Positions 1 to 63,009 of a stretch of DNA of 63,009 nt are shown piece after piece; positions within the stretch are counted from its first letter, which is position 1, and the number at the start of each line of letters is the position of its first letter. The notes below the pieces were generated by a model. The model was given only the letters and a program-made list of their open reading frames with translations. It ran no database searches and was not told the DNA's origin. The position numbers were made by a program, and so were the translations under genes. The stretch comes from Granulicella sp. (GTDB lineage Bacteria > Acidobacteriota > Terriglobia > Terriglobales > Acidobacteriaceae): contig DAHXNO010000027.1 in assembly GCA_027365345.1 (NCBI GenBank), positions 1 to 63,009 on the forward strand, written 5' to 3'.

Positions 1-84
1 AAACTCTCGTATTCATCCATCCAGTTTCTCCTTGTAGTGTGCTTGGCGGCTCACGACTCGGAGTCTCTGGGTGGACTTCCGTAA

Positions 85-438
85 ATGTCAAACTTCTACT
101 GCCTCCCCGGCAGAGCCGGGGGAACTCCCGTTTGGATTAGCAATGTGTACCTCGGGCGGCCGTGGCGACCCTACGCTCTGGTCGTCTATCTGAACACCTG
201 GATGGGTAAGCAGATTATGCCCGCCGGCTGGCGAGAGTGGCATCCGGGAGAGACTGATTCGCTGGAGACCGCTTTTTATGCCGAGTTTCACTCCAGCGGA
301 CCCGGCGCGGACCCTGGCGGGCGCGAGCCATTTTCTCACCAGTTGACCGAGAAGCAAGCCAAGCAGTTTGCGCCGGAGAACTGGCTGCGGGGCAGCGACG
401 GATGGAACCCAACTGCGGTTCAAAAGCAGCAACCATAG
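85..438 (+). pseudogene. Truncated C-terminal remnant of a pectinesterase
   Basis: An open frame of 117 codons whose last roughly 100 residues match the C-terminal end of the polygalacturonase-pectinesterase fusion at 17002-19362 almost residue for residue, starting at SNVYLGRPWRP and ending with the same WNPTA..QP tail and a stop at the same place. YLGRPW is a conserved pectinesterase motif. The catalytic Asp region (DFIFGNA) and everything before it are missing, and the first 15 or so codons are unrelated sequence, so this cannot be an active enzyme. Many differences from the intact copy are silent third-base changes, which means the ancestor was a diverged paralog kept under selection before it was broken, not a fresh duplication. 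The rest of the ancestor might lie beyond the left edge, but the frame does not continue upstream. Confidence 0.8.
105..121. repeat. GC-rich hairpin at pseudogene breakpoint
   Basis: Seven-base inverted arms (CCCCGGC and GCCGGGG) enclose the three-base loop AGA. The hairpin lies just before the point, near 136, where similarity to the pectinesterase tail at 19063-19362 begins. It has no downstream T run, so it does not look like an intrinsic terminator. It may be part of a small repeat or recombination scar; I see no second copy in this window. Confidence 0.4.
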
Positions 439-556
439 GAATGTCGAGTGGCGCGTCTCGGCGGGCATGGCTATGGAGCCCGGCGAGGGAGCCAGGCGAG
501 GGAGCCAAGCTGTCGAGCCTTGGGATGGAGGCTTGCAGGGGCGAATCATGCCCCCC

Positions 557-3500
557 TTACTTCTGCGAGATAAGATCCACTTTTTTGAGGTTGTCGTCGG
601 GGATGCGATCGATGAGCAAGAGCAGCGGATCGACGCCGGCCTTGTCGGGGAGCGTATCCGTGACGAAGCTGTAAGTGTTGGTCGCTCCGGTGCTCCCGCT
701 TACGATGTGGACGCGCTCGCGAGCCAGAACGGCGCCATAGTGAAAGCCTTTGGGCGGCGCCGCGAGCGCACCGACATCGATCCAGTCATTCATCGGCACT
801 TCGACTTCATTGCCCTTGGCGTCGGCCTTGTATTTGTGGGTCTGGATGACGACGGTGACCAGGTATTTGCCGTCGGGCCGCTTGACGGCGGTGGCACTGA
901 GGGCGCGGTTGGAGAAGATGGTGATGTCCTTGAAGAGGTCCTGCATGAGGTACTGGTACTGCGCAGGGGTCTGCGCGGAGAGCGCGTTGACCAATGCCCA
1001 GGAGGTGGGATATGGAGCGCCGTGGTAGCCAAACTCACCGAGGATCTGGCGCAGCGCGGCGTTGACGTGATCCTCGCCGATCATGTCGCGCAGGTAGTAC
1101 ATCACCACCGAGCCCTTACGGTAGTGGATGTAGCCCTGGCTGGCTTCGACGCGCATGAGCGGCCGCTCCTTCAAACGTTCCGTACCGCGCGCGCGGAGGT
1201 AGGCGTCCATCTCATACTGGAGGAACTTGCGCATGGCGTTCTGGCCGTACTGCTTCTCCATGACCATGAGAGCCGAGTACTGGGCGAGGGTTTCGGAGAG
1301 CGATGTGGCACCTTCCATGTTTGCGCCAACAAGCTGGTGAGCCCACCACTGGTGCGCCATCTCATGCGCGACGACGTAAAAGACCATGTCGATATCGTCG
1401 GGCTTTTCAATGTCGGCGATGAAGCCAATTGACTCCGAGTAGGGCATGGTTCCGGGGAAGGCCTGAGCGAAGCTGGCCACGCGCGGAAACTCGACGATGC
1501 GCGCCTCGCGCTGGTAGTACGGGCCGAAGTTGGTGGTGTAGTAGGCGAAGGATTTCTGGACGGAATCGAGCATGCGCGGAACGTTCCAGGGCTGCTCGCG
1601 CAGATAGTAGACCTCGATCAAGATCGGCTGCCCGTTGGGTGCGGTCCAGGTGCGGCGCGCAACGGTGTAGCCAGCGGAAAGGAAAGAGTAAAAGTTAAGC
1701 GCGGAATGGTCCAGCTTGTACTCGTAGAAGTTGCGATTGTCCTGAACCCAGGAGCGAATGAGCGAGCCGGGAGCGATGGCGGTCTGGCTGCGGTTGGTGC
1801 TGATTACGGTATCGACGTTGACCCAGTCGGAGTTGTTCGAGATGTAGGTGTTGCGGCAGTCGGCGGTACAGTTGACCTCCAGCTTTGGCATGAGGTCTTT
1901 TTCTTTCAGGCCGAAGCGATGGCGAACATTGGGGTCTGTGAGTTCATTGTCCTCCTGATAGCCGATCTGTGGCAGGATGCTGTTGTTGAAGAAGGTGCCG
2001 TTCTGCGCTATGCCGGTCATTGTGGTCTGGTTTTCAAAGCCGCGCGGATGGCTTTCGACATCGAGAAGGAGCGTGCGCTGTTCGCCGGGCTGCATGGGGG
2101 TGGTGAGATTGTAGATGCGGAAGCCGGTTTCGGTGTCGTTGATGGCCAGCTTTGCGCCGGGCAGCGTGATGCGCGAGGTAAAATCGCGATCCGTGGAAAA
2201 CCAGACCTGTGAGATCGGCGCCGAGGTTTCATTCTGAATCTGCTCGGTTGAGTGCAGGATGAGGCCGCGATGGTGAGGGTAGATGGCCACGTTGTAGTGC
2301 ACGTCGATGATGCGCGGCTGGGGAAGATTCTGGTACTTCTTCCAGCGCTTCTCATAGTCGGCCTGGCGACGCTGCGCCTGGTGTTCGCTGTCGAAGTGGT
2401 TCAGGATCTCCGTGTTGTAGAAGACCCACGCGCCGGTGAGCAGGAAGCCTGCGAGGCCGAGGTACGCGGTAGCGCGCACCGCGCCGTGGAAGCGTTGCCG
2501 GGCGTTGAAGAGCCGAGCGCGCCAGCGCGTGTCGCGACCGCGCTGCCAAAGCAGTACGCTGACAACGGAGAGCAGCAGGCAGAAGAATCCCCAGTAAACG
2601 GCGAACCAGCGCCAGGAGACGATCCAAGGCGCGAATCCAAAGAAGTCGGAGTAGGTCATCGTGGGCAACGATCCGAACTCCAGCATCCGCGAGGCGACGT
2701 GCAACGGACGCCACATGAAGGTGTTGGCGATGACCACGGCGATGAAGGCGAAGTACCCGACGTATTTGTTCGGCGAGAGCACGTGGACGAAAAAAGCCAG
2801 CGCGGCGAAAAATGCGAAGCTGACCATGGTGTGAAAGAGAAGCGAGTCCGCGTAGAGGCCGATCTGAAAGCGCGTGTAGTGGTCGAAGGCCTGAACGGCG
2901 ACGGAGACGCAGACCACCAGAACGAGGATGGAGATGATGGTAGCCAGCAGCGCGAAGAACCTGGCGACGAAGCCCGGCCACTCGGGAACCGGCAGCGCGT
3001 CCTGCACCTCATCGACGCGCGCATCGCGCTCCTCCCAGACCAGCACGCCGGCAAAGAAGGTGATCATGGCGATGAGGAACAGGAACAGGGTTCCGCTGAT
3101 GATGTCGATCATGGAGTAGGTGACCGGGCGGGTGGTTAACCCATAGCCGGAGCGGGCGCTGAAAATGAGCGAGGCTACGCAGTTCAGGAGTGCAGCCAGC
3201 GTGAGCACGATGAAGGTGACGGACTTCATCAGCCGGCGCACCTCGATGCGGGTGAAGGCCAGCAACTGAGGCACGCGCGCTGAGGCTCCGAAGTGCAGGC
3301 TGAAGACAGGGCGTGGCGTGGGAACGACAAGGTTCTCCGCGGCTGCGGAGGGTTTCTTTTTAGACACACGCTCCGCGCGCTCTTCAAATCGGAATCGCCA
3401 ACAGGCAAAGGCGAAGACGGCAAGACCGACGGCGATCCAGAGGAGCCGATTCCACAGCAGGAGCCCATCAAAACTGAGGACGTGAGTGTTGCGCTGCGCG

Positions 3501-4171
3501 ACGGTCCAGTATTTGGTGGCGTAGTTGAAGGCGTCGTTGCCGAAGGGGTCAAGCATGGCAGCGAGCTTTTCATTGCGCATATCCGAGGTAAACGCGCTGG
3601 CGATGGCGTCGGCGACGATGAGCAGGATGCCACCGATGAAGGAGACGATGGTGGAGCGCGTGAGCACGGCAATGGTGAAGAGGATGGCGGCGATGAAAAA
3701 CGTGTTCGGCAGTGCGAAGAGCAAGAAGCTGACGCCGTGCGCTGCCCAGACGACGGGGCCGAAGCGATCGTGATCAGCCCAGGGCATGAGCGGCGCCAGC
3801 AGCGCGCCGACGCTGATGCCGAGCATGGGGATGGTGGAGATGACGACTGCGCCGAAGAAGCGGCCGAGCAGGAAGTCCATGCGCCGGATCGGCTTGGTGA
3901 AGAGGATCTGGTGCATGTTTACGGCAAATTCGCGCGAGGCCGCGGAGTTGACGAAGGCCACGGTCATCAGCAGCGTGATGAACCACATGATGGAGTAGAA
4001 CTGCTGGATGACGAAGGGCGCATTGCGGAAGGTGTTGCCGATGGCTCCGCCGACGGTGACCTGGTCCGTGCTGAGCGCGAGCAGGATGAGCAGCGCAACG
4101 ATGGCGGTAAAGACCCAGAGCATCGTTGAGCGCAGCCAGTAGCGGACCTCAAAAGCGAAAAAGTGAAGCAT
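557..4171 (-). CDS. ABC transporter permease fused to M1-family aminopeptidase
   Basis: This 1204-residue protein joins two functions. The N-terminal half (about 1-600) carries many hydrophobic segments arranged like two ABC-2 permease units, with an early loop near residue 100 and a second membrane block from about 315 to 560, and then one more helix near 590. The C-terminal half (about 640-1150) is an M1-type metallopeptidase: HEMAH near residues 935-939 is the zinc site, followed by a conserved glutamate (SET) about 20 residues on and a downstream Y..GS..MYYLRD segment. The peptidase domain should face the periplasm. The ATG is preceded by GGGAG at a 5-base spacing. Its ATPase partner ends 14 bases upstream, so the two form an operon. 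The family is known from Acidobacteria and Bacteroidetes; the substrate is unknown, with peptide export plus trimming as an inference. Confidence 0.88.
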   Translation of the reverse strand: MLHFFAFEVRYWLRSTMLWVFTAIVALLILLALSTDQVTVGGAIGNTFRNAPFVIQQFYSIMWFITLLMTVAFVNSAASREFAVNMHQILFTKPIRRMDFLLGRFFGAVVISTIPMLGISVGALLAPLMPWADHDRFGPVVWAAHGVSFLLFALPNTFFIAAILFTIAVLTRSTIVSFIGGILLIVADAIASAFTSDMRNEKLAAMLDPFGNDAFNYATKYWTVAQRNTHVLSFDGLLLWNRLLWIAVGLAVFAFACWRFRFEERAERVSKKKPSAAAENLVVPTPRPVFSLHFGASARVPQLLAFTRIEVRRLMKSVTFIVLTLAALLNCVASLIFSARSGYGLTTRPVTYSMIDIISGTLFLFLIAMITFFAGVLVWEERDARVDEVQDALPVPEWPGFVARFFALLATIISILVLVVCVSVAVQAFDHYTRFQIGLYADSLLFHTMVSFAFFAALAFFVHVLSPNKYVGYFAFIAVVIANTFMWRPLHVASRMLEFGSLPTMTYSDFFGFAPWIVSWRWFAVYWGFFCLLLSVVSVLLWQRGRDTRWRARLFNARQRFHGAVRATAYLGLAGFLLTGAWVFYNTEILNHFDSEHQAQRRQADYEKRWKKYQNLPQPRIIDVHYNVAIYPHHRGLILHSTEQIQNETSAPISQVWFSTDRDFTSRITLPGAKLAINDTETGFRIYNLTTPMQPGEQRTLLLDVESHPRGFENQTTMTGIAQNGTFFNNSILPQIGYQEDNELTDPNVRHRFGLKEKDLMPKLEVNCTADCRNTYISNNSDWVNVDTVISTNRSQTAIAPGSLIRSWVQDNRNFYEYKLDHSALNFYSFLSAGYTVARRTWTAPNGQPILIEVYYLREQPWNVPRMLDSVQKSFAYYTTNFGPYYQREARIVEFPRVASFAQAFPGTMPYSESIGFIADIEKPDDIDMVFYVVAHEMAHQWWAHQLVGANMEGATSLSETLAQYSALMVMEKQYGQNAMRKFLQYEMDAYLRARGTERLKERPLMRVEASQGYIHYRKGSVVMYYLRDMIGEDHVNAALRQILGEFGYHGAPYPTSWALVNALSAQTPAQYQYLMQDLFKDITIFSNRALSATAVKRPDGKYLVTVVIQTHKYKADAKGNEVEVPMNDWIDVGALAAPPKGFHYGAVLARERVHIVSGSTGATNTYSFVTDTLPDKAGVDPLLLLIDRIPDDNLKKVDLISQK

Positions 4172-4185
4172 GGAAACTCCCGGGG

Positions 4186-5085
4186 TTACTTTGCGCCTAG
4201 ACCGGCGATGTTGGCGAAGAAGACATCTTCAAGGTCGGGAGAGACGGCGAGGAATCCCGGCTCGGGCGCGTGATCGGCCAGGACATGAATCTGCGGCTGG
4301 CCGGCGACGAGTTTGTGCGAGATGACGGCCATGCGGGATTGGTACTCCGCCACCTGTTCACGGGCGACGCTGCGGGCCCAGACGCGATCGGCAAGGTTGG
4401 CGACGGCGGCATCTGGTGAACCGGCGAAGAGCACGCGGCCCTGGTGGATGATGGCCATGTTGCGGCACAACTCCATCACGTCCTGAACGATGTGAGTGGA
4501 GAGAATGACGACGACGTTTTCGCCTATCTCGGCCAGCAGATTGTAGAAGCGGTTGCGCTCGCCGGGATCGAGGCCGGCCGTTGGCTCGTCTACGATGAGC
4601 AGGCGTGGGTCAGCCAGCAGCGCCTGGGCGATGCCGAAGCGCTGGCGCATGCCGCCAGAGTATCCGCTGAGCGCTTTGCGGCGATGATCCCAGAGGTTGA
4701 CGCGATGGAGCATGGCGTGAACGACCTCGCGCCGCTCTTTGCCATTCGTGATGCCTTTGAGCAGAGCAAGGTGGTCAAGCATCTCCTCGGCGCTGACGCG
4801 GGGGTAGACGCCAAAGTCCTGCGGCAGATAGCCGAGCAGTTTGCGCACCTCTTCTTTTTGCGCGAGCACGTCTATGGAGCCGAAGCGGACGGAGCCGGAG
4901 TCCGGCTCCTGAAGCGTGGCGATGGTGCGCATCAGTGTGGATTTGCCTGCGCCGTTTGGTCCGAGGAGGCCGTAAAGGCCGCGCGGAATGATGAGCGAGA
5001 CGCCATCGAGCGCCTTGACTCCATTCTTATAGGTTTTGGTCAGATTCTGAATACGCAATTCGAGTGCGTCGGTGTGCTCCGTCAC
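4186..5085 (-). CDS. ABC transporter ATP-binding protein
   Basis: A 299-residue ABC ATPase. Walker A GPNGAGKST lies at residues 42-50, the Q-loop near LGYLPQDFG, the signature SGYSGGMRQR near 145, Walker B LLIVDEPTAGLDP near 165 and the switch His in ILSTHIVQD. It lacks membrane segments and should power the permease/M1 fusion encoded 14 bases downstream in the same direction. The start is GTG, preceded by AGGAGA seven bases upstream. The C-terminal 80 residues, beyond the ATPase core, resemble the accessory domain of ABC-2 exporters of the CcmA/NatA/DrrA class. The cargo cannot be read from the sequence. Confidence 0.93.
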   Translation of the reverse strand: MTEHTDALELRIQNLTKTYKNGVKALDGVSLIIPRGLYGLLGPNGAGKSTLMRTIATLQEPDSGSVRFGSIDVLAQKEEVRKLLGYLPQDFGVYPRVSAEEMLDHLALLKGITNGKERREVVHAMLHRVNLWDHRRKALSGYSGGMRQRFGIAQALLADPRLLIVDEPTAGLDPGERNRFYNLLAEIGENVVVILSTHIVQDVMELCRNMAIIHQGRVLFAGSPDAAVANLADRVWARSVAREQVAEYQSRMAVISHKLVAGQPQIHVLADHAPEPGFLAVSPDLEDVFFANIAGLGAK

Positions 5086-5444
5086 AGAAGATTCTCCTGA
5101 ACGGCCCGAACGCAGACAGACAGGCGCAGGCCGCGATGGTGAGGATGGAACGATGAGATGGCAGCCGCACCGCGGAGGCAGGAGCCGGGGCGGAATTAAA
5201 AGCGCGAGTGCAAACCATGCTACGCGAAAACGCGGGAGGCGGTTCCAGAAAAATCAGTTGTGATGATGAATTTTGGCAGTAAAGCGTTGGGCGATCGCGA
5301 TGTTTTATCCCTCCGCTGTCCCGCCCCCCCCGTAAACGCCAGCAAGATCGAGCAGGTGGCGTGGTGCTTCGAGTTCGCAGCGAGCGACCAAAGCGTTCCG
5401 CAAAAAACGATGGCATGGGGCTGAACGCGCGGTACAGGACAGGG
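5086..5444. other. Intergenic region upstream of the ABC/M1 operon
   Basis: About 360 bases without a supportable gene. It should hold the promoter of the minus-strand ABC operon, but I see no convincing -10/-35 pair. A run of eight C (near 5325-5333) and mixed base composition are the only visible peculiarities. Confidence 0.5.
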
Positions 5445-5771
5445 TTAGAGGTCGGATGTGTGCATGATTTCAAGGGCTCCGTCGGCAATCTCCACGAGTA
5501 GCTCTGCGACCTTTGGATCTTCCTGCCAACCACCGGTATCGATAAGCCCTTTGTTCCTCTGAGAGATCTGGCGTAATGCCCTAAAGATGCGCTGGCGATC
5601 GACTTCTTCTTTTAGATCCGCCGCGCTCCAAGTAGAAGTGCAACACAGCGGGGAGGAGATGTTGCATAGGTAGGTCGTATCAGCAGCCGAGTTTGGGGGA
5701 GCGTATCGAGCTTTTATCTTGTGGGCCAGAAAGAGCTGTTTCCACGCACGTGGTACAGGACGTTCCTCCAT
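5445..5771 (-). CDS. Doubtful hypothetical protein or gene remnant
   Basis: An open frame of 108 codons. The last 55 residues (from DLKEEVDRQRIFRALRQI) look protein-like, with a charged amphipathic helix pattern and an acidic end, but the first 25 codons run antisense through the glycosyltransferase remnant that begins near 5703. The true N-terminus is therefore lost or artificial. I do not recognise a family. It is most likely the tail of a broken gene; a short functional protein from a non-ATG start cannot be excluded. Confidence 0.2.
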   Translation of the reverse strand: MEERPVPRAWKQLFLAHKIKARYAPPNSAADTTYLCNISSPLCCTSTWSAADLKEEVDRQRIFRALRQISQRNKGLIDTGGWQEDPKVAELLVEIADGALEIMHTSDL

Positions 5772-6152
5772 CTTCCGTTCCTGATGTCGCTTGGGGTGGG
5801 TCTCTCAGTCACCAATACCAAGGCGGTTATGGAAGCCATCTTCGGAGTGAAGAGCGCATTTGCGCGGACCCCGAAATACCGCGTGCAGAAGAAGGGCGAA
5901 AAGTCGCAGGCCAGGAAGTACCGCAAGCGCCTGGGAATTATTCCCTGGATTGAGCTAGCCGTCGGCATCTGCTTCGCCGCCACCGTCTGGTATGCCGTGA
6001 GCACGGAAAACTTCTTTACCGTTCCCTTTCTGCTGCTCTTCGTTCTTGGCTACTCGTACACCGACTTGCTCAGCATCTTCCGGGGCCTCTTCGAACGCAA
6101 AGGATCGGCGGGCGGCGAGATGCATGAGAAGCCCTACCCAGTGGGCATTTAA
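5703..6152 (+). pseudogene. C-terminal remnant of a family 2 glycosyltransferase
   Basis: The frame encodes the C-terminal membrane part typical of processive GT2 enzymes (cellulose synthase/poly-GlcNAc synthase type): SFYLVGQKELFPRTW, a hydrophobic stretch, the conserved NTKAVMEAIFGVKSAF.RTPKY segment, then two transmembrane helices (roughly IIPWIELAVGICFAATVWY and FFTVPFLLLFVLGYSYTDLL). The glycosyltransferase domain with its DxD and QxxRW motifs is absent. The frame stays open upstream only to about 5670, and likeness to the family stops around 5703. The longest usable start is GTG at 5721, giving 143 residues, but without the catalytic domain this is a relic. It lies beside another fragment in the opposite direction, so the region looks like a rearrangement scar. 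Confidence 0.7.
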
Positions 6153-6417
6153 GTCGAAGTTGACTTCTGAGCCGCTTAGCATCAATTCACGATCTTCGGA
6201 GAAGCAAGACGAGTAAGGCGGGGGGTCGGAACCGCAAGCTGGCACAGAGGTTCCGTTCAGAGCTCTTCCAAGGCCGGTGGCACTCGTCCAGTCACGCGGA
6301 GGAGCGTTCCACCACCCAGAATCTCAGGAGCACGGCAAACTGCCTGGCGTCTCGCGCCATCCAGGCTGCAAAGATCGTAAACCGGCTCTTGCAACAGGAC
6401 GCGTCCCAATAGCCCCG

Positions 6418-9099
6418 TTACATCGCTGGGTAGTTGATCTCCTCATGCAGCGGAAGCTCGGCGGATGATGGGCCCACACTCAGTGTCCGTGCGCCTTGCG
6501 GCAACGTCCACTTCTGTTCTTTCGCGGACCAGTACTGCAACTGGCGAAGCGGCACATGCAGCGCGACCACGCGGCTTTGGCCCGCTGGGATATTGACCCG
6601 GTCAAAGGCTACCAGCGCGTTCACCGGGAACTGCACACCCGCCGGGATCGAGCTCGGCGCGCCAAGATAAGCCTGCGGCACTTCGTCAGAGTCCATCTTG
6701 CCCGTGTTGCGAATCTCGAAGCTCAGATTCAGCCCGCCGTCCTCGGCCTTCTGAACCTTCAGCCCAGAGTAGGCAAAGCTGGCGTAGCTCAAGCCGTAGC
6801 CAAATGGGAATAGCGGCTGGATGTGCTCCTTCTGGAACCAGCGGTAACCCACATTAACGCCTTCGCTATAAGTTGTCTTTCCGTCAACGCCCTTCCTGCT
6901 CCGCTCCGGATAGCGCGGATCGGTCGCCGGATAGTCCGTCAGCTTCTTCCCCCAGGTCACCGGCAGCCGCCCGGCCGGACTTGCCTTGCCGAGCAGCAGA
7001 TTGGCCGTGGACCATCCACCTTCGTCGCCGGGCCACCACATTTCGAGTACGGCCCTCACCTTGTCGAGCCACGGCAGCGCCACTGGCTGGCTCGTATTGA
7101 GCACAACGATGGTGTTCGGATTCACCGCCGCCACCTCTTCCACCAACTTGTCCTGATCACCCGGCAGCCCAAAGACAGGCGTTAGCCGTGTCCAGACAAA
7201 GACCACGGCGACCTTGGCCTTCTTCGCCGCCTCAATCGCCGCCGCGGCATCCGCCTTGCGCTGCTCAGGCGTGTACCAGTTCAGACACACCTGCACCGGC
7301 GCTCCAGAGCTGTCCGGCGTGGTCTTCACCTCAATTGCATGTGGGCCGGCTGTCAGGCGTACGGCGCGCCGCAGATTGTCCAGCCCGTCGGGTGTCGGCA
7401 CTACATTGTCTTGGTTGGCTTGCAGAATATCGCCGTGCACTCCACCCTGGAAGGCGCCGGTCCGCGCCAGCGGTTTGCCGTCGATCATGATGCTGGCATT
7501 GGTCCCCAGCGCCTGCAGATAGAGCCAGTAATCGCCGCCGTGCGGCGGGGTGAGCGTGCCCTTCCACGTCAGCATCGCATTGGCCGGCAGTGGGTTGCCA
7601 TTCAGTTGGGGGAAGTTCAGTTGCGCGTCCACCTGCGTCGCGCCACCGCCGCTGCCGGTGCGCAGCAAGCCGGGCTTGCCGTCGTGGCTCAGGGCGCTGG
7701 CCGGAACAAGGGTTCCGGTCATGTTGTCCGCCACGGCGAATCGAATGTGCGGATCCCCGGAGATCTTTCGCATCGCCGCCAGCGGACCCACCTCGCGCCA
7801 CGGCAACCCCACGCTGCGTTCTCCGTTGATTCCGATCGAGTCTACCTGTCCGGCCGTCGGCCCGATCAGCACCACGTCGTCCAGTTCCGCGGCGTTGAGC
7901 GGCAGCAAATGGTCATCATCTTTCAGCAGAACGGCGGCATCTTCACCGGTCCTTTCAATAATCTTCGCGTTGGCCTCAATGTCTTGCGGCGTTACGGAAT
8001 GCTTTTCGCCGCCGTCCAGATAGCCAAACCTATCCATCTCGCTGAGGACACGCCCGGCTGCCTGGGTGATTCTTGCCTCGGTCACCGTTCCATCTTTCAG
8101 GGCAGCCGGCATTCTCTCCGGGTTCAACTTGACCCCGAAGTCACCCTTGCCTCGTGGCGCCGGGGCCGGCTCCTCCGGAATGTGGCCACCGAACATCGCC
8201 ATCATGTCCTTCATGGCCTGCGGTGGAATGGGCCGCGGCGGCGCAAGACTGAAGAACGACGGAATTCCAAGTCCGGTCCCCGGCATCTCCATATCCAGAC
8301 CGGCGTTGATAAAGTTCACCGCATGGACCGCGCCCCAGTCGGAGGTCACGAACCCTTTGAATCCCATCTGGCCGCGCAGGATCACCGTCAGATTGTGCTT
8401 GTTGCCGCAGGCAAACGGGCCGTTGATCCGGTTGTAAGAGCACATCATCGATGCCACCCCCGCATGGATCGCGGCATCGAACGGAGCCAGATAGACCTCG
8501 TGCAGCGTCTGATCGTCCACAAAGATGTTCGTCGCATTCGAGTCGTAGGCCACGTAATGCTTCACCATCGCCATCTCGTGCTGCGACTGGATGCCCTCAA
8601 TCTCCTTGGCCCCGATGACGCTGGTCAGGTAAGGATCCTCGCCAAAGGTGTTGTATCCGCGACCGAACTCAAGGTCGCGATCGATATTCACAAACGGCTG
8701 CAGGCTTACGTCAATGCCGTTGGCGCGGTCCTCGCGTCCGATCACGACGCCATTTTCGAAGGCATCTTTGGGGCTGAAGGTTGCGGCGACGCCCATGGTC
8801 GCCGTCTCGCCCTCGCTCGGCACGCGCGTCAGCACGCCCGGCGGCCCGTCCGCAAAACGCAGTCCCGGAATGCCGAGCCTTGGCACACCCGCCAGATAGC
8901 CCGCCTGCCCTTGGTAGACCGCGGGGTCCTCCAGCGCACCGTGAATCAGCGCGATCTTTTCCTGAAGCGTCATCTCGCTGAGCAGCCGGTCCACTCGAGG
9001 ATTGCCGGTCACCACCGGCGCAGACTGCGCCGCCGCCATGCTAGCCAGCAACATGGCGGCGCCCATTGCCGCCAGCCTGTGCACAGAAATTCCTCGCAT
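6418..9099 (-). CDS. Secreted GH3 beta-glucosidase with PA14-like insert
   Basis: An 893-residue glycoside hydrolase family 3 protein. A signal peptide (MRGISVHRLAAMGAAMLLASMAAAQ) opens the sequence. The catalytic barrel follows, with KHYVAYD and the nucleophile Asp in VTSDWGAVH near residue 253. The alpha/beta sandwich domain is split by a PA14-like sugar-binding insert at about 470-600 (DYWLYLQ, NASIMIDGK). A fibronectin-III-like C-terminal domain ends the protein. The family releases terminal beta-linked sugars from oligosaccharides. I chose the ATG at 9099 because GGAGGG sits five bases ahead; the upstream in-frame start at 9117 would place codons before that site. It is divergent from the TonB receptor and belongs to the pectin/plant-polymer locus. 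The precise sugar specificity cannot be read. Confidence 0.93.
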   Translation of the reverse strand: MRGISVHRLAAMGAAMLLASMAAAQSAPVVTGNPRVDRLLSEMTLQEKIALIHGALEDPAVYQGQAGYLAGVPRLGIPGLRFADGPPGVLTRVPSEGETATMGVAATFSPKDAFENGVVIGREDRANGIDVSLQPFVNIDRDLEFGRGYNTFGEDPYLTSVIGAKEIEGIQSQHEMAMVKHYVAYDSNATNIFVDDQTLHEVYLAPFDAAIHAGVASMMCSYNRINGPFACGNKHNLTVILRGQMGFKGFVTSDWGAVHAVNFINAGLDMEMPGTGLGIPSFFSLAPPRPIPPQAMKDMMAMFGGHIPEEPAPAPRGKGDFGVKLNPERMPAALKDGTVTEARITQAAGRVLSEMDRFGYLDGGEKHSVTPQDIEANAKIIERTGEDAAVLLKDDDHLLPLNAAELDDVVLIGPTAGQVDSIGINGERSVGLPWREVGPLAAMRKISGDPHIRFAVADNMTGTLVPASALSHDGKPGLLRTGSGGGATQVDAQLNFPQLNGNPLPANAMLTWKGTLTPPHGGDYWLYLQALGTNASIMIDGKPLARTGAFQGGVHGDILQANQDNVVPTPDGLDNLRRAVRLTAGPHAIEVKTTPDSSGAPVQVCLNWYTPEQRKADAAAAIEAAKKAKVAVVFVWTRLTPVFGLPGDQDKLVEEVAAVNPNTIVVLNTSQPVALPWLDKVRAVLEMWWPGDEGGWSTANLLLGKASPAGRLPVTWGKKLTDYPATDPRYPERSRKGVDGKTTYSEGVNVGYRWFQKEHIQPLFPFGYGLSYASFAYSGLKVQKAEDGGLNLSFEIRNTGKMDSDEVPQAYLGAPSSIPAGVQFPVNALVAFDRVNIPAGQSRVVALHVPLRQLQYWSAKEQKWTLPQGARTLSVGPSSAELPLHEEINYPAM

Positions 9100-9288
9100 T
9101 ATTTCCCTCCGGAGCAACGTCCCGAGCAGTCTAATGGCGCACTCAATGGCTTGGCAAATGAAAGGAAGCGACGCGGGTCATTGCCCCTCAGTCTTACATC
9201 GGCGTTTGCCGACCCACGGTAAATGAAACCGCTTTCGACGAATGGACAAAACCTTCTTATGGAGACATCTCTGATAGGAACCTTCTCG

Positions 9289-9336
9289 GATCAGGCGATG
9301 GATCAGGTGATGGATCAGGTGATGGATCAGGTGATT
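9289..9336. repeat. Four-copy 12-base tandem repeat GATCAGGTGATG
   Basis: Four consecutive copies of GATCAGGTGATG. The first has C for T at position 8, the second and third are perfect, and the fourth differs in its last base. The unit is a multiple of three, so it gives DQVM repeats in one frame, but that frame has no sensible protein around it. Confidence 0.85.
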
Positions 9337-10052
9337 CGCTCGGTGACCCTGGGTTTTGCAGACGACTCAGCGGGCCCAGAACATGCTTGTCCCGGGCGCG
9401 GCAGTCGAAGCGGCCTGCGCCGAACTCTTGGTAACCGGTGACATTTTTGAGCATGGGTTGAATCGCGTTAACAAGAGAGGCAGCGGCAGCGCCGATGGCT
9501 CTCCCCCTTCCACGGCAAAAGCGCAGGCGTAAGTACTAAAGGGATTTAAACAAGGAAAAATATTCTTGACAGATCTCATCCGTGAGTGTTTGAATGGCTG
9601 TCGGTTCCTAAACGGTTGGATTCCAGCTCCGTAACAAGATGCGGAGTGGCCTCATCCGAAAGGATGGGCCGTTTGAAAACAGAAATCCATTTAGCCCGCT
9701 CCTTGGAGGACTTTGATGACTCAAACATTCAAGCCGCATTCCACACTGAGGTTCTCCAGCGATCTGCGGCGTTTTCGAGTGTGGATGCACCGCGAGCAAA
9801 TCTGCACTGACTTGGTTTCCTCTACCAAACCACACCGGAACAGCACCTGCCAGATCTCTTCCCGGACCGCGTTTGGAAATTTTGAGGGACTCGGACACCT
9901 TTCAGGTGTACCGGAGGAAAGACCGGAGAAGATCGGCCCCGCTGGTCACGGTCCGTGCCGCACGTTCCTTCCATTCGCCACCGAACAAGATCGTATCGGC
10001 AAGCTGGTGGTTCCAGAAATGCCCGGGCTCAATCGCAACGCATAGCAACCCG

Positions 10053-10078
10053 ACGCAAACTGCACACGCAAACTGCAC
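10053..10078. repeat. 13-base direct tandem repeat ACGCAAACTGCAC
   Basis: Two perfect adjacent copies of ACGCAAACTGCAC lie 57 bases before the receptor start codon. Position and perfect identity make it a candidate regulator site in the receptor leader; a chance duplication is also possible. Confidence 0.6.
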
Positions 10079-10134
10079 GAAAGACGAACTCAAACAAATG
10101 AAGCCTAACTTGATTTCAAATTTGGAGAGTCACC

Positions 10135-13100
10135 ATGACGAGAAATAGAATCATGAAGTTCCTCCTCCTGCCGCTATTCCTCCTTTTGACCAGTGTCCAA
10201 GTCTTCGCACAGGCCAACTCGACGATCATCGGCACAGTTACCGACCAGACCGGGGCCGTTGTGCCGGGAGCTACGGTTCAACTCATCGACCCGGTGACCG
10301 GGCTCACTCAGAAAACAGTCAGCGACGGAAGCGGCTTGTATTCCTTCGCCGGTTTGAATGCGGGCCACTACAACCTGAAGGTCTCCGCCAAAGGCTTTCG
10401 GACATCCGTCCAGACCGGCGTGGTGGTGAACATTTCGATGACCTTCCGGGTGGACGTGAAACTCGCGGTTGGTGAGTCCAATCAGACAGTCACCGTGGTT
10501 GCCAACGCGCTCACCGTGCAGGCTGAGTCGAACGAGGTGAGCACCCTCATCACCCAACAGCAGATTGCGCAGTTGCCCACCAACGGCCGCAGCGTCATCA
10601 GTCTGGCGACGTTCGGCATGGGCATCAGCGGCAACCTGCCATCGATGGAAAGTCCCTTTTCGGACAATGCCAGTTACGCCATCAGCTTTAATGGCCTCAA
10701 CCAGGACCACAATATCTGGATCGTGGACGGCGGCGAAGACTACGACCGCGGCGCTGGCGGCACCATGTCCATCATGCCCTCGCAGGATGCGCTCGGCGAG
10801 TTCCAGGTGCTATCGAGCAACTACAATCCGGACTACGGCTACGCCTCGGGCGGCGCGATCACCATGTCCATCAAGAGCGGCACCTCGCAGTTTCATGGCG
10901 GAGTCTGGGAGTACGACCGCAACGATACGCTCGACGCCCGCGACTACTTCGACAGGGCCCCGCAGCCGATCACAGAGCTGCGCTATAACGTCTTTGGAGC
11001 CAACCTGGGCGGACCGTTCTTCATCCCCGGCCACTATAACTCCGTGCAGAAGAACAAGACATTCTTCTTCTACAACGAGGAGTGGCGCAGGATGGTCACT
11101 GGCGTTCCAACCAATCCGATTCAAACCGTGCCCGCGGCCGATATAGTGACATCGCCATCCACCTTCACCTACCAGCTACCCGTCTACGACGCCGCACCAC
11201 AGCTCATGGTGCCCAACGCTCCGGTAGGCACGCCCCTCTATAATTCCTTGGTGGCGGATGGCCTTACCCCCGGACAACCTTGGGTGTACAACGGCGTGGC
11301 CAACGCCATTCCCGCGAACCTTTTGGACTCAAACGCGCTGCTCTTCAACACCCTCCACGACCTTCCCCCGTCAACCTCGCCCAGTGGCACCTACACGCCC
11401 GTTGGCGGCCATCTGCCCATCATGGTCCGGGAAGACCTCTTCCGCGTCGACCACAACTTCAACAGCAAATGGTCGATCTTCGGCCACTTTGTCCACGACG
11501 CAAGCGTCTCATCCCAGGCCACGCCAGAGTGGCAGGCGGACAACATCCCGACCGTGGGCTCTACGTTCAGCAACCCATCTTATAGCTCCGTCATCAAGCT
11601 GACCGGCACCCTGTCCCCCAACGTCCTGCTGGAAGCCGCCCTGAACTATGACGGCAACAAGATCCTCATCGCTCCCGTAGCCGAGGCTGGAGGCACTTTT
11701 GTCCAGCCTACGGGCTGGAACGCCCAAAGTTACTTTGGGTCGGGCGTCAACGCGCTGGACCGCCTGCCCAACATCACCTGGTCCACCGTGGGCGATACCT
11801 GGGGACCGGGCAACGATCCCTGGCACAACGGAGCCGAGGATCTCAACGAGTACCTCTTCCTGACCGTGACGACGGGCAAGCATACCCTGAAGTTCGGTGG
11901 CTATTTTAACCGTTACACCAAAAACCAGATCATTGGCAGCCAGACTGAAGGCACCTATACCTTCAACGACGGCTTTGCCAACGGTGCTTCGACCACCAGC
12001 CTGACCGGCGATTCCTATGCGGACTTCCTGCTCGGTTTGGCCACCAACTACAACCAGGCCAACGCCGACCCCGTCAATCACTACTTCGAGAACACCATCT
12101 CCGTTTTTGGCATGGACAACTGGCATGTGACGCCCCGCCTCAATGTGCAGCTTGGCCTGCGTTACGACGCCATGCCACTGGACGAGGAGCGCAATAACCA
12201 GGTCTCAAACTTCTACCCGAACCTCTATCAGCCCGCTCTCACTCCCACGTTCGGCGCCAGCGGCGCTTTCTGCACCGGAGCCGGCGCAGGATGCACAAGC
12301 ACCAGTCCTGGGTTGACGCAATGGGATTTGGCAACCCAGCAGCCAATCGTCTCGGGATCACAGCCCGTTAACGTAGATTATCCCTTGTTTTACCTCAATG
12401 GCGTCGGTTTAGCCGGGCGTAACGGCGTACCGCGCGGTCTGGCGAGGAACGATTACAATACGATCGAGCCTCGGCTCGGTTTCGCGTATGACATGTTCGG
12501 AAACGGCAAAACCGTCCTCCGCGGCGGCTTCGGAGTCTTCTACGAACGCGTCCAGGGCAACACTATCTACGATGCCGCCGGCGCTGCGCCGTTCGTTACC
12601 ACTCCCTCGGCAAACAACGTGGAATTCAGTAACCCGAGCACCAGTTGGCTAACCGGCGCAACTGCGGCCACGCCCCTGTTCCCAGAGGGCTACAACTCGA
12701 TGGACACCCATTTCCCCAATCCCGGAGTCGCCGAGTACAGTCTGGGCATCCAGCATCAGATTGCGCCGGCCATCATCTTTACCGTGCAGTACGTTGGCAA
12801 CGTGCAGTGGGACCAGAACCTCTGGGTTCCCGTCAACAACTTCCCGCTCACCACGCCGATTGCGACCCGCAAGTTGGCTGCGGCAGACCAACTTCCCCCG
12901 CAACAGGTCAACAGCGACGTAACGTACCCAGGCTACGGCGACATCAACCTCCAGGAGGACCCGGCCAACGGCAGCTACAACAGCTTGCAGATCGGTTTGC
13001 GGCAACAGAATAGGTGGGGCCTCAGCTACGGCGCGTACTACACATGGTCCCATGAGATTGACAACCAGGTGCTCAGCGAAGATGTGGACAACGGCAACCC

Positions 13101-13734
13101 AGACTATAATCCGTGGAATCCAGCGTATGACAAAGGATCAGGCTCGCTGGATCGCCGTCAGATCCTCAACATCAACTTCGAGTACCAGTTGCCATTCTTC
13201 GAGCACTCGCACGGCCTCACTCGCAGCCTGGCGGGCGGATGGGAGATCGCAGGCGACTTCCTCGGCGAGACTGGTCTGCCGTGGTTCGGCAACGCGGCGC
13301 CCGGAAACTCCTACGGCGATACCGTCGGTCTCGGTGGCTACTACAACAGCCGTCCTCAACTGACCGGCCCGATCCATTACATCAAGAGCCACTACCAGTG
13401 GCTGACGAATGCCAACTTCACCTCGCCGGTCCCGGTCTGGGAGGGTGGCACCACCAATGGCTTCGGCAACTCCGGCAAAGACGCCGTGGTTGGAGCCGGC
13501 TCCAGCAACGTCAACCTCTCGGTCTACAAAACCTTCCTCATCGGCAAGGTCAACGTCCAGCTCCGGGTTGACACCTTCAACACCCTCAACCATCCGCAGT
13601 TCACCGGTTTCCTCTCCAGTAACCCGAACCAACCAAGCAGCGGAAACTTCGGCGTCCTTGGCTCTGACACGGTTGGGGGCAGCGTGACCTCAAACGCCAG
13701 ACAGATCGAACTCGGCGGCAAGGTCTTCTTCTGA
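10135..13734 (+). CDS. TonB-dependent receptor, Oar/acidobacterial carbohydrate type
   Basis: A 1199-residue outer-membrane receptor. A signal peptide (to about residue 26, ending VQVFAQA) is followed by a carboxypeptidase-regulatory-like beta-sandwich (about 27-110: GTVTDQTGAVVPGATV, then YSFAGLNAGHYNLKV), a plug (about 130-240, with LPTNGRSVISLATF and DGGEDYD), and a long beta-barrel ending in aromatic GGKVFF. Proteins of this build are abundant in Acidobacteria and are thought to import complex oligosaccharides with TonB-ExbBD energy; none of those partners is in the window. Start ATG at 10135 has GGAGAG five bases upstream; the alternative ATG at 10153 has none. A strong terminator follows. 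The neighbours point to pectin or hemicellulose oligomers as cargo. Confidence 0.95.
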   Translation: MTRNRIMKFLLLPLFLLLTSVQVFAQANSTIIGTVTDQTGAVVPGATVQLIDPVTGLTQKTVSDGSGLYSFAGLNAGHYNLKVSAKGFRTSVQTGVVVNISMTFRVDVKLAVGESNQTVTVVANALTVQAESNEVSTLITQQQIAQLPTNGRSVISLATFGMGISGNLPSMESPFSDNASYAISFNGLNQDHNIWIVDGGEDYDRGAGGTMSIMPSQDALGEFQVLSSNYNPDYGYASGGAITMSIKSGTSQFHGGVWEYDRNDTLDARDYFDRAPQPITELRYNVFGANLGGPFFIPGHYNSVQKNKTFFFYNEEWRRMVTGVPTNPIQTVPAADIVTSPSTFTYQLPVYDAAPQLMVPNAPVGTPLYNSLVADGLTPGQPWVYNGVANAIPANLLDSNALLFNTLHDLPPSTSPSGTYTPVGGHLPIMVREDLFRVDHNFNSKWSIFGHFVHDASVSSQATPEWQADNIPTVGSTFSNPSYSSVIKLTGTLSPNVLLEAALNYDGNKILIAPVAEAGGTFVQPTGWNAQSYFGSGVNALDRLPNITWSTVGDTWGPGNDPWHNGAEDLNEYLFLTVTTGKHTLKFGGYFNRYTKNQIIGSQTEGTYTFNDGFANGASTTSLTGDSYADFLLGLATNYNQANADPVNHYFENTISVFGMDNWHVTPRLNVQLGLRYDAMPLDEERNNQVSNFYPNLYQPALTPTFGASGAFCTGAGAGCTSTSPGLTQWDLATQQPIVSGSQPVNVDYPLFYLNGVGLAGRNGVPRGLARNDYNTIEPRLGFAYDMFGNGKTVLRGGFGVFYERVQGNTIYDAAGAAPFVTTPSANNVEFSNPSTSWLTGATAATPLFPEGYNSMDTHFPNPGVAEYSLGIQHQIAPAIIFTVQYVGNVQWDQNLWVPVNNFPLTTPIATRKLAAADQLPPQQVNSDVTYPGYGDINLQEDPANGSYNSLQIGLRQQNRWGLSYGAYYTWSHEIDNQVLSEDVDNGNPDYNPWNPAYDKGSGSLDRRQILNINFEYQLPFFEHSHGLTRSLAGGWEIAGDFLGETGLPWFGNAAPGNSYGDTVGLGGYYNSRPQLTGPIHYIKSHYQWLTNANFTSPVPVWEGGTTNGFGNSGKDAVVGAGSSNVNLSVYKTFLIGKVNVQLRVDTFNTLNHPQFTGFLSSNPNQPSSGNFGVLGSDTVGGSVTSNARQIELGGKVFF

Positions 13735-13752
13735 TCTCGCTCCTCCAACCCA

Positions 13753-13790
13753 GGGCGCGGCAGATCACCTCTGCCGCGCCCGTTTCTTTT
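13753..13790 (+). terminator. Rho-independent terminator after the TonB receptor
   Basis: A perfect 12-base-pair stem (GGGCGCGGCAGA with its complement), five-base loop TCACC, and the T-rich tail GTTTCTTTT. It lies 19 bases past the receptor stop and separates it from the TPR gene. Confidence 0.93.
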
Positions 13791-13859
13791 GCGCAGATTG
13801 TCGGCCTCGCACCGATCGGCGAAAATGGCTTCAGGAATCTATTTCCAAAGAGAGGTCGC

Positions 13860-15086
13860 ATGATCGAACCTGACTGGAATGGGAAAGCGGCTCATCCATG
13901 TCATCGCCTTTCTGCCCGCCCATTGCTCTTCGGCTTGGCGCTGCTTCTTTGCGCCTTCCCATGTGCGGCGCAGGAATCAACTGCGCCTCCAACCTCCCGC
14001 CAAAGGGCGCTTCTTCTTGAAGAAAGGGGCGATGATGCAGGCGCTGAGTCGGCTTGGCGCGCTTGGCTCAACGCCCATCCGTCCAGCGCCGAAGCCTATG
14101 CGAATCTAGGGGTAATTGCCGCGCGCCAGCAGCACTATACGCAGGCCATTGCCGACGACCGCAAGGCTCTCGCCCTTCACTTTCCCGGCTCTGGCCTGCG
14201 CCTCAACCTCGGGCTGGCGCTCTTCAAGGACGGCCAGATGCAGCAGGCTGCTCAGGAGTTTCTTCCTCTGATTCGTGCGGCTGCTGCCAATTCGCCGGAG
14301 CGGCAGCGGTTGGCTATTCTGCTCGGCATGTCCTATTACGGCGCCGGAGAGTACGCCAAGGCCGCACCGTTTTTGCAGGAAGCCGCGGACCGCGACCCCA
14401 GCAACCTGCCCTTGCGGCTCGCCTTGGCGCACAGCTACCTTTGGACCAAGCAGGATCAAAAGGTCCTGGCTGTCTATCGCCAGATTCTCGTCTTGAACCC
14501 GAACTCGGCCGAGGCGGATATGCTGGCTGGCGAAGCTCTGGACCAGATGAAAGACTGGACGGGCGCGGTGAATCAATTCCGCGCCGCAATCCAGGCAGAT
14601 CCCACCCTGCCGGATGTGCACTTCGGCCTCGGTTACCTGTATTGGTCCAAGCATCGCTATCCTGAAGCGATTCCGGAGTTCACTGCCGAACTTAATCTCG
14701 ACCCGAACGATGCCGAGGATCTCAGCTATCTGGGCGATTGCCGCGTAAAGCTCAACCAATTCGAGGTTGCGCGGCCACTTCTCGAAAAGGCGATTCAGAT
14801 CAATCCCAAAAGCGAACTTGCCCACCTCGATCTAGGCGCGGTCGATGCCAGCACGGGCCGGACGGAGAACGCCCTGCGCGAACTCAAGCTGGCCGAATCG
14901 CTTGCACCGAACGACGTCAATGTCCATTGGCGTCTGGGCCGTCTCTATCGGGCAATGGGCCAAACCGCGGAGGCCAAGGCTGAGTTTGCCAAAACCCAAA
15001 ATATCGTCCAGGCAGCCGACACCGCTCTGGTCGAGAAACTTACTCCGCGGGAACAAAAACCAGCCACAGTTCCAGCAGCGAAATAA
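13860..15086 (+). CDS. Secreted or periplasmic TPR-repeat protein
   Basis: A 408-residue protein with an N-terminal export signal (hydrophobic LLFGLALLLCAFPCAAQ at about 22-38) followed by about nine tetratricopeptide repeats from residue 47 onward (for example SAEAYANLGVIAARQQHYTQ, LPDVHFGLGYLYWSKHRYPE, NVHWRLGRLYRAMGQTAE). TPR arrays bind other proteins; there is no catalytic domain. Homologous TPR genes often follow carbohydrate-type TonB receptors in Acidobacteria, which suggests a scaffold role for the receptor or for secreted enzymes, but this is inference. GAGAGG stands four bases before the ATG. It has its own start after the terminator of the receptor gene. Confidence 0.88.
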   Translation: MIEPDWNGKAAHPCHRLSARPLLFGLALLLCAFPCAAQESTAPPTSRQRALLLEERGDDAGAESAWRAWLNAHPSSAEAYANLGVIAARQQHYTQAIADDRKALALHFPGSGLRLNLGLALFKDGQMQQAAQEFLPLIRAAAANSPERQRLAILLGMSYYGAGEYAKAAPFLQEAADRDPSNLPLRLALAHSYLWTKQDQKVLAVYRQILVLNPNSAEADMLAGEALDQMKDWTGAVNQFRAAIQADPTLPDVHFGLGYLYWSKHRYPEAIPEFTAELNLDPNDAEDLSYLGDCRVKLNQFEVARPLLEKAIQINPKSELAHLDLGAVDASTGRTENALRELKLAESLAPNDVNVHWRLGRLYRAMGQTAEAKAEFAKTQNIVQAADTALVEKLTPREQKPATVPAAK

Positions 15087-15184
15087 CAGCGTTGCCCCGC
15101 TCCACCGTTTATCTACCGGTCAGCAGCCACAATAAATTTGTTCTTGCGTCTTGCTAGTTGTCCTAAAAATTGAAGCGGCCAAGG

Positions 15185-16534
15185 TTACGATTGCTGCGCC
15201 CCACCAAGACCAGTCCCGGTAACGTTGTGCGCAGTGATCAGCGGCCCCGAATAACCAGTGACGTGAAGATTGCGGAGCTGTGCGTGGCGGATGTTGGCCA
15301 GAAAGAGTCCCTTTTCGCAGGTCCCGCTGACGTTCTCCAACGTGAAACCCTCAAGCGGCTTCTCTACGGAGATTTTCGTCGCCTCCACCAGCACCGGACA
15401 ATCCGTAACTCGAACTCCGGAGAAGCGGAAGTTACTGCCGCTCGGAATGCCGGCTGGTCCAGGTACCGGATGCTCACCCAATAGACCGCTGCTCAGCAAG
15501 TTCACGCGCAGAAATCCCCCCTCCACTCCAGCGACGTCCAGATCGGTAGCGGAGATGTCCTCCACGTAGGCGCCCCTGCCAACACGCGACTTGATATAGA
15601 TGGCGAAGCTCCGCGCGTGAGTGAATCGGCAGCGTTCGATACGGACTCCGCGGATGCCGCCGGAGGTCTCGCTGCCAATTCCGATGCAGGCAAAGATGGA
15701 ATCGGCAAACGTGCAGTCTGTAATCAGAACATCTTCCGTCGGACGATGCAGCGTGTAGCCCTCTTCGCCGCGGCCCGACTTCAGCGAAATACAGTCGTCG
15801 CCGGTGGAGATATCGCAGCCTTCGATCCGCACATGACGGCAGGAGTCGAGATCGATGCCATCGCCGTTGCCGCCGGTGCTTCGGATCGTCAACCCACGTA
15901 TCACGATGTTCTCGCAGTCCGTTGGATGAATGGACCACATATGGTGGTAGCTGGTGGAAAAGCCCTCCAGAAATAGACCTCTGCAACGAATGAACTCGAT
16001 CAGCGCGGGACGGCGCAACGGATCCTGAGATGTTGGTCTTATTCCGATGGTCAGATCACCGGCAATCTGACCAGGACCAGTAATGCCCACTCGCTCGGCG
16101 TCGATCGCGTAAACCAGGCCAACGTGGCCTTGGATCCACCTTCCCTCCCAGCGCACCTGGGTCACGGTGTAGTCAGCCGGATCGGAAGATCCCTGCAAGA
16201 TTGCATCCTTCTCCAGGTGCAGTTCCGTGCCGGAGCGCAGCGCAATCGACCCTGTCAGGTACTTGCCTGCGGGAACCTCCACCACCCCGCCGCCCAGCAC
16301 CGCGCATCTGTCCAGCGCCTGCTGCAAGGCCGCGGTATCTTTGCTAACGCCATCTCCGGTAGCGCCAAAGTCGCGGACATTCAATGTCGCCTTGGGTGAC
16401 GGCTGCGATTTGGGGTGTGATTCCGTCGTCTGCACCGCCCAGGCTGCCGGAACCGCTGCAACCAGCGGAGCGGCTGCGATCGCGTAACCGCCAGTGGAAA
16501 GAAAACGGCGTCGATTGAATCGAGGACTTTTCAT
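15185..16534 (-). CDS. Tat-exported GH28 polygalacturonase-like enzyme
   Basis: A 449-residue right-handed beta-helix enzyme of GH28 type. The N-terminus NRRRFLSTGGYAIAAAP is a Tat signal, so the enzyme is exported folded. After the pectate-lyase-3-like opening (VRDFGATGDGVSKDTAALQ) come the GH28 motifs in order: GNGDGIDLDS, TGDDCISLKS, IGIGSETSGG and YIKSR. The Asp residues of the first two act in hydrolysis. The third motif has IGIGS where many polygalacturonases have GHG, so the substrate may differ (exo-acting or rhamnogalacturonan-type). I prefer the ATG at 16534, which gives a normal Tat n-region; a GTG at 16573 would add 13 residues and has AAAGGAG ten bases upstream. It converges on the TPR gene and diverges from the fusion enzyme. 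Confidence 0.88.
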   Translation of the reverse strand: MKSPRFNRRRFLSTGGYAIAAAPLVAAVPAAWAVQTTESHPKSQPSPKATLNVRDFGATGDGVSKDTAALQQALDRCAVLGGGVVEVPAGKYLTGSIALRSGTELHLEKDAILQGSSDPADYTVTQVRWEGRWIQGHVGLVYAIDAERVGITGPGQIAGDLTIGIRPTSQDPLRRPALIEFIRCRGLFLEGFSTSYHHMWSIHPTDCENIVIRGLTIRSTGGNGDGIDLDSCRHVRIEGCDISTGDDCISLKSGRGEEGYTLHRPTEDVLITDCTFADSIFACIGIGSETSGGIRGVRIERCRFTHARSFAIYIKSRVGRGAYVEDISATDLDVAGVEGGFLRVNLLSSGLLGEHPVPGPAGIPSGSNFRFSGVRVTDCPVLVEATKISVEKPLEGFTLENVSGTCEKGLFLANIRHAQLRNLHVTGYSGPLITAHNVTGTGLGGAQQS

Positions 16535-16562
16535 AGAGAAGCAGTGGGAACCCTTGCGGGTT

Positions 16563-16582
16563 GGAGGGCTCACCGGCCCTCC
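16563..16582 (-). promoter_or_regulatory. Hairpin overlapping possible RBS of the GH28 gene
   Basis: Seven-base arms GGAGGGC and GCCCTCC flank a six-base loop that contains the alternative GTG start codon. If translation began at this GTG, its purine-rich ribosome site would be inside the stem; if it begins at 16534 the hairpin sits in the leader. No T run follows on either strand. Confidence 0.4.
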
Positions 16583-17001
16583 GCTCCTTTACCTGATGTA
16601 TTGGCGAAGCTAATGACCGGATCACTCGGAGGAGAAGTGCTGCCGTTGCAGCGCCGCTCGGACTGTCGCCGAAACGCCCTTGAGGTCTGACCTTTCCTGT
16701 GCGTATCCGACCGTATCAATCCCGGCTGGAGATGTCAAGATCAGCCCTGAAAGTTGCAGCAGATGCTGTCGGCATCCGAATTCCAGCGCTTCCGTGATGA
16801 CAAAACACCTTATCATCCTTGAGCTGCCCAATACCCGCCTCGGTCTGCGTGAGCGCCGCCAGACGTCTTGACCCCTTCGCCGGCAGGAAGATAGCATGGC
16901 ATGGGTGGTCTATCCTCTTGGCCGCCTCTGCTGATCCGTTCCTGTCCAACAGCCGCCCAGAATACCCACCTCCGCACACCACTGGAGCCCCTCGCCCGCC
17001 C
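16583..17001. other. Divergent intergenic region between two pectinase genes
   Basis: About 420 bases that should hold both promoters of the divergent GH28 and fusion-enzyme genes. An open frame extends the plus-strand gene to 16819, but its composition and lack of a ribosome site argue against use. I see no reliable operator or promoter. Confidence 0.5.
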
Positions 17002-19362
17002 ATGCACAACCTTCGCTGGTCGCATCCCCTGCTACTTCTCTCTTTGGCCTCTGCGCTGCATGCGCAGGACCTGCGCCACGTCACTCAACCCAGGATTCCC
17101 CAGGCCTGCACCGTACTGCAAGCGAAGCTGGCCCCGGTTGCTGGCCGCTTGCCCGCAGACGCTGAAGATCACCTGGACACAGCTCGCATCCAGCAAGCCA
17201 TGGACCAGTGTCCAGCAGGTAAGGCTGTCGTACTGGAATCCAGCGCCAGCGGCCAGGTCTTTCTCTCCGGCCCCTTGGCCCTGCGTTCCGGGGTTACCCT
17301 GGTGGTCGATCAGGGAACGCTGCTGGCTGCCTCAACGAACCCCAGGCTCTATGACCTGGAGCCCGGAAGTTGCGGGGTGCTGGGGATGCACGGGGTCGGC
17401 TGCAAGCCCTTCCTCTTCGGCAACGGCATTGACAACAGCGGCATCATGGGAAAGGGCGCGATCGACGGGCGCGGCGGGGCCAGGCTGCAAGGACAGAACG
17501 TGACCTGGTGGGAGCTGGCCCAGCGGGCAAAGTTGCTGGACCTTTATCAGAAAGTACCCCACCTGATCATCCTCAACCGGGTTAAGAACTTCACCCTCTA
17601 TCAAATTACGCTGCGCAATGCTCCCGGAGGTCACGTAAGCGCGCACAACGCCGACGGCTTTACCGCGTGGGGCGTCACCATTGACACGCCGGCCACTGCC
17701 CGCAACACCGACGGCATTGATCCTGGGTCCTCCACCAACGTCACCATCACGCACTGCAACATTCAAAATGGCGATGATGAGGTCGCTGTCGGCTCTGGCG
17801 GAGACCTCCCATCCTCCCACCTCTCGATCCTGGACAATCACTTCTACGCGGGCCACGGCATGTCCATCGGTAGCGGAACCAGCGGCGGCGTCAACCACAT
17901 GCTGGTCAAGAACCTCACCATCGACCATACGCAGAACGGCATCCGCATCAAATCCGATCCCAGCCGCGGAGGCCTGGTGCAGCAGATCATCTACCAGAAC
18001 ATCTGTATCCGCAACGCAACCAACCCCATTGTGATCACGCCGCATTACACAGACTTTGCCGGAAACCGGCTGCCCATCTACCAGGACGTCACCCTGCGCA
18101 ATGTCGATGTCCTCACGCCTGGGAACTATATCTTCTCGGGGCTGGATGCCCAGCACAAGCTCGGGCTGACGTTGGATAACGTCTTTGCGCAGGGGCTTGA
18201 CCGCTCGCACGTGCAAGCGTTGAACGCCGCAATAATCATCGGACCGCAGCTTGGCAACCTCATCCCCCAGGGCCAGGACGTAACCACCACCCAGGCGCCC
18301 GGCGCCCAACACGGCGAGCCGTCCGCACAGCCCATCTCCTGCCCGGCCGCCCTGGAGCCCTTCGCCGACCCGTCAACGGCGCCCCACCTTGAAGAACAGA
18401 TCCCTCCGGTGGATCACACCTTCTATGTGGCCGCCGACGGCACGGGCGACTTCTACTCCATTCAGCAAGCCCTCAACGCTGTCCCCAACACCGGCGGGCT
18501 CATCTCAGTGGCTCCCGGAACCTACCACGAGGTGCTAACGATCACGAAGCCCCACATCATCCTGCGCAGTCCATACCGGCAGGCCGGACGGACGGTGGTC
18601 GCAGCAGACAAGAGCGCAGGCGACTCAGGCGGAACCGACCGTTCAGCAACCGTGAACGTTCTGGCCAATGACTTCCTCGCTCAAAACATCACTATCCAGA
18701 ACAACTTCAATGCCACCCACCCGCAGCTTCCGCAGGGCTCACAGGCCGTCGCCCTGCTGGTGCGCGGCGACCGGGAGATCTTCGACAACGTTCGGCTGCT
18801 CGGCAACCAAGACACCTTGCTGGCAGGCGACGCACCCTGCAAAGCGCCCTCCTGCGCGGCCGCACGACAGTACTTCAACCGCTGCTACATCGAAGGCAAC
18901 GTCGACTTCATCTTCGGCAACGCGAAGGCGGTCTTCAACCAATGCGAGATCCACAGCAATCCGCACTCGGAGGGGATGCTGACCGCGCAGAGCCGAATCT
19001 TCCCGCAGCAGGACTCCGGCTTTGTCTTCAACAACTGCAGGCTTACCGCCGATAGCGGCGTAACCAACGTTTATCTTGGCAGACCATGGCGGCCCTATGC
19101 CCTCGTCGTCTACCTCAACACCTGGATGGGCCAGCAAATCATGCCCGCCGGCTGGCGAGAGTGGCATCCTGGAGAGACCCATTCGCTCCAGACGGCCTAT
19201 TATGCTGAGTTTCACTCCAGTGGACCGGGAGCCCACCAGGGCCAGCGGGAGCCATATTCCCACCAGTTGACCGAAAAGCAAGCGCAGAGGTTTACCCCGG
19301 AGAACTGGCTGCGCGGCAGCGACGGATGGAACCCAACAGCGATTCAGGACCAGCAACCATAG
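17002..19362 (+). CDS. Secreted polygalacturonase-pectin methylesterase fusion
   Basis: A 786-residue bifunctional pectinase. After a signal peptide (MHNLRWSHPLLLLSLASALHAQ), a GH28 domain (about 40-440) shows the full catalytic set: NTDGIDPG near 235, NGDDEVAVGSG near 257, GHGMSIGSG near 284 and GIRIKSDPSRGG near 315. A linker rich in Gln/Ala/Pro joins it to a CE8 pectinesterase domain (about 475-770) with GTYHEV, GNQDTLLA, the catalytic Asp in VDFIFGNAKAVF near 635 and YLGRPWRPY near 692. Methylesterase removal of methyl groups exposes polygalacturonate to the hydrolase, so one polypeptide covers both steps. I chose the ATG at 17002 because it begins the signal peptide; no strong ribosome site is visible. 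Its C-terminal third has a broken paralog at 85-438. Confidence 0.92.
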   Translation: MHNLRWSHPLLLLSLASALHAQDLRHVTQPRIPQACTVLQAKLAPVAGRLPADAEDHLDTARIQQAMDQCPAGKAVVLESSASGQVFLSGPLALRSGVTLVVDQGTLLAASTNPRLYDLEPGSCGVLGMHGVGCKPFLFGNGIDNSGIMGKGAIDGRGGARLQGQNVTWWELAQRAKLLDLYQKVPHLIILNRVKNFTLYQITLRNAPGGHVSAHNADGFTAWGVTIDTPATARNTDGIDPGSSTNVTITHCNIQNGDDEVAVGSGGDLPSSHLSILDNHFYAGHGMSIGSGTSGGVNHMLVKNLTIDHTQNGIRIKSDPSRGGLVQQIIYQNICIRNATNPIVITPHYTDFAGNRLPIYQDVTLRNVDVLTPGNYIFSGLDAQHKLGLTLDNVFAQGLDRSHVQALNAAIIIGPQLGNLIPQGQDVTTTQAPGAQHGEPSAQPISCPAALEPFADPSTAPHLEEQIPPVDHTFYVAADGTGDFYSIQQALNAVPNTGGLISVAPGTYHEVLTITKPHIILRSPYRQAGRTVVAADKSAGDSGGTDRSATVNVLANDFLAQNITIQNNFNATHPQLPQGSQAVALLVRGDREIFDNVRLLGNQDTLLAGDAPCKAPSCAAARQYFNRCYIEGNVDFIFGNAKAVFNQCEIHSNPHSEGMLTAQSRIFPQQDSGFVFNNCRLTADSGVTNVYLGRPWRPYALVVYLNTWMGQQIMPAGWREWHPGETHSLQTAYYAEFHSSGPGAHQGQREPYSHQLTEKQAQRFTPENWLRGSDGWNPTAIQDQQP

Positions 19363-19714
19363 AAGCCGCTCCTTGCCGGCGTCACACGGAGCCTCGAGTT
19401 CGAGGAACAGTCCCCCCAAAGAACACTCCTCCAAACCTCCGTGGCAGGGGACGCCTTCATCGGAAGACGGCTTCCGTTTCCTGTGCCCGGTCAAGCTTTC
19501 ACCATACCTCTCCACCTCGCTCTGCGTCTTCTGCGAACACTGGCCGCCTCTCCCGGCCAGTTCTTTCCACGCTCATCCCGTGTTCGGCGCGCTTGAACTC
19601 GCTGCGGCAGAGACGGGACGGCCGAGCCAGACCAGTGCGAAGTCTCCCCTTGTTTGATACGCTAATCCGCAACATCATCCATCCCGCAGAACGGTCTCTG
19701 CAACGCTGCGCGGT
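19363..19714. other. Intergenic region between fusion pectinase and GH3
   Basis: About 350 bases without a supportable gene, apart from the weak hairpin listed separately. The stretch GATACGCTAATC around 19658-19669 is AT-richer than its surroundings and may be part of a promoter for the GH3 gene, without a clear -35. Confidence 0.4.
19461..19480 (+). terminator. Weak terminator-like hairpin
   Basis: Six-base arms CGGAAG and CTTCCG around the loop ACGG, followed by only TTTC. It lies about 100 bases after the fusion pectinase stop. The short tail makes efficient termination doubtful. Confidence 0.3.
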
Positions 19715-21976
19715 ATGAGAAAGTTGGGCTCCTTGCGAAAGCTTCCTTCTGTCTTGGCTCTCTGCTCCACGCTCGCCCTCACCGCCGGAGCCGCTGCGCA
19801 GCAGCAACCGCTGCATCCTCCACAGCAGGTCTCTCAGTGGCAGTTGCAGAACTATCCCTTCGACAACCCGAAGCTACCCACTGAGCAGCGCATCGATGAC
19901 CTGCTCGCGCGGATGACGCTGGATGAGAAGATCGACTGCCTGGGTACCTCCACTGGCGTGCCACGCCTGGGCGTTCCCAATATCGGCAGCTCAGAAGGGA
20001 TTCACGGTGTCGTGCAGCGCCAGTCCCGCTATGGTCGCCAGCCCATCACCACCACGCAGTTCCCGCAGCCCCCGGGCATGGGCGAGAGCTGGGATCCCGA
20101 GCTGGTTCGCCAGGCTGCGGGAGTCGAGGGCTATGAGGCCCGCTACATCACGCAGACGCCAAAGTACAACCGCCAGATCCTCATGCTCTGGGGCCCCCAG
20201 TCTGACCTGGACCGTGACCCCCGCTGGGGCCGCAGTGAAGAGGTATACGGAGAGGATCCCTTCTTCAACGGAACCATGGCGACCGCCTTCATCCACGGCC
20301 TGCAGGGCGATAACCCAAAGTACTGGCAGGCAGCCGCTCTGCTCAAGCACTTTCTGGCCAATGAGAATGAAAACTACCGCACCAGATCCTCCTCCAACTT
20401 CGACCAGCGGCTCTTCTGGGAGTACTACTCGGTTCCCTTCCGCATGGGTTTTCTGCAGGGAGGGGCGAAGGCGGTCATGGCCTCCTACAACGCCTGGAAC
20501 GGCACTCCCATGGCCGTCAACCCCATCCTTCGCACTCTGCTCATCGGCCAATGGGGCCTGGACGTGATCTCCAGCGATGGCGGCGCGATCCACTTGCTCG
20601 TGGACCCTCGCCATCTCTTTCCCAACCAGAACGCGGCCGTGGTTGCATCCTTCAAGGCCGGAATCAATCAGTTCCTGGATAGTTACAAGGACGAGATGCA
20701 CGCCGCGGTAAAGCAGGGATTGATCTCCCCGGCCGAGATCGATCAGGCGCTGCGCCGCAAGTTCCGCATTGAGATCAAACTCGGACTGCTCGATCCACCC
20801 AGCATGGTTCCGTACACCGCAATCCGGCGGACGGGCGATCAGCCGCCGCCATGGGACACCGATCGCGATCGTTCCGTCTCCCGCAAGCTGGCGATTGAGT
20901 CCGTCGTCCTGCTCAAGAACCAGAACAACTTCCTTCCCCTGGATCGGGCGAAGATCCACTCCATCGCGGTGATTGGTCCGCTGGCCAACGTGGTGCACTG
21001 GGATTGGTATGGCGGCACGCCACCCTATGCCGTAACTCCGCTCGAAGGCATTCGCGACGAAGTCGGTCCCTACGTCAAAATCAACTTTGTGCCCTACGAC
21101 TCCGCCAACGATGAAGTTGCCGCCGTACAAGCGGCGCGCCACTCCGACGTCGCCATCGTGGTCATCGGCAACGACCCAACCTGCGGCGATCAGGGTGATT
21201 CCTGGGTGAACACCCCTGACGGCGGCAACACACTTCCCTGCACCACCCCCAGCGACGGGCGTGAGGGACGCGACCGCGAGAGCATCCAGTTGGCCCAGGA
21301 GCAGATCGCCAAGCAGATTTACTACGTCAATCCGCACACGGTCGAAATCCTGGTCTCCAGCTTCCCCTTCGCCATCAATTGGAGCCAGGCGAACCTGCCT
21401 GCCATCCTTCACATGGCGCAGTCCTCGCAAGACGAAGGAACCGCCTTGGCAAAAGTCCTCTTTGGCGACGAAGACCCCGGAGGCCATCTGGTGGATACCT
21501 GGCCCAGCTCCGCCAGCCAGTTACCGCCATTGATGGATTACAACATTCGCGACGGCCACACCTACATGTACTTCAAGGGGCAGCCGCTCTACCCATTCGG
21601 CTTTGGGCTCAGCTACACCACCTTCAAGTACTCCAACCTCCGTGCCAGCTCAACCCATCTTGCCAAAGACGGCGCCATCACCGTCAGCGTCGACGTAACC
21701 AACACCGGCCAGCGAGCTGGCGATGCCGTGGTACAGCTCTACGTCCACTATCCCCACTCCGCGGTCGAGCGCCCTCGCGAAGAGCTGGAGGGCTTCCAGC
21801 GCGTCCGCGTCGAGCCTGGCCAGACCCAGACCGTGCATATTCCCCTGCCCGCACAGCGTCTGGCCTACTGGAACAGTCAAGCCCAATCGCTGGACGTGGA
21901 AGCGACGCCGATTGTCCTCTTGGCCGGGGCATCCTCAGCAGATCTCCCGCTGCAGACGACGATCCAGGTCCAGTAA
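19715..21976 (+). CDS. Secreted GH3 glycosidase (xylosidase/glucosidase type)
   Basis: A 753-residue GH3 protein with a signal peptide (LPSVLALCSTLALTAGAAAQ). Family features in order: MTLDEKIDCLG, the DLDRDPRWGRSEEVYGEDP segment, LLKHFLANENE, the nucleophile Asp in VISSDGGAIHLL near residue 288, the second domain from about 390 (ESVVLLKNQNNFLPLD), and a fibronectin-III-like C-terminus (PFGFGLSYTTFKYSNL, DAVVQLYVHYP). Here the nucleophile is followed by Gly-Gly and not by Trp as in the other GH3 at 6418, so the two enzymes should prefer different substrates. It has no PA14 insert. It is the last gene of the pectin/plant-polymer locus, 352 bases after the fusion enzyme. Confidence 0.92.
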   Translation: MRKLGSLRKLPSVLALCSTLALTAGAAAQQQPLHPPQQVSQWQLQNYPFDNPKLPTEQRIDDLLARMTLDEKIDCLGTSTGVPRLGVPNIGSSEGIHGVVQRQSRYGRQPITTTQFPQPPGMGESWDPELVRQAAGVEGYEARYITQTPKYNRQILMLWGPQSDLDRDPRWGRSEEVYGEDPFFNGTMATAFIHGLQGDNPKYWQAAALLKHFLANENENYRTRSSSNFDQRLFWEYYSVPFRMGFLQGGAKAVMASYNAWNGTPMAVNPILRTLLIGQWGLDVISSDGGAIHLLVDPRHLFPNQNAAVVASFKAGINQFLDSYKDEMHAAVKQGLISPAEIDQALRRKFRIEIKLGLLDPPSMVPYTAIRRTGDQPPPWDTDRDRSVSRKLAIESVVLLKNQNNFLPLDRAKIHSIAVIGPLANVVHWDWYGGTPPYAVTPLEGIRDEVGPYVKINFVPYDSANDEVAAVQAARHSDVAIVVIGNDPTCGDQGDSWVNTPDGGNTLPCTTPSDGREGRDRESIQLAQEQIAKQIYYVNPHTVEILVSSFPFAINWSQANLPAILHMAQSSQDEGTALAKVLFGDEDPGGHLVDTWPSSASQLPPLMDYNIRDGHTYMYFKGQPLYPFGFGLSYTTFKYSNLRASSTHLAKDGAITVSVDVTNTGQRAGDAVVQLYVHYPHSAVERPREELEGFQRVRVEPGQTQTVHIPLPAQRLAYWNSQAQSLDVEATPIVLLAGASSADLPLQTTIQVQ

Positions 21977-22011
21977 CCTCCACGCCGCAGCATACCAACC
22001 GCGCAGATCTC

Positions 22012-22866
22012 TCATAACCGTCCCGGTGGTCCGGAGATCACTGAGGAGGGTTCCACCTGCGCCGATTCAAACTCTGTCTGTTGAATCATCTGCAACCACA
22101 AAGCAACCGGATCAGAATTGAAGACTGCGTCAGTTTTTGCCGGAAAAATATACCAGGCGCCCAACTTCACCTCGTTCCGCAGTTGATCCGGCGTCCATCC
22201 CGCATATCCCAGGTACACATGGAAGACACCAGAATCCGGCCGGGACGCCAGCGTACGTTCGAACATGCCTTTGTCTGAGATCAGATACACCTGGCCGAAG
22301 ATATTCACTGCCTTCTTCAGCGCCACCGGAGACCGCATGAGGGCAAATACAACCGAAGGGTCCACCGGACCGCCAATATAGACCGGATCCATCCGGTCCT
22401 TGGCTCCCTTCAGATTGAAGATGCGGGAGATCGGAACTGCGCTGCGCCGGTTGAGAATAAGGCCCACCACGCTCTTCTTATCGTAGTGAACCAGCAGGAT
22501 CACCGTTTCGGTAAAGTTCGGATCGCCCAGGCCGCGGCTGGCTACCAGCAGCTTTCCAACGCCCAACTCCTTCGGATCCCGAAATTGAATCGGAAGAAAC
22601 AGCGACGGCTGCCATTCGTCTTTTTGGCCAAGCGATATTCGCCGCAGACTCAATTTACGATCCGGTTGTCTGCCCTGCAGCAAGGTAGCGGCCGGAACCG
22701 GCGTGCGCACTTGCAGATTCGCCCTCGGCGCATCGCAGTTCAGACTGTTGGCGTCAAGTCTTGGATGGCTTGCATGGATCGCCCCCAACATAGCCAAGGC
22801 GATAAACGCGACACAGGCGACGATCTCGGCCAGAATCACAGATAGCAGGGGTCTGCGCAGAAACAT
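22012..22866 (-). CDS. Membrane-anchored YqgE/AlgH-family protein
   Basis: A 284-residue protein. The C-terminal 190 residues match the YqgE/AlgH (DUF179) family: GKLLVASRGLGDPNFTETVILLVHYD, GLILNRRS, VYIGGPVDP, and the LGYAGWTPDQLRNEV..GAWY segment. Family members are usually cytosolic and about 190 residues long. This one has an added N-terminal transmembrane helix (about 8-30) and a 60-residue spacer, so the domain should sit in the periplasm or outer face. The function of the family is unsettled. Start at 22866 is favoured because AGGGAGGG lies nine bases upstream; the ATG at 22875 touches that site directly. It converges on the second GH3 gene. Confidence 0.85.
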   Translation of the reverse strand: MFLRRPLLSVILAEIVACVAFIALAMLGAIHASHPRLDANSLNCDAPRANLQVRTPVPAATLLQGRQPDRKLSLRRISLGQKDEWQPSLFLPIQFRDPKELGVGKLLVASRGLGDPNFTETVILLVHYDKKSVVGLILNRRSAVPISRIFNLKGAKDRMDPVYIGGPVDPSVVFALMRSPVALKKAVNIFGQVYLISDKGMFERTLASRPDSGVFHVYLGYAGWTPDQLRNEVKLGAWYIFPAKTDAVFNSDPVALWLQMIQQTEFESAQVEPSSVISGPPGRL

Positions 22867-23174
22867 GGTCAGCATCCCTCCCTAGGGAGATTATCGATCT
22901 CTCCGGGGGTGGTCTGGGATTTTTTCTCGGAGCCGAAAATTGGGCAAACTTCTTAGCTCGCTACAGCACGATGCGCGCTGGGCCTCAAACCCTCACGACC
23001 AGGCTCAGTGGATGGCCTCTTTCGTCAGCCAGAGGTTCGTTCAGATCTTCCTCCACACTCGGATTACCCCGCTCCGGTTCTCCTGGCGGGAATATCACAA
23101 TACGATATAAAATTAGGTGGTATTGCGATCTAATAAAACATGGCGGTCGCCGCAGTGCCCAGGAGTTGAGCAGC
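22867..23174. other. Divergent region between YqgE-like gene and marR
   Basis: About 310 bases. Contains a perfect 12-base palindrome CTCCCTAGGGAG at 22878-22889 overlapping the ribosome site of the minus-strand gene, and an AT-rich patch at 23095-23140 that is the likely marR promoter area. No coding frame is convincing, although the marR frame is open further upstream. Confidence 0.5.
23112..23134. promoter_or_regulatory. Possible MarR operator
   Basis: ATTAG and CTAAT arms separated by 13 bases lie within the AT-rich patch about 40 bases before the marR start. MarR proteins usually bind 16-20 base inverted repeats near their own promoter. The arms are only five bases, so this is a weak call. 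Confidence 0.3.
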
Positions 23175-23705
23175 ATGAGCAAGCAGGAAGAACAGGCGAT
23201 GCTTTGTGATCTGGCGCGTTTCCGTTACGCACTGCGGCGATTTGTGCGTTTCAGCGAAAAGGAAGCTCGATCCGCTGGAGTTACGCCCCAACAGCATCAA
23301 CTGATGCTGGGCATCGCAGGATTCACGGAGAACGGCATCGCTACCATCTCTCAACTGGCCGAGTTTCTCCAGGAGCGCAACAACTCCGTAGTGGGGCTGG
23401 TGGGACGGGCCGTGGAGAGTGGCCTGGTGCAACGGCAGAACTCTAGCACCGACCGGCGACAGGTGCTGGTCTCCCTGACGCCTCGCGGCCAGGAGGTTCT
23501 CCTCCGGCTGAGCCGCGTTCACCACCAGGAGGTGGAACGTGTGCGCACGATGATTGACTCCAGCGCATCAGCACTGGAACCCCGGAAGCTGGAGACCCGG
23601 AAGTCAGCAATGAGTAGGCCGGTAGACCGAAAGCTCCGAGACGTCCATCCCTCCGGAGCCAGCCAGCCAGCCGGATCCCTGCAAAGTCAAAGAAAGGCAT
23701 CATGA
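23175..23705 (+). CDS. MarR-family transcriptional regulator
   Basis: A 176-residue winged-helix repressor. The core shows ARFRYALRRFVRFSEKEAR, TPQQHQLMLGIAG, then the recognition region ISQLAEFLQERNNSVVGLVGRAVESGLV and the wing STDRRQVLVSLTPRGQEVL. MarR proteins are dimers that leave DNA on binding small ligands such as phenolics. AGGAG stands nine bases before the ATG at 23175; the frame is open further upstream but without a ribosome site. The last 40 residues are rich in Ser, Pro and Arg and extend beyond the usual dimer helix. The stop overlaps the ClC start (ATGA), so the two are translated together and the channel is the probable target gene. Confidence 0.9.
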   Translation: MSKQEEQAMLCDLARFRYALRRFVRFSEKEARSAGVTPQQHQLMLGIAGFTENGIATISQLAEFLQERNNSVVGLVGRAVESGLVQRQNSSTDRRQVLVSLTPRGQEVLLRLSRVHHQEVERVRTMIDSSASALEPRKLETRKSAMSRPVDRKLRDVHPSGASQPAGSLQSQRKAS

Positions 23706-25081
23706 ACCCTGCTCACCGATCCCATCGCCATCCAACCAAGCCTCGGCGCTCAATTCCATTTCAGCGCCAGATCCGTCGCATGCGCTCTCTGGTAGGGGAA
23801 GATCTCGCTCGCACGTATGCCCGCCATCTGCGCAAGTGGTTGCTTCTGGCCCCCATCATAGGAATGGTCACCGGCGTCGTTATTAGCGGAATCGTGGTAA
23901 CCGTTCTGAACGAGTTGTGGCCTGCGGTACTGAACTTCTACCTGAGGCGCCACTGGGCAATTGTGCCTGGCCTGGTGTTGGGATCGGTGCTGGCCGGCCT
24001 CATCATGCAGTGGTTGACCCCCAATCCCAACGAGCATTCCACCGAAGAGGTCATCCACTGCTATCACGAACGCGGGGGCCGCATGGATCTGCGCAGCTTC
24101 TTTCCGAAGATCGCGGCCGCCATCGCCACCGTGGGATTTGGCGGAAGCGCCGCGCTGGAGGGTCCCGGCATCTATTGCGGCGGTACAATCGGCTCCTGGC
24201 TGTGGAGCCGACTGCACCGCTTTCGCCCCAGTGAGCGCGAGCGCCGCATCATGCTCATCTGCGGAGCCGCCGCCGGAATGTCCGCCGTCTTCCGCGCTCC
24301 TCTCACCGGCCTGGTCTTTGCCTTGGAGATGCCCTATCTCGACGATCTGGCGCCCGAGGCGCTGGTGCCCTCCCTGATTGCGTCCGTGATAGCCTATGTC
24401 ACTCTCAGCAGCGTATTGGGGGCAAAGCCGCTCTTCAGCTTCCACGGCCTTGACGCCTACACACGAGAAGATGTCTATTGGAGCGCGCTATTGGGCCTGA
24501 TCATCGGTCTTATCGCTATGCTCTTCGTCATCGCCTTTCACCGCGTGCGGAGCCTCGTTATACGTATCCGCATGCCGCACTGGATCAAGATGGGAATCGG
24601 TGGGCTGCTGACCGGCGTCTGCGGCGTGGCCTTCCTCTGGCTCTACCCGGGCCAGCTTGTGCCGCTGGGCCCGAACTATGAAGCCGTGCGAACGATTCTC
24701 AACCAGCACCACACCACGGCCGAACTGCTCTCCTTCGCCGCATTCAAACTCGGAGCCACCCTGGCCACTCTGGGCGCGGGCGGGGTCAGCGCCATGTTCG
24801 TTCCCCTCTTTCTCACCGGTGGAACCCTGGGCACCGCCTTCGCTCAGTCCATCGTACACAGCGCGAACCCCAACCTCTATGCCGCGGCAGGCATGGCTGC
24901 CTTCCTGTCTGCCGGGTACAAGACACCCCTGGCGGCATCGGCCTTCGTGGCTGAAGCCATAGGAGGGCACGCCTTCATCGTTCCAGCGCTCATTGCAGCC
25001 GCGGTAGCCTACGTCGTCTCAGGCGATGCATCTGCCTCAAGTGAGCAGCGCCTGCTCGCGGATCCGAAGGCGAACTCGTAG
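23702..25081 (+). CDS. ClC-family chloride channel/antiporter
   Basis: A 459-residue membrane protein with about ten hydrophobic segments. ClC selectivity-filter elements can be recognised: GFGGSAALEGPGI (helix D region), SAVFRAPLTGLVFALE (helix F-G region), GAGGVSAMFVPLFLTGGTLG (helix N region), and AAFLSAGYKTPLAASAFVAE. The classical GSGIP motif is not plain near the start, and no C-terminal CBS domains follow. Members move chloride, fluoride or other anions, as channels or H+ antiporters; a glutamate (ALEGP) occupies the place of the gating Glu. The ATG overlaps the marR stop by four bases. Confidence 0.9.
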   Translation: MNPAHRSHRHPTKPRRSIPFQRQIRRMRSLVGEDLARTYARHLRKWLLLAPIIGMVTGVVISGIVVTVLNELWPAVLNFYLRRHWAIVPGLVLGSVLAGLIMQWLTPNPNEHSTEEVIHCYHERGGRMDLRSFFPKIAAAIATVGFGGSAALEGPGIYCGGTIGSWLWSRLHRFRPSERERRIMLICGAAAGMSAVFRAPLTGLVFALEMPYLDDLAPEALVPSLIASVIAYVTLSSVLGAKPLFSFHGLDAYTREDVYWSALLGLIIGLIAMLFVIAFHRVRSLVIRIRMPHWIKMGIGGLLTGVCGVAFLWLYPGQLVPLGPNYEAVRTILNQHHTTAELLSFAAFKLGATLATLGAGGVSAMFVPLFLTGGTLGTAFAQSIVHSANPNLYAAAGMAAFLSAGYKTPLAASAFVAEAIGGHAFIVPALIAAAVAYVVSGDASASSEQRLLADPKANS

Positions 25082-25234
25082 GCCGTGAAGCAAACCCATA
25101 GCTGCTTGCTGCCATCGGGAATTGCTCGATTCAGACGCATGCCTACCCTCGGGCATTCGTAAGCCGTACCCACCACGCTCGGTGGCTACAGAACATCTCG
25201 ACAACTCTGCCCTCAACCATCCGCACCAGGATCG

Positions 25235-25981
25235 TCACAACTGAATCTTGGCAAACAGATAGCTGCCAATGGCCAGCAGGATACCGCTCAACACGGCAAG
25301 AACTCCAAAGTCGGTCAGATAATGGAAGGAAGAGACGCCGATCAGCGCGCCGCGTAGACCATCCACCCCATAGGTCACGGGGTTCAGGCGCAAGGCTACA
25401 TCAAGAATCCTGGGAAGACCCTTGATGGGAAACAGAGCATCTGAGAAGAAAAACAACGGCATCACCAGAAAGTTCATCACCAAAGGAAAGCCTTGCATAT
25501 CCTGCAACACGGATCCGATCGCCGTGCCGATGGAAGTGAACAAGATCGCGATCAGAAACATGAAGACCAGGGCCAACGGAGCCAGGACCATGCGGTGAAG
25601 CCGGAAGCCGAAGGCCACGCACACCAGAATCACCGCAAATCCCTGCAACATGGCGACGATCGCTCCACCCAGAACCCGGCCAAGCACGATTTGCAACCGC
25701 GACACTGGCGCTACCAGCGTCTCCTTGAGAAAGCCGAACTGACGATCCCAGATGATCTCGATGCCGGAGAAGACCGCCGTGAACATAATGCCCATCACGA
25801 TGATCCCGGGAGCCAGAAAACTGAGGTAGTTACCGGACCCGGCCCTTTGGAAGACCGAACCGATCCCAAAGCCGAGCGCCAACAGAAAGATCACCGGCTG
25901 ACCCAGGGAACCGACGATGCGGGCCGGCGAGCGGGTATAGCGCTTCAACTGCCGGATGCAAAGAACAAGGATCGCTCTCAT
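25235..25981 (-). CDS. ABC-2 type transporter permease
   Basis: A 248-residue permease with six hydrophobic segments and the conserved ABC-2 layout: N-terminal cytosolic arm (LKRYTRSPARIVGSLGQP), the FLKETLVAPVSRLQIVLGR loop, and LFFFSDALFPIKGLPRILDVALRLNPVTYGVDGLRGAL near the C-terminus. This pattern is that of DrrB/NodJ-like exporters. Its start ATG overlaps the stop of the ATPase gene by four bases, so they make a two-gene exporter operon. The substrate (drug, lipid or polysaccharide) is unknown. Confidence 0.93.
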   Translation of the reverse strand: MRAILVLCIRQLKRYTRSPARIVGSLGQPVIFLLALGFGIGSVFQRAGSGNYLSFLAPGIIVMGIMFTAVFSGIEIIWDRQFGFLKETLVAPVSRLQIVLGRVLGGAIVAMLQGFAVILVCVAFGFRLHRMVLAPLALVFMFLIAILFTSIGTAIGSVLQDMQGFPLVMNFLVMPLFFFSDALFPIKGLPRILDVALRLNPVTYGVDGLRGALIGVSSFHYLTDFGVLAVLSGILLAIGSYLFAKIQL

Positions 25982-26781
25982 CGCCGGCCCCCTCTCCAGA
26001 CCTGACGCATCACGCGCATCTGATCTCCTGCGCTGGCCTCCTCGTCGCGAATATCATGGCCCGTAAGGGCGATGAACGCGTCTTCCAGTGTCGGCGTTCC
26101 CGTCTGTTGTTTCAGCGCTGCAGGCGTTCCCTGAGCAATAATCCTGCCATGGTCAATCACCGCAACCTCCGCTGCAACTCGCTCGGCCTCTTCCATATAG
26201 TGCGTCGTAAAGAAGACGGTCACATTCTGCTCCTTGCTCAGCGTCGCGATGTAACCCCAGATATGATTGCGGGTCTGCGGATCCAGGCCAATCGTCGGCT
26301 CATCCAGAAACAGGATGCGAGGCCGGTGCAGCAGGGCTCTGGCCAACTCCAGGCGGCGCTTCATCCCGCCAGAGAACTGCTTGACGAACTCACTCCGGCG
26401 ATCCCAAAGTCCCACCAGCTCCAGCAGCGCCTGCATACGCTGCATGCGCTCGCCCCGCGGAACCCCGTAGAGCGCCCCATGCAGATCCATGTTTTCCTGT
26501 GCAGTCAACTCTTCATCCAGGCTCGGATCCTGAAAGACAATGCCGAAGGAGCGGCGCGCCTGTTTGCGCTGGGAGACCGGATCATAGCCATTCACCAGCA
26601 GGGCGCCGGCGCTAGGCTCCAGGATGGTGGTGAGCATCTTGATCGTGGTGGTCTTGCCCGCCCCATTTGGACCGAGAAAGGCAAAGATTCGGCCCTCCGG
26701 CACGGTGAAGGAGATCTGGTTCACGGCGCAGAAGTCTCCGTAATTCTTTACCAGATCCTTCACCACAATCATGTCGCCCAT
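25978..26781 (-). CDS. ABC transporter ATP-binding protein, DrrA-like
   Basis: A 267-residue ABC ATPase: Walker A GPNGAGKTT at residues 37-45, signature FSGGMKRRLELARAL near 137, Walker B ILFLDEPTIGLDP near 158 and the switch His in FFTTHYMEEAERVA. Fits the daunorubicin-resistance/ABC-2 exporter class and pairs with the overlapping permease. I chose the ATG at 26781 because GGAGAGGG lies five bases upstream; a longer version from 26796 begins ahead of that site. Divergent from guaB across about 315 bases. Confidence 0.93.
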   Translation of the reverse strand: MGDMIVVKDLVKNYGDFCAVNQISFTVPEGRIFAFLGPNGAGKTTTIKMLTTILEPSAGALLVNGYDPVSQRKQARRSFGIVFQDPSLDEELTAQENMDLHGALYGVPRGERMQRMQALLELVGLWDRRSEFVKQFSGGMKRRLELARALLHRPRILFLDEPTIGLDPQTRNHIWGYIATLSKEQNVTVFFTTHYMEEAERVAAEVAVIDHGRIIAQGTPAALKQQTGTPTLEDAFIALTGHDIRDEEASAGDQMRVMRQVWRGGRR

Positions 26782-28614
<1,833 letters not shown>

Positions 28615-28740
28615 CGCTTCCACGCTCAGCAGGACTATGCGCAAAGCGTCCGCCTGCATCTGCGCGCCGCTCAGCCACCGGATGCCGCGCCGTAGCGCTG
28701 TTATCATCGCTCAAAGCTATCTTTCCGGGGATCTCTGTTG

Positions 28741-30339
28741 ATGCGGCTTCAGCGAAAAGCTCTCCTCCTTGCATGTGCGGCGATGGGAACCATCCTCGCC
28801 GGAAACTCCAAGCTCTCCGGCGCCCAGCAGACCCACCCTCATGTTTTCTTCCGGGTCCGTCTCGGGAGCTCCGCCACTACGCCCCTGAGCGGACGGCTGC
28901 TCGTGTTTCTCAAGCAGGGCAAGGGAGACACCGAGGTAAATCTCCAGGAATTCCATCCCGGCCAGAAAGACACCCAGACCTGGGTAGCCGCTCAGGAGGT
29001 ACACCACCTGACGCCCGGCGCAGCCGTGGAGTTTGATGCCGACCGGGTCGCCTATCCCAAGCCCTTCTCAGCGCTGCCGCCCGGGGACTATGAGGTGCAG
29101 GCCGTGCTGGACACCGGACACACCTACAACTACGCCGGACGCACTCCGCAGGATTGGATCAGCCCGGTCGCAACCCTGGCGCAGTGGAGCCCCCAGAGCC
29201 CAGAGACGACGCTTACCGTGAGCGGACACCCAGCCCGAGACCCCAAGCGCCAGGCTGCCCTTGCCCACGCCATGCAACAGGTCCGGCCAGGAGAGATCGA
29301 GAGACAGCAAATGGTCAGCCCGCTGCTGACTCGCTTCTGGGGAGATTCCACCTCCGTCCGAGCCTGGGTCATCCTTCCGCCGGGCTACGCCCGGAACACC
29401 CAGCGACGCTACCCGACGGTTTACTTCACCCATGGCTTCGGCGCCGACATGGACTACAACCTCGTCATGGGGAGCATGATCCGCGACCGTATGATCGTGC
29501 ACAAAATGCCTCCCATGATCTGGGTGATGTTGGATGAATCCTGCCCTGAGGGTACCCATGAGTTCGCCAACTCGGTCAACGACGGCCCCTGGGGCACGGC
29601 CCTGACTACGGAATTCATCCCCATGCTGGAACGTACCTACCGGATGGACGCCACGCGCAACGGACGCTTCCTGAACGGCCACTCCAGCGGCGGATGGGCG
29701 ACACTGCAACTTCAGATCGACTATCCCAGCATCTTCGGTGGAACGTGGTCCACCTCACCGGATCCAAGTGACTTTCATAACTTCACCGGCCCGAACTTGT
29801 ACGCTCCCCACGCAAACGTCTACCATCGGCCGGACGGAACCGCCTATCCACTGATGCGCATCGATGGGAAGGTGGTGGCGACCATTGAGCAGTTCGCCAA
29901 AACCGAGGCGGTTTTGGGCCCTTACGGCGGCCAAATGACCTCCTTTGACTGGGTCTTCTCGCCACGCTCTGCGAGCGGCGCGCCCATGCCGATGTTTGAC
30001 CGCGTAACCGGCGACGTAAATCCCGTGGTTGTCGCCTACTGGCGCGACCATTACGATCTGGCGCACCTGGTTGAGAAGAAGTGGACAAAAGATGGGTTCC
30101 TGCTGAAGGGCCGGATTCACCTCTTCGTAGGAACGGCGGATACGTTCTATCTGGACGGCTCTGCACATCTGCTTGACGCACGCCTGGAGAAGCTGGGAGC
30201 CGATCCGCACTTCAGCTTCATCCCCGGACGCTCCCACTTCAACCTGTACACGGTGGGGCAGGATCGCTATGGCCTGTTCGACCAGATCGCGGCGGAGATG
30301 TACGCTGTGGCGCGTCCCGGAGTGAACTGGAAACAGTAG
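28741..30339 (+). CDS. Secreted alpha/beta-hydrolase esterase
   Basis: A 532-residue exported protein. A signal peptide (KALLLACAAMGTILAG) is followed by about 170 residues without known motifs, rich in beta strands (GDYEVQAVLDTGHTYNYAG), then an esterase-D/CE1-like hydrolase domain: RRYPTVYFTHGFGADMDY, the nucleophile elbow GHSSGGWATLQL near residue 315, and a catalytic-type His in GRSHFNLYTV near the C-terminus. CE1-type relatives remove acetyl or feruloyl groups from plant polysaccharides, which would suit the pectin locus upstream, but the substrate is inferred. The start is the ATG at 28741, immediately after a TTG, with GGGGA nine bases ahead. Convergent with the GNAT gene. Confidence 0.85.
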   Translation: MRLQRKALLLACAAMGTILAGNSKLSGAQQTHPHVFFRVRLGSSATTPLSGRLLVFLKQGKGDTEVNLQEFHPGQKDTQTWVAAQEVHHLTPGAAVEFDADRVAYPKPFSALPPGDYEVQAVLDTGHTYNYAGRTPQDWISPVATLAQWSPQSPETTLTVSGHPARDPKRQAALAHAMQQVRPGEIERQQMVSPLLTRFWGDSTSVRAWVILPPGYARNTQRRYPTVYFTHGFGADMDYNLVMGSMIRDRMIVHKMPPMIWVMLDESCPEGTHEFANSVNDGPWGTALTTEFIPMLERTYRMDATRNGRFLNGHSSGGWATLQLQIDYPSIFGGTWSTSPDPSDFHNFTGPNLYAPHANVYHRPDGTAYPLMRIDGKVVATIEQFAKTEAVLGPYGGQMTSFDWVFSPRSASGAPMPMFDRVTGDVNPVVVAYWRDHYDLAHLVEKKWTKDGFLLKGRIHLFVGTADTFYLDGSAHLLDARLEKLGADPHFSFIPGRSHFNLYTVGQDRYGLFDQIAAEMYAVARPGVNWKQ

Positions 30340-30365
30340 CTGCGCCCATAGAAAAGCATCCGAAC

Positions 30366-31403
30366 TCAGTGCCGCGCGCTGCTATCGAACACCATGGCCT
30401 CAAAACGGTGCAGCGTCTGAAAGCCGTCGCTCTCGTAGAGCTTCCGCGCGTGCGTGTTAGCCTCTGTCACCGTCAGGGATAGCTGACGGACGCCTCGCCT
30501 GGCCCCCTCCCGCGCACAGTGCTCCAGCAGCATGCGGCCCAACCCATGGTCACGCAGAGCAGGAGTAACGCAGATCTGAGTAATGTGGTTGACACCCTCG
30601 GAGACCTTGGAACTCAGAAGCACCGCCTCAACGGAACCCCCACCCGTCGCTTTGGAGAAGTTGCCGTCAGTCCGCTCCGCTGCCGCACGCAGCACCCAGG
30701 AGTTCTCCGGGTCAAAGACGCCGCAACCTGGAAAGCGAATGATGTTGTGCAGAAATCTTTGGGCTCCATGGACCGTTCGGTACTGATCATTGATACTGGC
30801 ATCCATATGGTCGGCGTAGCAGCGATGGATCAACTGCGCTGCGCCATCGTAAAACTCCGCACGCCAAGCCTCCAGCACCAGGCTCCTGCCAGGACGCGCC
30901 TCGGCAGGTTTCACGTCCATCAGCGGCGGCCGAGCCTCCAGATCCCGTAGCATGAAGCAGCGCGGATACGCTTGGAACCCATGTCGCTGGAACGCCATCC
31001 ACAGCGCCCCGTCCGGGAACATCAGCAACTGGGACTCCACCCGTTCCACACCCGGCATGGCCACTACCATCTCCAGAAGATGATCCGTCAGTGTCTCGCA
31101 GATGGGATTCACGGTAGATTCCGCCTCGCCGAAGGCGTACACATCCCCAATCACAGCCTTGGTTCCCTCACAAACACAAAAAGCGTAACCGGCGATCCGG
31201 CCTGCCTGCAGGGCGACGTAGCCGGGAAGAATGCGGCTATCCAGGTAATCCACCAGCATGCTGGAAGCCTGCGTGTAATCCCAGTGCAACCGGCGCTGCC
31301 AACGTTCCGCCTCATCTCGTAGCAGGGGCCGCAACTGCGCCCCGGAGAAGTGGCGCAGATCCAGGATCTCGAGTTGCGATATGCGGCTCTGTGCTGAACT
31401 CAA
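30366..31403 (-). CDS. GNAT-family N-acetyltransferase
   Basis: A 345-residue protein. The C-terminal 130 residues form a GNAT fold: ITQICVTPALRDHGLGRMLLEHCAREGARRG is the acetyl-CoA-binding R/Q-x-x-G-x-G/A segment (here RDHGLGRM), then LSLTVTEANTHARKLYESDGF. The N-terminal 190 residues contain a second, more decayed GNAT-like half (AGRIAGYAFCVCEG, VESQLLMFP), giving a two-domain acetyltransferase. The start is probably TTG at 31403 with GGAAG three bases ahead. It lies 31 bases after the glycosyltransferase gene, same strand. The acceptor is unknown. Confidence 0.85.
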   Translation of the reverse strand: MSSAQSRISQLEILDLRHFSGAQLRPLLRDEAERWQRRLHWDYTQASSMLVDYLDSRILPGYVALQAGRIAGYAFCVCEGTKAVIGDVYAFGEAESTVNPICETLTDHLLEMVVAMPGVERVESQLLMFPDGALWMAFQRHGFQAYPRCFMLRDLEARPPLMDVKPAEARPGRSLVLEAWRAEFYDGAAQLIHRCYADHMDASINDQYRTVHGAQRFLHNIIRFPGCGVFDPENSWVLRAAAERTDGNFSKATGGGSVEAVLLSSKVSEGVNHITQICVTPALRDHGLGRMLLEHCAREGARRGVRQLSLTVTEANTHARKLYESDGFQTLHRFEAMVFDSSARH

Positions 31404-31434
31404 CGACTTCCAGCCCCCCCACTCTCTTCCGTCT

Positions 31435-33357
31435 TCAACTCTGCGGATACACTTTGTACACTGACAGACCCCGCGCCGGATAGTGCAGTATCGCCTGAAC
31501 CTTCCGTCCCTTCCAATACTTCTCCATCAAGGATTCATCGCGGTCGGGGAAGACGACAAGATGCTCCCCGGCTGGAACCCCATCCGTGCCGTAACTGAGA
31601 ATCTTATGGTCTTCATAGAACGCAAGTCCATAGACCAGATCTCGCCGCACCTGGAACTCGGCAACCACCTTCGCGCCAGGATCCGCCCGCTGAATCTCTC
31701 GGGCCAAGGGGCGGGCCGAATAGTTCACGTCCAGCAGGTGGCCGTTTCTCCCCAGCAGGAAATAGAGCAGGGCTACCAGAGGAATCATGGTCACCAGGCG
31801 AAGCTGACGCACACCGTAGCGGCGGGTAACCAGCACCACCAAAAAGCTCACCGCCGCCCCTAGGACAATGGCTAGCGTAAGGATACCGGGGGCCGGAATC
31901 AGCCTTTGGCGAATCATGTACTGTGGGCACAGAATCAGGACAAACGTAACCAGTCCGGTCAGGCCGGCATGGGCGTACAGCAACCAGTTTGGGATTCCCG
32001 GTCGCCGGATGCGGAACAAATAGTCACCAGTCAGAATCGCCAACGGCGGAATGGAAGGGAGGATGTACCCGGGAAGCTTGGAGCCGGAGAAGGAAAAAAA
32101 GACAATCGGGAACAACACCCACAACACCAGAAACTCCGGAAAAGCATCCCCAGCGCGAACATGCCCAACGTAACGCTGCGGCTTGAACCGTACCTTCCAC
32201 TCTGCAATGGACTCAGCCACGCCATCCACCAGCGCTCGCAGGGAGAGCGCGGTCCAAGGCAACAGCCCCACGATCAACACGATCAGATAGTAGAAGATGG
32301 GCTGCTGATGGTGGTACAGATCGGTCGAGTACCGCTCCAGATTGTGTTGCCAAATGAACTCATTGAAGAAAGTAGGATTGCGACGCTGCACTGCGATGTA
32401 CCACGGCAACACCATCACCAGGTAAAGCACAATCCCTGGGATCCAGATGGTGCGCCTCAGAGCCGACCACTCCCGCCGTAGCCCCACAAACAGGCACAGG
32501 ATGCCTAAGGCGAGAAAGGGCGCAATCGGTCCCTTGGCCAACGTAGCTGCTGCATTGAAGAAGTAGAGATCAAACAGCCAGTACTTCTTGCCCGTCTCAT
32601 ACCACGCGTACCAGCCCAGCATCCCAATGCAAAACGGAGCCGCCAGTTGCATGTCCGTGGAAGCGCCTCGGGAAAAGGCAAACATCGCTACCGAGGAAAC
32701 CATGATCAGAGCAGCATCCAGATGGCCGCCCGGCCGAAATCGCTTCAGATGCAAAAACGCCAGAATCATCAGCGCCAGCGCGCCAGTGGCCGAAGCCAGC
32801 CGCGCCGTCCAGTCGTAGACCCCTAGTTCCTTGTAGTACCCCATGGCGCGCCAGTAATAAAGCGCTGGCTTCTCCAGCCATGGCTTCCCGTACAGGATGG
32901 GCGTCACCGTGCCTCCGGTCAGGCAGTCGTAAGAAGCGCGAAGATCGGAGAGCCGCAGGCTGTGGGGAAACATGGCGGCATGCACTGCTTGGCAAGCAGC
33001 TATATGGGCATCCAGCATCTCCCTGGCCACTTGAGCGTAGCGGGGCTCATCGGCGCCCACAAGTCCCAGTTGATCCCCCCCGAAGATCGGAATCAGGCCA
33101 TAGAAGAGAAAGAATCCTACAAACAGCAGCAGGACGGCAAACTCAGTCGCTGTGCAGCCAAGGGGATGGCGGCGCAGCCAGAAGACAAGACGCCTCACTC
33201 TGCCGCGAGATGCGCCAGCCGACGGCCCGGCGAGCGGCGGCGCGGGCTCTGCTGAGTGTATCTCTCCAGGCCCGGATGCGGATTGGGGTAAATCATTCAA
33301 ACCATGAGATCCGTGGTGTTGCAAGGCGTTGCAATCGGGCGAATCTCCTCTGGACAA
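31435..33357 (-). CDS. PMT/ArnT-like membrane glycosyltransferase
   Basis: A 640-residue integral membrane protein with about eleven hydrophobic segments. The first periplasmic loop has the acidic motif GADEPRYAQVAREML near residue 105, typical of GT-C enzymes of the ArnT/dolichyl-phosphate-mannosyltransferase group that take sugars from polyprenyl phosphates. KPWLEKPALYYW and the following blocks fit that family. A loop of about 35 residues after AREML (with Cys residues) looks like an insert. The start is uncertain: only a TTG at 33357 gives the full frame and no Met follows until MLDAH. Possible roles are lipid A, polysaccharide or protein glycosylation; none is proven by context. Confidence 0.85.
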   Translation of the reverse strand: MSRGDSPDCNALQHHGSHGLNDLPQSASGPGEIHSAEPAPPLAGPSAGASRGRVRRLVFWLRRHPLGCTATEFAVLLLFVGFFLFYGLIPIFGGDQLGLVGADEPRYAQVAREMLDAHIAACQAVHAAMFPHSLRLSDLRASYDCLTGGTVTPILYGKPWLEKPALYYWRAMGYYKELGVYDWTARLASATGALALMILAFLHLKRFRPGGHLDAALIMVSSVAMFAFSRGASTDMQLAAPFCIGMLGWYAWYETGKKYWLFDLYFFNAAATLAKGPIAPFLALGILCLFVGLRREWSALRRTIWIPGIVLYLVMVLPWYIAVQRRNPTFFNEFIWQHNLERYSTDLYHHQQPIFYYLIVLIVGLLPWTALSLRALVDGVAESIAEWKVRFKPQRYVGHVRAGDAFPEFLVLWVLFPIVFFSFSGSKLPGYILPSIPPLAILTGDYLFRIRRPGIPNWLLYAHAGLTGLVTFVLILCPQYMIRQRLIPAPGILTLAIVLGAAVSFLVVLVTRRYGVRQLRLVTMIPLVALLYFLLGRNGHLLDVNYSARPLAREIQRADPGAKVVAEFQVRRDLVYGLAFYEDHKILSYGTDGVPAGEHLVVFPDRDESLMEKYWKGRKVQAILHYPARGLSVYKVYPQS

Positions 33358-33409
33358 AGCCCATCAAAGGCATCCCTTCAAGGGTCACCGCAGATTAGCA
33401 AAGCGAAAC

Positions 33410-34456
33410 TTAGGCTAACAGAATTGAGGGCAGTGTTGGGGCCTCCACCGCCTCGGCAGCGTGGATCCCAGGAACACAGGCTCGGCTAAGATCGTCCACG
33501 ATTCGCCGGGTAACCTCGGCAAGGGTCCCTTCCATACTGCATCCGCTGGCGGTCTTATGCCCCCCCCCGCCAAAGCGCTCCGCGATCACCGAGACATCCA
33601 AAGTTCGCCGGCTACGCAAGCTAAGACGAATCTGATCCGGTTCCTGGGTCTCGCGAAGAAAAACCGCCGCCTCTACCCCTTCGATGCCAATCAGATGATT
33701 CGCCACTCCCTCGCAATCCTCCACACTGGCGCCCACCCGCTCCATCTCTTCCAGTGTAACGTGGCTCCAGGAAACTGCGCCTTCAATCTGAATATGGCTC
33801 AGTGCTACCCCGAGCAGGCGTACCTTACTGGCCGAGTTGGAGAAGTAAACCTCCGCCGCAATTCGGTGAGGGTCGGTTCCACTCCGCACCAAATGTTCCG
33901 CCATGGCGAAGGTCGCAGCCGTGGTGCCAGGATAGTTGAAGGATCCAGTATCGGTGAGAATGGCAGTGTACAGACAATCGGCCATCGCTGGACTGATTTC
34001 CACACCCGCCACAATCGCCAATTCATAGATCATGCAGCCAACCGCTGCGGCCTCCGGATCGATCCAGTTGAAGTCCGCAAACTCCCGGCCGCTGCGATGA
34101 TGATCAATATTGATCGTGATCCGCGGTGGTGAAGCCTCATACTCGCCGCGATCAATGCAACTCCGCTCAATCGAGTCGCACTCCAGAAAGATGGCGGCAT
34201 CCGCGGCAGGAAAGGTGCGCGAGATCCGCTCCCTGCCAACCAGAAAATCCAAGCTCGGCGGAATCGGATCAATGAAAACCACCGACACTCGCTTTCCCAT
34301 CGCCTCCAGCAAATGCATCAATCCCAGAGCAGAACCGATCGCGTCCCCATCGGGACGAATATGAGACGTGATGACAAACGAACTCTGCGCCTGGAGAACA
34401 TCAACCAGCGCCGAAATCGAAATCTGACGATTCATAACGGGAAAGAAAACCGCCAT
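33410..34456 (-). CDS. nrnA: DHH-family nanoRNase/pAp phosphatase
   Basis: A 348-residue DHH/DHHA1 phosphoesterase. Motifs: SHIRPDGDAIGSALGL near 30-45, a DHH-family metal motif in NIDHHRSGREF near 117, LTDTGSFNYPGT near 165 and the DHHA1 end FGGGGHKTASGCSMEG near 293. NrnA degrades 2-5 nucleotide RNA and dephosphorylates 3'-phosphoadenosine-5'-phosphate. It starts 6 bases after the rbfA stop in the same direction, the classic rbfA-nrnA arrangement of many bacteria. The ATG at 34456 is used; ribosome site weak (AGCTGG), so it may be coupled to rbfA translation. Confidence 0.95.
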   Translation of the reverse strand: MAVFFPVMNRQISISALVDVLQAQSSFVITSHIRPDGDAIGSALGLMHLLEAMGKRVSVVFIDPIPPSLDFLVGRERISRTFPAADAAIFLECDSIERSCIDRGEYEASPPRITINIDHHRSGREFADFNWIDPEAAAVGCMIYELAIVAGVEISPAMADCLYTAILTDTGSFNYPGTTAATFAMAEHLVRSGTDPHRIAAEVYFSNSASKVRLLGVALSHIQIEGAVSWSHVTLEEMERVGASVEDCEGVANHLIGIEGVEAAVFLRETQEPDQIRLSLRSRRTLDVSVIAERFGGGGHKTASGCSMEGTLAEVTRRIVDDLSRACVPGIHAAEAVEAPTLPSILLA

Positions 34457-34462
34457 CCAGCT

Positions 34463-34906
34463 TCAGGAGGCGGTCTTCGCGGGCTCTGACCTCTCCTTCC
34501 GTGCCTCCTCGGCAAAGTCCTTCGGCTGCTGTCCGGCAAGCCTGCTGCGTCTCTTGTCGATTCGGCTCAAAAGCTCATTCATCCGCGAGTTGATCTTTTC
34601 TGACCGGTCGATCACAAAGCTAATCTCCGGAACATGGCGCACATTCATCCGCCGTCGGATCTCGCTGCGCACGTAGCCCCGAGCCGCCATCAACCCCTCC
34701 AGCGTCTCTCGTTCCTCCTCCTCGCCGCCCATCACGGCAATGAAGACCCGGCAGCTTTTTCCTCCCGGAGCCAGAACCACCTCTGTCACGTGACAGGTGG
34801 CGATTCGCGGATCAGAGAGTTCCCCCTCCAGCATGGCCGTGATCTCTTCTGAAAACGCGTTGACCACACGACCTCGGTGATACGTTCTGGCTCGTTGCTC
34901 GGGCAT
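34463..34906 (-). CDS. rbfA: Ribosome-binding factor A
   Basis: A 147-residue KH-fold protein that assists 16S rRNA 5'-end maturation in the small ribosomal subunit. Typical features: RVVNAFSEEITAMLEGELSDPRI at the N-terminus, VFIAVMG, then RGYVRSEIRRRMNVRHVPEISFVIDRS and a C-terminal charged tail. I use the ATG at 34906 since the family begins close to it; the longer frame from a TTG at 34954 has no support. Sits between ylxP (DUF503) and nrnA, the usual order downstream of infB, although infB is not here. Confidence 0.95.
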   Translation of the reverse strand: MPEQRARTYHRGRVVNAFSEEITAMLEGELSDPRIATCHVTEVVLAPGGKSCRVFIAVMGGEEEERETLEGLMAARGYVRSEIRRRMNVRHVPEISFVIDRSEKINSRMNELLSRIDKRRSRLAGQQPKDFAEEARKERSEPAKTAS

Positions 34907-35158
34907 GATTGACTCTACAGGGTAGCACTCCTTGGCCCTCCCTTGGGCGCTCAACGGTGCAAATTTTCACCATCAGGCGTCAAGAGCCAAGCCAATTGGA
35001 ATCTCAACCATCCCAGCGCGATCGCGCAGGCAGCAGAGACGGCGGCGAGAAACACCTTTACCTGCCGGCATCACGCGGAACCCTGCATGGATGGGCGTCC
35101 TCCCCATCCACGCCGCCGCGCGTCCGCTCCCTAACTCCCACCCATAAGAGAAACGCCC

Positions 35159-35470
35159 CTACTTCATATCGTCAAGCGATATATCGCCCTCCATGAAGCT
35201 GTCCAGAATCTCGCACCCTAGCCCGGCACACAGACGCCGGACGGCAGCCTCCACCTCCCGCAACTGGCCGGACAGATACGCTCCGGAACTGGAGATGGCC
35301 ACCACCCCCAACGTAGCCCGGTTCCACAGGGATGCATCATCCAGTTCCGCAATGGAGACATTAAACCCGTGGCGAATCTTATCCTTGAGCGGACGCACCA
35401 CCTGACGGCGGTCCTTCAGCGACTGGGCATGTTCCATCGCAAGCTCGAGTGTTAGAGTCGCAATCGGCAT
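35159..35470 (-). CDS. ylxP: DUF503 (YlxP-like) protein
   Basis: A 103-residue protein of the DUF503/YlxP family: LTLELAMEHAQSLKDRRQVVRPLKDKIR, then NVSIAELDDASLWNRATLGVV, both diagnostic. Members lie near infB-rbfA and are proposed RNA-associated ferredoxin-like folds of unknown detailed role. Here it begins only 10 bases after the lacI stop with no ribosome site of its own, so it appears co-transcribed with the regulator, an unusual neighbour for this gene. A 250-base gap separates it from rbfA. Confidence 0.9.
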   Translation of the reverse strand: MPIATLTLELAMEHAQSLKDRRQVVRPLKDKIRHGFNVSIAELDDASLWNRATLGVVAISSSGAYLSGQLREVEAAVRRLCAGLGCEILDSFMEGDISLDDMK

Positions 35471-35480
35471 AAGAATTGGA

Positions 35481-36572
35481 TCAGTGCAGCGCCGGCAAGC
35501 GGCTGGGCAAATCTTTTGGAGCCGGCCCTGTAGACTTCCGCTCTACAAAAGTCGGCAACACCAGAATCGACCCCGGGTGTGGCTGCAATTCAGAAGCCTT
35601 GGGATGGCGAATACGTTCCAGCAGGGCCGTTGCCGCGGCTCGTCCCATCTCTTGCATGGGTTGCCGCACCGTGGTCAACGGTGGGTAATTGGTGGCCGCG
35701 CCAAGCACATCGTCGAAACCTACCACAGAGACCCTCTCCGGTACCTCCACGCCGGCCTCCCGCAACGCCACAATCGCTCCCATGGCGGAAACATCGTTAA
35801 AGGCGAAGATGGCGCTGAATCTCGCCTGCGCAGCCAGCAGCTTGTGCGTCGCGACCCGGCCCGGCGTCGAAGAAGGATCGTCGCCTTCCAGGGAGACCAC
35901 CAGATGCGGATCAATCGGAATCTGCAACTGTGCCGCCACCCGGACAATGGCCTGCCAGCGAATCTCGGTGTCGGAACTAAAGCTTTGCCCCTTGATAAAG
36001 GCGATTCTCCGATGCCCCAGCCGCTGCAGATGCTCAAGCGCAAAGCGCGCCGCAAGATCGTGATCCAACTCGATACTAACCATCGACTCCGAGCGCCGGT
36101 GACCGGAGACAAGAACCACCGGCACGGACAACTCCATATCCAGCGCCGTGTCTACTGCGATAATTCCCTCCACGGCGCGCGAGAGCAGCAGGGAGGGGTA
36201 TTCGCGGAGCAACTCTTCGCGATGATGGTGGCTGACCACGAAATAAAAGAAGCCACTCAGAAGCAGCACATCTTCGATTCCACTCAGCACAGCGGCAGAG
36301 TAGCCACCGCTGATCTCTGGAACCATCACTCCAACGGTCTGCGAACGCCGGCTGCGCAGGCCCCGCGCCAACGGGCTCGCCTTGTAATTCATCTCGGCAG
36401 CCGCCGCCAATACGCGCTTCTGCGTCTCTTGTGAGATCCGATACTTGTTTCCGGAGTTGTTGATCACGCGCGAGACTGTCGTCGGCGAGACCCCGAGATG
36501 CCTGGCCAGTTCCTTCAGGTTATGTCCGGAACTCATCTGTCTTACAGCGCTGATCTTGTGTTCTTCAGACAT
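35481..36572 (-). CDS. LacI-family transcriptional regulator
   Basis: A 363-residue repressor. The helix-turn-helix is at about 19-45 (NLKELARHLGVSPTTVSRVIN) with the hinge helix SPLARGLRSRRSQTVGV near 66-82; the periplasmic-binding-like sensor follows (GIIAVDTALDM, VSGHRRSE, HRRIAFIKGQS, IFAFNDVSAMGAI, VVGFDDV, TTVRQPMQEMG). Members usually sense sugars and control carbohydrate genes. Helix-turn-helix starts about a dozen residues later than usual, so MSSGHNLKEL (36536) is an alternative start. An inverted repeat lies 25 bases upstream of the ATG, so self-regulation is likely. Its closeness to ylxP and rbfA would make those genes respond to the same signal, unless a promoter lies within. Confidence 0.93.
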   Translation of the reverse strand: MSEEHKISAVRQMSSGHNLKELARHLGVSPTTVSRVINNSGNKYRISQETQKRVLAAAAEMNYKASPLARGLRSRRSQTVGVMVPEISGGYSAAVLSGIEDVLLLSGFFYFVVSHHHREELLREYPSLLLSRAVEGIIAVDTALDMELSVPVVLVSGHRRSESMVSIELDHDLAARFALEHLQRLGHRRIAFIKGQSFSSDTEIRWQAIVRVAAQLQIPIDPHLVVSLEGDDPSSTPGRVATHKLLAAQARFSAIFAFNDVSAMGAIVALREAGVEVPERVSVVGFDDVLGAATNYPPLTTVRQPMQEMGRAAATALLERIRHPKASELQPHPGSILVLPTFVERKSTGPAPKDLPSRLPALH

Positions 36573-36597
36573 GAGGGTAATAACTCCGACGGTTTGG

Positions 36598-36611
36598 TGA
36601 CAGCACTGTCA
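36598..36611. promoter_or_regulatory. LacI-type operator candidate
   Basis: TGACAG and CTGTCA arms, perfectly complementary, two-base spacer CA. Length and symmetry fit LacI-family half-sites. It lies 25 bases upstream of the lacI start. Confidence 0.6.
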
Positions 36612-37190
36612 AGACATGCGTTGCATGGTCATCTCGGCTGTAGCAGGACGGTCGAACCTTCCTGGACCGCGGAGAAACTTGCTGCTCTGCCTTGGCAGCG
36701 CAAGGAGAACCGCTCTAACGTTCAGACCAGCCTAACCGGAATCAGCATAGCCGGACAATACCCCGCACCCGGCAAACACCCAGCAGATGCAAGTCGATAC
36801 CTGGCGGAGTGAAGCCCTCACCAGACTTCGACGCGTCCATCCCGCGATAGACACTGACTGAACCAGGGTTCAGTACGTTCCTTGATTCGGTCCACGGATC
36901 GGATCCTTTGGGCCCGTCGGAGACCTGCCGGAGATTCGGATGGATCCAAGGTATCCCTTCCACTCAACTGGCGGCACGGCCATCCGCTTCTTGAAACCAG
37001 GCGGATCTGAGGTTGTGGCTCTGGAACACGGACCCAGCGTCGTCTCCCCGTTGGGGCAAGGGCCTGAACAGACGATCCTTTCTGTTTGCGTTCGCCGCTT
37101 CCACCAGACCCGATATTGCAATCTTCCCACAGACGTCGAGCCTCCGCGGTACGCTCCCAGAAAAATGACGCTACCACTGGATTCCCGGCT
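36612..37190. other. Intergenic region between lacI and M24 peptidase
   Basis: Nearly 600 bases. The M24 frame is open upstream to 36940, but that part has no family likeness. I see no tRNA, no strong hairpin and no second gene. Confidence 0.5.
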
Positions 37191-37196
37191 TATGAT
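37191..37196 (+). promoter_or_regulatory. -10 box TATGAT close to start codon
   Basis: TATGAT ends seven bases before the ATG at 37204, so a transcript from it would begin at or next to the start codon (leaderless). No -35 hexamer is evident. Confidence 0.4.
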
Positions 37197-37203
37197 CGAG
37201 TGT

Positions 37204-38409
37204 ATGGCTCGTTTCGATCTCGCGGCTCTGCAGTCAGCGCTCCGGATGCGCCAGTTGGATGGCTGGCTGTTCTACGATCACCACCACCGTGACCCAATCG
37301 CCTACCGAGTTCTGGGCCTGGACGAGGATAGCTTTGTCTCCCGGCGCTGGTTCTACTTTGTGCCTGCGGAAGGCGAGCCGCGTAAGCTGGTTCATCGCGT
37401 CGAGGCCGGCAAACTGGATATGCTGCCGGGCAGCAAAGAGGCCTACTCCTCCTGGCAGGAGTTGGAACAGAAGCTAGAGGAGCTTTTGGAGGGCGCAGTC
37501 ACCGTCGCCATGCAGTACTCCCCGCGCAACGCCAACATGTACGTCTCCATGGTGGACGCGGGCACTGTGGATCTGGTGCGTTCCATGGGTAAGAATGTGG
37601 TCAGTTCCGCCGACATGGTCAGCCTCTTTGAGGCCGTTTTGACCGAAGCCCAGATCCTTACGCACTTCGAGGCGCAGCGGCGTCTGGATGCTGTCCTTGC
37701 CTCTGCGTGGAGATATATCGGCGAAGCCGTCCGCAATGGCGAAACCATCACGGAGTTCCACGTCGTAAGCTTCCTCCGGCAGCAGATGAGTATCTCCGGC
37801 CTTTGGACCGATCACGGTCCCAACTGCAGTGTCGGCCCCAACTCCGCGGACTCCCACTATGAGCCAACCGCGGAGAACTCACGCTGCCTGCGCAGCGGAG
37901 ACTTTGTCCTGATCGACATCTGGGCCAAACTGGCGGCCCCGGGCAATCCAGAGAAGCCGGAACCAGCGGCCGTCTGGTATGACATTACCTGGACCGGCGT
38001 CATCGGACGCGCCCCCACCGACCGCGAACAACTCATCTTCAACACCGTCCGCGACGCCCGCGATGCCGCCATCGAGACGATCCAGCGCGCCTACACCGAA
38101 GGCCGACCCATCGCCGGCTGGGAGGCCGACGATGCGGCCCGGGCCGTGATCCGCGAAGCCGGTTTCGGCGAGTTCTTTACCCATAGAACCGGCCATAACA
38201 TTGAAGTGGGGCTGCATGGTAACGGAGCCCACTTGGACAATCTCGAGACCCACGACGAACGTCTCCTGCTGCCCAACACCTGCTTCTCCGTCGAACCTGG
38301 CATCTACTTCCCGGGAGAATTCGGCGTCCGCAGCGAGGTCAACATGGTGACCCGCCCAGGAAGCGCCATCGTCACCGGCCCCTTGCAGCGCCAGCTATTG
38401 CAGATCTGA
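37204..38409 (+). CDS. M24-family metallopeptidase (Xaa-Pro peptidase-like)
   Basis: A 401-residue creatinase/aminopeptidase-fold enzyme. The C-terminal pita-bread domain has the expected metal ligands: Asp in VLIDIWAK, a second Asp region at WYDITWTG, His in THRTGHNIEVGLHGNG, Glu in FSVEPGIYFPG and Glu in VRSEVNMV. The N-terminal domain begins QSALRMRQLDGWLFYDHHHRDPIAYRVLGL, a form common in Acidobacteria. It removes N-terminal residues near proline or acts on related peptides; exact substrate unknown. The start at 37204 gives the family-like N-terminus and lies seven bases after a TATGAT box; an ATG at 37192 is inside that box. Cytosolic, no signal. Confidence 0.88.
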   Translation: MARFDLAALQSALRMRQLDGWLFYDHHHRDPIAYRVLGLDEDSFVSRRWFYFVPAEGEPRKLVHRVEAGKLDMLPGSKEAYSSWQELEQKLEELLEGAVTVAMQYSPRNANMYVSMVDAGTVDLVRSMGKNVVSSADMVSLFEAVLTEAQILTHFEAQRRLDAVLASAWRYIGEAVRNGETITEFHVVSFLRQQMSISGLWTDHGPNCSVGPNSADSHYEPTAENSRCLRSGDFVLIDIWAKLAAPGNPEKPEPAAVWYDITWTGVIGRAPTDREQLIFNTVRDARDAAIETIQRAYTEGRPIAGWEADDAARAVIREAGFGEFFTHRTGHNIEVGLHGNGAHLDNLETHDERLLLPNTCFSVEPGIYFPGEFGVRSEVNMVTRPGSAIVTGPLQRQLLQI

Positions 38410-38443
38410 GGTCGCGCTGCAGGCACGCCAGCCGACGCTGCTG

Positions 38444-38449
38444 TAAAAT
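38444..38449 (+). promoter_or_regulatory. -10 box TAAAAT close to start codon
   Basis: TAAAAT ends eight bases before the ATG at 38458, no ribosome site lies between, and no -35 is evident. Consistent with a leaderless message. Confidence 0.4.
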
Positions 38450-38457
38450 CAACAGCC

Positions 38458-38910
38458 ATGGCCCCACCCAACCAGCCAGCCCCCAGTTATGCGCCCCGGC
38501 AGCCGCAACCCGCGCCGTCGCTCTCCCAGCAGAACACCACCATGTTCCCGGTCGTCGTCCTTGTGGTCGGATGGCTGCTGCCCGGGGCCGGTCACTTTCT
38601 CATCGGCAAGTGGGTGCGCGCCCTGCTGCTCTTCGCCGCCATCCTTACCATGTACGTCATCGGCCTGCTGCTCTCCGGCAAGGTCTATGTGCCCAACACC
38701 GGCGACCTGATGGACATGCTCGGCTTCGCTGGGCAACTGGGCATGGGTCTGCTGTATCTTCTGGCCCGCTTCTTTGACTGGGGCGCAGCCTCCGTGGTGA
38801 ACACCCTGGCGGACTATGGAACCAAATTCCTGGTGGTCGCCGGCCTTCTGAACGTCATCTCCGCCATCGACGCTTACTCCCTCGCCAATGGCAGAAAGGC
38901 CTCCCTCTGA
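38458..38910 (+). CDS. Small multi-spanning membrane protein
   Basis: A 150-residue protein not assigned to a known function. The first 28 residues are Pro/Gln/Ala-rich and probably cytosolic, followed by four hydrophobic segments (about 30-45, 52-70, 88-104 and 120-135). The TM1 region VGWLLPGAGHFLIGKWVRALLL has a P-G-x-G-H-F pattern seen in TM2-type small membrane proteins. It overlaps the next small gene by one base (TGATG), so they form a unit. Starts are preceded by a TAAAAT box and no ribosome site. Confidence 0.7.
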   Translation: MAPPNQPAPSYAPRQPQPAPSLSQQNTTMFPVVVLVVGWLLPGAGHFLIGKWVRALLLFAAILTMYVIGLLLSGKVYVPNTGDLMDMLGFAGQLGMGLLYLLARFFDWGAASVVNTLADYGTKFLVVAGLLNVISAIDAYSLANGRKASL

Positions 38911-39083
38911 TGCTCACGCACTTCTCCGCCATGCTGATCTTTGCGCTCTGCATCTCGGTGGTCTTCGGCATCACCCAGCGTGAGCAGCCCAGGATGATGA
39001 TCCGCTTCGGAGCCTTCTGCTTCGTCCTGTTTGTGGCCGCTGTGATCGTCGCCAGTTGGGCGATGTGGGCGATCAAGCATTAG
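38910..39083 (+). CDS. 57-residue membrane protein
   Basis: A very short gene that starts in the stop codon of its neighbour (TGATG). It codes for 57 residues with two transmembrane helices (LIFALCISVVFGI and GAFCFVLFVAAVIVASWAMW) around a basic/acidic loop (TQREQPRMMIR). Codons end mainly in G or C, like the real genes nearby. Translational coupling with the 150-residue membrane protein suggests a shared complex. Function unknown. Confidence 0.7.
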   Translation: MLTHFSAMLIFALCISVVFGITQREQPRMMIRFGAFCFVLFVAAVIVASWAMWAIKH

Positions 39084-39212
39084 AACTCTCCAGTTTCAGG
39101 GACTTCAGTTTCAGGGGCTTCGCTCGCTCCCCAGCAAGCGCAAAAATTCAGCCTGTCTGGCGCTGTTTCTACTCATCTGCATGCCAGCAAGGCAGATCTC
39201 AAGATACTGAAT

Positions 39213-40244
39213 CTAAAATGGATTGCTCGAAAATGGACTGTTGGAGTTTGCCCCATTCGTTCCGCCGCTTCCAAACGGACTGCTACTGGACGAACTTCCC
39301 GAGGAACTTCCGCCAAATAGACTACTGCCGCCACTGGCGCCAGAGTTTGACTGCCCCGTGATCGCGTCCTGCCCAAAGCTACTAGCCGATTGGGAGGTTA
39401 TCCCACCGCCGCCGTTCGGGTTCACAGCCTGCTTGAGCATATCGATCTTCGGGTCATACCAGAACTCCCAGTCCTCATAGCTTGTCTGACCGTTAGGCTG
39501 GGTGATGGACGTTCCCGACATGGAAGTTCCAACTCCCACAATCACCCCCAGTGAATCGGCGTCCAGATCATCCGGACTCGAGTCCGTTCCGTTGCTTCCA
39601 CTGCCGCCAGAGCTTCCATTGCTCCCGGATGTCCCGCTGCCGCTCCCAGCATTCGTGCTGCTCCCAAAGGAACTCCCCCCCATGTCGCCCCCCGTCGATG
39701 ACCCTCCCGGGCCGGAGCCGAGCCCGTTTGGCGGCGTGGCGCCGGTCGGCCCTCCCGGGGCCATTCCTCCCCCTCCGCCCGCCTGCATCCCCGCCGCCGA
39801 GCCCAGATTCGCCGTAACATCATCCAGATCCTGGCCGAAGAACACATGAATCTTCGTCCTCTGCTCGCCCTGATGAATCAGCCGGTAATCTGCCTTCCCG
39901 GTCAGCGGGTCCACATACACCTTGCGCAAAAACCGGATGTTATTATTGTTCTCCAGCGCCTTGATGGAAGGCGGATAGTTGCCAAAACTCCGATAGTAAA
40001 GCTGAATCGCCCGCACGTACTCATTCATCCGGTGCTGGCTCTCGATCTCTTTATCCCGTTGCAGTTGCCGCGCCACCACCGGCGCAGCCACTGAAACCGC
40101 AATCAGCAGCAACGCCACCATCACCACCGCCGCCAGCAGCATGAACCCCTCCTCGGCCGGGGGCGAGGCGGAGAGCTGCCGTTCACGCTGCCGCGAGACT
40201 CGGCGGCATGGAACAGAGGGATCGAGTTTCAACAGGAATCTCAT
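39213..40244 (-). CDS. Pseudopilin (GspG/type IV pilin-like) with Gly/Ser tail
   Basis: A 343-residue prepilin-like protein from the ATG at 40244. A basic leader ends in PPAEEGF, a prepilin peptidase site, followed by a hydrophobic helix (MLLAAVVMVALLLIAVSV). The mature position 5 is Ala where almost all pilins have Glu. Next, a GspG-like part (NEYVRAIQLYYRSFGNYPP...VYVDPLTGKADYRLI) of about 90 residues, then a roughly 180-residue tail of Gly, Ser, Asn and Pro with some acidic residues. The tail is low-complexity and unlike ordinary pseudopilins. It is the last gene of the pilM-N-O-P run. A frame extending to 40391 adds 49 residues, unlikely to be used. Confidence 0.8.
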   Translation of the reverse strand: MRFLLKLDPSVPCRRVSRQRERQLSASPPAEEGFMLLAAVVMVALLLIAVSVAAPVVARQLQRDKEIESQHRMNEYVRAIQLYYRSFGNYPPSIKALENNNNIRFLRKVYVDPLTGKADYRLIHQGEQRTKIHVFFGQDLDDVTANLGSAAGMQAGGGGGMAPGGPTGATPPNGLGSGPGGSSTGGDMGGSSFGSSTNAGSGSGTSGSNGSSGGSGSNGTDSSPDDLDADSLGVIVGVGTSMSGTSITQPNGQTSYEDWEFWYDPKIDMLKQAVNPNGGGGITSQSASSFGQDAITGQSNSGASGGSSLFGGSSSGSSSSSSPFGSGGTNGANSNSPFSSNPF

Positions 40245-40427
40245 AACAACAGGATCAAACACCCAGGATCGGCAAACCGGAGAAGACCTCGGCGATTCTA
40301 TAAATTGTTGGACGCAGCAGATTCGCACGGGTCTCAAGCGATAGCAGCCCTTTCTGCCGCGCCTTGAACCCCAGATGGCGATCCGCACCACCTTGAGCCT
40401 TGCCTGGCCTCCAGGTTCCGGGGCTTG

Positions 40428-41150
40428 TCACTTCTTCTGCAATGGTAAGGTCTGAGTATCCTTGTTAAGCAGATCCTCCACTTGGATACTTGTAGCTCCA
40501 ATACTGACCACCCTATAACGGCGCGATACGATATCGCCCTCGGAGGCCAGGTATACATTCCCCCCATCGAGCAGGAACGCCTGATTCTTTCCTGTCACCC
40601 GCATCGCCGTTCCAAAGAACTTAAGCGGAATCGGCGGCAGCGGAGGCGGACCCATCGGCACATGAGACGCCGCTGCCGCTGCCGCTGCCGCCGCCCCACC
40701 CGGCCGAGCACCCGGTAAACCTTTTGGAATCAATAACTGCGGCGGCGGCGCGGAGATAACCGAAAAGATGTTGCGTCCCGTCCCGGTATACACCAGACTC
40801 TCGGTTCGCAGCATCGCCGACTCATCCAACGTGGGATCAAGGCTCGACGATGTCCTGGCCAACATCCGCGCGGCAACTCCGGGCGCGACACCCAGCCCCG
40901 CTCTGCCGTTGCTCACCGGAGCCGCGGATTCATAGGAGCGAGACTCCTCACGCTGCGCCGCCGATGGCGAGCCTGTGCCGTTGTCCGGCCCCTCGGCCGG
41001 AGCCTCCACAGCCGGCGCCGTGGTAGCCGCAGGGTTCGGTGAGCCGCCAAAGAAACTGTTGTACGCGTAGACGACGAAGACCAGCAACAGCGAACCGAAG
41101 ATGGAGACCACCACCAGCGTCTTCTTGTCCCTGGCAGGAGCAGCGCTCAT
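40428..41150 (-). CDS. PilP/GspC-like assembly protein
   Basis: A 240-residue inner-membrane protein: short cytosolic start, one helix (TLVVVSIFGSLLLVFVVYAY), a Pro/Ala-rich periplasmic linker with a run of nine Ala, and a C-terminal beta domain (PLKFFGTAMRVTGKNQAFL, GNVYLASEGDIVSRRYRVVSIG) of the kind found in PilP and GspC homology regions, which touch the secretin. Its ATG overlaps the pilO stop (ATGA) and has GGGAGG six bases ahead. Assignment to PilP or to GspC is not decided by sequence alone; the pilM-N-O context favours PilP. Confidence 0.75.
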   Translation of the reverse strand: MSAAPARDKKTLVVVSIFGSLLLVFVVYAYNSFFGGSPNPAATTAPAVEAPAEGPDNGTGSPSAAQREESRSYESAAPVSNGRAGLGVAPGVAARMLARTSSSLDPTLDESAMLRTESLVYTGTGRNIFSVISAPPPQLLIPKGLPGARPGGAAAAAAAAASHVPMGPPPLPPIPLKFFGTAMRVTGKNQAFLLDGGNVYLASEGDIVSRRYRVVSIGATSIQVEDLLNKDTQTLPLQKK

Positions 41151-42034
41151 GGCCGGCCTCCCGTAGTGGTTGGCTGTCCGCCGGGGCGGCCTCTACCAAT
41201 TCCGCTACCGCCCTTGCCGCGGTTACCAGAGCTCAACGTCTGACCCTGCGTTCCTGGCCTTTGGCCCGCTGCTCCGGCGCCAGGCGCGGCCTGCTCTCCC
41301 AACCTCGAATTCCCCGCCCCGGGGCGCTGCGCATCACTCTCCGCCGCAGGTATCTCCGCTGAGAGTTCGTTATCGTCCGGCGGCCGCAGATAGGTCGTCA
41401 GCCGGATGCGCAGATTCACTTCCCCGGATTGCTGCCCGGAGAGATCGATGCCGTTGATCACAAAGAAGACCTTGTCCCGCTCCAGGGAGTTGATGAACAG
41501 GACGATCGGCCGGTAATCTCCCGAGACGCTGGCGTCAATGCTTACCTGGGTTAGCGCGTACTTACCGGAGAGCGCCGGGAAGTACGCGTACTGCGCATGA
41601 GTCCAGCGCACGCCGGCCTTGTGCGCCAAGTCTCCAATCTCGGCCGCTACCTGGGAATCCGCGTACGGCAACCGGGTCCGATAGAACGTATCCGCATCGC
41701 GAGTGGAGGCCGCCAACTTCTTATCCAGCCCGCGCAGTGGTCTGGCCGCCAGCTGCGCTGCAATCAACTGCACCCGCTGCTGTTCCACTGCCGCATCATT
41801 GTTCGCGCTCAATCCACTCCAGAGCACGGCAAGATGCACCGCAAGATACAGCACACATAGCAGCAGAAAAGCCACACCTGCCAGATGCAAGTTCAATGTG
41901 GTCAGCATCTTCCGGGCACGCGCCAAAAGCCGCGGCAACGGGCGCTCCGCCACGGGGTTCTCGGACGGCGGCATGGTGGCAGCCGGCATCCCCCCCGGTC
42001 GCTCGCTGCCTGGTGGGATAAGGGCCATACTCAC
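41147..42034 (-). CDS. pilO: PilO-like assembly protein
   Basis: A 295-residue bitopic protein: 48 cytosolic residues, one membrane helix (LAGVAFLLLCVLYLAVHLAVLW), coiled-coil (about 75-115), then a ferredoxin-like domain (LAHKAGVRWTHAQYAYFPALSGKYALTQ and IVLFINSLERDKVFFVI) as in PilO/GspM. The last 75 residues are Gly/Pro/Arg-rich and disordered. The start is probably GTG at 42034 (GGGGGG six bases ahead), overlapping the pilN stop. PilO pairs with PilN to form the alignment subcomplex. Confidence 0.78.
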   Translation of the reverse strand: MSMALIPPGSERPGGMPAATMPPSENPVAERPLPRLLARARKMLTTLNLHLAGVAFLLLCVLYLAVHLAVLWSGLSANNDAAVEQQRVQLIAAQLAARPLRGLDKKLAASTRDADTFYRTRLPYADSQVAAEIGDLAHKAGVRWTHAQYAYFPALSGKYALTQVSIDASVSGDYRPIVLFINSLERDKVFFVINGIDLSGQQSGEVNLRIRLTTYLRPPDDNELSAEIPAAESDAQRPGAGNSRLGEQAAPGAGAAGQRPGTQGQTLSSGNRGKGGSGIGRGRPGGQPTTTGGRP

Positions 42035-42840
42035 GGCGTACCCCCCGTCGCAGACTTGCGACTCCGTCGTACAGGGCCAGATCGCTTCCGCGCACCAGCA
42101 TGACCCTGTTCCGATCTGCCCTTCGAGGGTTCCTTCGCGGCGGAAGCGGCTTTCTTCTTCGTTCCCGGCTCTACGGCCGCATGCTCCTTGGCCACGCTTG
42201 CGTTCTGGACACCATAAAGCTGCCCGGGAGGCAGCGGATTATAGTTGGCTAGAATCTCGAACTCCACGCCCGGCGGCGGACCCGCCATCAAACCTCCGGC
42301 GCCCATACGATTCCCCTGCTGGCTAAGATCCTTCGCCTCAGTGGCCTCACCCGTAAGCCGCGGCTCCAGAAACCGCTTGGACCGCTCCAGGTTCCGCACC
42401 AGTTGCACCGCCCGGTCCCGGTCACCGGAGACCCGCAGGTGAATCATCACGTCTCCATCGGTGGTTGGCTCCGGCTCAATGGAAGTAACCTGCACGCCCT
42501 CGGGCAGCACAGTCTCCAGATCCATCATCACGGCCGTCCAGGAGAAGCTCTTGCGCAGAAATAGAGCGTTCAGGAAGTCTGCGCGTGTGAGAATGGCGGC
42601 ATTGGCAGGCTGGCGCATCCGCCTCACATTGCTAAGCCGCTCATTCCGGAACGCCACCACCCTCACATGCACGGCATTCAGCCTTTCTTGCGCAGCCTCC
42701 AGCTTCTTTTCCAACAGGTGCGTCGCCGCCAGCCCACCCATAGCCAGCAAAACCATCAGGGCCATCAGAATCCGCAGCCGCAGAACAATAGGTCCCAACT
42801 CAACATAGGGCCGCGTGGCGAGATTGACCGTAATCCGCAT
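42031..42840 (-). CDS. pilN: PilN-like assembly protein
   Basis: A 269-residue protein. The N-terminus MRITVNLATRPY corresponds to the conserved INLLP-type motif by which PilN binds PilM. One membrane helix (about 24-42), a coiled coil (LEKKLEAAQERLNAVHVRVV), and a ferredoxin-like domain (SWTAVMMDLETVLPEGVQVTSIEPE) follow. The last 60 residues are Lys/Arg/Ser-rich and disordered. Overlaps the pilM stop by one base (TGATG). Confidence 0.82.
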   Translation of the reverse strand: MRITVNLATRPYVELGPIVLRLRILMALMVLLAMGGLAATHLLEKKLEAAQERLNAVHVRVVAFRNERLSNVRRMRQPANAAILTRADFLNALFLRKSFSWTAVMMDLETVLPEGVQVTSIEPEPTTDGDVMIHLRVSGDRDRAVQLVRNLERSKRFLEPRLTGEATEAKDLSQQGNRMGAGGLMAGPPPGVEFEILANYNPLPPGQLYGVQNASVAKEHAAVEPGTKKKAASAAKEPSKGRSEQGHAGARKRSGPVRRSRKSATGGTP

Positions 42841-43907
42841 CAGCCGTGCACCGCTCCCAATACTCCTGCCAAATAACTGCGGGGCACAGAGGAGCTTACC
42901 GCCCCCGGCGGAAGCGTGGCATTCTCTGCGAGTTCCCGCACCTTCCAGCCGCCCTCATACTCCACCCCCAAGGTACTCAAAATCTCGTTCAAACGCTCTG
43001 CTCCCAGCGGTCCCGCGCTCAGCACCTGGGTGGGCGGAACGGCGAGCGTGTCCTCAAAGTAAGCGGCAGCCACGCTTACCGCCTGCGCAATCTCGCTCGC
43101 TATCGGAATCGGCTCAAGGCCAAATCCAGACGAACTCCCAACCGCGCTCTTCTCCTCTGCTACTGCTTCACTCCAGGCGGCGTGAGCCACGGCAATGGCC
43201 GCTCCATAGCCGTCCCCGGCCAGGGGCAAACGATCCTCCGGCACATGCCCCTGCAGATCCACGCTCCGATGCAGCATCAGGATCCCTGCGCGCACAATCG
43301 CTGCCGTTACTCCAAGCGGACTCGCATTCACCAGCAACGCCGGTTCCGCATCCTGCAGCGCAGCCAGGCAGGCCAGCGTACTCGGCAGCACCGCTCCCGG
43401 CTCAAAACCAGCCTCCCGCACCGCAGTCTCATACTCCTTCAGCACATCCCGGGGAATGGCCACAGCCAGCACCCGCGCCCCGGCCTTGCCGGAACTCATC
43501 GTCTGGTAACTGACCATCGCCTCATCCGCATCAAATGGCAGCAGCTTCTTCAAGCGGAAGCGCACCAGCGGTAGGGCCTCAGAGACCCGCGTCGGCAACG
43601 CTTCAAACTCCAGCAACAGCACCCGCACCGCAGCGTCCGGAATCACCAGGGTTAGATTGCCTTCACGAGTGCTGGGCCGCTCACCAATCTGCTGCAGCGC
43701 ATCGCGAATCGCAGTCACCACAGCCACACGGTCGGGCAGATTGCCGGGTTTCAACCCCGGGGCTACCGCTCCCCAACTCAGGGCCGCATGGGACACCGCC
43801 TCCAGAGTCCCATTCGTACCGCTCGAACGGCCTGCCACCACGCCCTGCGGCAGAATTTCGCAGGCCAGACGGGGGCGGGTTCCGGAGACGTGGGGAAGAA
43901 TGTTCAT
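42840..43907 (-). CDS. pilM: PilM-like actin-fold assembly protein
   Basis: A 355-residue cytosolic protein with the divided ASKHA fold of PilM/GspL-N: LTLVIPDAAVRVLLLEFEALP, the RFRLKKLLPFDADEAMVSYQ segment typical of PilM (pilin domain binding region) and VLPSTLACLAAL. Starts at ATG 43907. A minus-strand TACTCT (43925-43920) stands 12 bases ahead, so the leader is short or absent. A TGACAG-TG-CTGT sequence at 43944-43955 resembles the lacI operator. First gene of the pilM-N-O-P-pseudopilin operon, apparently separate from gspE. Confidence 0.82.
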   Translation of the reverse strand: MNILPHVSGTRPRLACEILPQGVVAGRSSGTNGTLEAVSHAALSWGAVAPGLKPGNLPDRVAVVTAIRDALQQIGERPSTREGNLTLVIPDAAVRVLLLEFEALPTRVSEALPLVRFRLKKLLPFDADEAMVSYQTMSSGKAGARVLAVAIPRDVLKEYETAVREAGFEPGAVLPSTLACLAALQDAEPALLVNASPLGVTAAIVRAGILMLHRSVDLQGHVPEDRLPLAGDGYGAAIAVAHAAWSEAVAEEKSAVGSSSGFGLEPIPIASEIAQAVSVAAAYFEDTLAVPPTQVLSAGPLGAERLNEILSTLGVEYEGGWKVRELAENATLPPGAVSSSVPRSYLAGVLGAVHG

Positions 43908-44106
43908 CAAACTCTAACTAGAGTACAGTGCATGAGATAGGGATGACAGTGCTGTGGGGTTGGACGTTCGATCCGGCCCTCCGTTTGGCACGATGGGCTC
44001 AGGCCGCGTGGCGCAAAGCGAGGTAAGAGCGCCGGAATGCAGCGTGTGCAAGTACACATCCCCGTCTTCGGCGGATAACGGCGGATTTTGCAGGCAACCC
44101 CGGATC

Positions 44107-45744
44107 TTACCGGCCCTGCTCAATGAAGGTCACCTTGTTAATCTCACGGAGTGTGGTAATTCCCGACCGTACCCGTTCCAGGGCTGAGTCCCTCAGGAAC
44201 GACATCCCCTTGTCCTTAGCCGCCTTTCGGATCTCAGATCCAGGCCGCTTCTCCAGCAGCATCTCGCGGATCTCATCGTCCAGTTCCAACAGCTCGTGAA
44301 TCGCCGACCGGCCCCTGTACCCGGTTCCACCACACTCAATGCACCCCGGACCCTCTTTGAATGTCACGTCCCGCCACTCCTCCGGACGGAGCCCGTTCAA
44401 CTCCAACTCGGCATCGGAGTAATGAACATCGCGCACACAAAAGTCGCAAACCTGGCGCACCAGGCGTTGCGCCAGGATGCAGTTGAGAGCGCTGACAAAG
44501 TTGTACGGCTCTACACCCATGTTCAGGAAGCGGCCCAGTACATCCACAACGTTGTTCGCATGCACCGTGGTGAACACCAAATGACCGGTCAGAGCGGAGT
44601 TGATCGCAATCTGCGCCGTCTCCGCATCGCGGATCTCGCCCACCAGAATCTTGTCCGGATCATGACGCAGGATCGACCGCAACCCGCGCGCAAAGGTAAG
44701 ACCCTTCTTCTCATTCACGGGGATCTGCGTGATTCCACGAATCTGATACTCAACCGGATCCTCAATCGTGATGATCTTGTCCTCTTCGCTCTTGATCTCA
44801 TTGAGCGCCGCATAGAGCGTGGTCGTCTTGCCGGATCCGGTGGGTCCGGTCACCAGCACCATCCCATACGGCTCCTTGATATAGCGGCGGAATCGGGTCA
44901 GATCCTTCTCCGCGAAGCCCACCACATCCAGCGAAAGTTGCGTAAACTTCTCTGACATGGACTCCTTGTCCAGCACGCGCAGCACGGCGTTCTCTCCATG
45001 CACCGTCGGCATAATGCTGACCCGGAAGTCGATCAGCCTGCCCTTGTAACGCACCCGGAACCGCCCATCCTGCGGCACGCGCCGCTCGGCGATATCCAAC
45101 TCGCTCATCACCTTAATGCGGGATAGGATCGTCTGGTGATGCTCCCGCGCAATCGGAGCCATCGCCTGCTGCAGCACGCCGTCAATGCGGTACTTCACAA
45201 GCAGAGAATCGTCATAGGTCTCCAGATGAATATCGGAGGCGCGCCGCTCCAGCGCAGTAAAGATCGTGGTATCCACCAGACGTATGATCGGCGAGATATC
45301 ATCGTCGGCCGTCAACTTTTCAATCGAGATATTTTCTTCGGCGTTCTCCTCATTGGAGAGCACATCGAAGGCTAGCCCTTCGCTGGCCTCATCCAGCACG
45401 CGCTGGGACTGCTCATTCTTCTTCAGCAGATCAGTAATCTGGCTCAGCGTGGCTACACGAGTCACAATCCTGGCCCCTAGAAGACCGGCAATCTCGTCGA
45501 TCACCATCAGCTTGGAGGGATCGGCCACAGCAATCGCCAGCCGTCCGTCGCTCTGTTCCAGCGGGACAAAGTTGTACCGGAACATCATGTCCACCGGCAC
45601 AGACTTGAACAACTCCACCTGGATCTTGAAGTTCTTCAGGTCTACAAACTCAGCATGATAGCGGCGAGCCAGATTCTGCGCGCGCTCCACTTCATTCAGC
45701 GGTTCATTGCTGTATGGAATAGCAACCGGAATGGAACTTGCCAT
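44107..45744 (-). CDS. gspE: GspE/PilB-type secretion or pilus assembly ATPase
   Basis: A 545-residue hexameric ATPase. An MshEN-like N-domain (about 15-110) precedes the core: Walker A VTGPTGSGKTTTLYAA near residue 300, the Asp box ASDIHLE, the Walker B DKILVGEIRDAETA and the His box TVHAN. The tetracysteine zinc site (CDFCVRD and CIECGGTGYRGR) lies near 455-490. It drives pilus or pseudopilus polymerisation. The residue pattern fits both GspE and PilB. No PilT retraction ATPase is encoded in the window. GAGAGG lies ten bases ahead of the ATG; gspF ends 106 bases upstream in the same direction. Confidence 0.92.
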   Translation of the reverse strand: MASSIPVAIPYSNEPLNEVERAQNLARRYHAEFVDLKNFKIQVELFKSVPVDMMFRYNFVPLEQSDGRLAIAVADPSKLMVIDEIAGLLGARIVTRVATLSQITDLLKKNEQSQRVLDEASEGLAFDVLSNEENAEENISIEKLTADDDISPIIRLVDTTIFTALERRASDIHLETYDDSLLVKYRIDGVLQQAMAPIAREHHQTILSRIKVMSELDIAERRVPQDGRFRVRYKGRLIDFRVSIMPTVHGENAVLRVLDKESMSEKFTQLSLDVVGFAEKDLTRFRRYIKEPYGMVLVTGPTGSGKTTTLYAALNEIKSEEDKIITIEDPVEYQIRGITQIPVNEKKGLTFARGLRSILRHDPDKILVGEIRDAETAQIAINSALTGHLVFTTVHANNVVDVLGRFLNMGVEPYNFVSALNCILAQRLVRQVCDFCVRDVHYSDAELELNGLRPEEWRDVTFKEGPGCIECGGTGYRGRSAIHELLELDDEIREMLLEKRPGSEIRKAAKDKGMSFLRDSALERVRSGITTLREINKVTFIEQGR

Positions 45745-45850
45745 AAAGTCTTAACCTCTCAAGAAACTCTTGAACGCCCTCCAAAAAATATGCCAGCCCA
45801 GCACTCGGAATCGCTCCCTGGGATCCAGGCCAGCCCCCCGATGATCCAGG

Positions 45851-55749: not shown

Positions 55750-56627
55750 GGAGCCTCCTCACCACTCCGGCTCGGCTGGCCGGTACCGCTACGATCCAGC
55801 ACAACCACATTGCCCTGAGCCCGCAAGCTGTTCAGCCAGTCATCCAGTAACTTGGAGACCTGCTGCTCCAGCAGCACCTGCTGGATGCGGGTGGCAATAT
55901 CCTTCAGCGGCGGCGGCGTCACCTTCAACGCTGCATATTGTGGCAGCATCGTCTTCTCGTAGTACTGCCGAATCTGGGGCTGCGAAATCATAATCCCCGT
56001 CCGGAAGCGCAACTCGATAAATGCCAGAACCTCCAACCGCTGACGCCACATGCTGACCAAGCTCTCTGCAGTGAAGCCTTCCGTTGCCAGAAACCTGTCC
56101 CAACCTTCCTTGGTATCGCAACGATATGCCTTGCAGACTGGAATGGACTCGCGCAACTCATCCAGATCCTGCGCCGCAGCCTTCTGGGTAATCTCATCTC
56201 CTTGCTGCAATTGCATCTGCTGAAGGATCAGATCCCGATTGATCAGACGCTCGATAGCCGCGTTGCGGTCAAACGCTCCGCTCGATTCCCCGTAGGGCAA
56301 CAGGGCTGCAAACCTGCGCTCCAGGTCTACATCGCTGTCCAGAATCAATTGGCCGTTCACAATCGCCACCACACGATCCACCTCCAAGCCCTCTACAGGT
56401 GGCATCTCTGGCAGTTTGGGAAGCACGATACGCGAAGCCGGCGAATCCGAGTGAGCCACGGACGGCTTCGAGACTGCCGGCGGAACCTTCGCAGATGAAC
56501 TCTGCGCAAGCGCACCACCCGATGCCAGCGCAGCCGCAAGAGCCACTGCCCACAGGACGCTCAGCAACTGCTGAGCGCTGTCATGCCGCCTCTGCCTGCC
56601 GCCGGGTTGTCGCGCCTGTCGCATCAT
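55746..56627 (-). CDS. SurA-like periplasmic chaperone without PPIase domain
   Basis: A 293-residue exported protein. After a signal peptide (WAVALAAALASGGALAQ) and a Pro/Ser spacer, a SurA N-terminal domain is clear: VDRVVAIVNGQLILDSDVDLE near 85-105, then RNAAIERLINRDLILQQMQ, and the C-terminal helix LEQQVSKLLDDWLNSLRAQGNVVVLD. No parvulin PPIase domain lies between. It should bind unfolded outer-membrane proteins and pass them to the Omp85 machine encoded three bases upstream. Start ATG 56627 or 56624; ribosome site weak, coupling to the upstream gene likely. Confidence 0.85.
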   Translation of the reverse strand: MMRQARQPGGRQRRHDSAQQLLSVLWAVALAAALASGGALAQSSSAKVPPAVSKPSVAHSDSPASRIVLPKLPEMPPVEGLEVDRVVAIVNGQLILDSDVDLERRFAALLPYGESSGAFDRNAAIERLINRDLILQQMQLQQGDEITQKAAAQDLDELRESIPVCKAYRCDTKEGWDRFLATEGFTAESLVSMWRQRLEVLAFIELRFRTGIMISQPQIRQYYEKTMLPQYAALKVTPPPLKDIATRIQQVLLEQQVSKLLDDWLNSLRAQGNVVVLDRSGTGQPSRSGEEAP

Positions 56628-56630
56628 CGC

Positions 56631-59600
56631 TTAGAAGGCCTGTCCGATACTGAAAAAGAAGTTGAAGTGGCTTGCCTGGCCAACGTACGGCGGAACACCC
56701 GTGAAGTCGTCGAAGACCGGGTAGATCGGCGGATCGAGGTTATAGCTGAAGTCTAGCCGGATGGGCCCCACGGGTGTTGCATAGCGCAACCCAACGCCGA
56801 TCGCATGAGAGTAATAGTTGAAGTTGCAACTCCCTACGGCATTGGACGCCACACCACCGGCCGCAGCCAGCGGACCGGCCAGATTTCTACACGCCGTCCT
56901 GTCCGGCTGGTGGAAGTGCTCGATGCTCTTGAACATCTCTCCGGGGTACTCAAACGCATTGCCCATGTCATGAAAGATCACAAAGGAGATGCTGTTGCCC
57001 ACCAGGGGAAGGGTTGAAGGCGGCATGCGCAGCTCAAAGGTATTCACCACCGCGCCCGATCCACCTACGGGATAGCCCGTGGTAAAGTCGCGCGGGCCAC
57101 CGTCGTTCAGACCAAATCCGCGATGAGAATACGTTCCGCCCACATACAGCCGCTCCGGCAGGGGCACCGCATCGCAGGTCGGGTTTTCCTGCAGCAAGGC
57201 TCCCGCGCACGCCGTGGAGACAACCCCTATCTGCTGTCCCGCGTTGAATGCATTCGGATTTGGCCCCCAGGATTTTTGGAAGGCGATGCGCAGATTGCGC
57301 GCAAACACATATCCCTTGCCCAGCTTGTAATACGAAGACTCGGTGCCATCCAACGAATTGAAGTTGGCCTCTGATCCAAACTTCGAGGTGGCCAAAAACT
57401 CCTGCAGTGAGAAGAAGTGTCCCTTCGTCGCGTTCAGCGGACCTGGATCGCGCGTGTCATGGATCCAGGTTATCTGCGGTCCACCTACGATTACAGGCTC
57501 GGAGAGCAGCGGGATCAGATCGGGCGTGATCTCCAGTGAGTTTGGATTCACAGACACGCGCCGGTACTCAAAGTCATAGATCAATGTGTCGGCGCGCTTC
57601 ACCTTCTGCGTTAGACGAAGGTCGCCCTGCAGCGTCGACGAGGCAAAGGTAGTAATGTCCTGAATGTTGGAATAGCCGCCAGAAATGGATCCAGTGAGAC
57701 TCGGTTTGCCAAACAATTCGGGCACATTGAAGGTCAGCGACGCAATCTCCTCCAGCAGTCCGTAGTCTGTGTGCAATGTCAGCGAATCCTCCGTGCCCCG
57801 CAGATTGATCCTCGCCACATCCAGCGACACCCGCGGGCTCACCCCAGCCTTGCCGTTCTGTGCCGCCGTCGTGGATCCCTTGGGCAGACCTGTCACTACC
57901 CCGGGCGTACCCGTCTGCGCCTCGAAGCCAAAGCCGTACGTAACATCCCAGCGCTTAGCCTCCGTCACCTGCACCAGCACATTCTTCTCCGGCGAGTTCC
58001 CCATTGGGTCTTGCACCACGACGTTGACCTCGCTGAACAGAGCCATGTTGTACAGGTTCCGTTGCGTTTCGAGCAGCGCCGCCTGATCCAGCGGGTCGCC
58101 CGCATGCACTCGAATCTGGCTCTCCACGTCCTTGGGCCGTGTATGCACAATCCCGGAGAGAAGAACATCCTGAACCTTCACCTGCTGCCCCTCGTTCACC
58201 TGGATCTCCACGTCAGTGCGCAGTGGATTCGACTTCTCCACACTCTGCGTTATCTCTACGCGCGCATGTTCAAAGCCGTGCGCCAGATAGTAGCTCAGGA
58301 TCGCGTCACGATCGTTGGACAGCGTATTCAGCGAGAAGGGTTGACCTGTCCTGGAGTTCAGCATCGCCGCTACCGTCGGCCGGAACGCGCCCTCCACTCC
58401 GGTCAACTCCACCTTGCCGAACTTTTGCTGCGGTCCCTCATATACCGTGAAAAGCACCTGAAGTTCCGACACCTTCAGCGGCTTTCCGCCCGGCCCGGTG
58501 TTGATCGTCTTCACCGTCGGCGTCACCTTGACGTGGCTGAATCCATTAGCTTGATAAACGGCCTCGATCGAACTCACATCCTCCGCCACGAGTTGCGTGC
58601 TGTATTGCCCGCTGCGCTGGTACGCGTCGGACTTCTTCACTCGTAACAGGCCTTCCAGAGTGCTGCGATCAAAGTACTTGTTTCCGCGGATGGTCACCCG
58701 AGTCACCTTGTGTTTGCGGCCGGTCTGTACGCTATACACCACCTTCACGTCTCTGCTTCCGCTGCCCAGCAGCTCCACCTTGGCCGTCACATTGAAATAT
58801 CCCTTCTGCTGCAGATAGTCCTTGATGTTGTACATCCCTTCATTGAGCAGATCGCGGTCTACCGCTCCCTCTTCATACACCGGAACAAGCGACTTGATGC
58901 GCGCACGGGAGAGCTTCACCCCGTCCACTACCACCTTCACCCGCGGCCCTTGATTGGCCGCAAAGTCATAGTCCACCTGGTGTGTGGGAGGGGTATACGT
59001 CGAGCGCTGCAGGCTTATCGTTCCCTCCAGGCGGTCCTCATCCTGATAGAAGGAGCGCACCCCGGAGAGCGCATGGCTCACCGTATCGCGCGTCACCTTC
59101 AAGATGCAGCTCCTGTGAAAGGTGGTGTCCCAGATCGTTGTAAACCGGCCGCAATCAAGATGCCCCTTCTTTCGAAACGTGTGTAGATTGATCCCCGGGT
59201 CAGGACCACCCACAGTAACCGCTCCGATATGCGCCTGCGGTCCGGTGCGCACCGTAAACGTAACGTTCACCTGGTGCGCCACATAGTCCACGTTGGTCGC
59301 CATGGCCACCACCGGAACAAAAAATCCATTCTCGGCCAGCGCCTCCTTCAACGCCTCCACCGCGGTCGCCAACTCCCCATCGGCAAACGGCGCGCCTGGG
59401 TCCAGCCGGGTTGAAAACTCCAGCAGTGACGCCAGCCGGCTATCATTCACCCCCGCGATCGTCACACGGCCCACGAAGTAGCGCGGCTGGCCGTCATAGA
59501 CAAGGATCACGCCTGTTCCGGACTCCACCAGATGAACACTCATATCCACATACAATCCGGTAGCAAACAGCCTTCGCTCGTCGGCGCGCACCTTGCTCGG

Positions 59601-59951
59601 ATCCAGCGGCTGCCCCGCCCTCTGCTTCAGTTGAGAGAAGATCTCATCTCCGGCAGGAAACGTGACGCCCGCAAACTTCACAGCCGTCACCCTCGCACCG
59701 GCTTTGGACCACAGACTCACGTGCAGCGCCGGCAGCGCATGCTGCACGCTTTGCCCAACGGGAGCCGCGCTCGAAGAAGATGTCGAAGCGTTTCCCAACC
59801 TCGCCGCGAATATCAGCGCCAGCGCCAGCGCCCAATGCCTCGTCCGCCGGTCGCGGGTGGAGCGCAAGAGTCCCCATAGCCCCCCAACCTCCGGTAGGCG
59901 CGCGGGACGTCGCTTGATCTCGCGCTCACTCAACCACTCGCTCCGCGTCAA
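56631..59951 (-). CDS. bamA: Omp85 outer-membrane assembly protein with about seven POTRA repeats
   Basis: An Omp85 protein of about 1106 residues. An N-terminal signal (HWALALALIFAARLGNA) precedes roughly seven POTRA-like units between residues 70 and 680, each ending in a strand such as FVGRVTIAGVN, VTRVTIRGNKYFD, FGKVELTGVEG or VKVQDVLLSG. The C-terminal barrel (about 690-1106) has the Omp85 lid motif in GTYSHRGFGLNDGG and ends in aromatic FNFFFSIGQAF. BamA usually has five POTRA and about 800 residues; this is longer. The start is uncertain: TTG at 59951 (GAGGAAGG five bases ahead), TTG 59867 right before the signal, or TTG at 60035. Function: insertion of beta-barrels; TamA is possible since tamB is in the same operon. 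Confidence 0.9.
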   Translation of the reverse strand: MTRSEWLSEREIKRRPARLPEVGGLWGLLRSTRDRRTRHWALALALIFAARLGNASTSSSSAAPVGQSVQHALPALHVSLWSKAGARVTAVKFAGVTFPAGDEIFSQLKQRAGQPLDPSKVRADERRLFATGLYVDMSVHLVESGTGVILVYDGQPRYFVGRVTIAGVNDSRLASLLEFSTRLDPGAPFADGELATAVEALKEALAENGFFVPVVAMATNVDYVAHQVNVTFTVRTGPQAHIGAVTVGGPDPGINLHTFRKKGHLDCGRFTTIWDTTFHRSCILKVTRDTVSHALSGVRSFYQDEDRLEGTISLQRSTYTPPTHQVDYDFAANQGPRVKVVVDGVKLSRARIKSLVPVYEEGAVDRDLLNEGMYNIKDYLQQKGYFNVTAKVELLGSGSRDVKVVYSVQTGRKHKVTRVTIRGNKYFDRSTLEGLLRVKKSDAYQRSGQYSTQLVAEDVSSIEAVYQANGFSHVKVTPTVKTINTGPGGKPLKVSELQVLFTVYEGPQQKFGKVELTGVEGAFRPTVAAMLNSRTGQPFSLNTLSNDRDAILSYYLAHGFEHARVEITQSVEKSNPLRTDVEIQVNEGQQVKVQDVLLSGIVHTRPKDVESQIRVHAGDPLDQAALLETQRNLYNMALFSEVNVVVQDPMGNSPEKNVLVQVTEAKRWDVTYGFGFEAQTGTPGVVTGLPKGSTTAAQNGKAGVSPRVSLDVARINLRGTEDSLTLHTDYGLLEEIASLTFNVPELFGKPSLTGSISGGYSNIQDITTFASSTLQGDLRLTQKVKRADTLIYDFEYRRVSVNPNSLEITPDLIPLLSEPVIVGGPQITWIHDTRDPGPLNATKGHFFSLQEFLATSKFGSEANFNSLDGTESSYYKLGKGYVFARNLRIAFQKSWGPNPNAFNAGQQIGVVSTACAGALLQENPTCDAVPLPERLYVGGTYSHRGFGLNDGGPRDFTTGYPVGGSGAVVNTFELRMPPSTLPLVGNSISFVIFHDMGNAFEYPGEMFKSIEHFHQPDRTACRNLAGPLAAAGGVASNAVGSCNFNYYSHAIGVGLRYATPVGPIRLDFSYNLDPPIYPVFDDFTGVPPYVGQASHFNFFFSIGQAF

Positions 59952-60153
59952 CGCGGCCTTCCTCTCAACCCTCAAAATCGAATGCCGCCGGCCAATCGTC
60001 TGCGATGCTCCCTCCTGCGGCAGCCTGTAACGCAAAGCGGCAAAAGCACTCCCTTTCCAGGATCCAGGATCGTCTTCATTTTACAGTTGCCATCCTGCAG
60101 AAATGGAGCCGCTCAGGCGTTTCCAGGAGCCGATGCAGATCCCTCCGCGAACG

Positions 60154-60159
60154 TATACT
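60154..60159 (+). promoter_or_regulatory. -10 box TATACT close to start codon
   Basis: TATACT ends eight bases before the ATG at 60168; transcription would begin at or within two bases of the start codon. No -35 hexamer is evident and no ribosome site lies between. Confidence 0.45.
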
Positions 60160-60167
60160 TCACCTAT

Positions 60168-61427
60168 ATGCCCGCGTCATCCTCCCTCTCCGGCATCCTC
60201 GGCGCAAACCCGCTCCCAAACCCCAATCCAGAGGTGAATTCAAAGACGAATCCGGAGACTTGTGCGGCCAACCCAGGTTCCCGTTCCGCAGGTATCATCT
60301 CGGACCACGAGCGTTACTCGCGCCAGGTTCTCTTCTCTGGCATCGGCGAAACCGGCCAGCAGCTACTGGGACGCGCCCACGTGGCCATCGTCGGCGTAGG
60401 AGCCACAGGAGCCGCCACCGCCAGTCTGCTCGCGCGAGCCGGCGTCGGACACCTCACCCTCATCGATCGGGATTTCGTGGAGCCATCCAACCTCCAACGA
60501 CAGATGCTCTTCGATGAACAGGACGCCCAGGCCGCTCTGCCCAAAGCTGAAGCCGCCCGTCGGCATCTGGCCCGCATCAACTCCAGCGTCCAGATCACGG
60601 CGCATATCGCAGACCTGGTCCCACAAAATGCCCCCCAGATCCTGGCTGCCGATCTCGTTCTCGACTGCACCGACAACTTCGAGACTCGCTACCTGATCAA
60701 CGACCTCTGCGTTCGCGACGGCCGTCCCTGGATCTATGCCGCCGCCGTGGGCGCCTACGCGGCCACAATGAACATTCTGCCGAAACCAGCCGCCCAGGAT
60801 CGGCTGGACGACACTGAAAGCAACAGAGCAGAACGCGGCCGAGCTGAACAACCCTGCGCACCGCCCGCTGCCCATCCAACCGCTTGTCTGGCCTGCATCT
60901 TCCCGTCGGCGCCCTCCGGCAACATCGAGACCTGTGACACAGCCGGCATCCTTTCCACAGCCGTCAACCTGGCCGCATCCATCCAGGCGACGGAAGCCCT
61001 TAAGTATCTCACCCATCAGCCTCACCTGATTCGCCGCTCTCTGCTCTCCTTCGATCTATGGACCCCTAACCCACAGGGGACACTGTCTCGCTCTGAGATC
61101 TCCACCGGTGTCCCCCGCCCTGGGTGCGATGTATGCGACCGGCGCAACTTCCGCGCACTCTCCGGTGAACAGCGTCCCCATATCACCCTGTGCGGACGCA
61201 ACTCGGTACAGATCCATCAGCATCAACACCCAATCGACCTCACCGGGCTCAAGAGCCGACTGGAGCGACTGGGAGAGATTCGCGATACCCGCGCCAACGG
61301 GCTACTCCTTCGCTTCGCCTACGGCACCTACACTCTCACTGTCTTCCCAGATGGCCGGGCCCTGATTCAGGGCACCACGGATGTCGCGCTGGCCCGCTCC
61401 CTCTACGCTCGATTCCTTGGCAGCTAA
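60168..61427 (+). CDS. ThiF/MoeB/HesA-family E1-like adenylyltransferase
   Basis: A 419-residue E1-like enzyme. The nucleotide-binding part has RYSRQVLFSGIGETGQQLL, IVGVGATGAATASLLARAGVG, LIDRDFVEPSNLQRQ and DCTDNFETRYLINDLC. The zinc CxxC pairs are CLAC near residue 243 and CDVC near 321; CDTAGIL follows the first pair, as in MoeB. About 90 C-terminal residues (LCGRNSVQIHQHQ to LTVFPDGRALIQGTTDVALAR) add a small domain seen in some stand-alone MoeB-like enzymes. It activates the C-terminal glycine of a sulfur-carrier protein (ThiS/MoaD type), but none is in the window. Start at 60168 is supported by the TATACT box; a frame to 59982 lies antisense to the Omp85 start. Confidence 0.88.
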   Translation: MPASSSLSGILGANPLPNPNPEVNSKTNPETCAANPGSRSAGIISDHERYSRQVLFSGIGETGQQLLGRAHVAIVGVGATGAATASLLARAGVGHLTLIDRDFVEPSNLQRQMLFDEQDAQAALPKAEAARRHLARINSSVQITAHIADLVPQNAPQILAADLVLDCTDNFETRYLINDLCVRDGRPWIYAAAVGAYAATMNILPKPAAQDRLDDTESNRAERGRAEQPCAPPAAHPTACLACIFPSAPSGNIETCDTAGILSTAVNLAASIQATEALKYLTHQPHLIRRSLLSFDLWTPNPQGTLSRSEISTGVPRPGCDVCDRRNFRALSGEQRPHITLCGRNSVQIHQHQHPIDLTGLKSRLERLGEIRDTRANGLLLRFAYGTYTLTVFPDGRALIQGTTDVALARSLYARFLGS

Positions 61428-61670
61428 ACTTGAGATTGGCAGCGGAAATCAAACCATTTCGCTCCCCGGATACAAACGGCATCCCCTGCAAAATCCGCCT
61501 CGTACCCAGCTTTCCGGCTTCTTCTGGAACCGGGGACAACCCTGTGGATAGTTTGCTCCGTCCAACGCTTCTGAAGCCTTAAGTCAGCGCGGAGAGTTAC
61601 AGTTACAGTAGTATCCCTGCGCCGTTCAATCAACCGGCCGTATCGGGCCAGGAACGGACAGACCTTATCT

Positions 61671-62333
61671 ATGGAACTTCAAGGCCTACCACGAATGCAG
61701 ACGGAACAAAACCCCGGCTTGTTCAAGCGGAATGCCCCAATCGCCGGAGAAGCCGATGCCATTGAGCGCGCCAAAAATGGCGACCCTGATGCCTTTGCGC
61801 GACTCTACGCTCTCCACAAGCGGCGCGTCTATACGCTCTGCCTGCGCATGCTCAGCAACGTCTCCGAGGCTGAAGACATGACCCAGGAGGCCTTTCTCCA
61901 TCTCTTCCGAAAGCTGCACAGCTTCCGTGGCGAGAGCGCCTTCTCCACTTGGTTGCATCGCCTCACCGTCAACCTGGTTCTAATGCATCTGCGCAAGAAG
62001 GACCTCCAACTCGTCTCGCTGGAGGAGACCATCAACCCTTCTGAGGAGGATGCACCCAAACGTGACTTCGGCTCCCGTGACGCCCAGCTCTCCGGCTCCG
62101 TGGACCGTGTGACGCTGGAACGCGCTGTCGCCATGCTCCCTCCCGGATACCGCATGGTCTTCGTGCTTCATGACGTGGAAGGCTTCGAGCATAATGAGAT
62201 CGCCACCATGCTGGAGTGCTCCACAGGCAACAGCAAGTCCCAACTCCACAAGGCCCGCCTGCGGCTGCGCGAACTACTGCGCGAACCTCAGAACTTGCAG
62301 CCTGAAAACCGGAAGATGGAGACACCGCGATGA
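61671..62333 (+). CDS. ECF-type RNA polymerase sigma factor
   Basis: A 220-residue sigma-70 factor with region 2 ([59 protein letters not shown]) and region 4 ([51 protein letters not shown]). No region 1.1 or 3, hence ECF class. A 40-residue linker with acid residues separates the regions. Start ATG 61671 or 61695. It overlaps the next small gene by four bases (ATGA), so its partner is probably a regulator. Acidobacterial ECF factors of this type often respond to envelope stress, but the trigger cannot be read. Confidence 0.94.
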
Positions 62334-62617
62334 AGGACCTCGCCTCAATCAACCTCGACAACATGACGCCTGCCGAGTTTGAAGAGTACCTCCCGGAACT
62401 TTTTGAAGCCTGCGGCGGCTCAATCAGCTCCGACCCTCGCTTCGCCAACTTCTTCCAGGAGCACCCAAACTGCGCCGCCTTGGTGCGCGACCTGGAGACG
62501 ATAGCCGAGCAGGCCAAGAGCCTCTTCGAACCCGTTGGCGATCCCAGCGACGCTGTCTGGACCAACATCGCCAGCAAGCTCAAGGACGAGAACGTCGGCA
62601 ACAACGAGGACCAATAA
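62330..62617 (+). CDS. Small acidic partner of the ECF sigma factor
   Basis: A 95-residue acidic, mostly helical protein, coupled to the sigma factor by an ATGA overlap. It lacks the HxxxCxxC zinc motif of classical anti-sigma factors and has no transmembrane helix; its two Cys are in EACGGS and PNCAALV. Segments [14 protein letters not shown] and [16 protein letters not shown] and [14 protein letters not shown] look like a conserved helical module. By position it is a candidate anti-sigma factor or co-regulator; function is inferred only. Confidence 0.75.
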
Positions 62618-62923
62618 AGCAATCTCCCTGTCGGTGTTGCGCGCAGCCCCGGCGTTTAGGGGGGATTCCCCCATCGGGCCGGGCCGCCGGCCACAAGAAA
62701 ATTACGATAGAGCCACGGTCCTCGCAGTGTCATGCCGAACCTCCACACGAATGCGCGATTTGGCCAGGAGGGATGCCGCAGCACAACCCTTCCAGAAAAT
62801 CCGTCAAACGGATGCGTGCTCTTGCCGGCTGAATTGACCGATGGAGAATCTCACAATTCCAGCCAAAACAAAAGAAAACACCCGTTCCACTGCGGCTGCC
62901 ATCAGCATGGCCGAGTCAGGCTC
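62618..62923. other. Region after the sigma-factor operon
   Basis: About 300 bases with GC-rich inverted stretches (for example GGGGGG...CCCCC near 62660-62673, then GGCCGGGCCGCCGGCC) that may end the transcript but lack a T run. No gene recognised. Confidence 0.4.
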
Positions 62924-63009
62924 TTAGACCTTGATGGACCAGCCGAGTTGCTCCAGCTCGCGCTCGATCGTGGCTAGAGCCAACTCCAGAGCGCTGCGGC
63001 GGTGAGGGT
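62924..63009 (-). CDS. C-terminal end of a gene cut by the window edge
   Basis: An open minus-strand frame enters from the right edge and ends with the stop at 62924. The 27 visible residues end in ALATIERELEQLGWSIKV. Codons are GC-ended as in real genes, which supports coding. Too short to name a family; the start lies beyond 63009. Confidence 0.4.
   Translation of the reverse strand, partial: PHRRSALELALATIERELEQLGWSIKV

Follow-up and report, generated by a model that had tools for sequence, protein, structure and literature searches.

Polygalacturonases of the PehA-like GH28 type require unesterified galacturonate, and methylated pectin withstands polygalacturonases until a methylesterase has acted. 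PehA from Pectobacterium (Erwinia) carotovora (1bhe) was solved as a single 376-residue domain without CE8. The solved chains of the plant methylesterases 1xg2 and 1gq8 and of PemA (1qjv/2nsp) from Dickeya/Erwinia chrysanthemi carry CE8 alone. An esterase-lyase precedent is reportedly provided by PelA of Pseudoalteromonas. Fusions of CE8 with PL1, PL9 or PL10 have already been published (PMC9690682, PMC4081043, PMC6223089, PMC12093494).

The gene described here joins GH28 and CE8 in one open frame. It is located at 17002-19362 (+) of the window, i.e. the whole stretch of 63,009 nucleotides from a Granulicella sp. that was analysed. Judged by sequence and a structure model, its product can with good confidence be predicted to be a pectinase of Granulicella-like Acidobacteriaceae that would unite two activities in one secreted chain.

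One frame with two pectinase halves

The frame runs uninterrupted from the ATG at 17002 to the stop at 19362 and encodes 786 aa; upstream of the ATG, it is open as far as a TTG at 16819. Start codon, signal peptide and length are common to three full-length relatives with 82-84% identity. The signal peptide (residues 1-21, 17002-17064, +) was assigned by eye, without a predictor, as MHNLRWSHPLLLLSLASALHA with cleavage after AHA and QD following; its hydrophobic N-terminus is kept in the relatives. Downstream lie the GH28 polygalacturonase half (residues 22-440, 17065-18321, +), a linker (residues 441-472, 18322-18417, +) and the CE8 pectin methylesterase half (residues 473-786, 18418-19359, +). 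Both Pfam families are matched far above their curated cut-offs: PF00295 has its best stretch at residues 137-369 (E 8.1e-57, 193.2 bits vs. a cut-off of 22.9), and PF01095 covers residues 475-772 (E 1.3e-64, 218.2 bits vs. 27). This agrees with the preliminary description, which had proposed a single 786-residue polypeptide with one signal peptide. By sequence, the solved relative nearest to the GH28 half is PehA (1bhe; residues 23-395, E 1.3e-93), and those nearest to the CE8 half are the plant methylesterases 1gq8 and 1xg2.

The window spans an entire contig of a genome in 208 contigs. It opens with a second, truncated copy of the 3' end of the fusion (139-438, +, within the first 438 bases). 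At 85 of 98 residues this copy is identical to the C-terminus of the fusion, compared with only 75-79 of 98 for the relatives. It is either a duplicate remnant or a contig-end effect. Contig size and partial copy might suggest that a frameshift or a chimeric contig had created the fused frame. This is refuted by independent assemblies, among them those of Acidipila rosea DSM 103428 and Terracidiphilus gabretensis S55, which also contain the full-length frame, so that the chance of an annotation or assembly artefact is practically nil. A frameshift had been named at the outset as a possible refutation.

In the GH28 half, motifs and alignment locate N-T-D at residues 235-237 (17704-17712, +) with the catalytic Asp237, G-D-D at 257-259 (17770-17778, +) with the catalytic Asp258 and Asp259, G-H-G at 284-286 (17851-17859, +) with His285, and R-I-K at 315-317 (17944-17952, +) with Arg315 and Lys317. 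In the CE8 half, they locate Gln581 (18742-18744, +), Gln603-Asp604 in QDTL (18808-18813, +), Asp635 in DFIFG (18904-18906, +) and Arg694-Pro-Trp696 in LGRPW (19081-19089, +). We take the former to be the catalytic Asp triad, the His, the Arg and the Lys of the PehA literature and the latter to be the two Asp, two Gln, the Arg and the Trp of the PemA literature. The window protein has all six GH28 positions (D237, D258, D259, H285, R315, K317) and all six CE8 positions (Q581, Q603, D604, D635, R694, W696). These 12 positions are invariant across the 53 fusions of alignment A2, which comprises the window protein and 52 of 74 fused loci, with L089, cut rows and others omitted. When the 75 fused frames of loci L044-L123 were added to this alignment, 71 kept 12 of 12, and the earlier claim of intact motifs in both halves was upheld. 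The four exceptions are L089, L097, L106 and the second frame of L099. L097 and L106 are incomplete because contig ends cut their frames (L097 stops before R694), and the second L099 frame has lost all six GH28 positions. Only L089 (4959-7367, the same gene as L027) has CE8 substitutions: Q581 and D604 are missing and DIISG replaces DFIFG. A stricter motif pattern finds all seven motifs in 60 of the 74 fused loci. The CE8 half of L089 has also gained a low-complexity insert, and in the related L026 the frame terminates within CE8 near a similar short stretch.

Purifying selection acts on both halves. Compared with the three relatives, dN/dS (NG86) amounts to 0.135-0.175 for the GH28 half and 0.122-0.124 for the CE8 half; the 32 codons of the linker yield 0.059-0.158, rough values at a high dS. 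Conceivably, one half of the window protein could be catalytically dead and act as a binding module, as precedents exist in L089 with its degenerate CE8 and in seven type-2 fusions that have lost the GH28 residues (see below). With 12 of 12 catalytic positions kept and dN/dS at 0.12-0.18 in both halves, this is very improbable.

An AlphaFold2 model of the fusion (53 sequences) has a mean pLDDT of 91.8 and a pTM of 0.80. Its GH28 half matches 1bhe in fold and catalytic motifs (Z 54.9, rmsd 1.2, 44% identity over 375 residues), which supports a right-handed parallel beta-helix. As 375 of the 376 residues of 1bhe are covered, a large exo-type insertion would be absent. The CE8 half shares fold (Z 38-41) and catalytic residues with the solved methylesterases: 1xg2_A is matched with Z 41.2 and rmsd 1.8 over 293 residues, PemA 2nsp_A with Z 38.4, and 2nsp and 2ntb, which show PemA with a hexasaccharide, at Z about 38. 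The preliminary description had considered processive attack on methylated pectin. In such an enzyme, the two beta-helices would be rigidly joined with their clefts in line, and a single pectin chain would be demethylated and cut without release. The pTM and a linker pLDDT of 81-88 (73 just ahead of the linker) may hint at a defined arrangement, but the GH28 half resembles the endo-polygalacturonase PehA, and no solved chain among the structure matches listed spans both halves. A processive mode is improbable; the wording exceeds the evidence and has the rank of a hypothesis only.

The fusion gene is preceded by a divergent gene for a second GH28 protein (15185-16573, -), whose nearest NCBIfam model is alpha-D-galacturonidase, far below the cut-off. 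This neighbour also adjoins the three closest fusions (79-83% identity). Downstream, a beta-xylosidase-like GH3 glycosidase is encoded (19715-21976, +; below the cut-off of its model). Farther upstream, genes for a second GH3 glycosidase (6418-9117, -), a large outer-membrane beta-barrel of uptake type with a CarboxypepD_reg domain (10135-13734, +) and a TPR protein (13860-15086, +) are found. Within flanks of up to 5 kb, a separate GH28 frame accompanies 38 of the 74 fused loci, or 29 of the 48 loci with more than 11.5 kb covered. The other neighbours are hardly kept (GH3 at 1, the barrel weakly at 10 and TPR at 0 of 74). A type II secretion or type IV pilus-like cluster with T2SSE, T2SSF, PilN and T2SSM matches is located at 41147-47044 (-) and might serve the export of such enzymes.

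Elsewhere, the source genome has six other GH28 places. It encodes a stand-alone PehA-like GH28, a stand-alone CE8 (contig C162) and a PL10 lyase (contig C126). PF09492 is matched in the source genome and in 26 of 199 other relatives searched (in seven, close to the E limit), which rules out that acid-soil relatives use GH28 for want of pectate lyases. In the source genome, PF00544 (PL1) stayed below its cut-off. In another acidobacterial family (f30), CE8 and PL10 are fused in one frame (L204 1384-3414, L207 448-2679), and six further genomes of this family (G604, G613, G654, G683, G736, G859) have CE8 and PL10 places of equal frame length.

Distribution and origin of the fusion

Named genomes were scanned with an alignment of 16 fusions and two GH28 motifs as patterns, without a CE8 seed. 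The scan found 297 relatives, of which the best 80 were kept by a ranking that favours long matches. In 74 of these best 80 loci, GH28 and CE8 share one stop-to-stop frame (75 frames, as L099 has two). The six other loci are L111, whose frame is cut by the contig end and which may thus be fused or not, L112, L113, L116, L120 and L123; in L113, only a short CE8 match is left, in another frame. Among the carriers are Acidipila rosea DSM 103428 (L064), Terracidiphilus gabretensis S55 (L073), Granulicella MAGs (L045, L048), Solibacter/Bryobacterales MAGs (L085-L087, L090, L091, L094) and Gemmatimonadota MAGs (L107, L110, L114). In the Burkholderiales, Comamonadaceae OS-4 (L109) and Oxalobacteraceae such as Massilia horti (L119) carry the fusion. 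In six fusions of Oxalobacteraceae (L115, L117, L118, L119, L121, L122), acidobacterial models leave a linker gap of 151-168 residues, CE8 is very different, and other GH28 genes adjoin. The fusions in L064 (4986-7328) and L075 (4992-7382) have, by eye, lipoprotein-like signals (LSAC, VAAC), unlike the window protein, and may be anchored to the cell.

Across the 200 relatives searched, with up to five candidates scored per genome, a match of any kind was found in 78 genomes and a one-frame GH28-CE8 pair of the window type in at least 16 (15 as a single match, G156 as two pieces in one frame). Phylum-wide, the fusion is sparse: at least 3 of 396 genomes have a full-length stop-free match (G000, G035, G870; two candidates scored per genome). 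The order of G200, the genome of L109, was sampled with 300 genomes; 20 had a match, and in at least two (G200, G261) both domains share one frame. Matches were obtained in 21 phage records, none of which, as listed, has a single place that covers 80% of the query.

Indirect evidence for expression comes from Candidatus Sulfopaludibacter MAG_CO124 (L087). Its genome has one PF01095 match, which lies within an 899-aa frame that also bears GH28. In a pectin-fed reactor at pH 4.5, CE8 and GH28 are reported among the transcribed pectin enzymes of CO124 (PMC10564751). Because no other CE8 was found in this genome, the transcribed CE8 would be the fusion.

A single origin of all fusions was rejected on the GH28 but not on the CE8 tree. 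The topology tests used hand-picked rows (55 of 139 for GH28, 55 of 130 for CE8), the tested clades were named after the trees had been seen, and several rows are long-branched. On GH28, one clade of all fused rows was rejected with four nested unfused rows included (p-AU 2.5e-4), with these left out (p-AU 2.3e-52), and also when the type-2 rows were dropped (p-AU 8.4e-4, 51 rows). On CE8, one fused clade was not rejected (p-AU 0.354). As the two trees differ in this way, exchange of domains is not separated from independent fusion. The acidobacterial fusions of the window type (type 1) together with the nested rows were not rejected as one GH28 clade (p-AU 0.234), whereas they were without the nested rows (5.6e-10) and when Gemmatimonadota rows were added (8.6e-4, in a set that lacked L035). 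The acidobacterial type-1 fusions may form a single clade in which CE8 was later lost a few times; L113, with its short CE8 match in another frame, is one of these cases. L111 and L124 were labelled unfused in the all-row FastTrees in spite of contig-end-cut frames; both are outside the 55-row sets. Within the fused clade, L029, L030 and L112 have lost CE8 and kept GH28 alone; L030 terminates just beyond the linker, L029 and L112 at the linker.

The preliminary description had called for an architecture search for the GH28-CE8 order, and this order proved to be fixed: GH28 comes first in 99 of 99 fused frames (duplicates and window sub-loci included). In contrast, where a PehA-like GH28 and CE8 are immediate neighbours without being fused, CE8 comes first in eight cases (L033, L036, L039, L130, L133, L134, L139, L155) and GH28 in three (L028, L031, L244). 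This count excludes L143 and L147, where another GH28 type comes first, and GH28-first pairs at least 1.4 kb apart (L137; G718, G734, G764, G795). In G018 (L028, 1429-3912), GH28 and CE8 occupy one frame as two genes, parted by a single stop just ahead of the CE8 start, and CE8 has a signal-like N-terminus of its own. The arrangement in G696 (L244, 823-3348) is the same. Both halves of G018 cluster with other unfused rows, which rules it out as a direct ancestor; the two genomes could only illustrate a possible route to such a fusion. In G018, a PL10 match starts about 400 bases past the CE8 match.

Type-2 fusions and the possible role of the tether

A second, diverged kind of fusion (type 2), which represents a sister lineage, was initially found in G044, G048, G056 and G085, three of which have a type-1 fusion as well. 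When 398 family genomes were searched with its GH28-fold half, seven places scored 462-694 bits and the next one 285, which added G1090, G1120 and G1128. The seven fusions are located in L245 (556-2772), L246 (490-2910), L247 (1-2391), L248 (1261-3549), L249 (1309-3615), L250 (1264-3576) and L251 (562-3033), with the first four also present as L099, L128, L127 and L126, respectively. In their GH28-fold half, the NTD, GDD, GHG and RIK motifs are replaced. At most one of the six GH28 positions is kept in each of the seven proteins (the G044 row, L248, has Asp at 237), while all six are kept in the 16 type-1 rows aligned alongside. QDTL, DFIFG and LGRPW of CE8 are intact in 7 of 7. The GH28-fold half can still be recognised, with 44-50% identity to the first in the four rows that were compared. 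Type 2 is likely to combine a GH28 pseudoenzyme with a functional esterase, and its GH28-fold half would perhaps be a pectin-binding arm.

For the window protein, the following mode of action is proposed. Methyl esters of homogalacturonan would be stripped off by the C-terminal CE8 half. The PehA-like GH28 half at the N-terminus would then hydrolyse the bared stretch in an endo manner. The short conserved linker would hold both steps at one place at an activity ratio of 1:1. The released oligogalacturonates would be trimmed and taken up with the help of neighbouring enzymes and the outer-membrane protein. If the chain remains intact after secretion, both activities would be co-located; the linker might, however, be cleaved once the protein has been secreted. 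Counted against this proposal are the degenerate CE8 of L089, the seven type-2 fusions without GH28 catalytic residues, the stand-alone PehA-like GH28, stand-alone CE8 and PL10 of the source genome and the poorly kept neighbours.

Whether the tether brings a real benefit is evenly balanced. Against it speaks the loss of CE8 in L029, L030 and L112, in which the tether is dispensable. Both halves might be active without any local coupling, so that the fusion would only spare a signal peptide and a promoter and ensure equal dose, possibly ending up as two chains after proteolysis. The same three losses fit such independent halves, as do the separate adjacent genes in several relatives of the same genus (e.g. 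L039, L130, L133). However, the linker has a low dN/dS (0.06-0.16 over 32 codons, rough because dS is high) and is often of equal length (with duplicate loci counted, the two HMM matches lie exactly 24 residues apart in 53 of 99 fused frames), and GH28 precedes CE8 in every fused frame, unlike in the adjacent unfused pairs. A single founder could also account for the fixed domain order within the Acidobacteriota. On the whole, independent halves are less likely than not.

At the other end, the linkage of GH28 and methylesterase might have been selected for its own sake, with multiple origins and always GH28 first. The GH28-fold half of type 2 would then act as an arm that grips pectin and brings the esterase into position, whereas the arm of the window protein would both hold and cut, the fresh demethylated stretch being passed to the hydrolase before it can diffuse away. 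This is rather unlikely. A natural enzyme with two activities would permit a direct test of whether tethering speeds up pectin breakdown, and the type-2 lineage, whose GH28 half looks dead, offers a natural control.

Comparison with known fusions

A common, widely characterised architecture had been named as a possible refutation of the preliminary description. The architecture does recur, as the 74 of the best 80 loci demonstrate. A characterised GH28-CE8 protein was not found in the searches made of open-licence PMC papers, where such an absence is weak evidence. An annotated example is a fusion on a plasmid of Rhizobium sp. AB2/73 (L041, 7923-10223), which corresponds to WP_209160125.1, 'pectinesterase family protein'. 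As in the window, GH28 and CE8 form one annotated gene (40.8% identity over 93% of the query), but it is alphaproteobacterial, has a plasmid setting, and its record name gives the esterase only. The plasmid is typed conjugative, and the gene is located between repC (plasmid replication) and transposase genes. For gene lists, this means that public annotation may name one half only (L041) and that what looks like a lone 'CE8' in the genome of an acidobacterium can turn out to be this fusion, as in MAG CO124.

The known systems nearest in design are CE8-PL1 and PL10-CE8 proteins. In those from Ruminococcus (PMC4081043), Robertkochia (PMC9690682) and Clonostachys (PEL3, PMC6223089), a methylesterase is combined with an enzyme that cuts demethylated homogalacturonan, as in the window fusion. 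They differ in that their cutter is a lyase and not a GH28 hydrolase. If the window protein did pass the demethylated stretch to its hydrolase before diffusion sets in, it would be a hydrolytic counterpart of these esterase-lyase fusions. GH28-CE8 is a real and conserved pectinase architecture, apparently an uncharacterised one, and the GH28 counterpart of the published CE8-lyase fusions.
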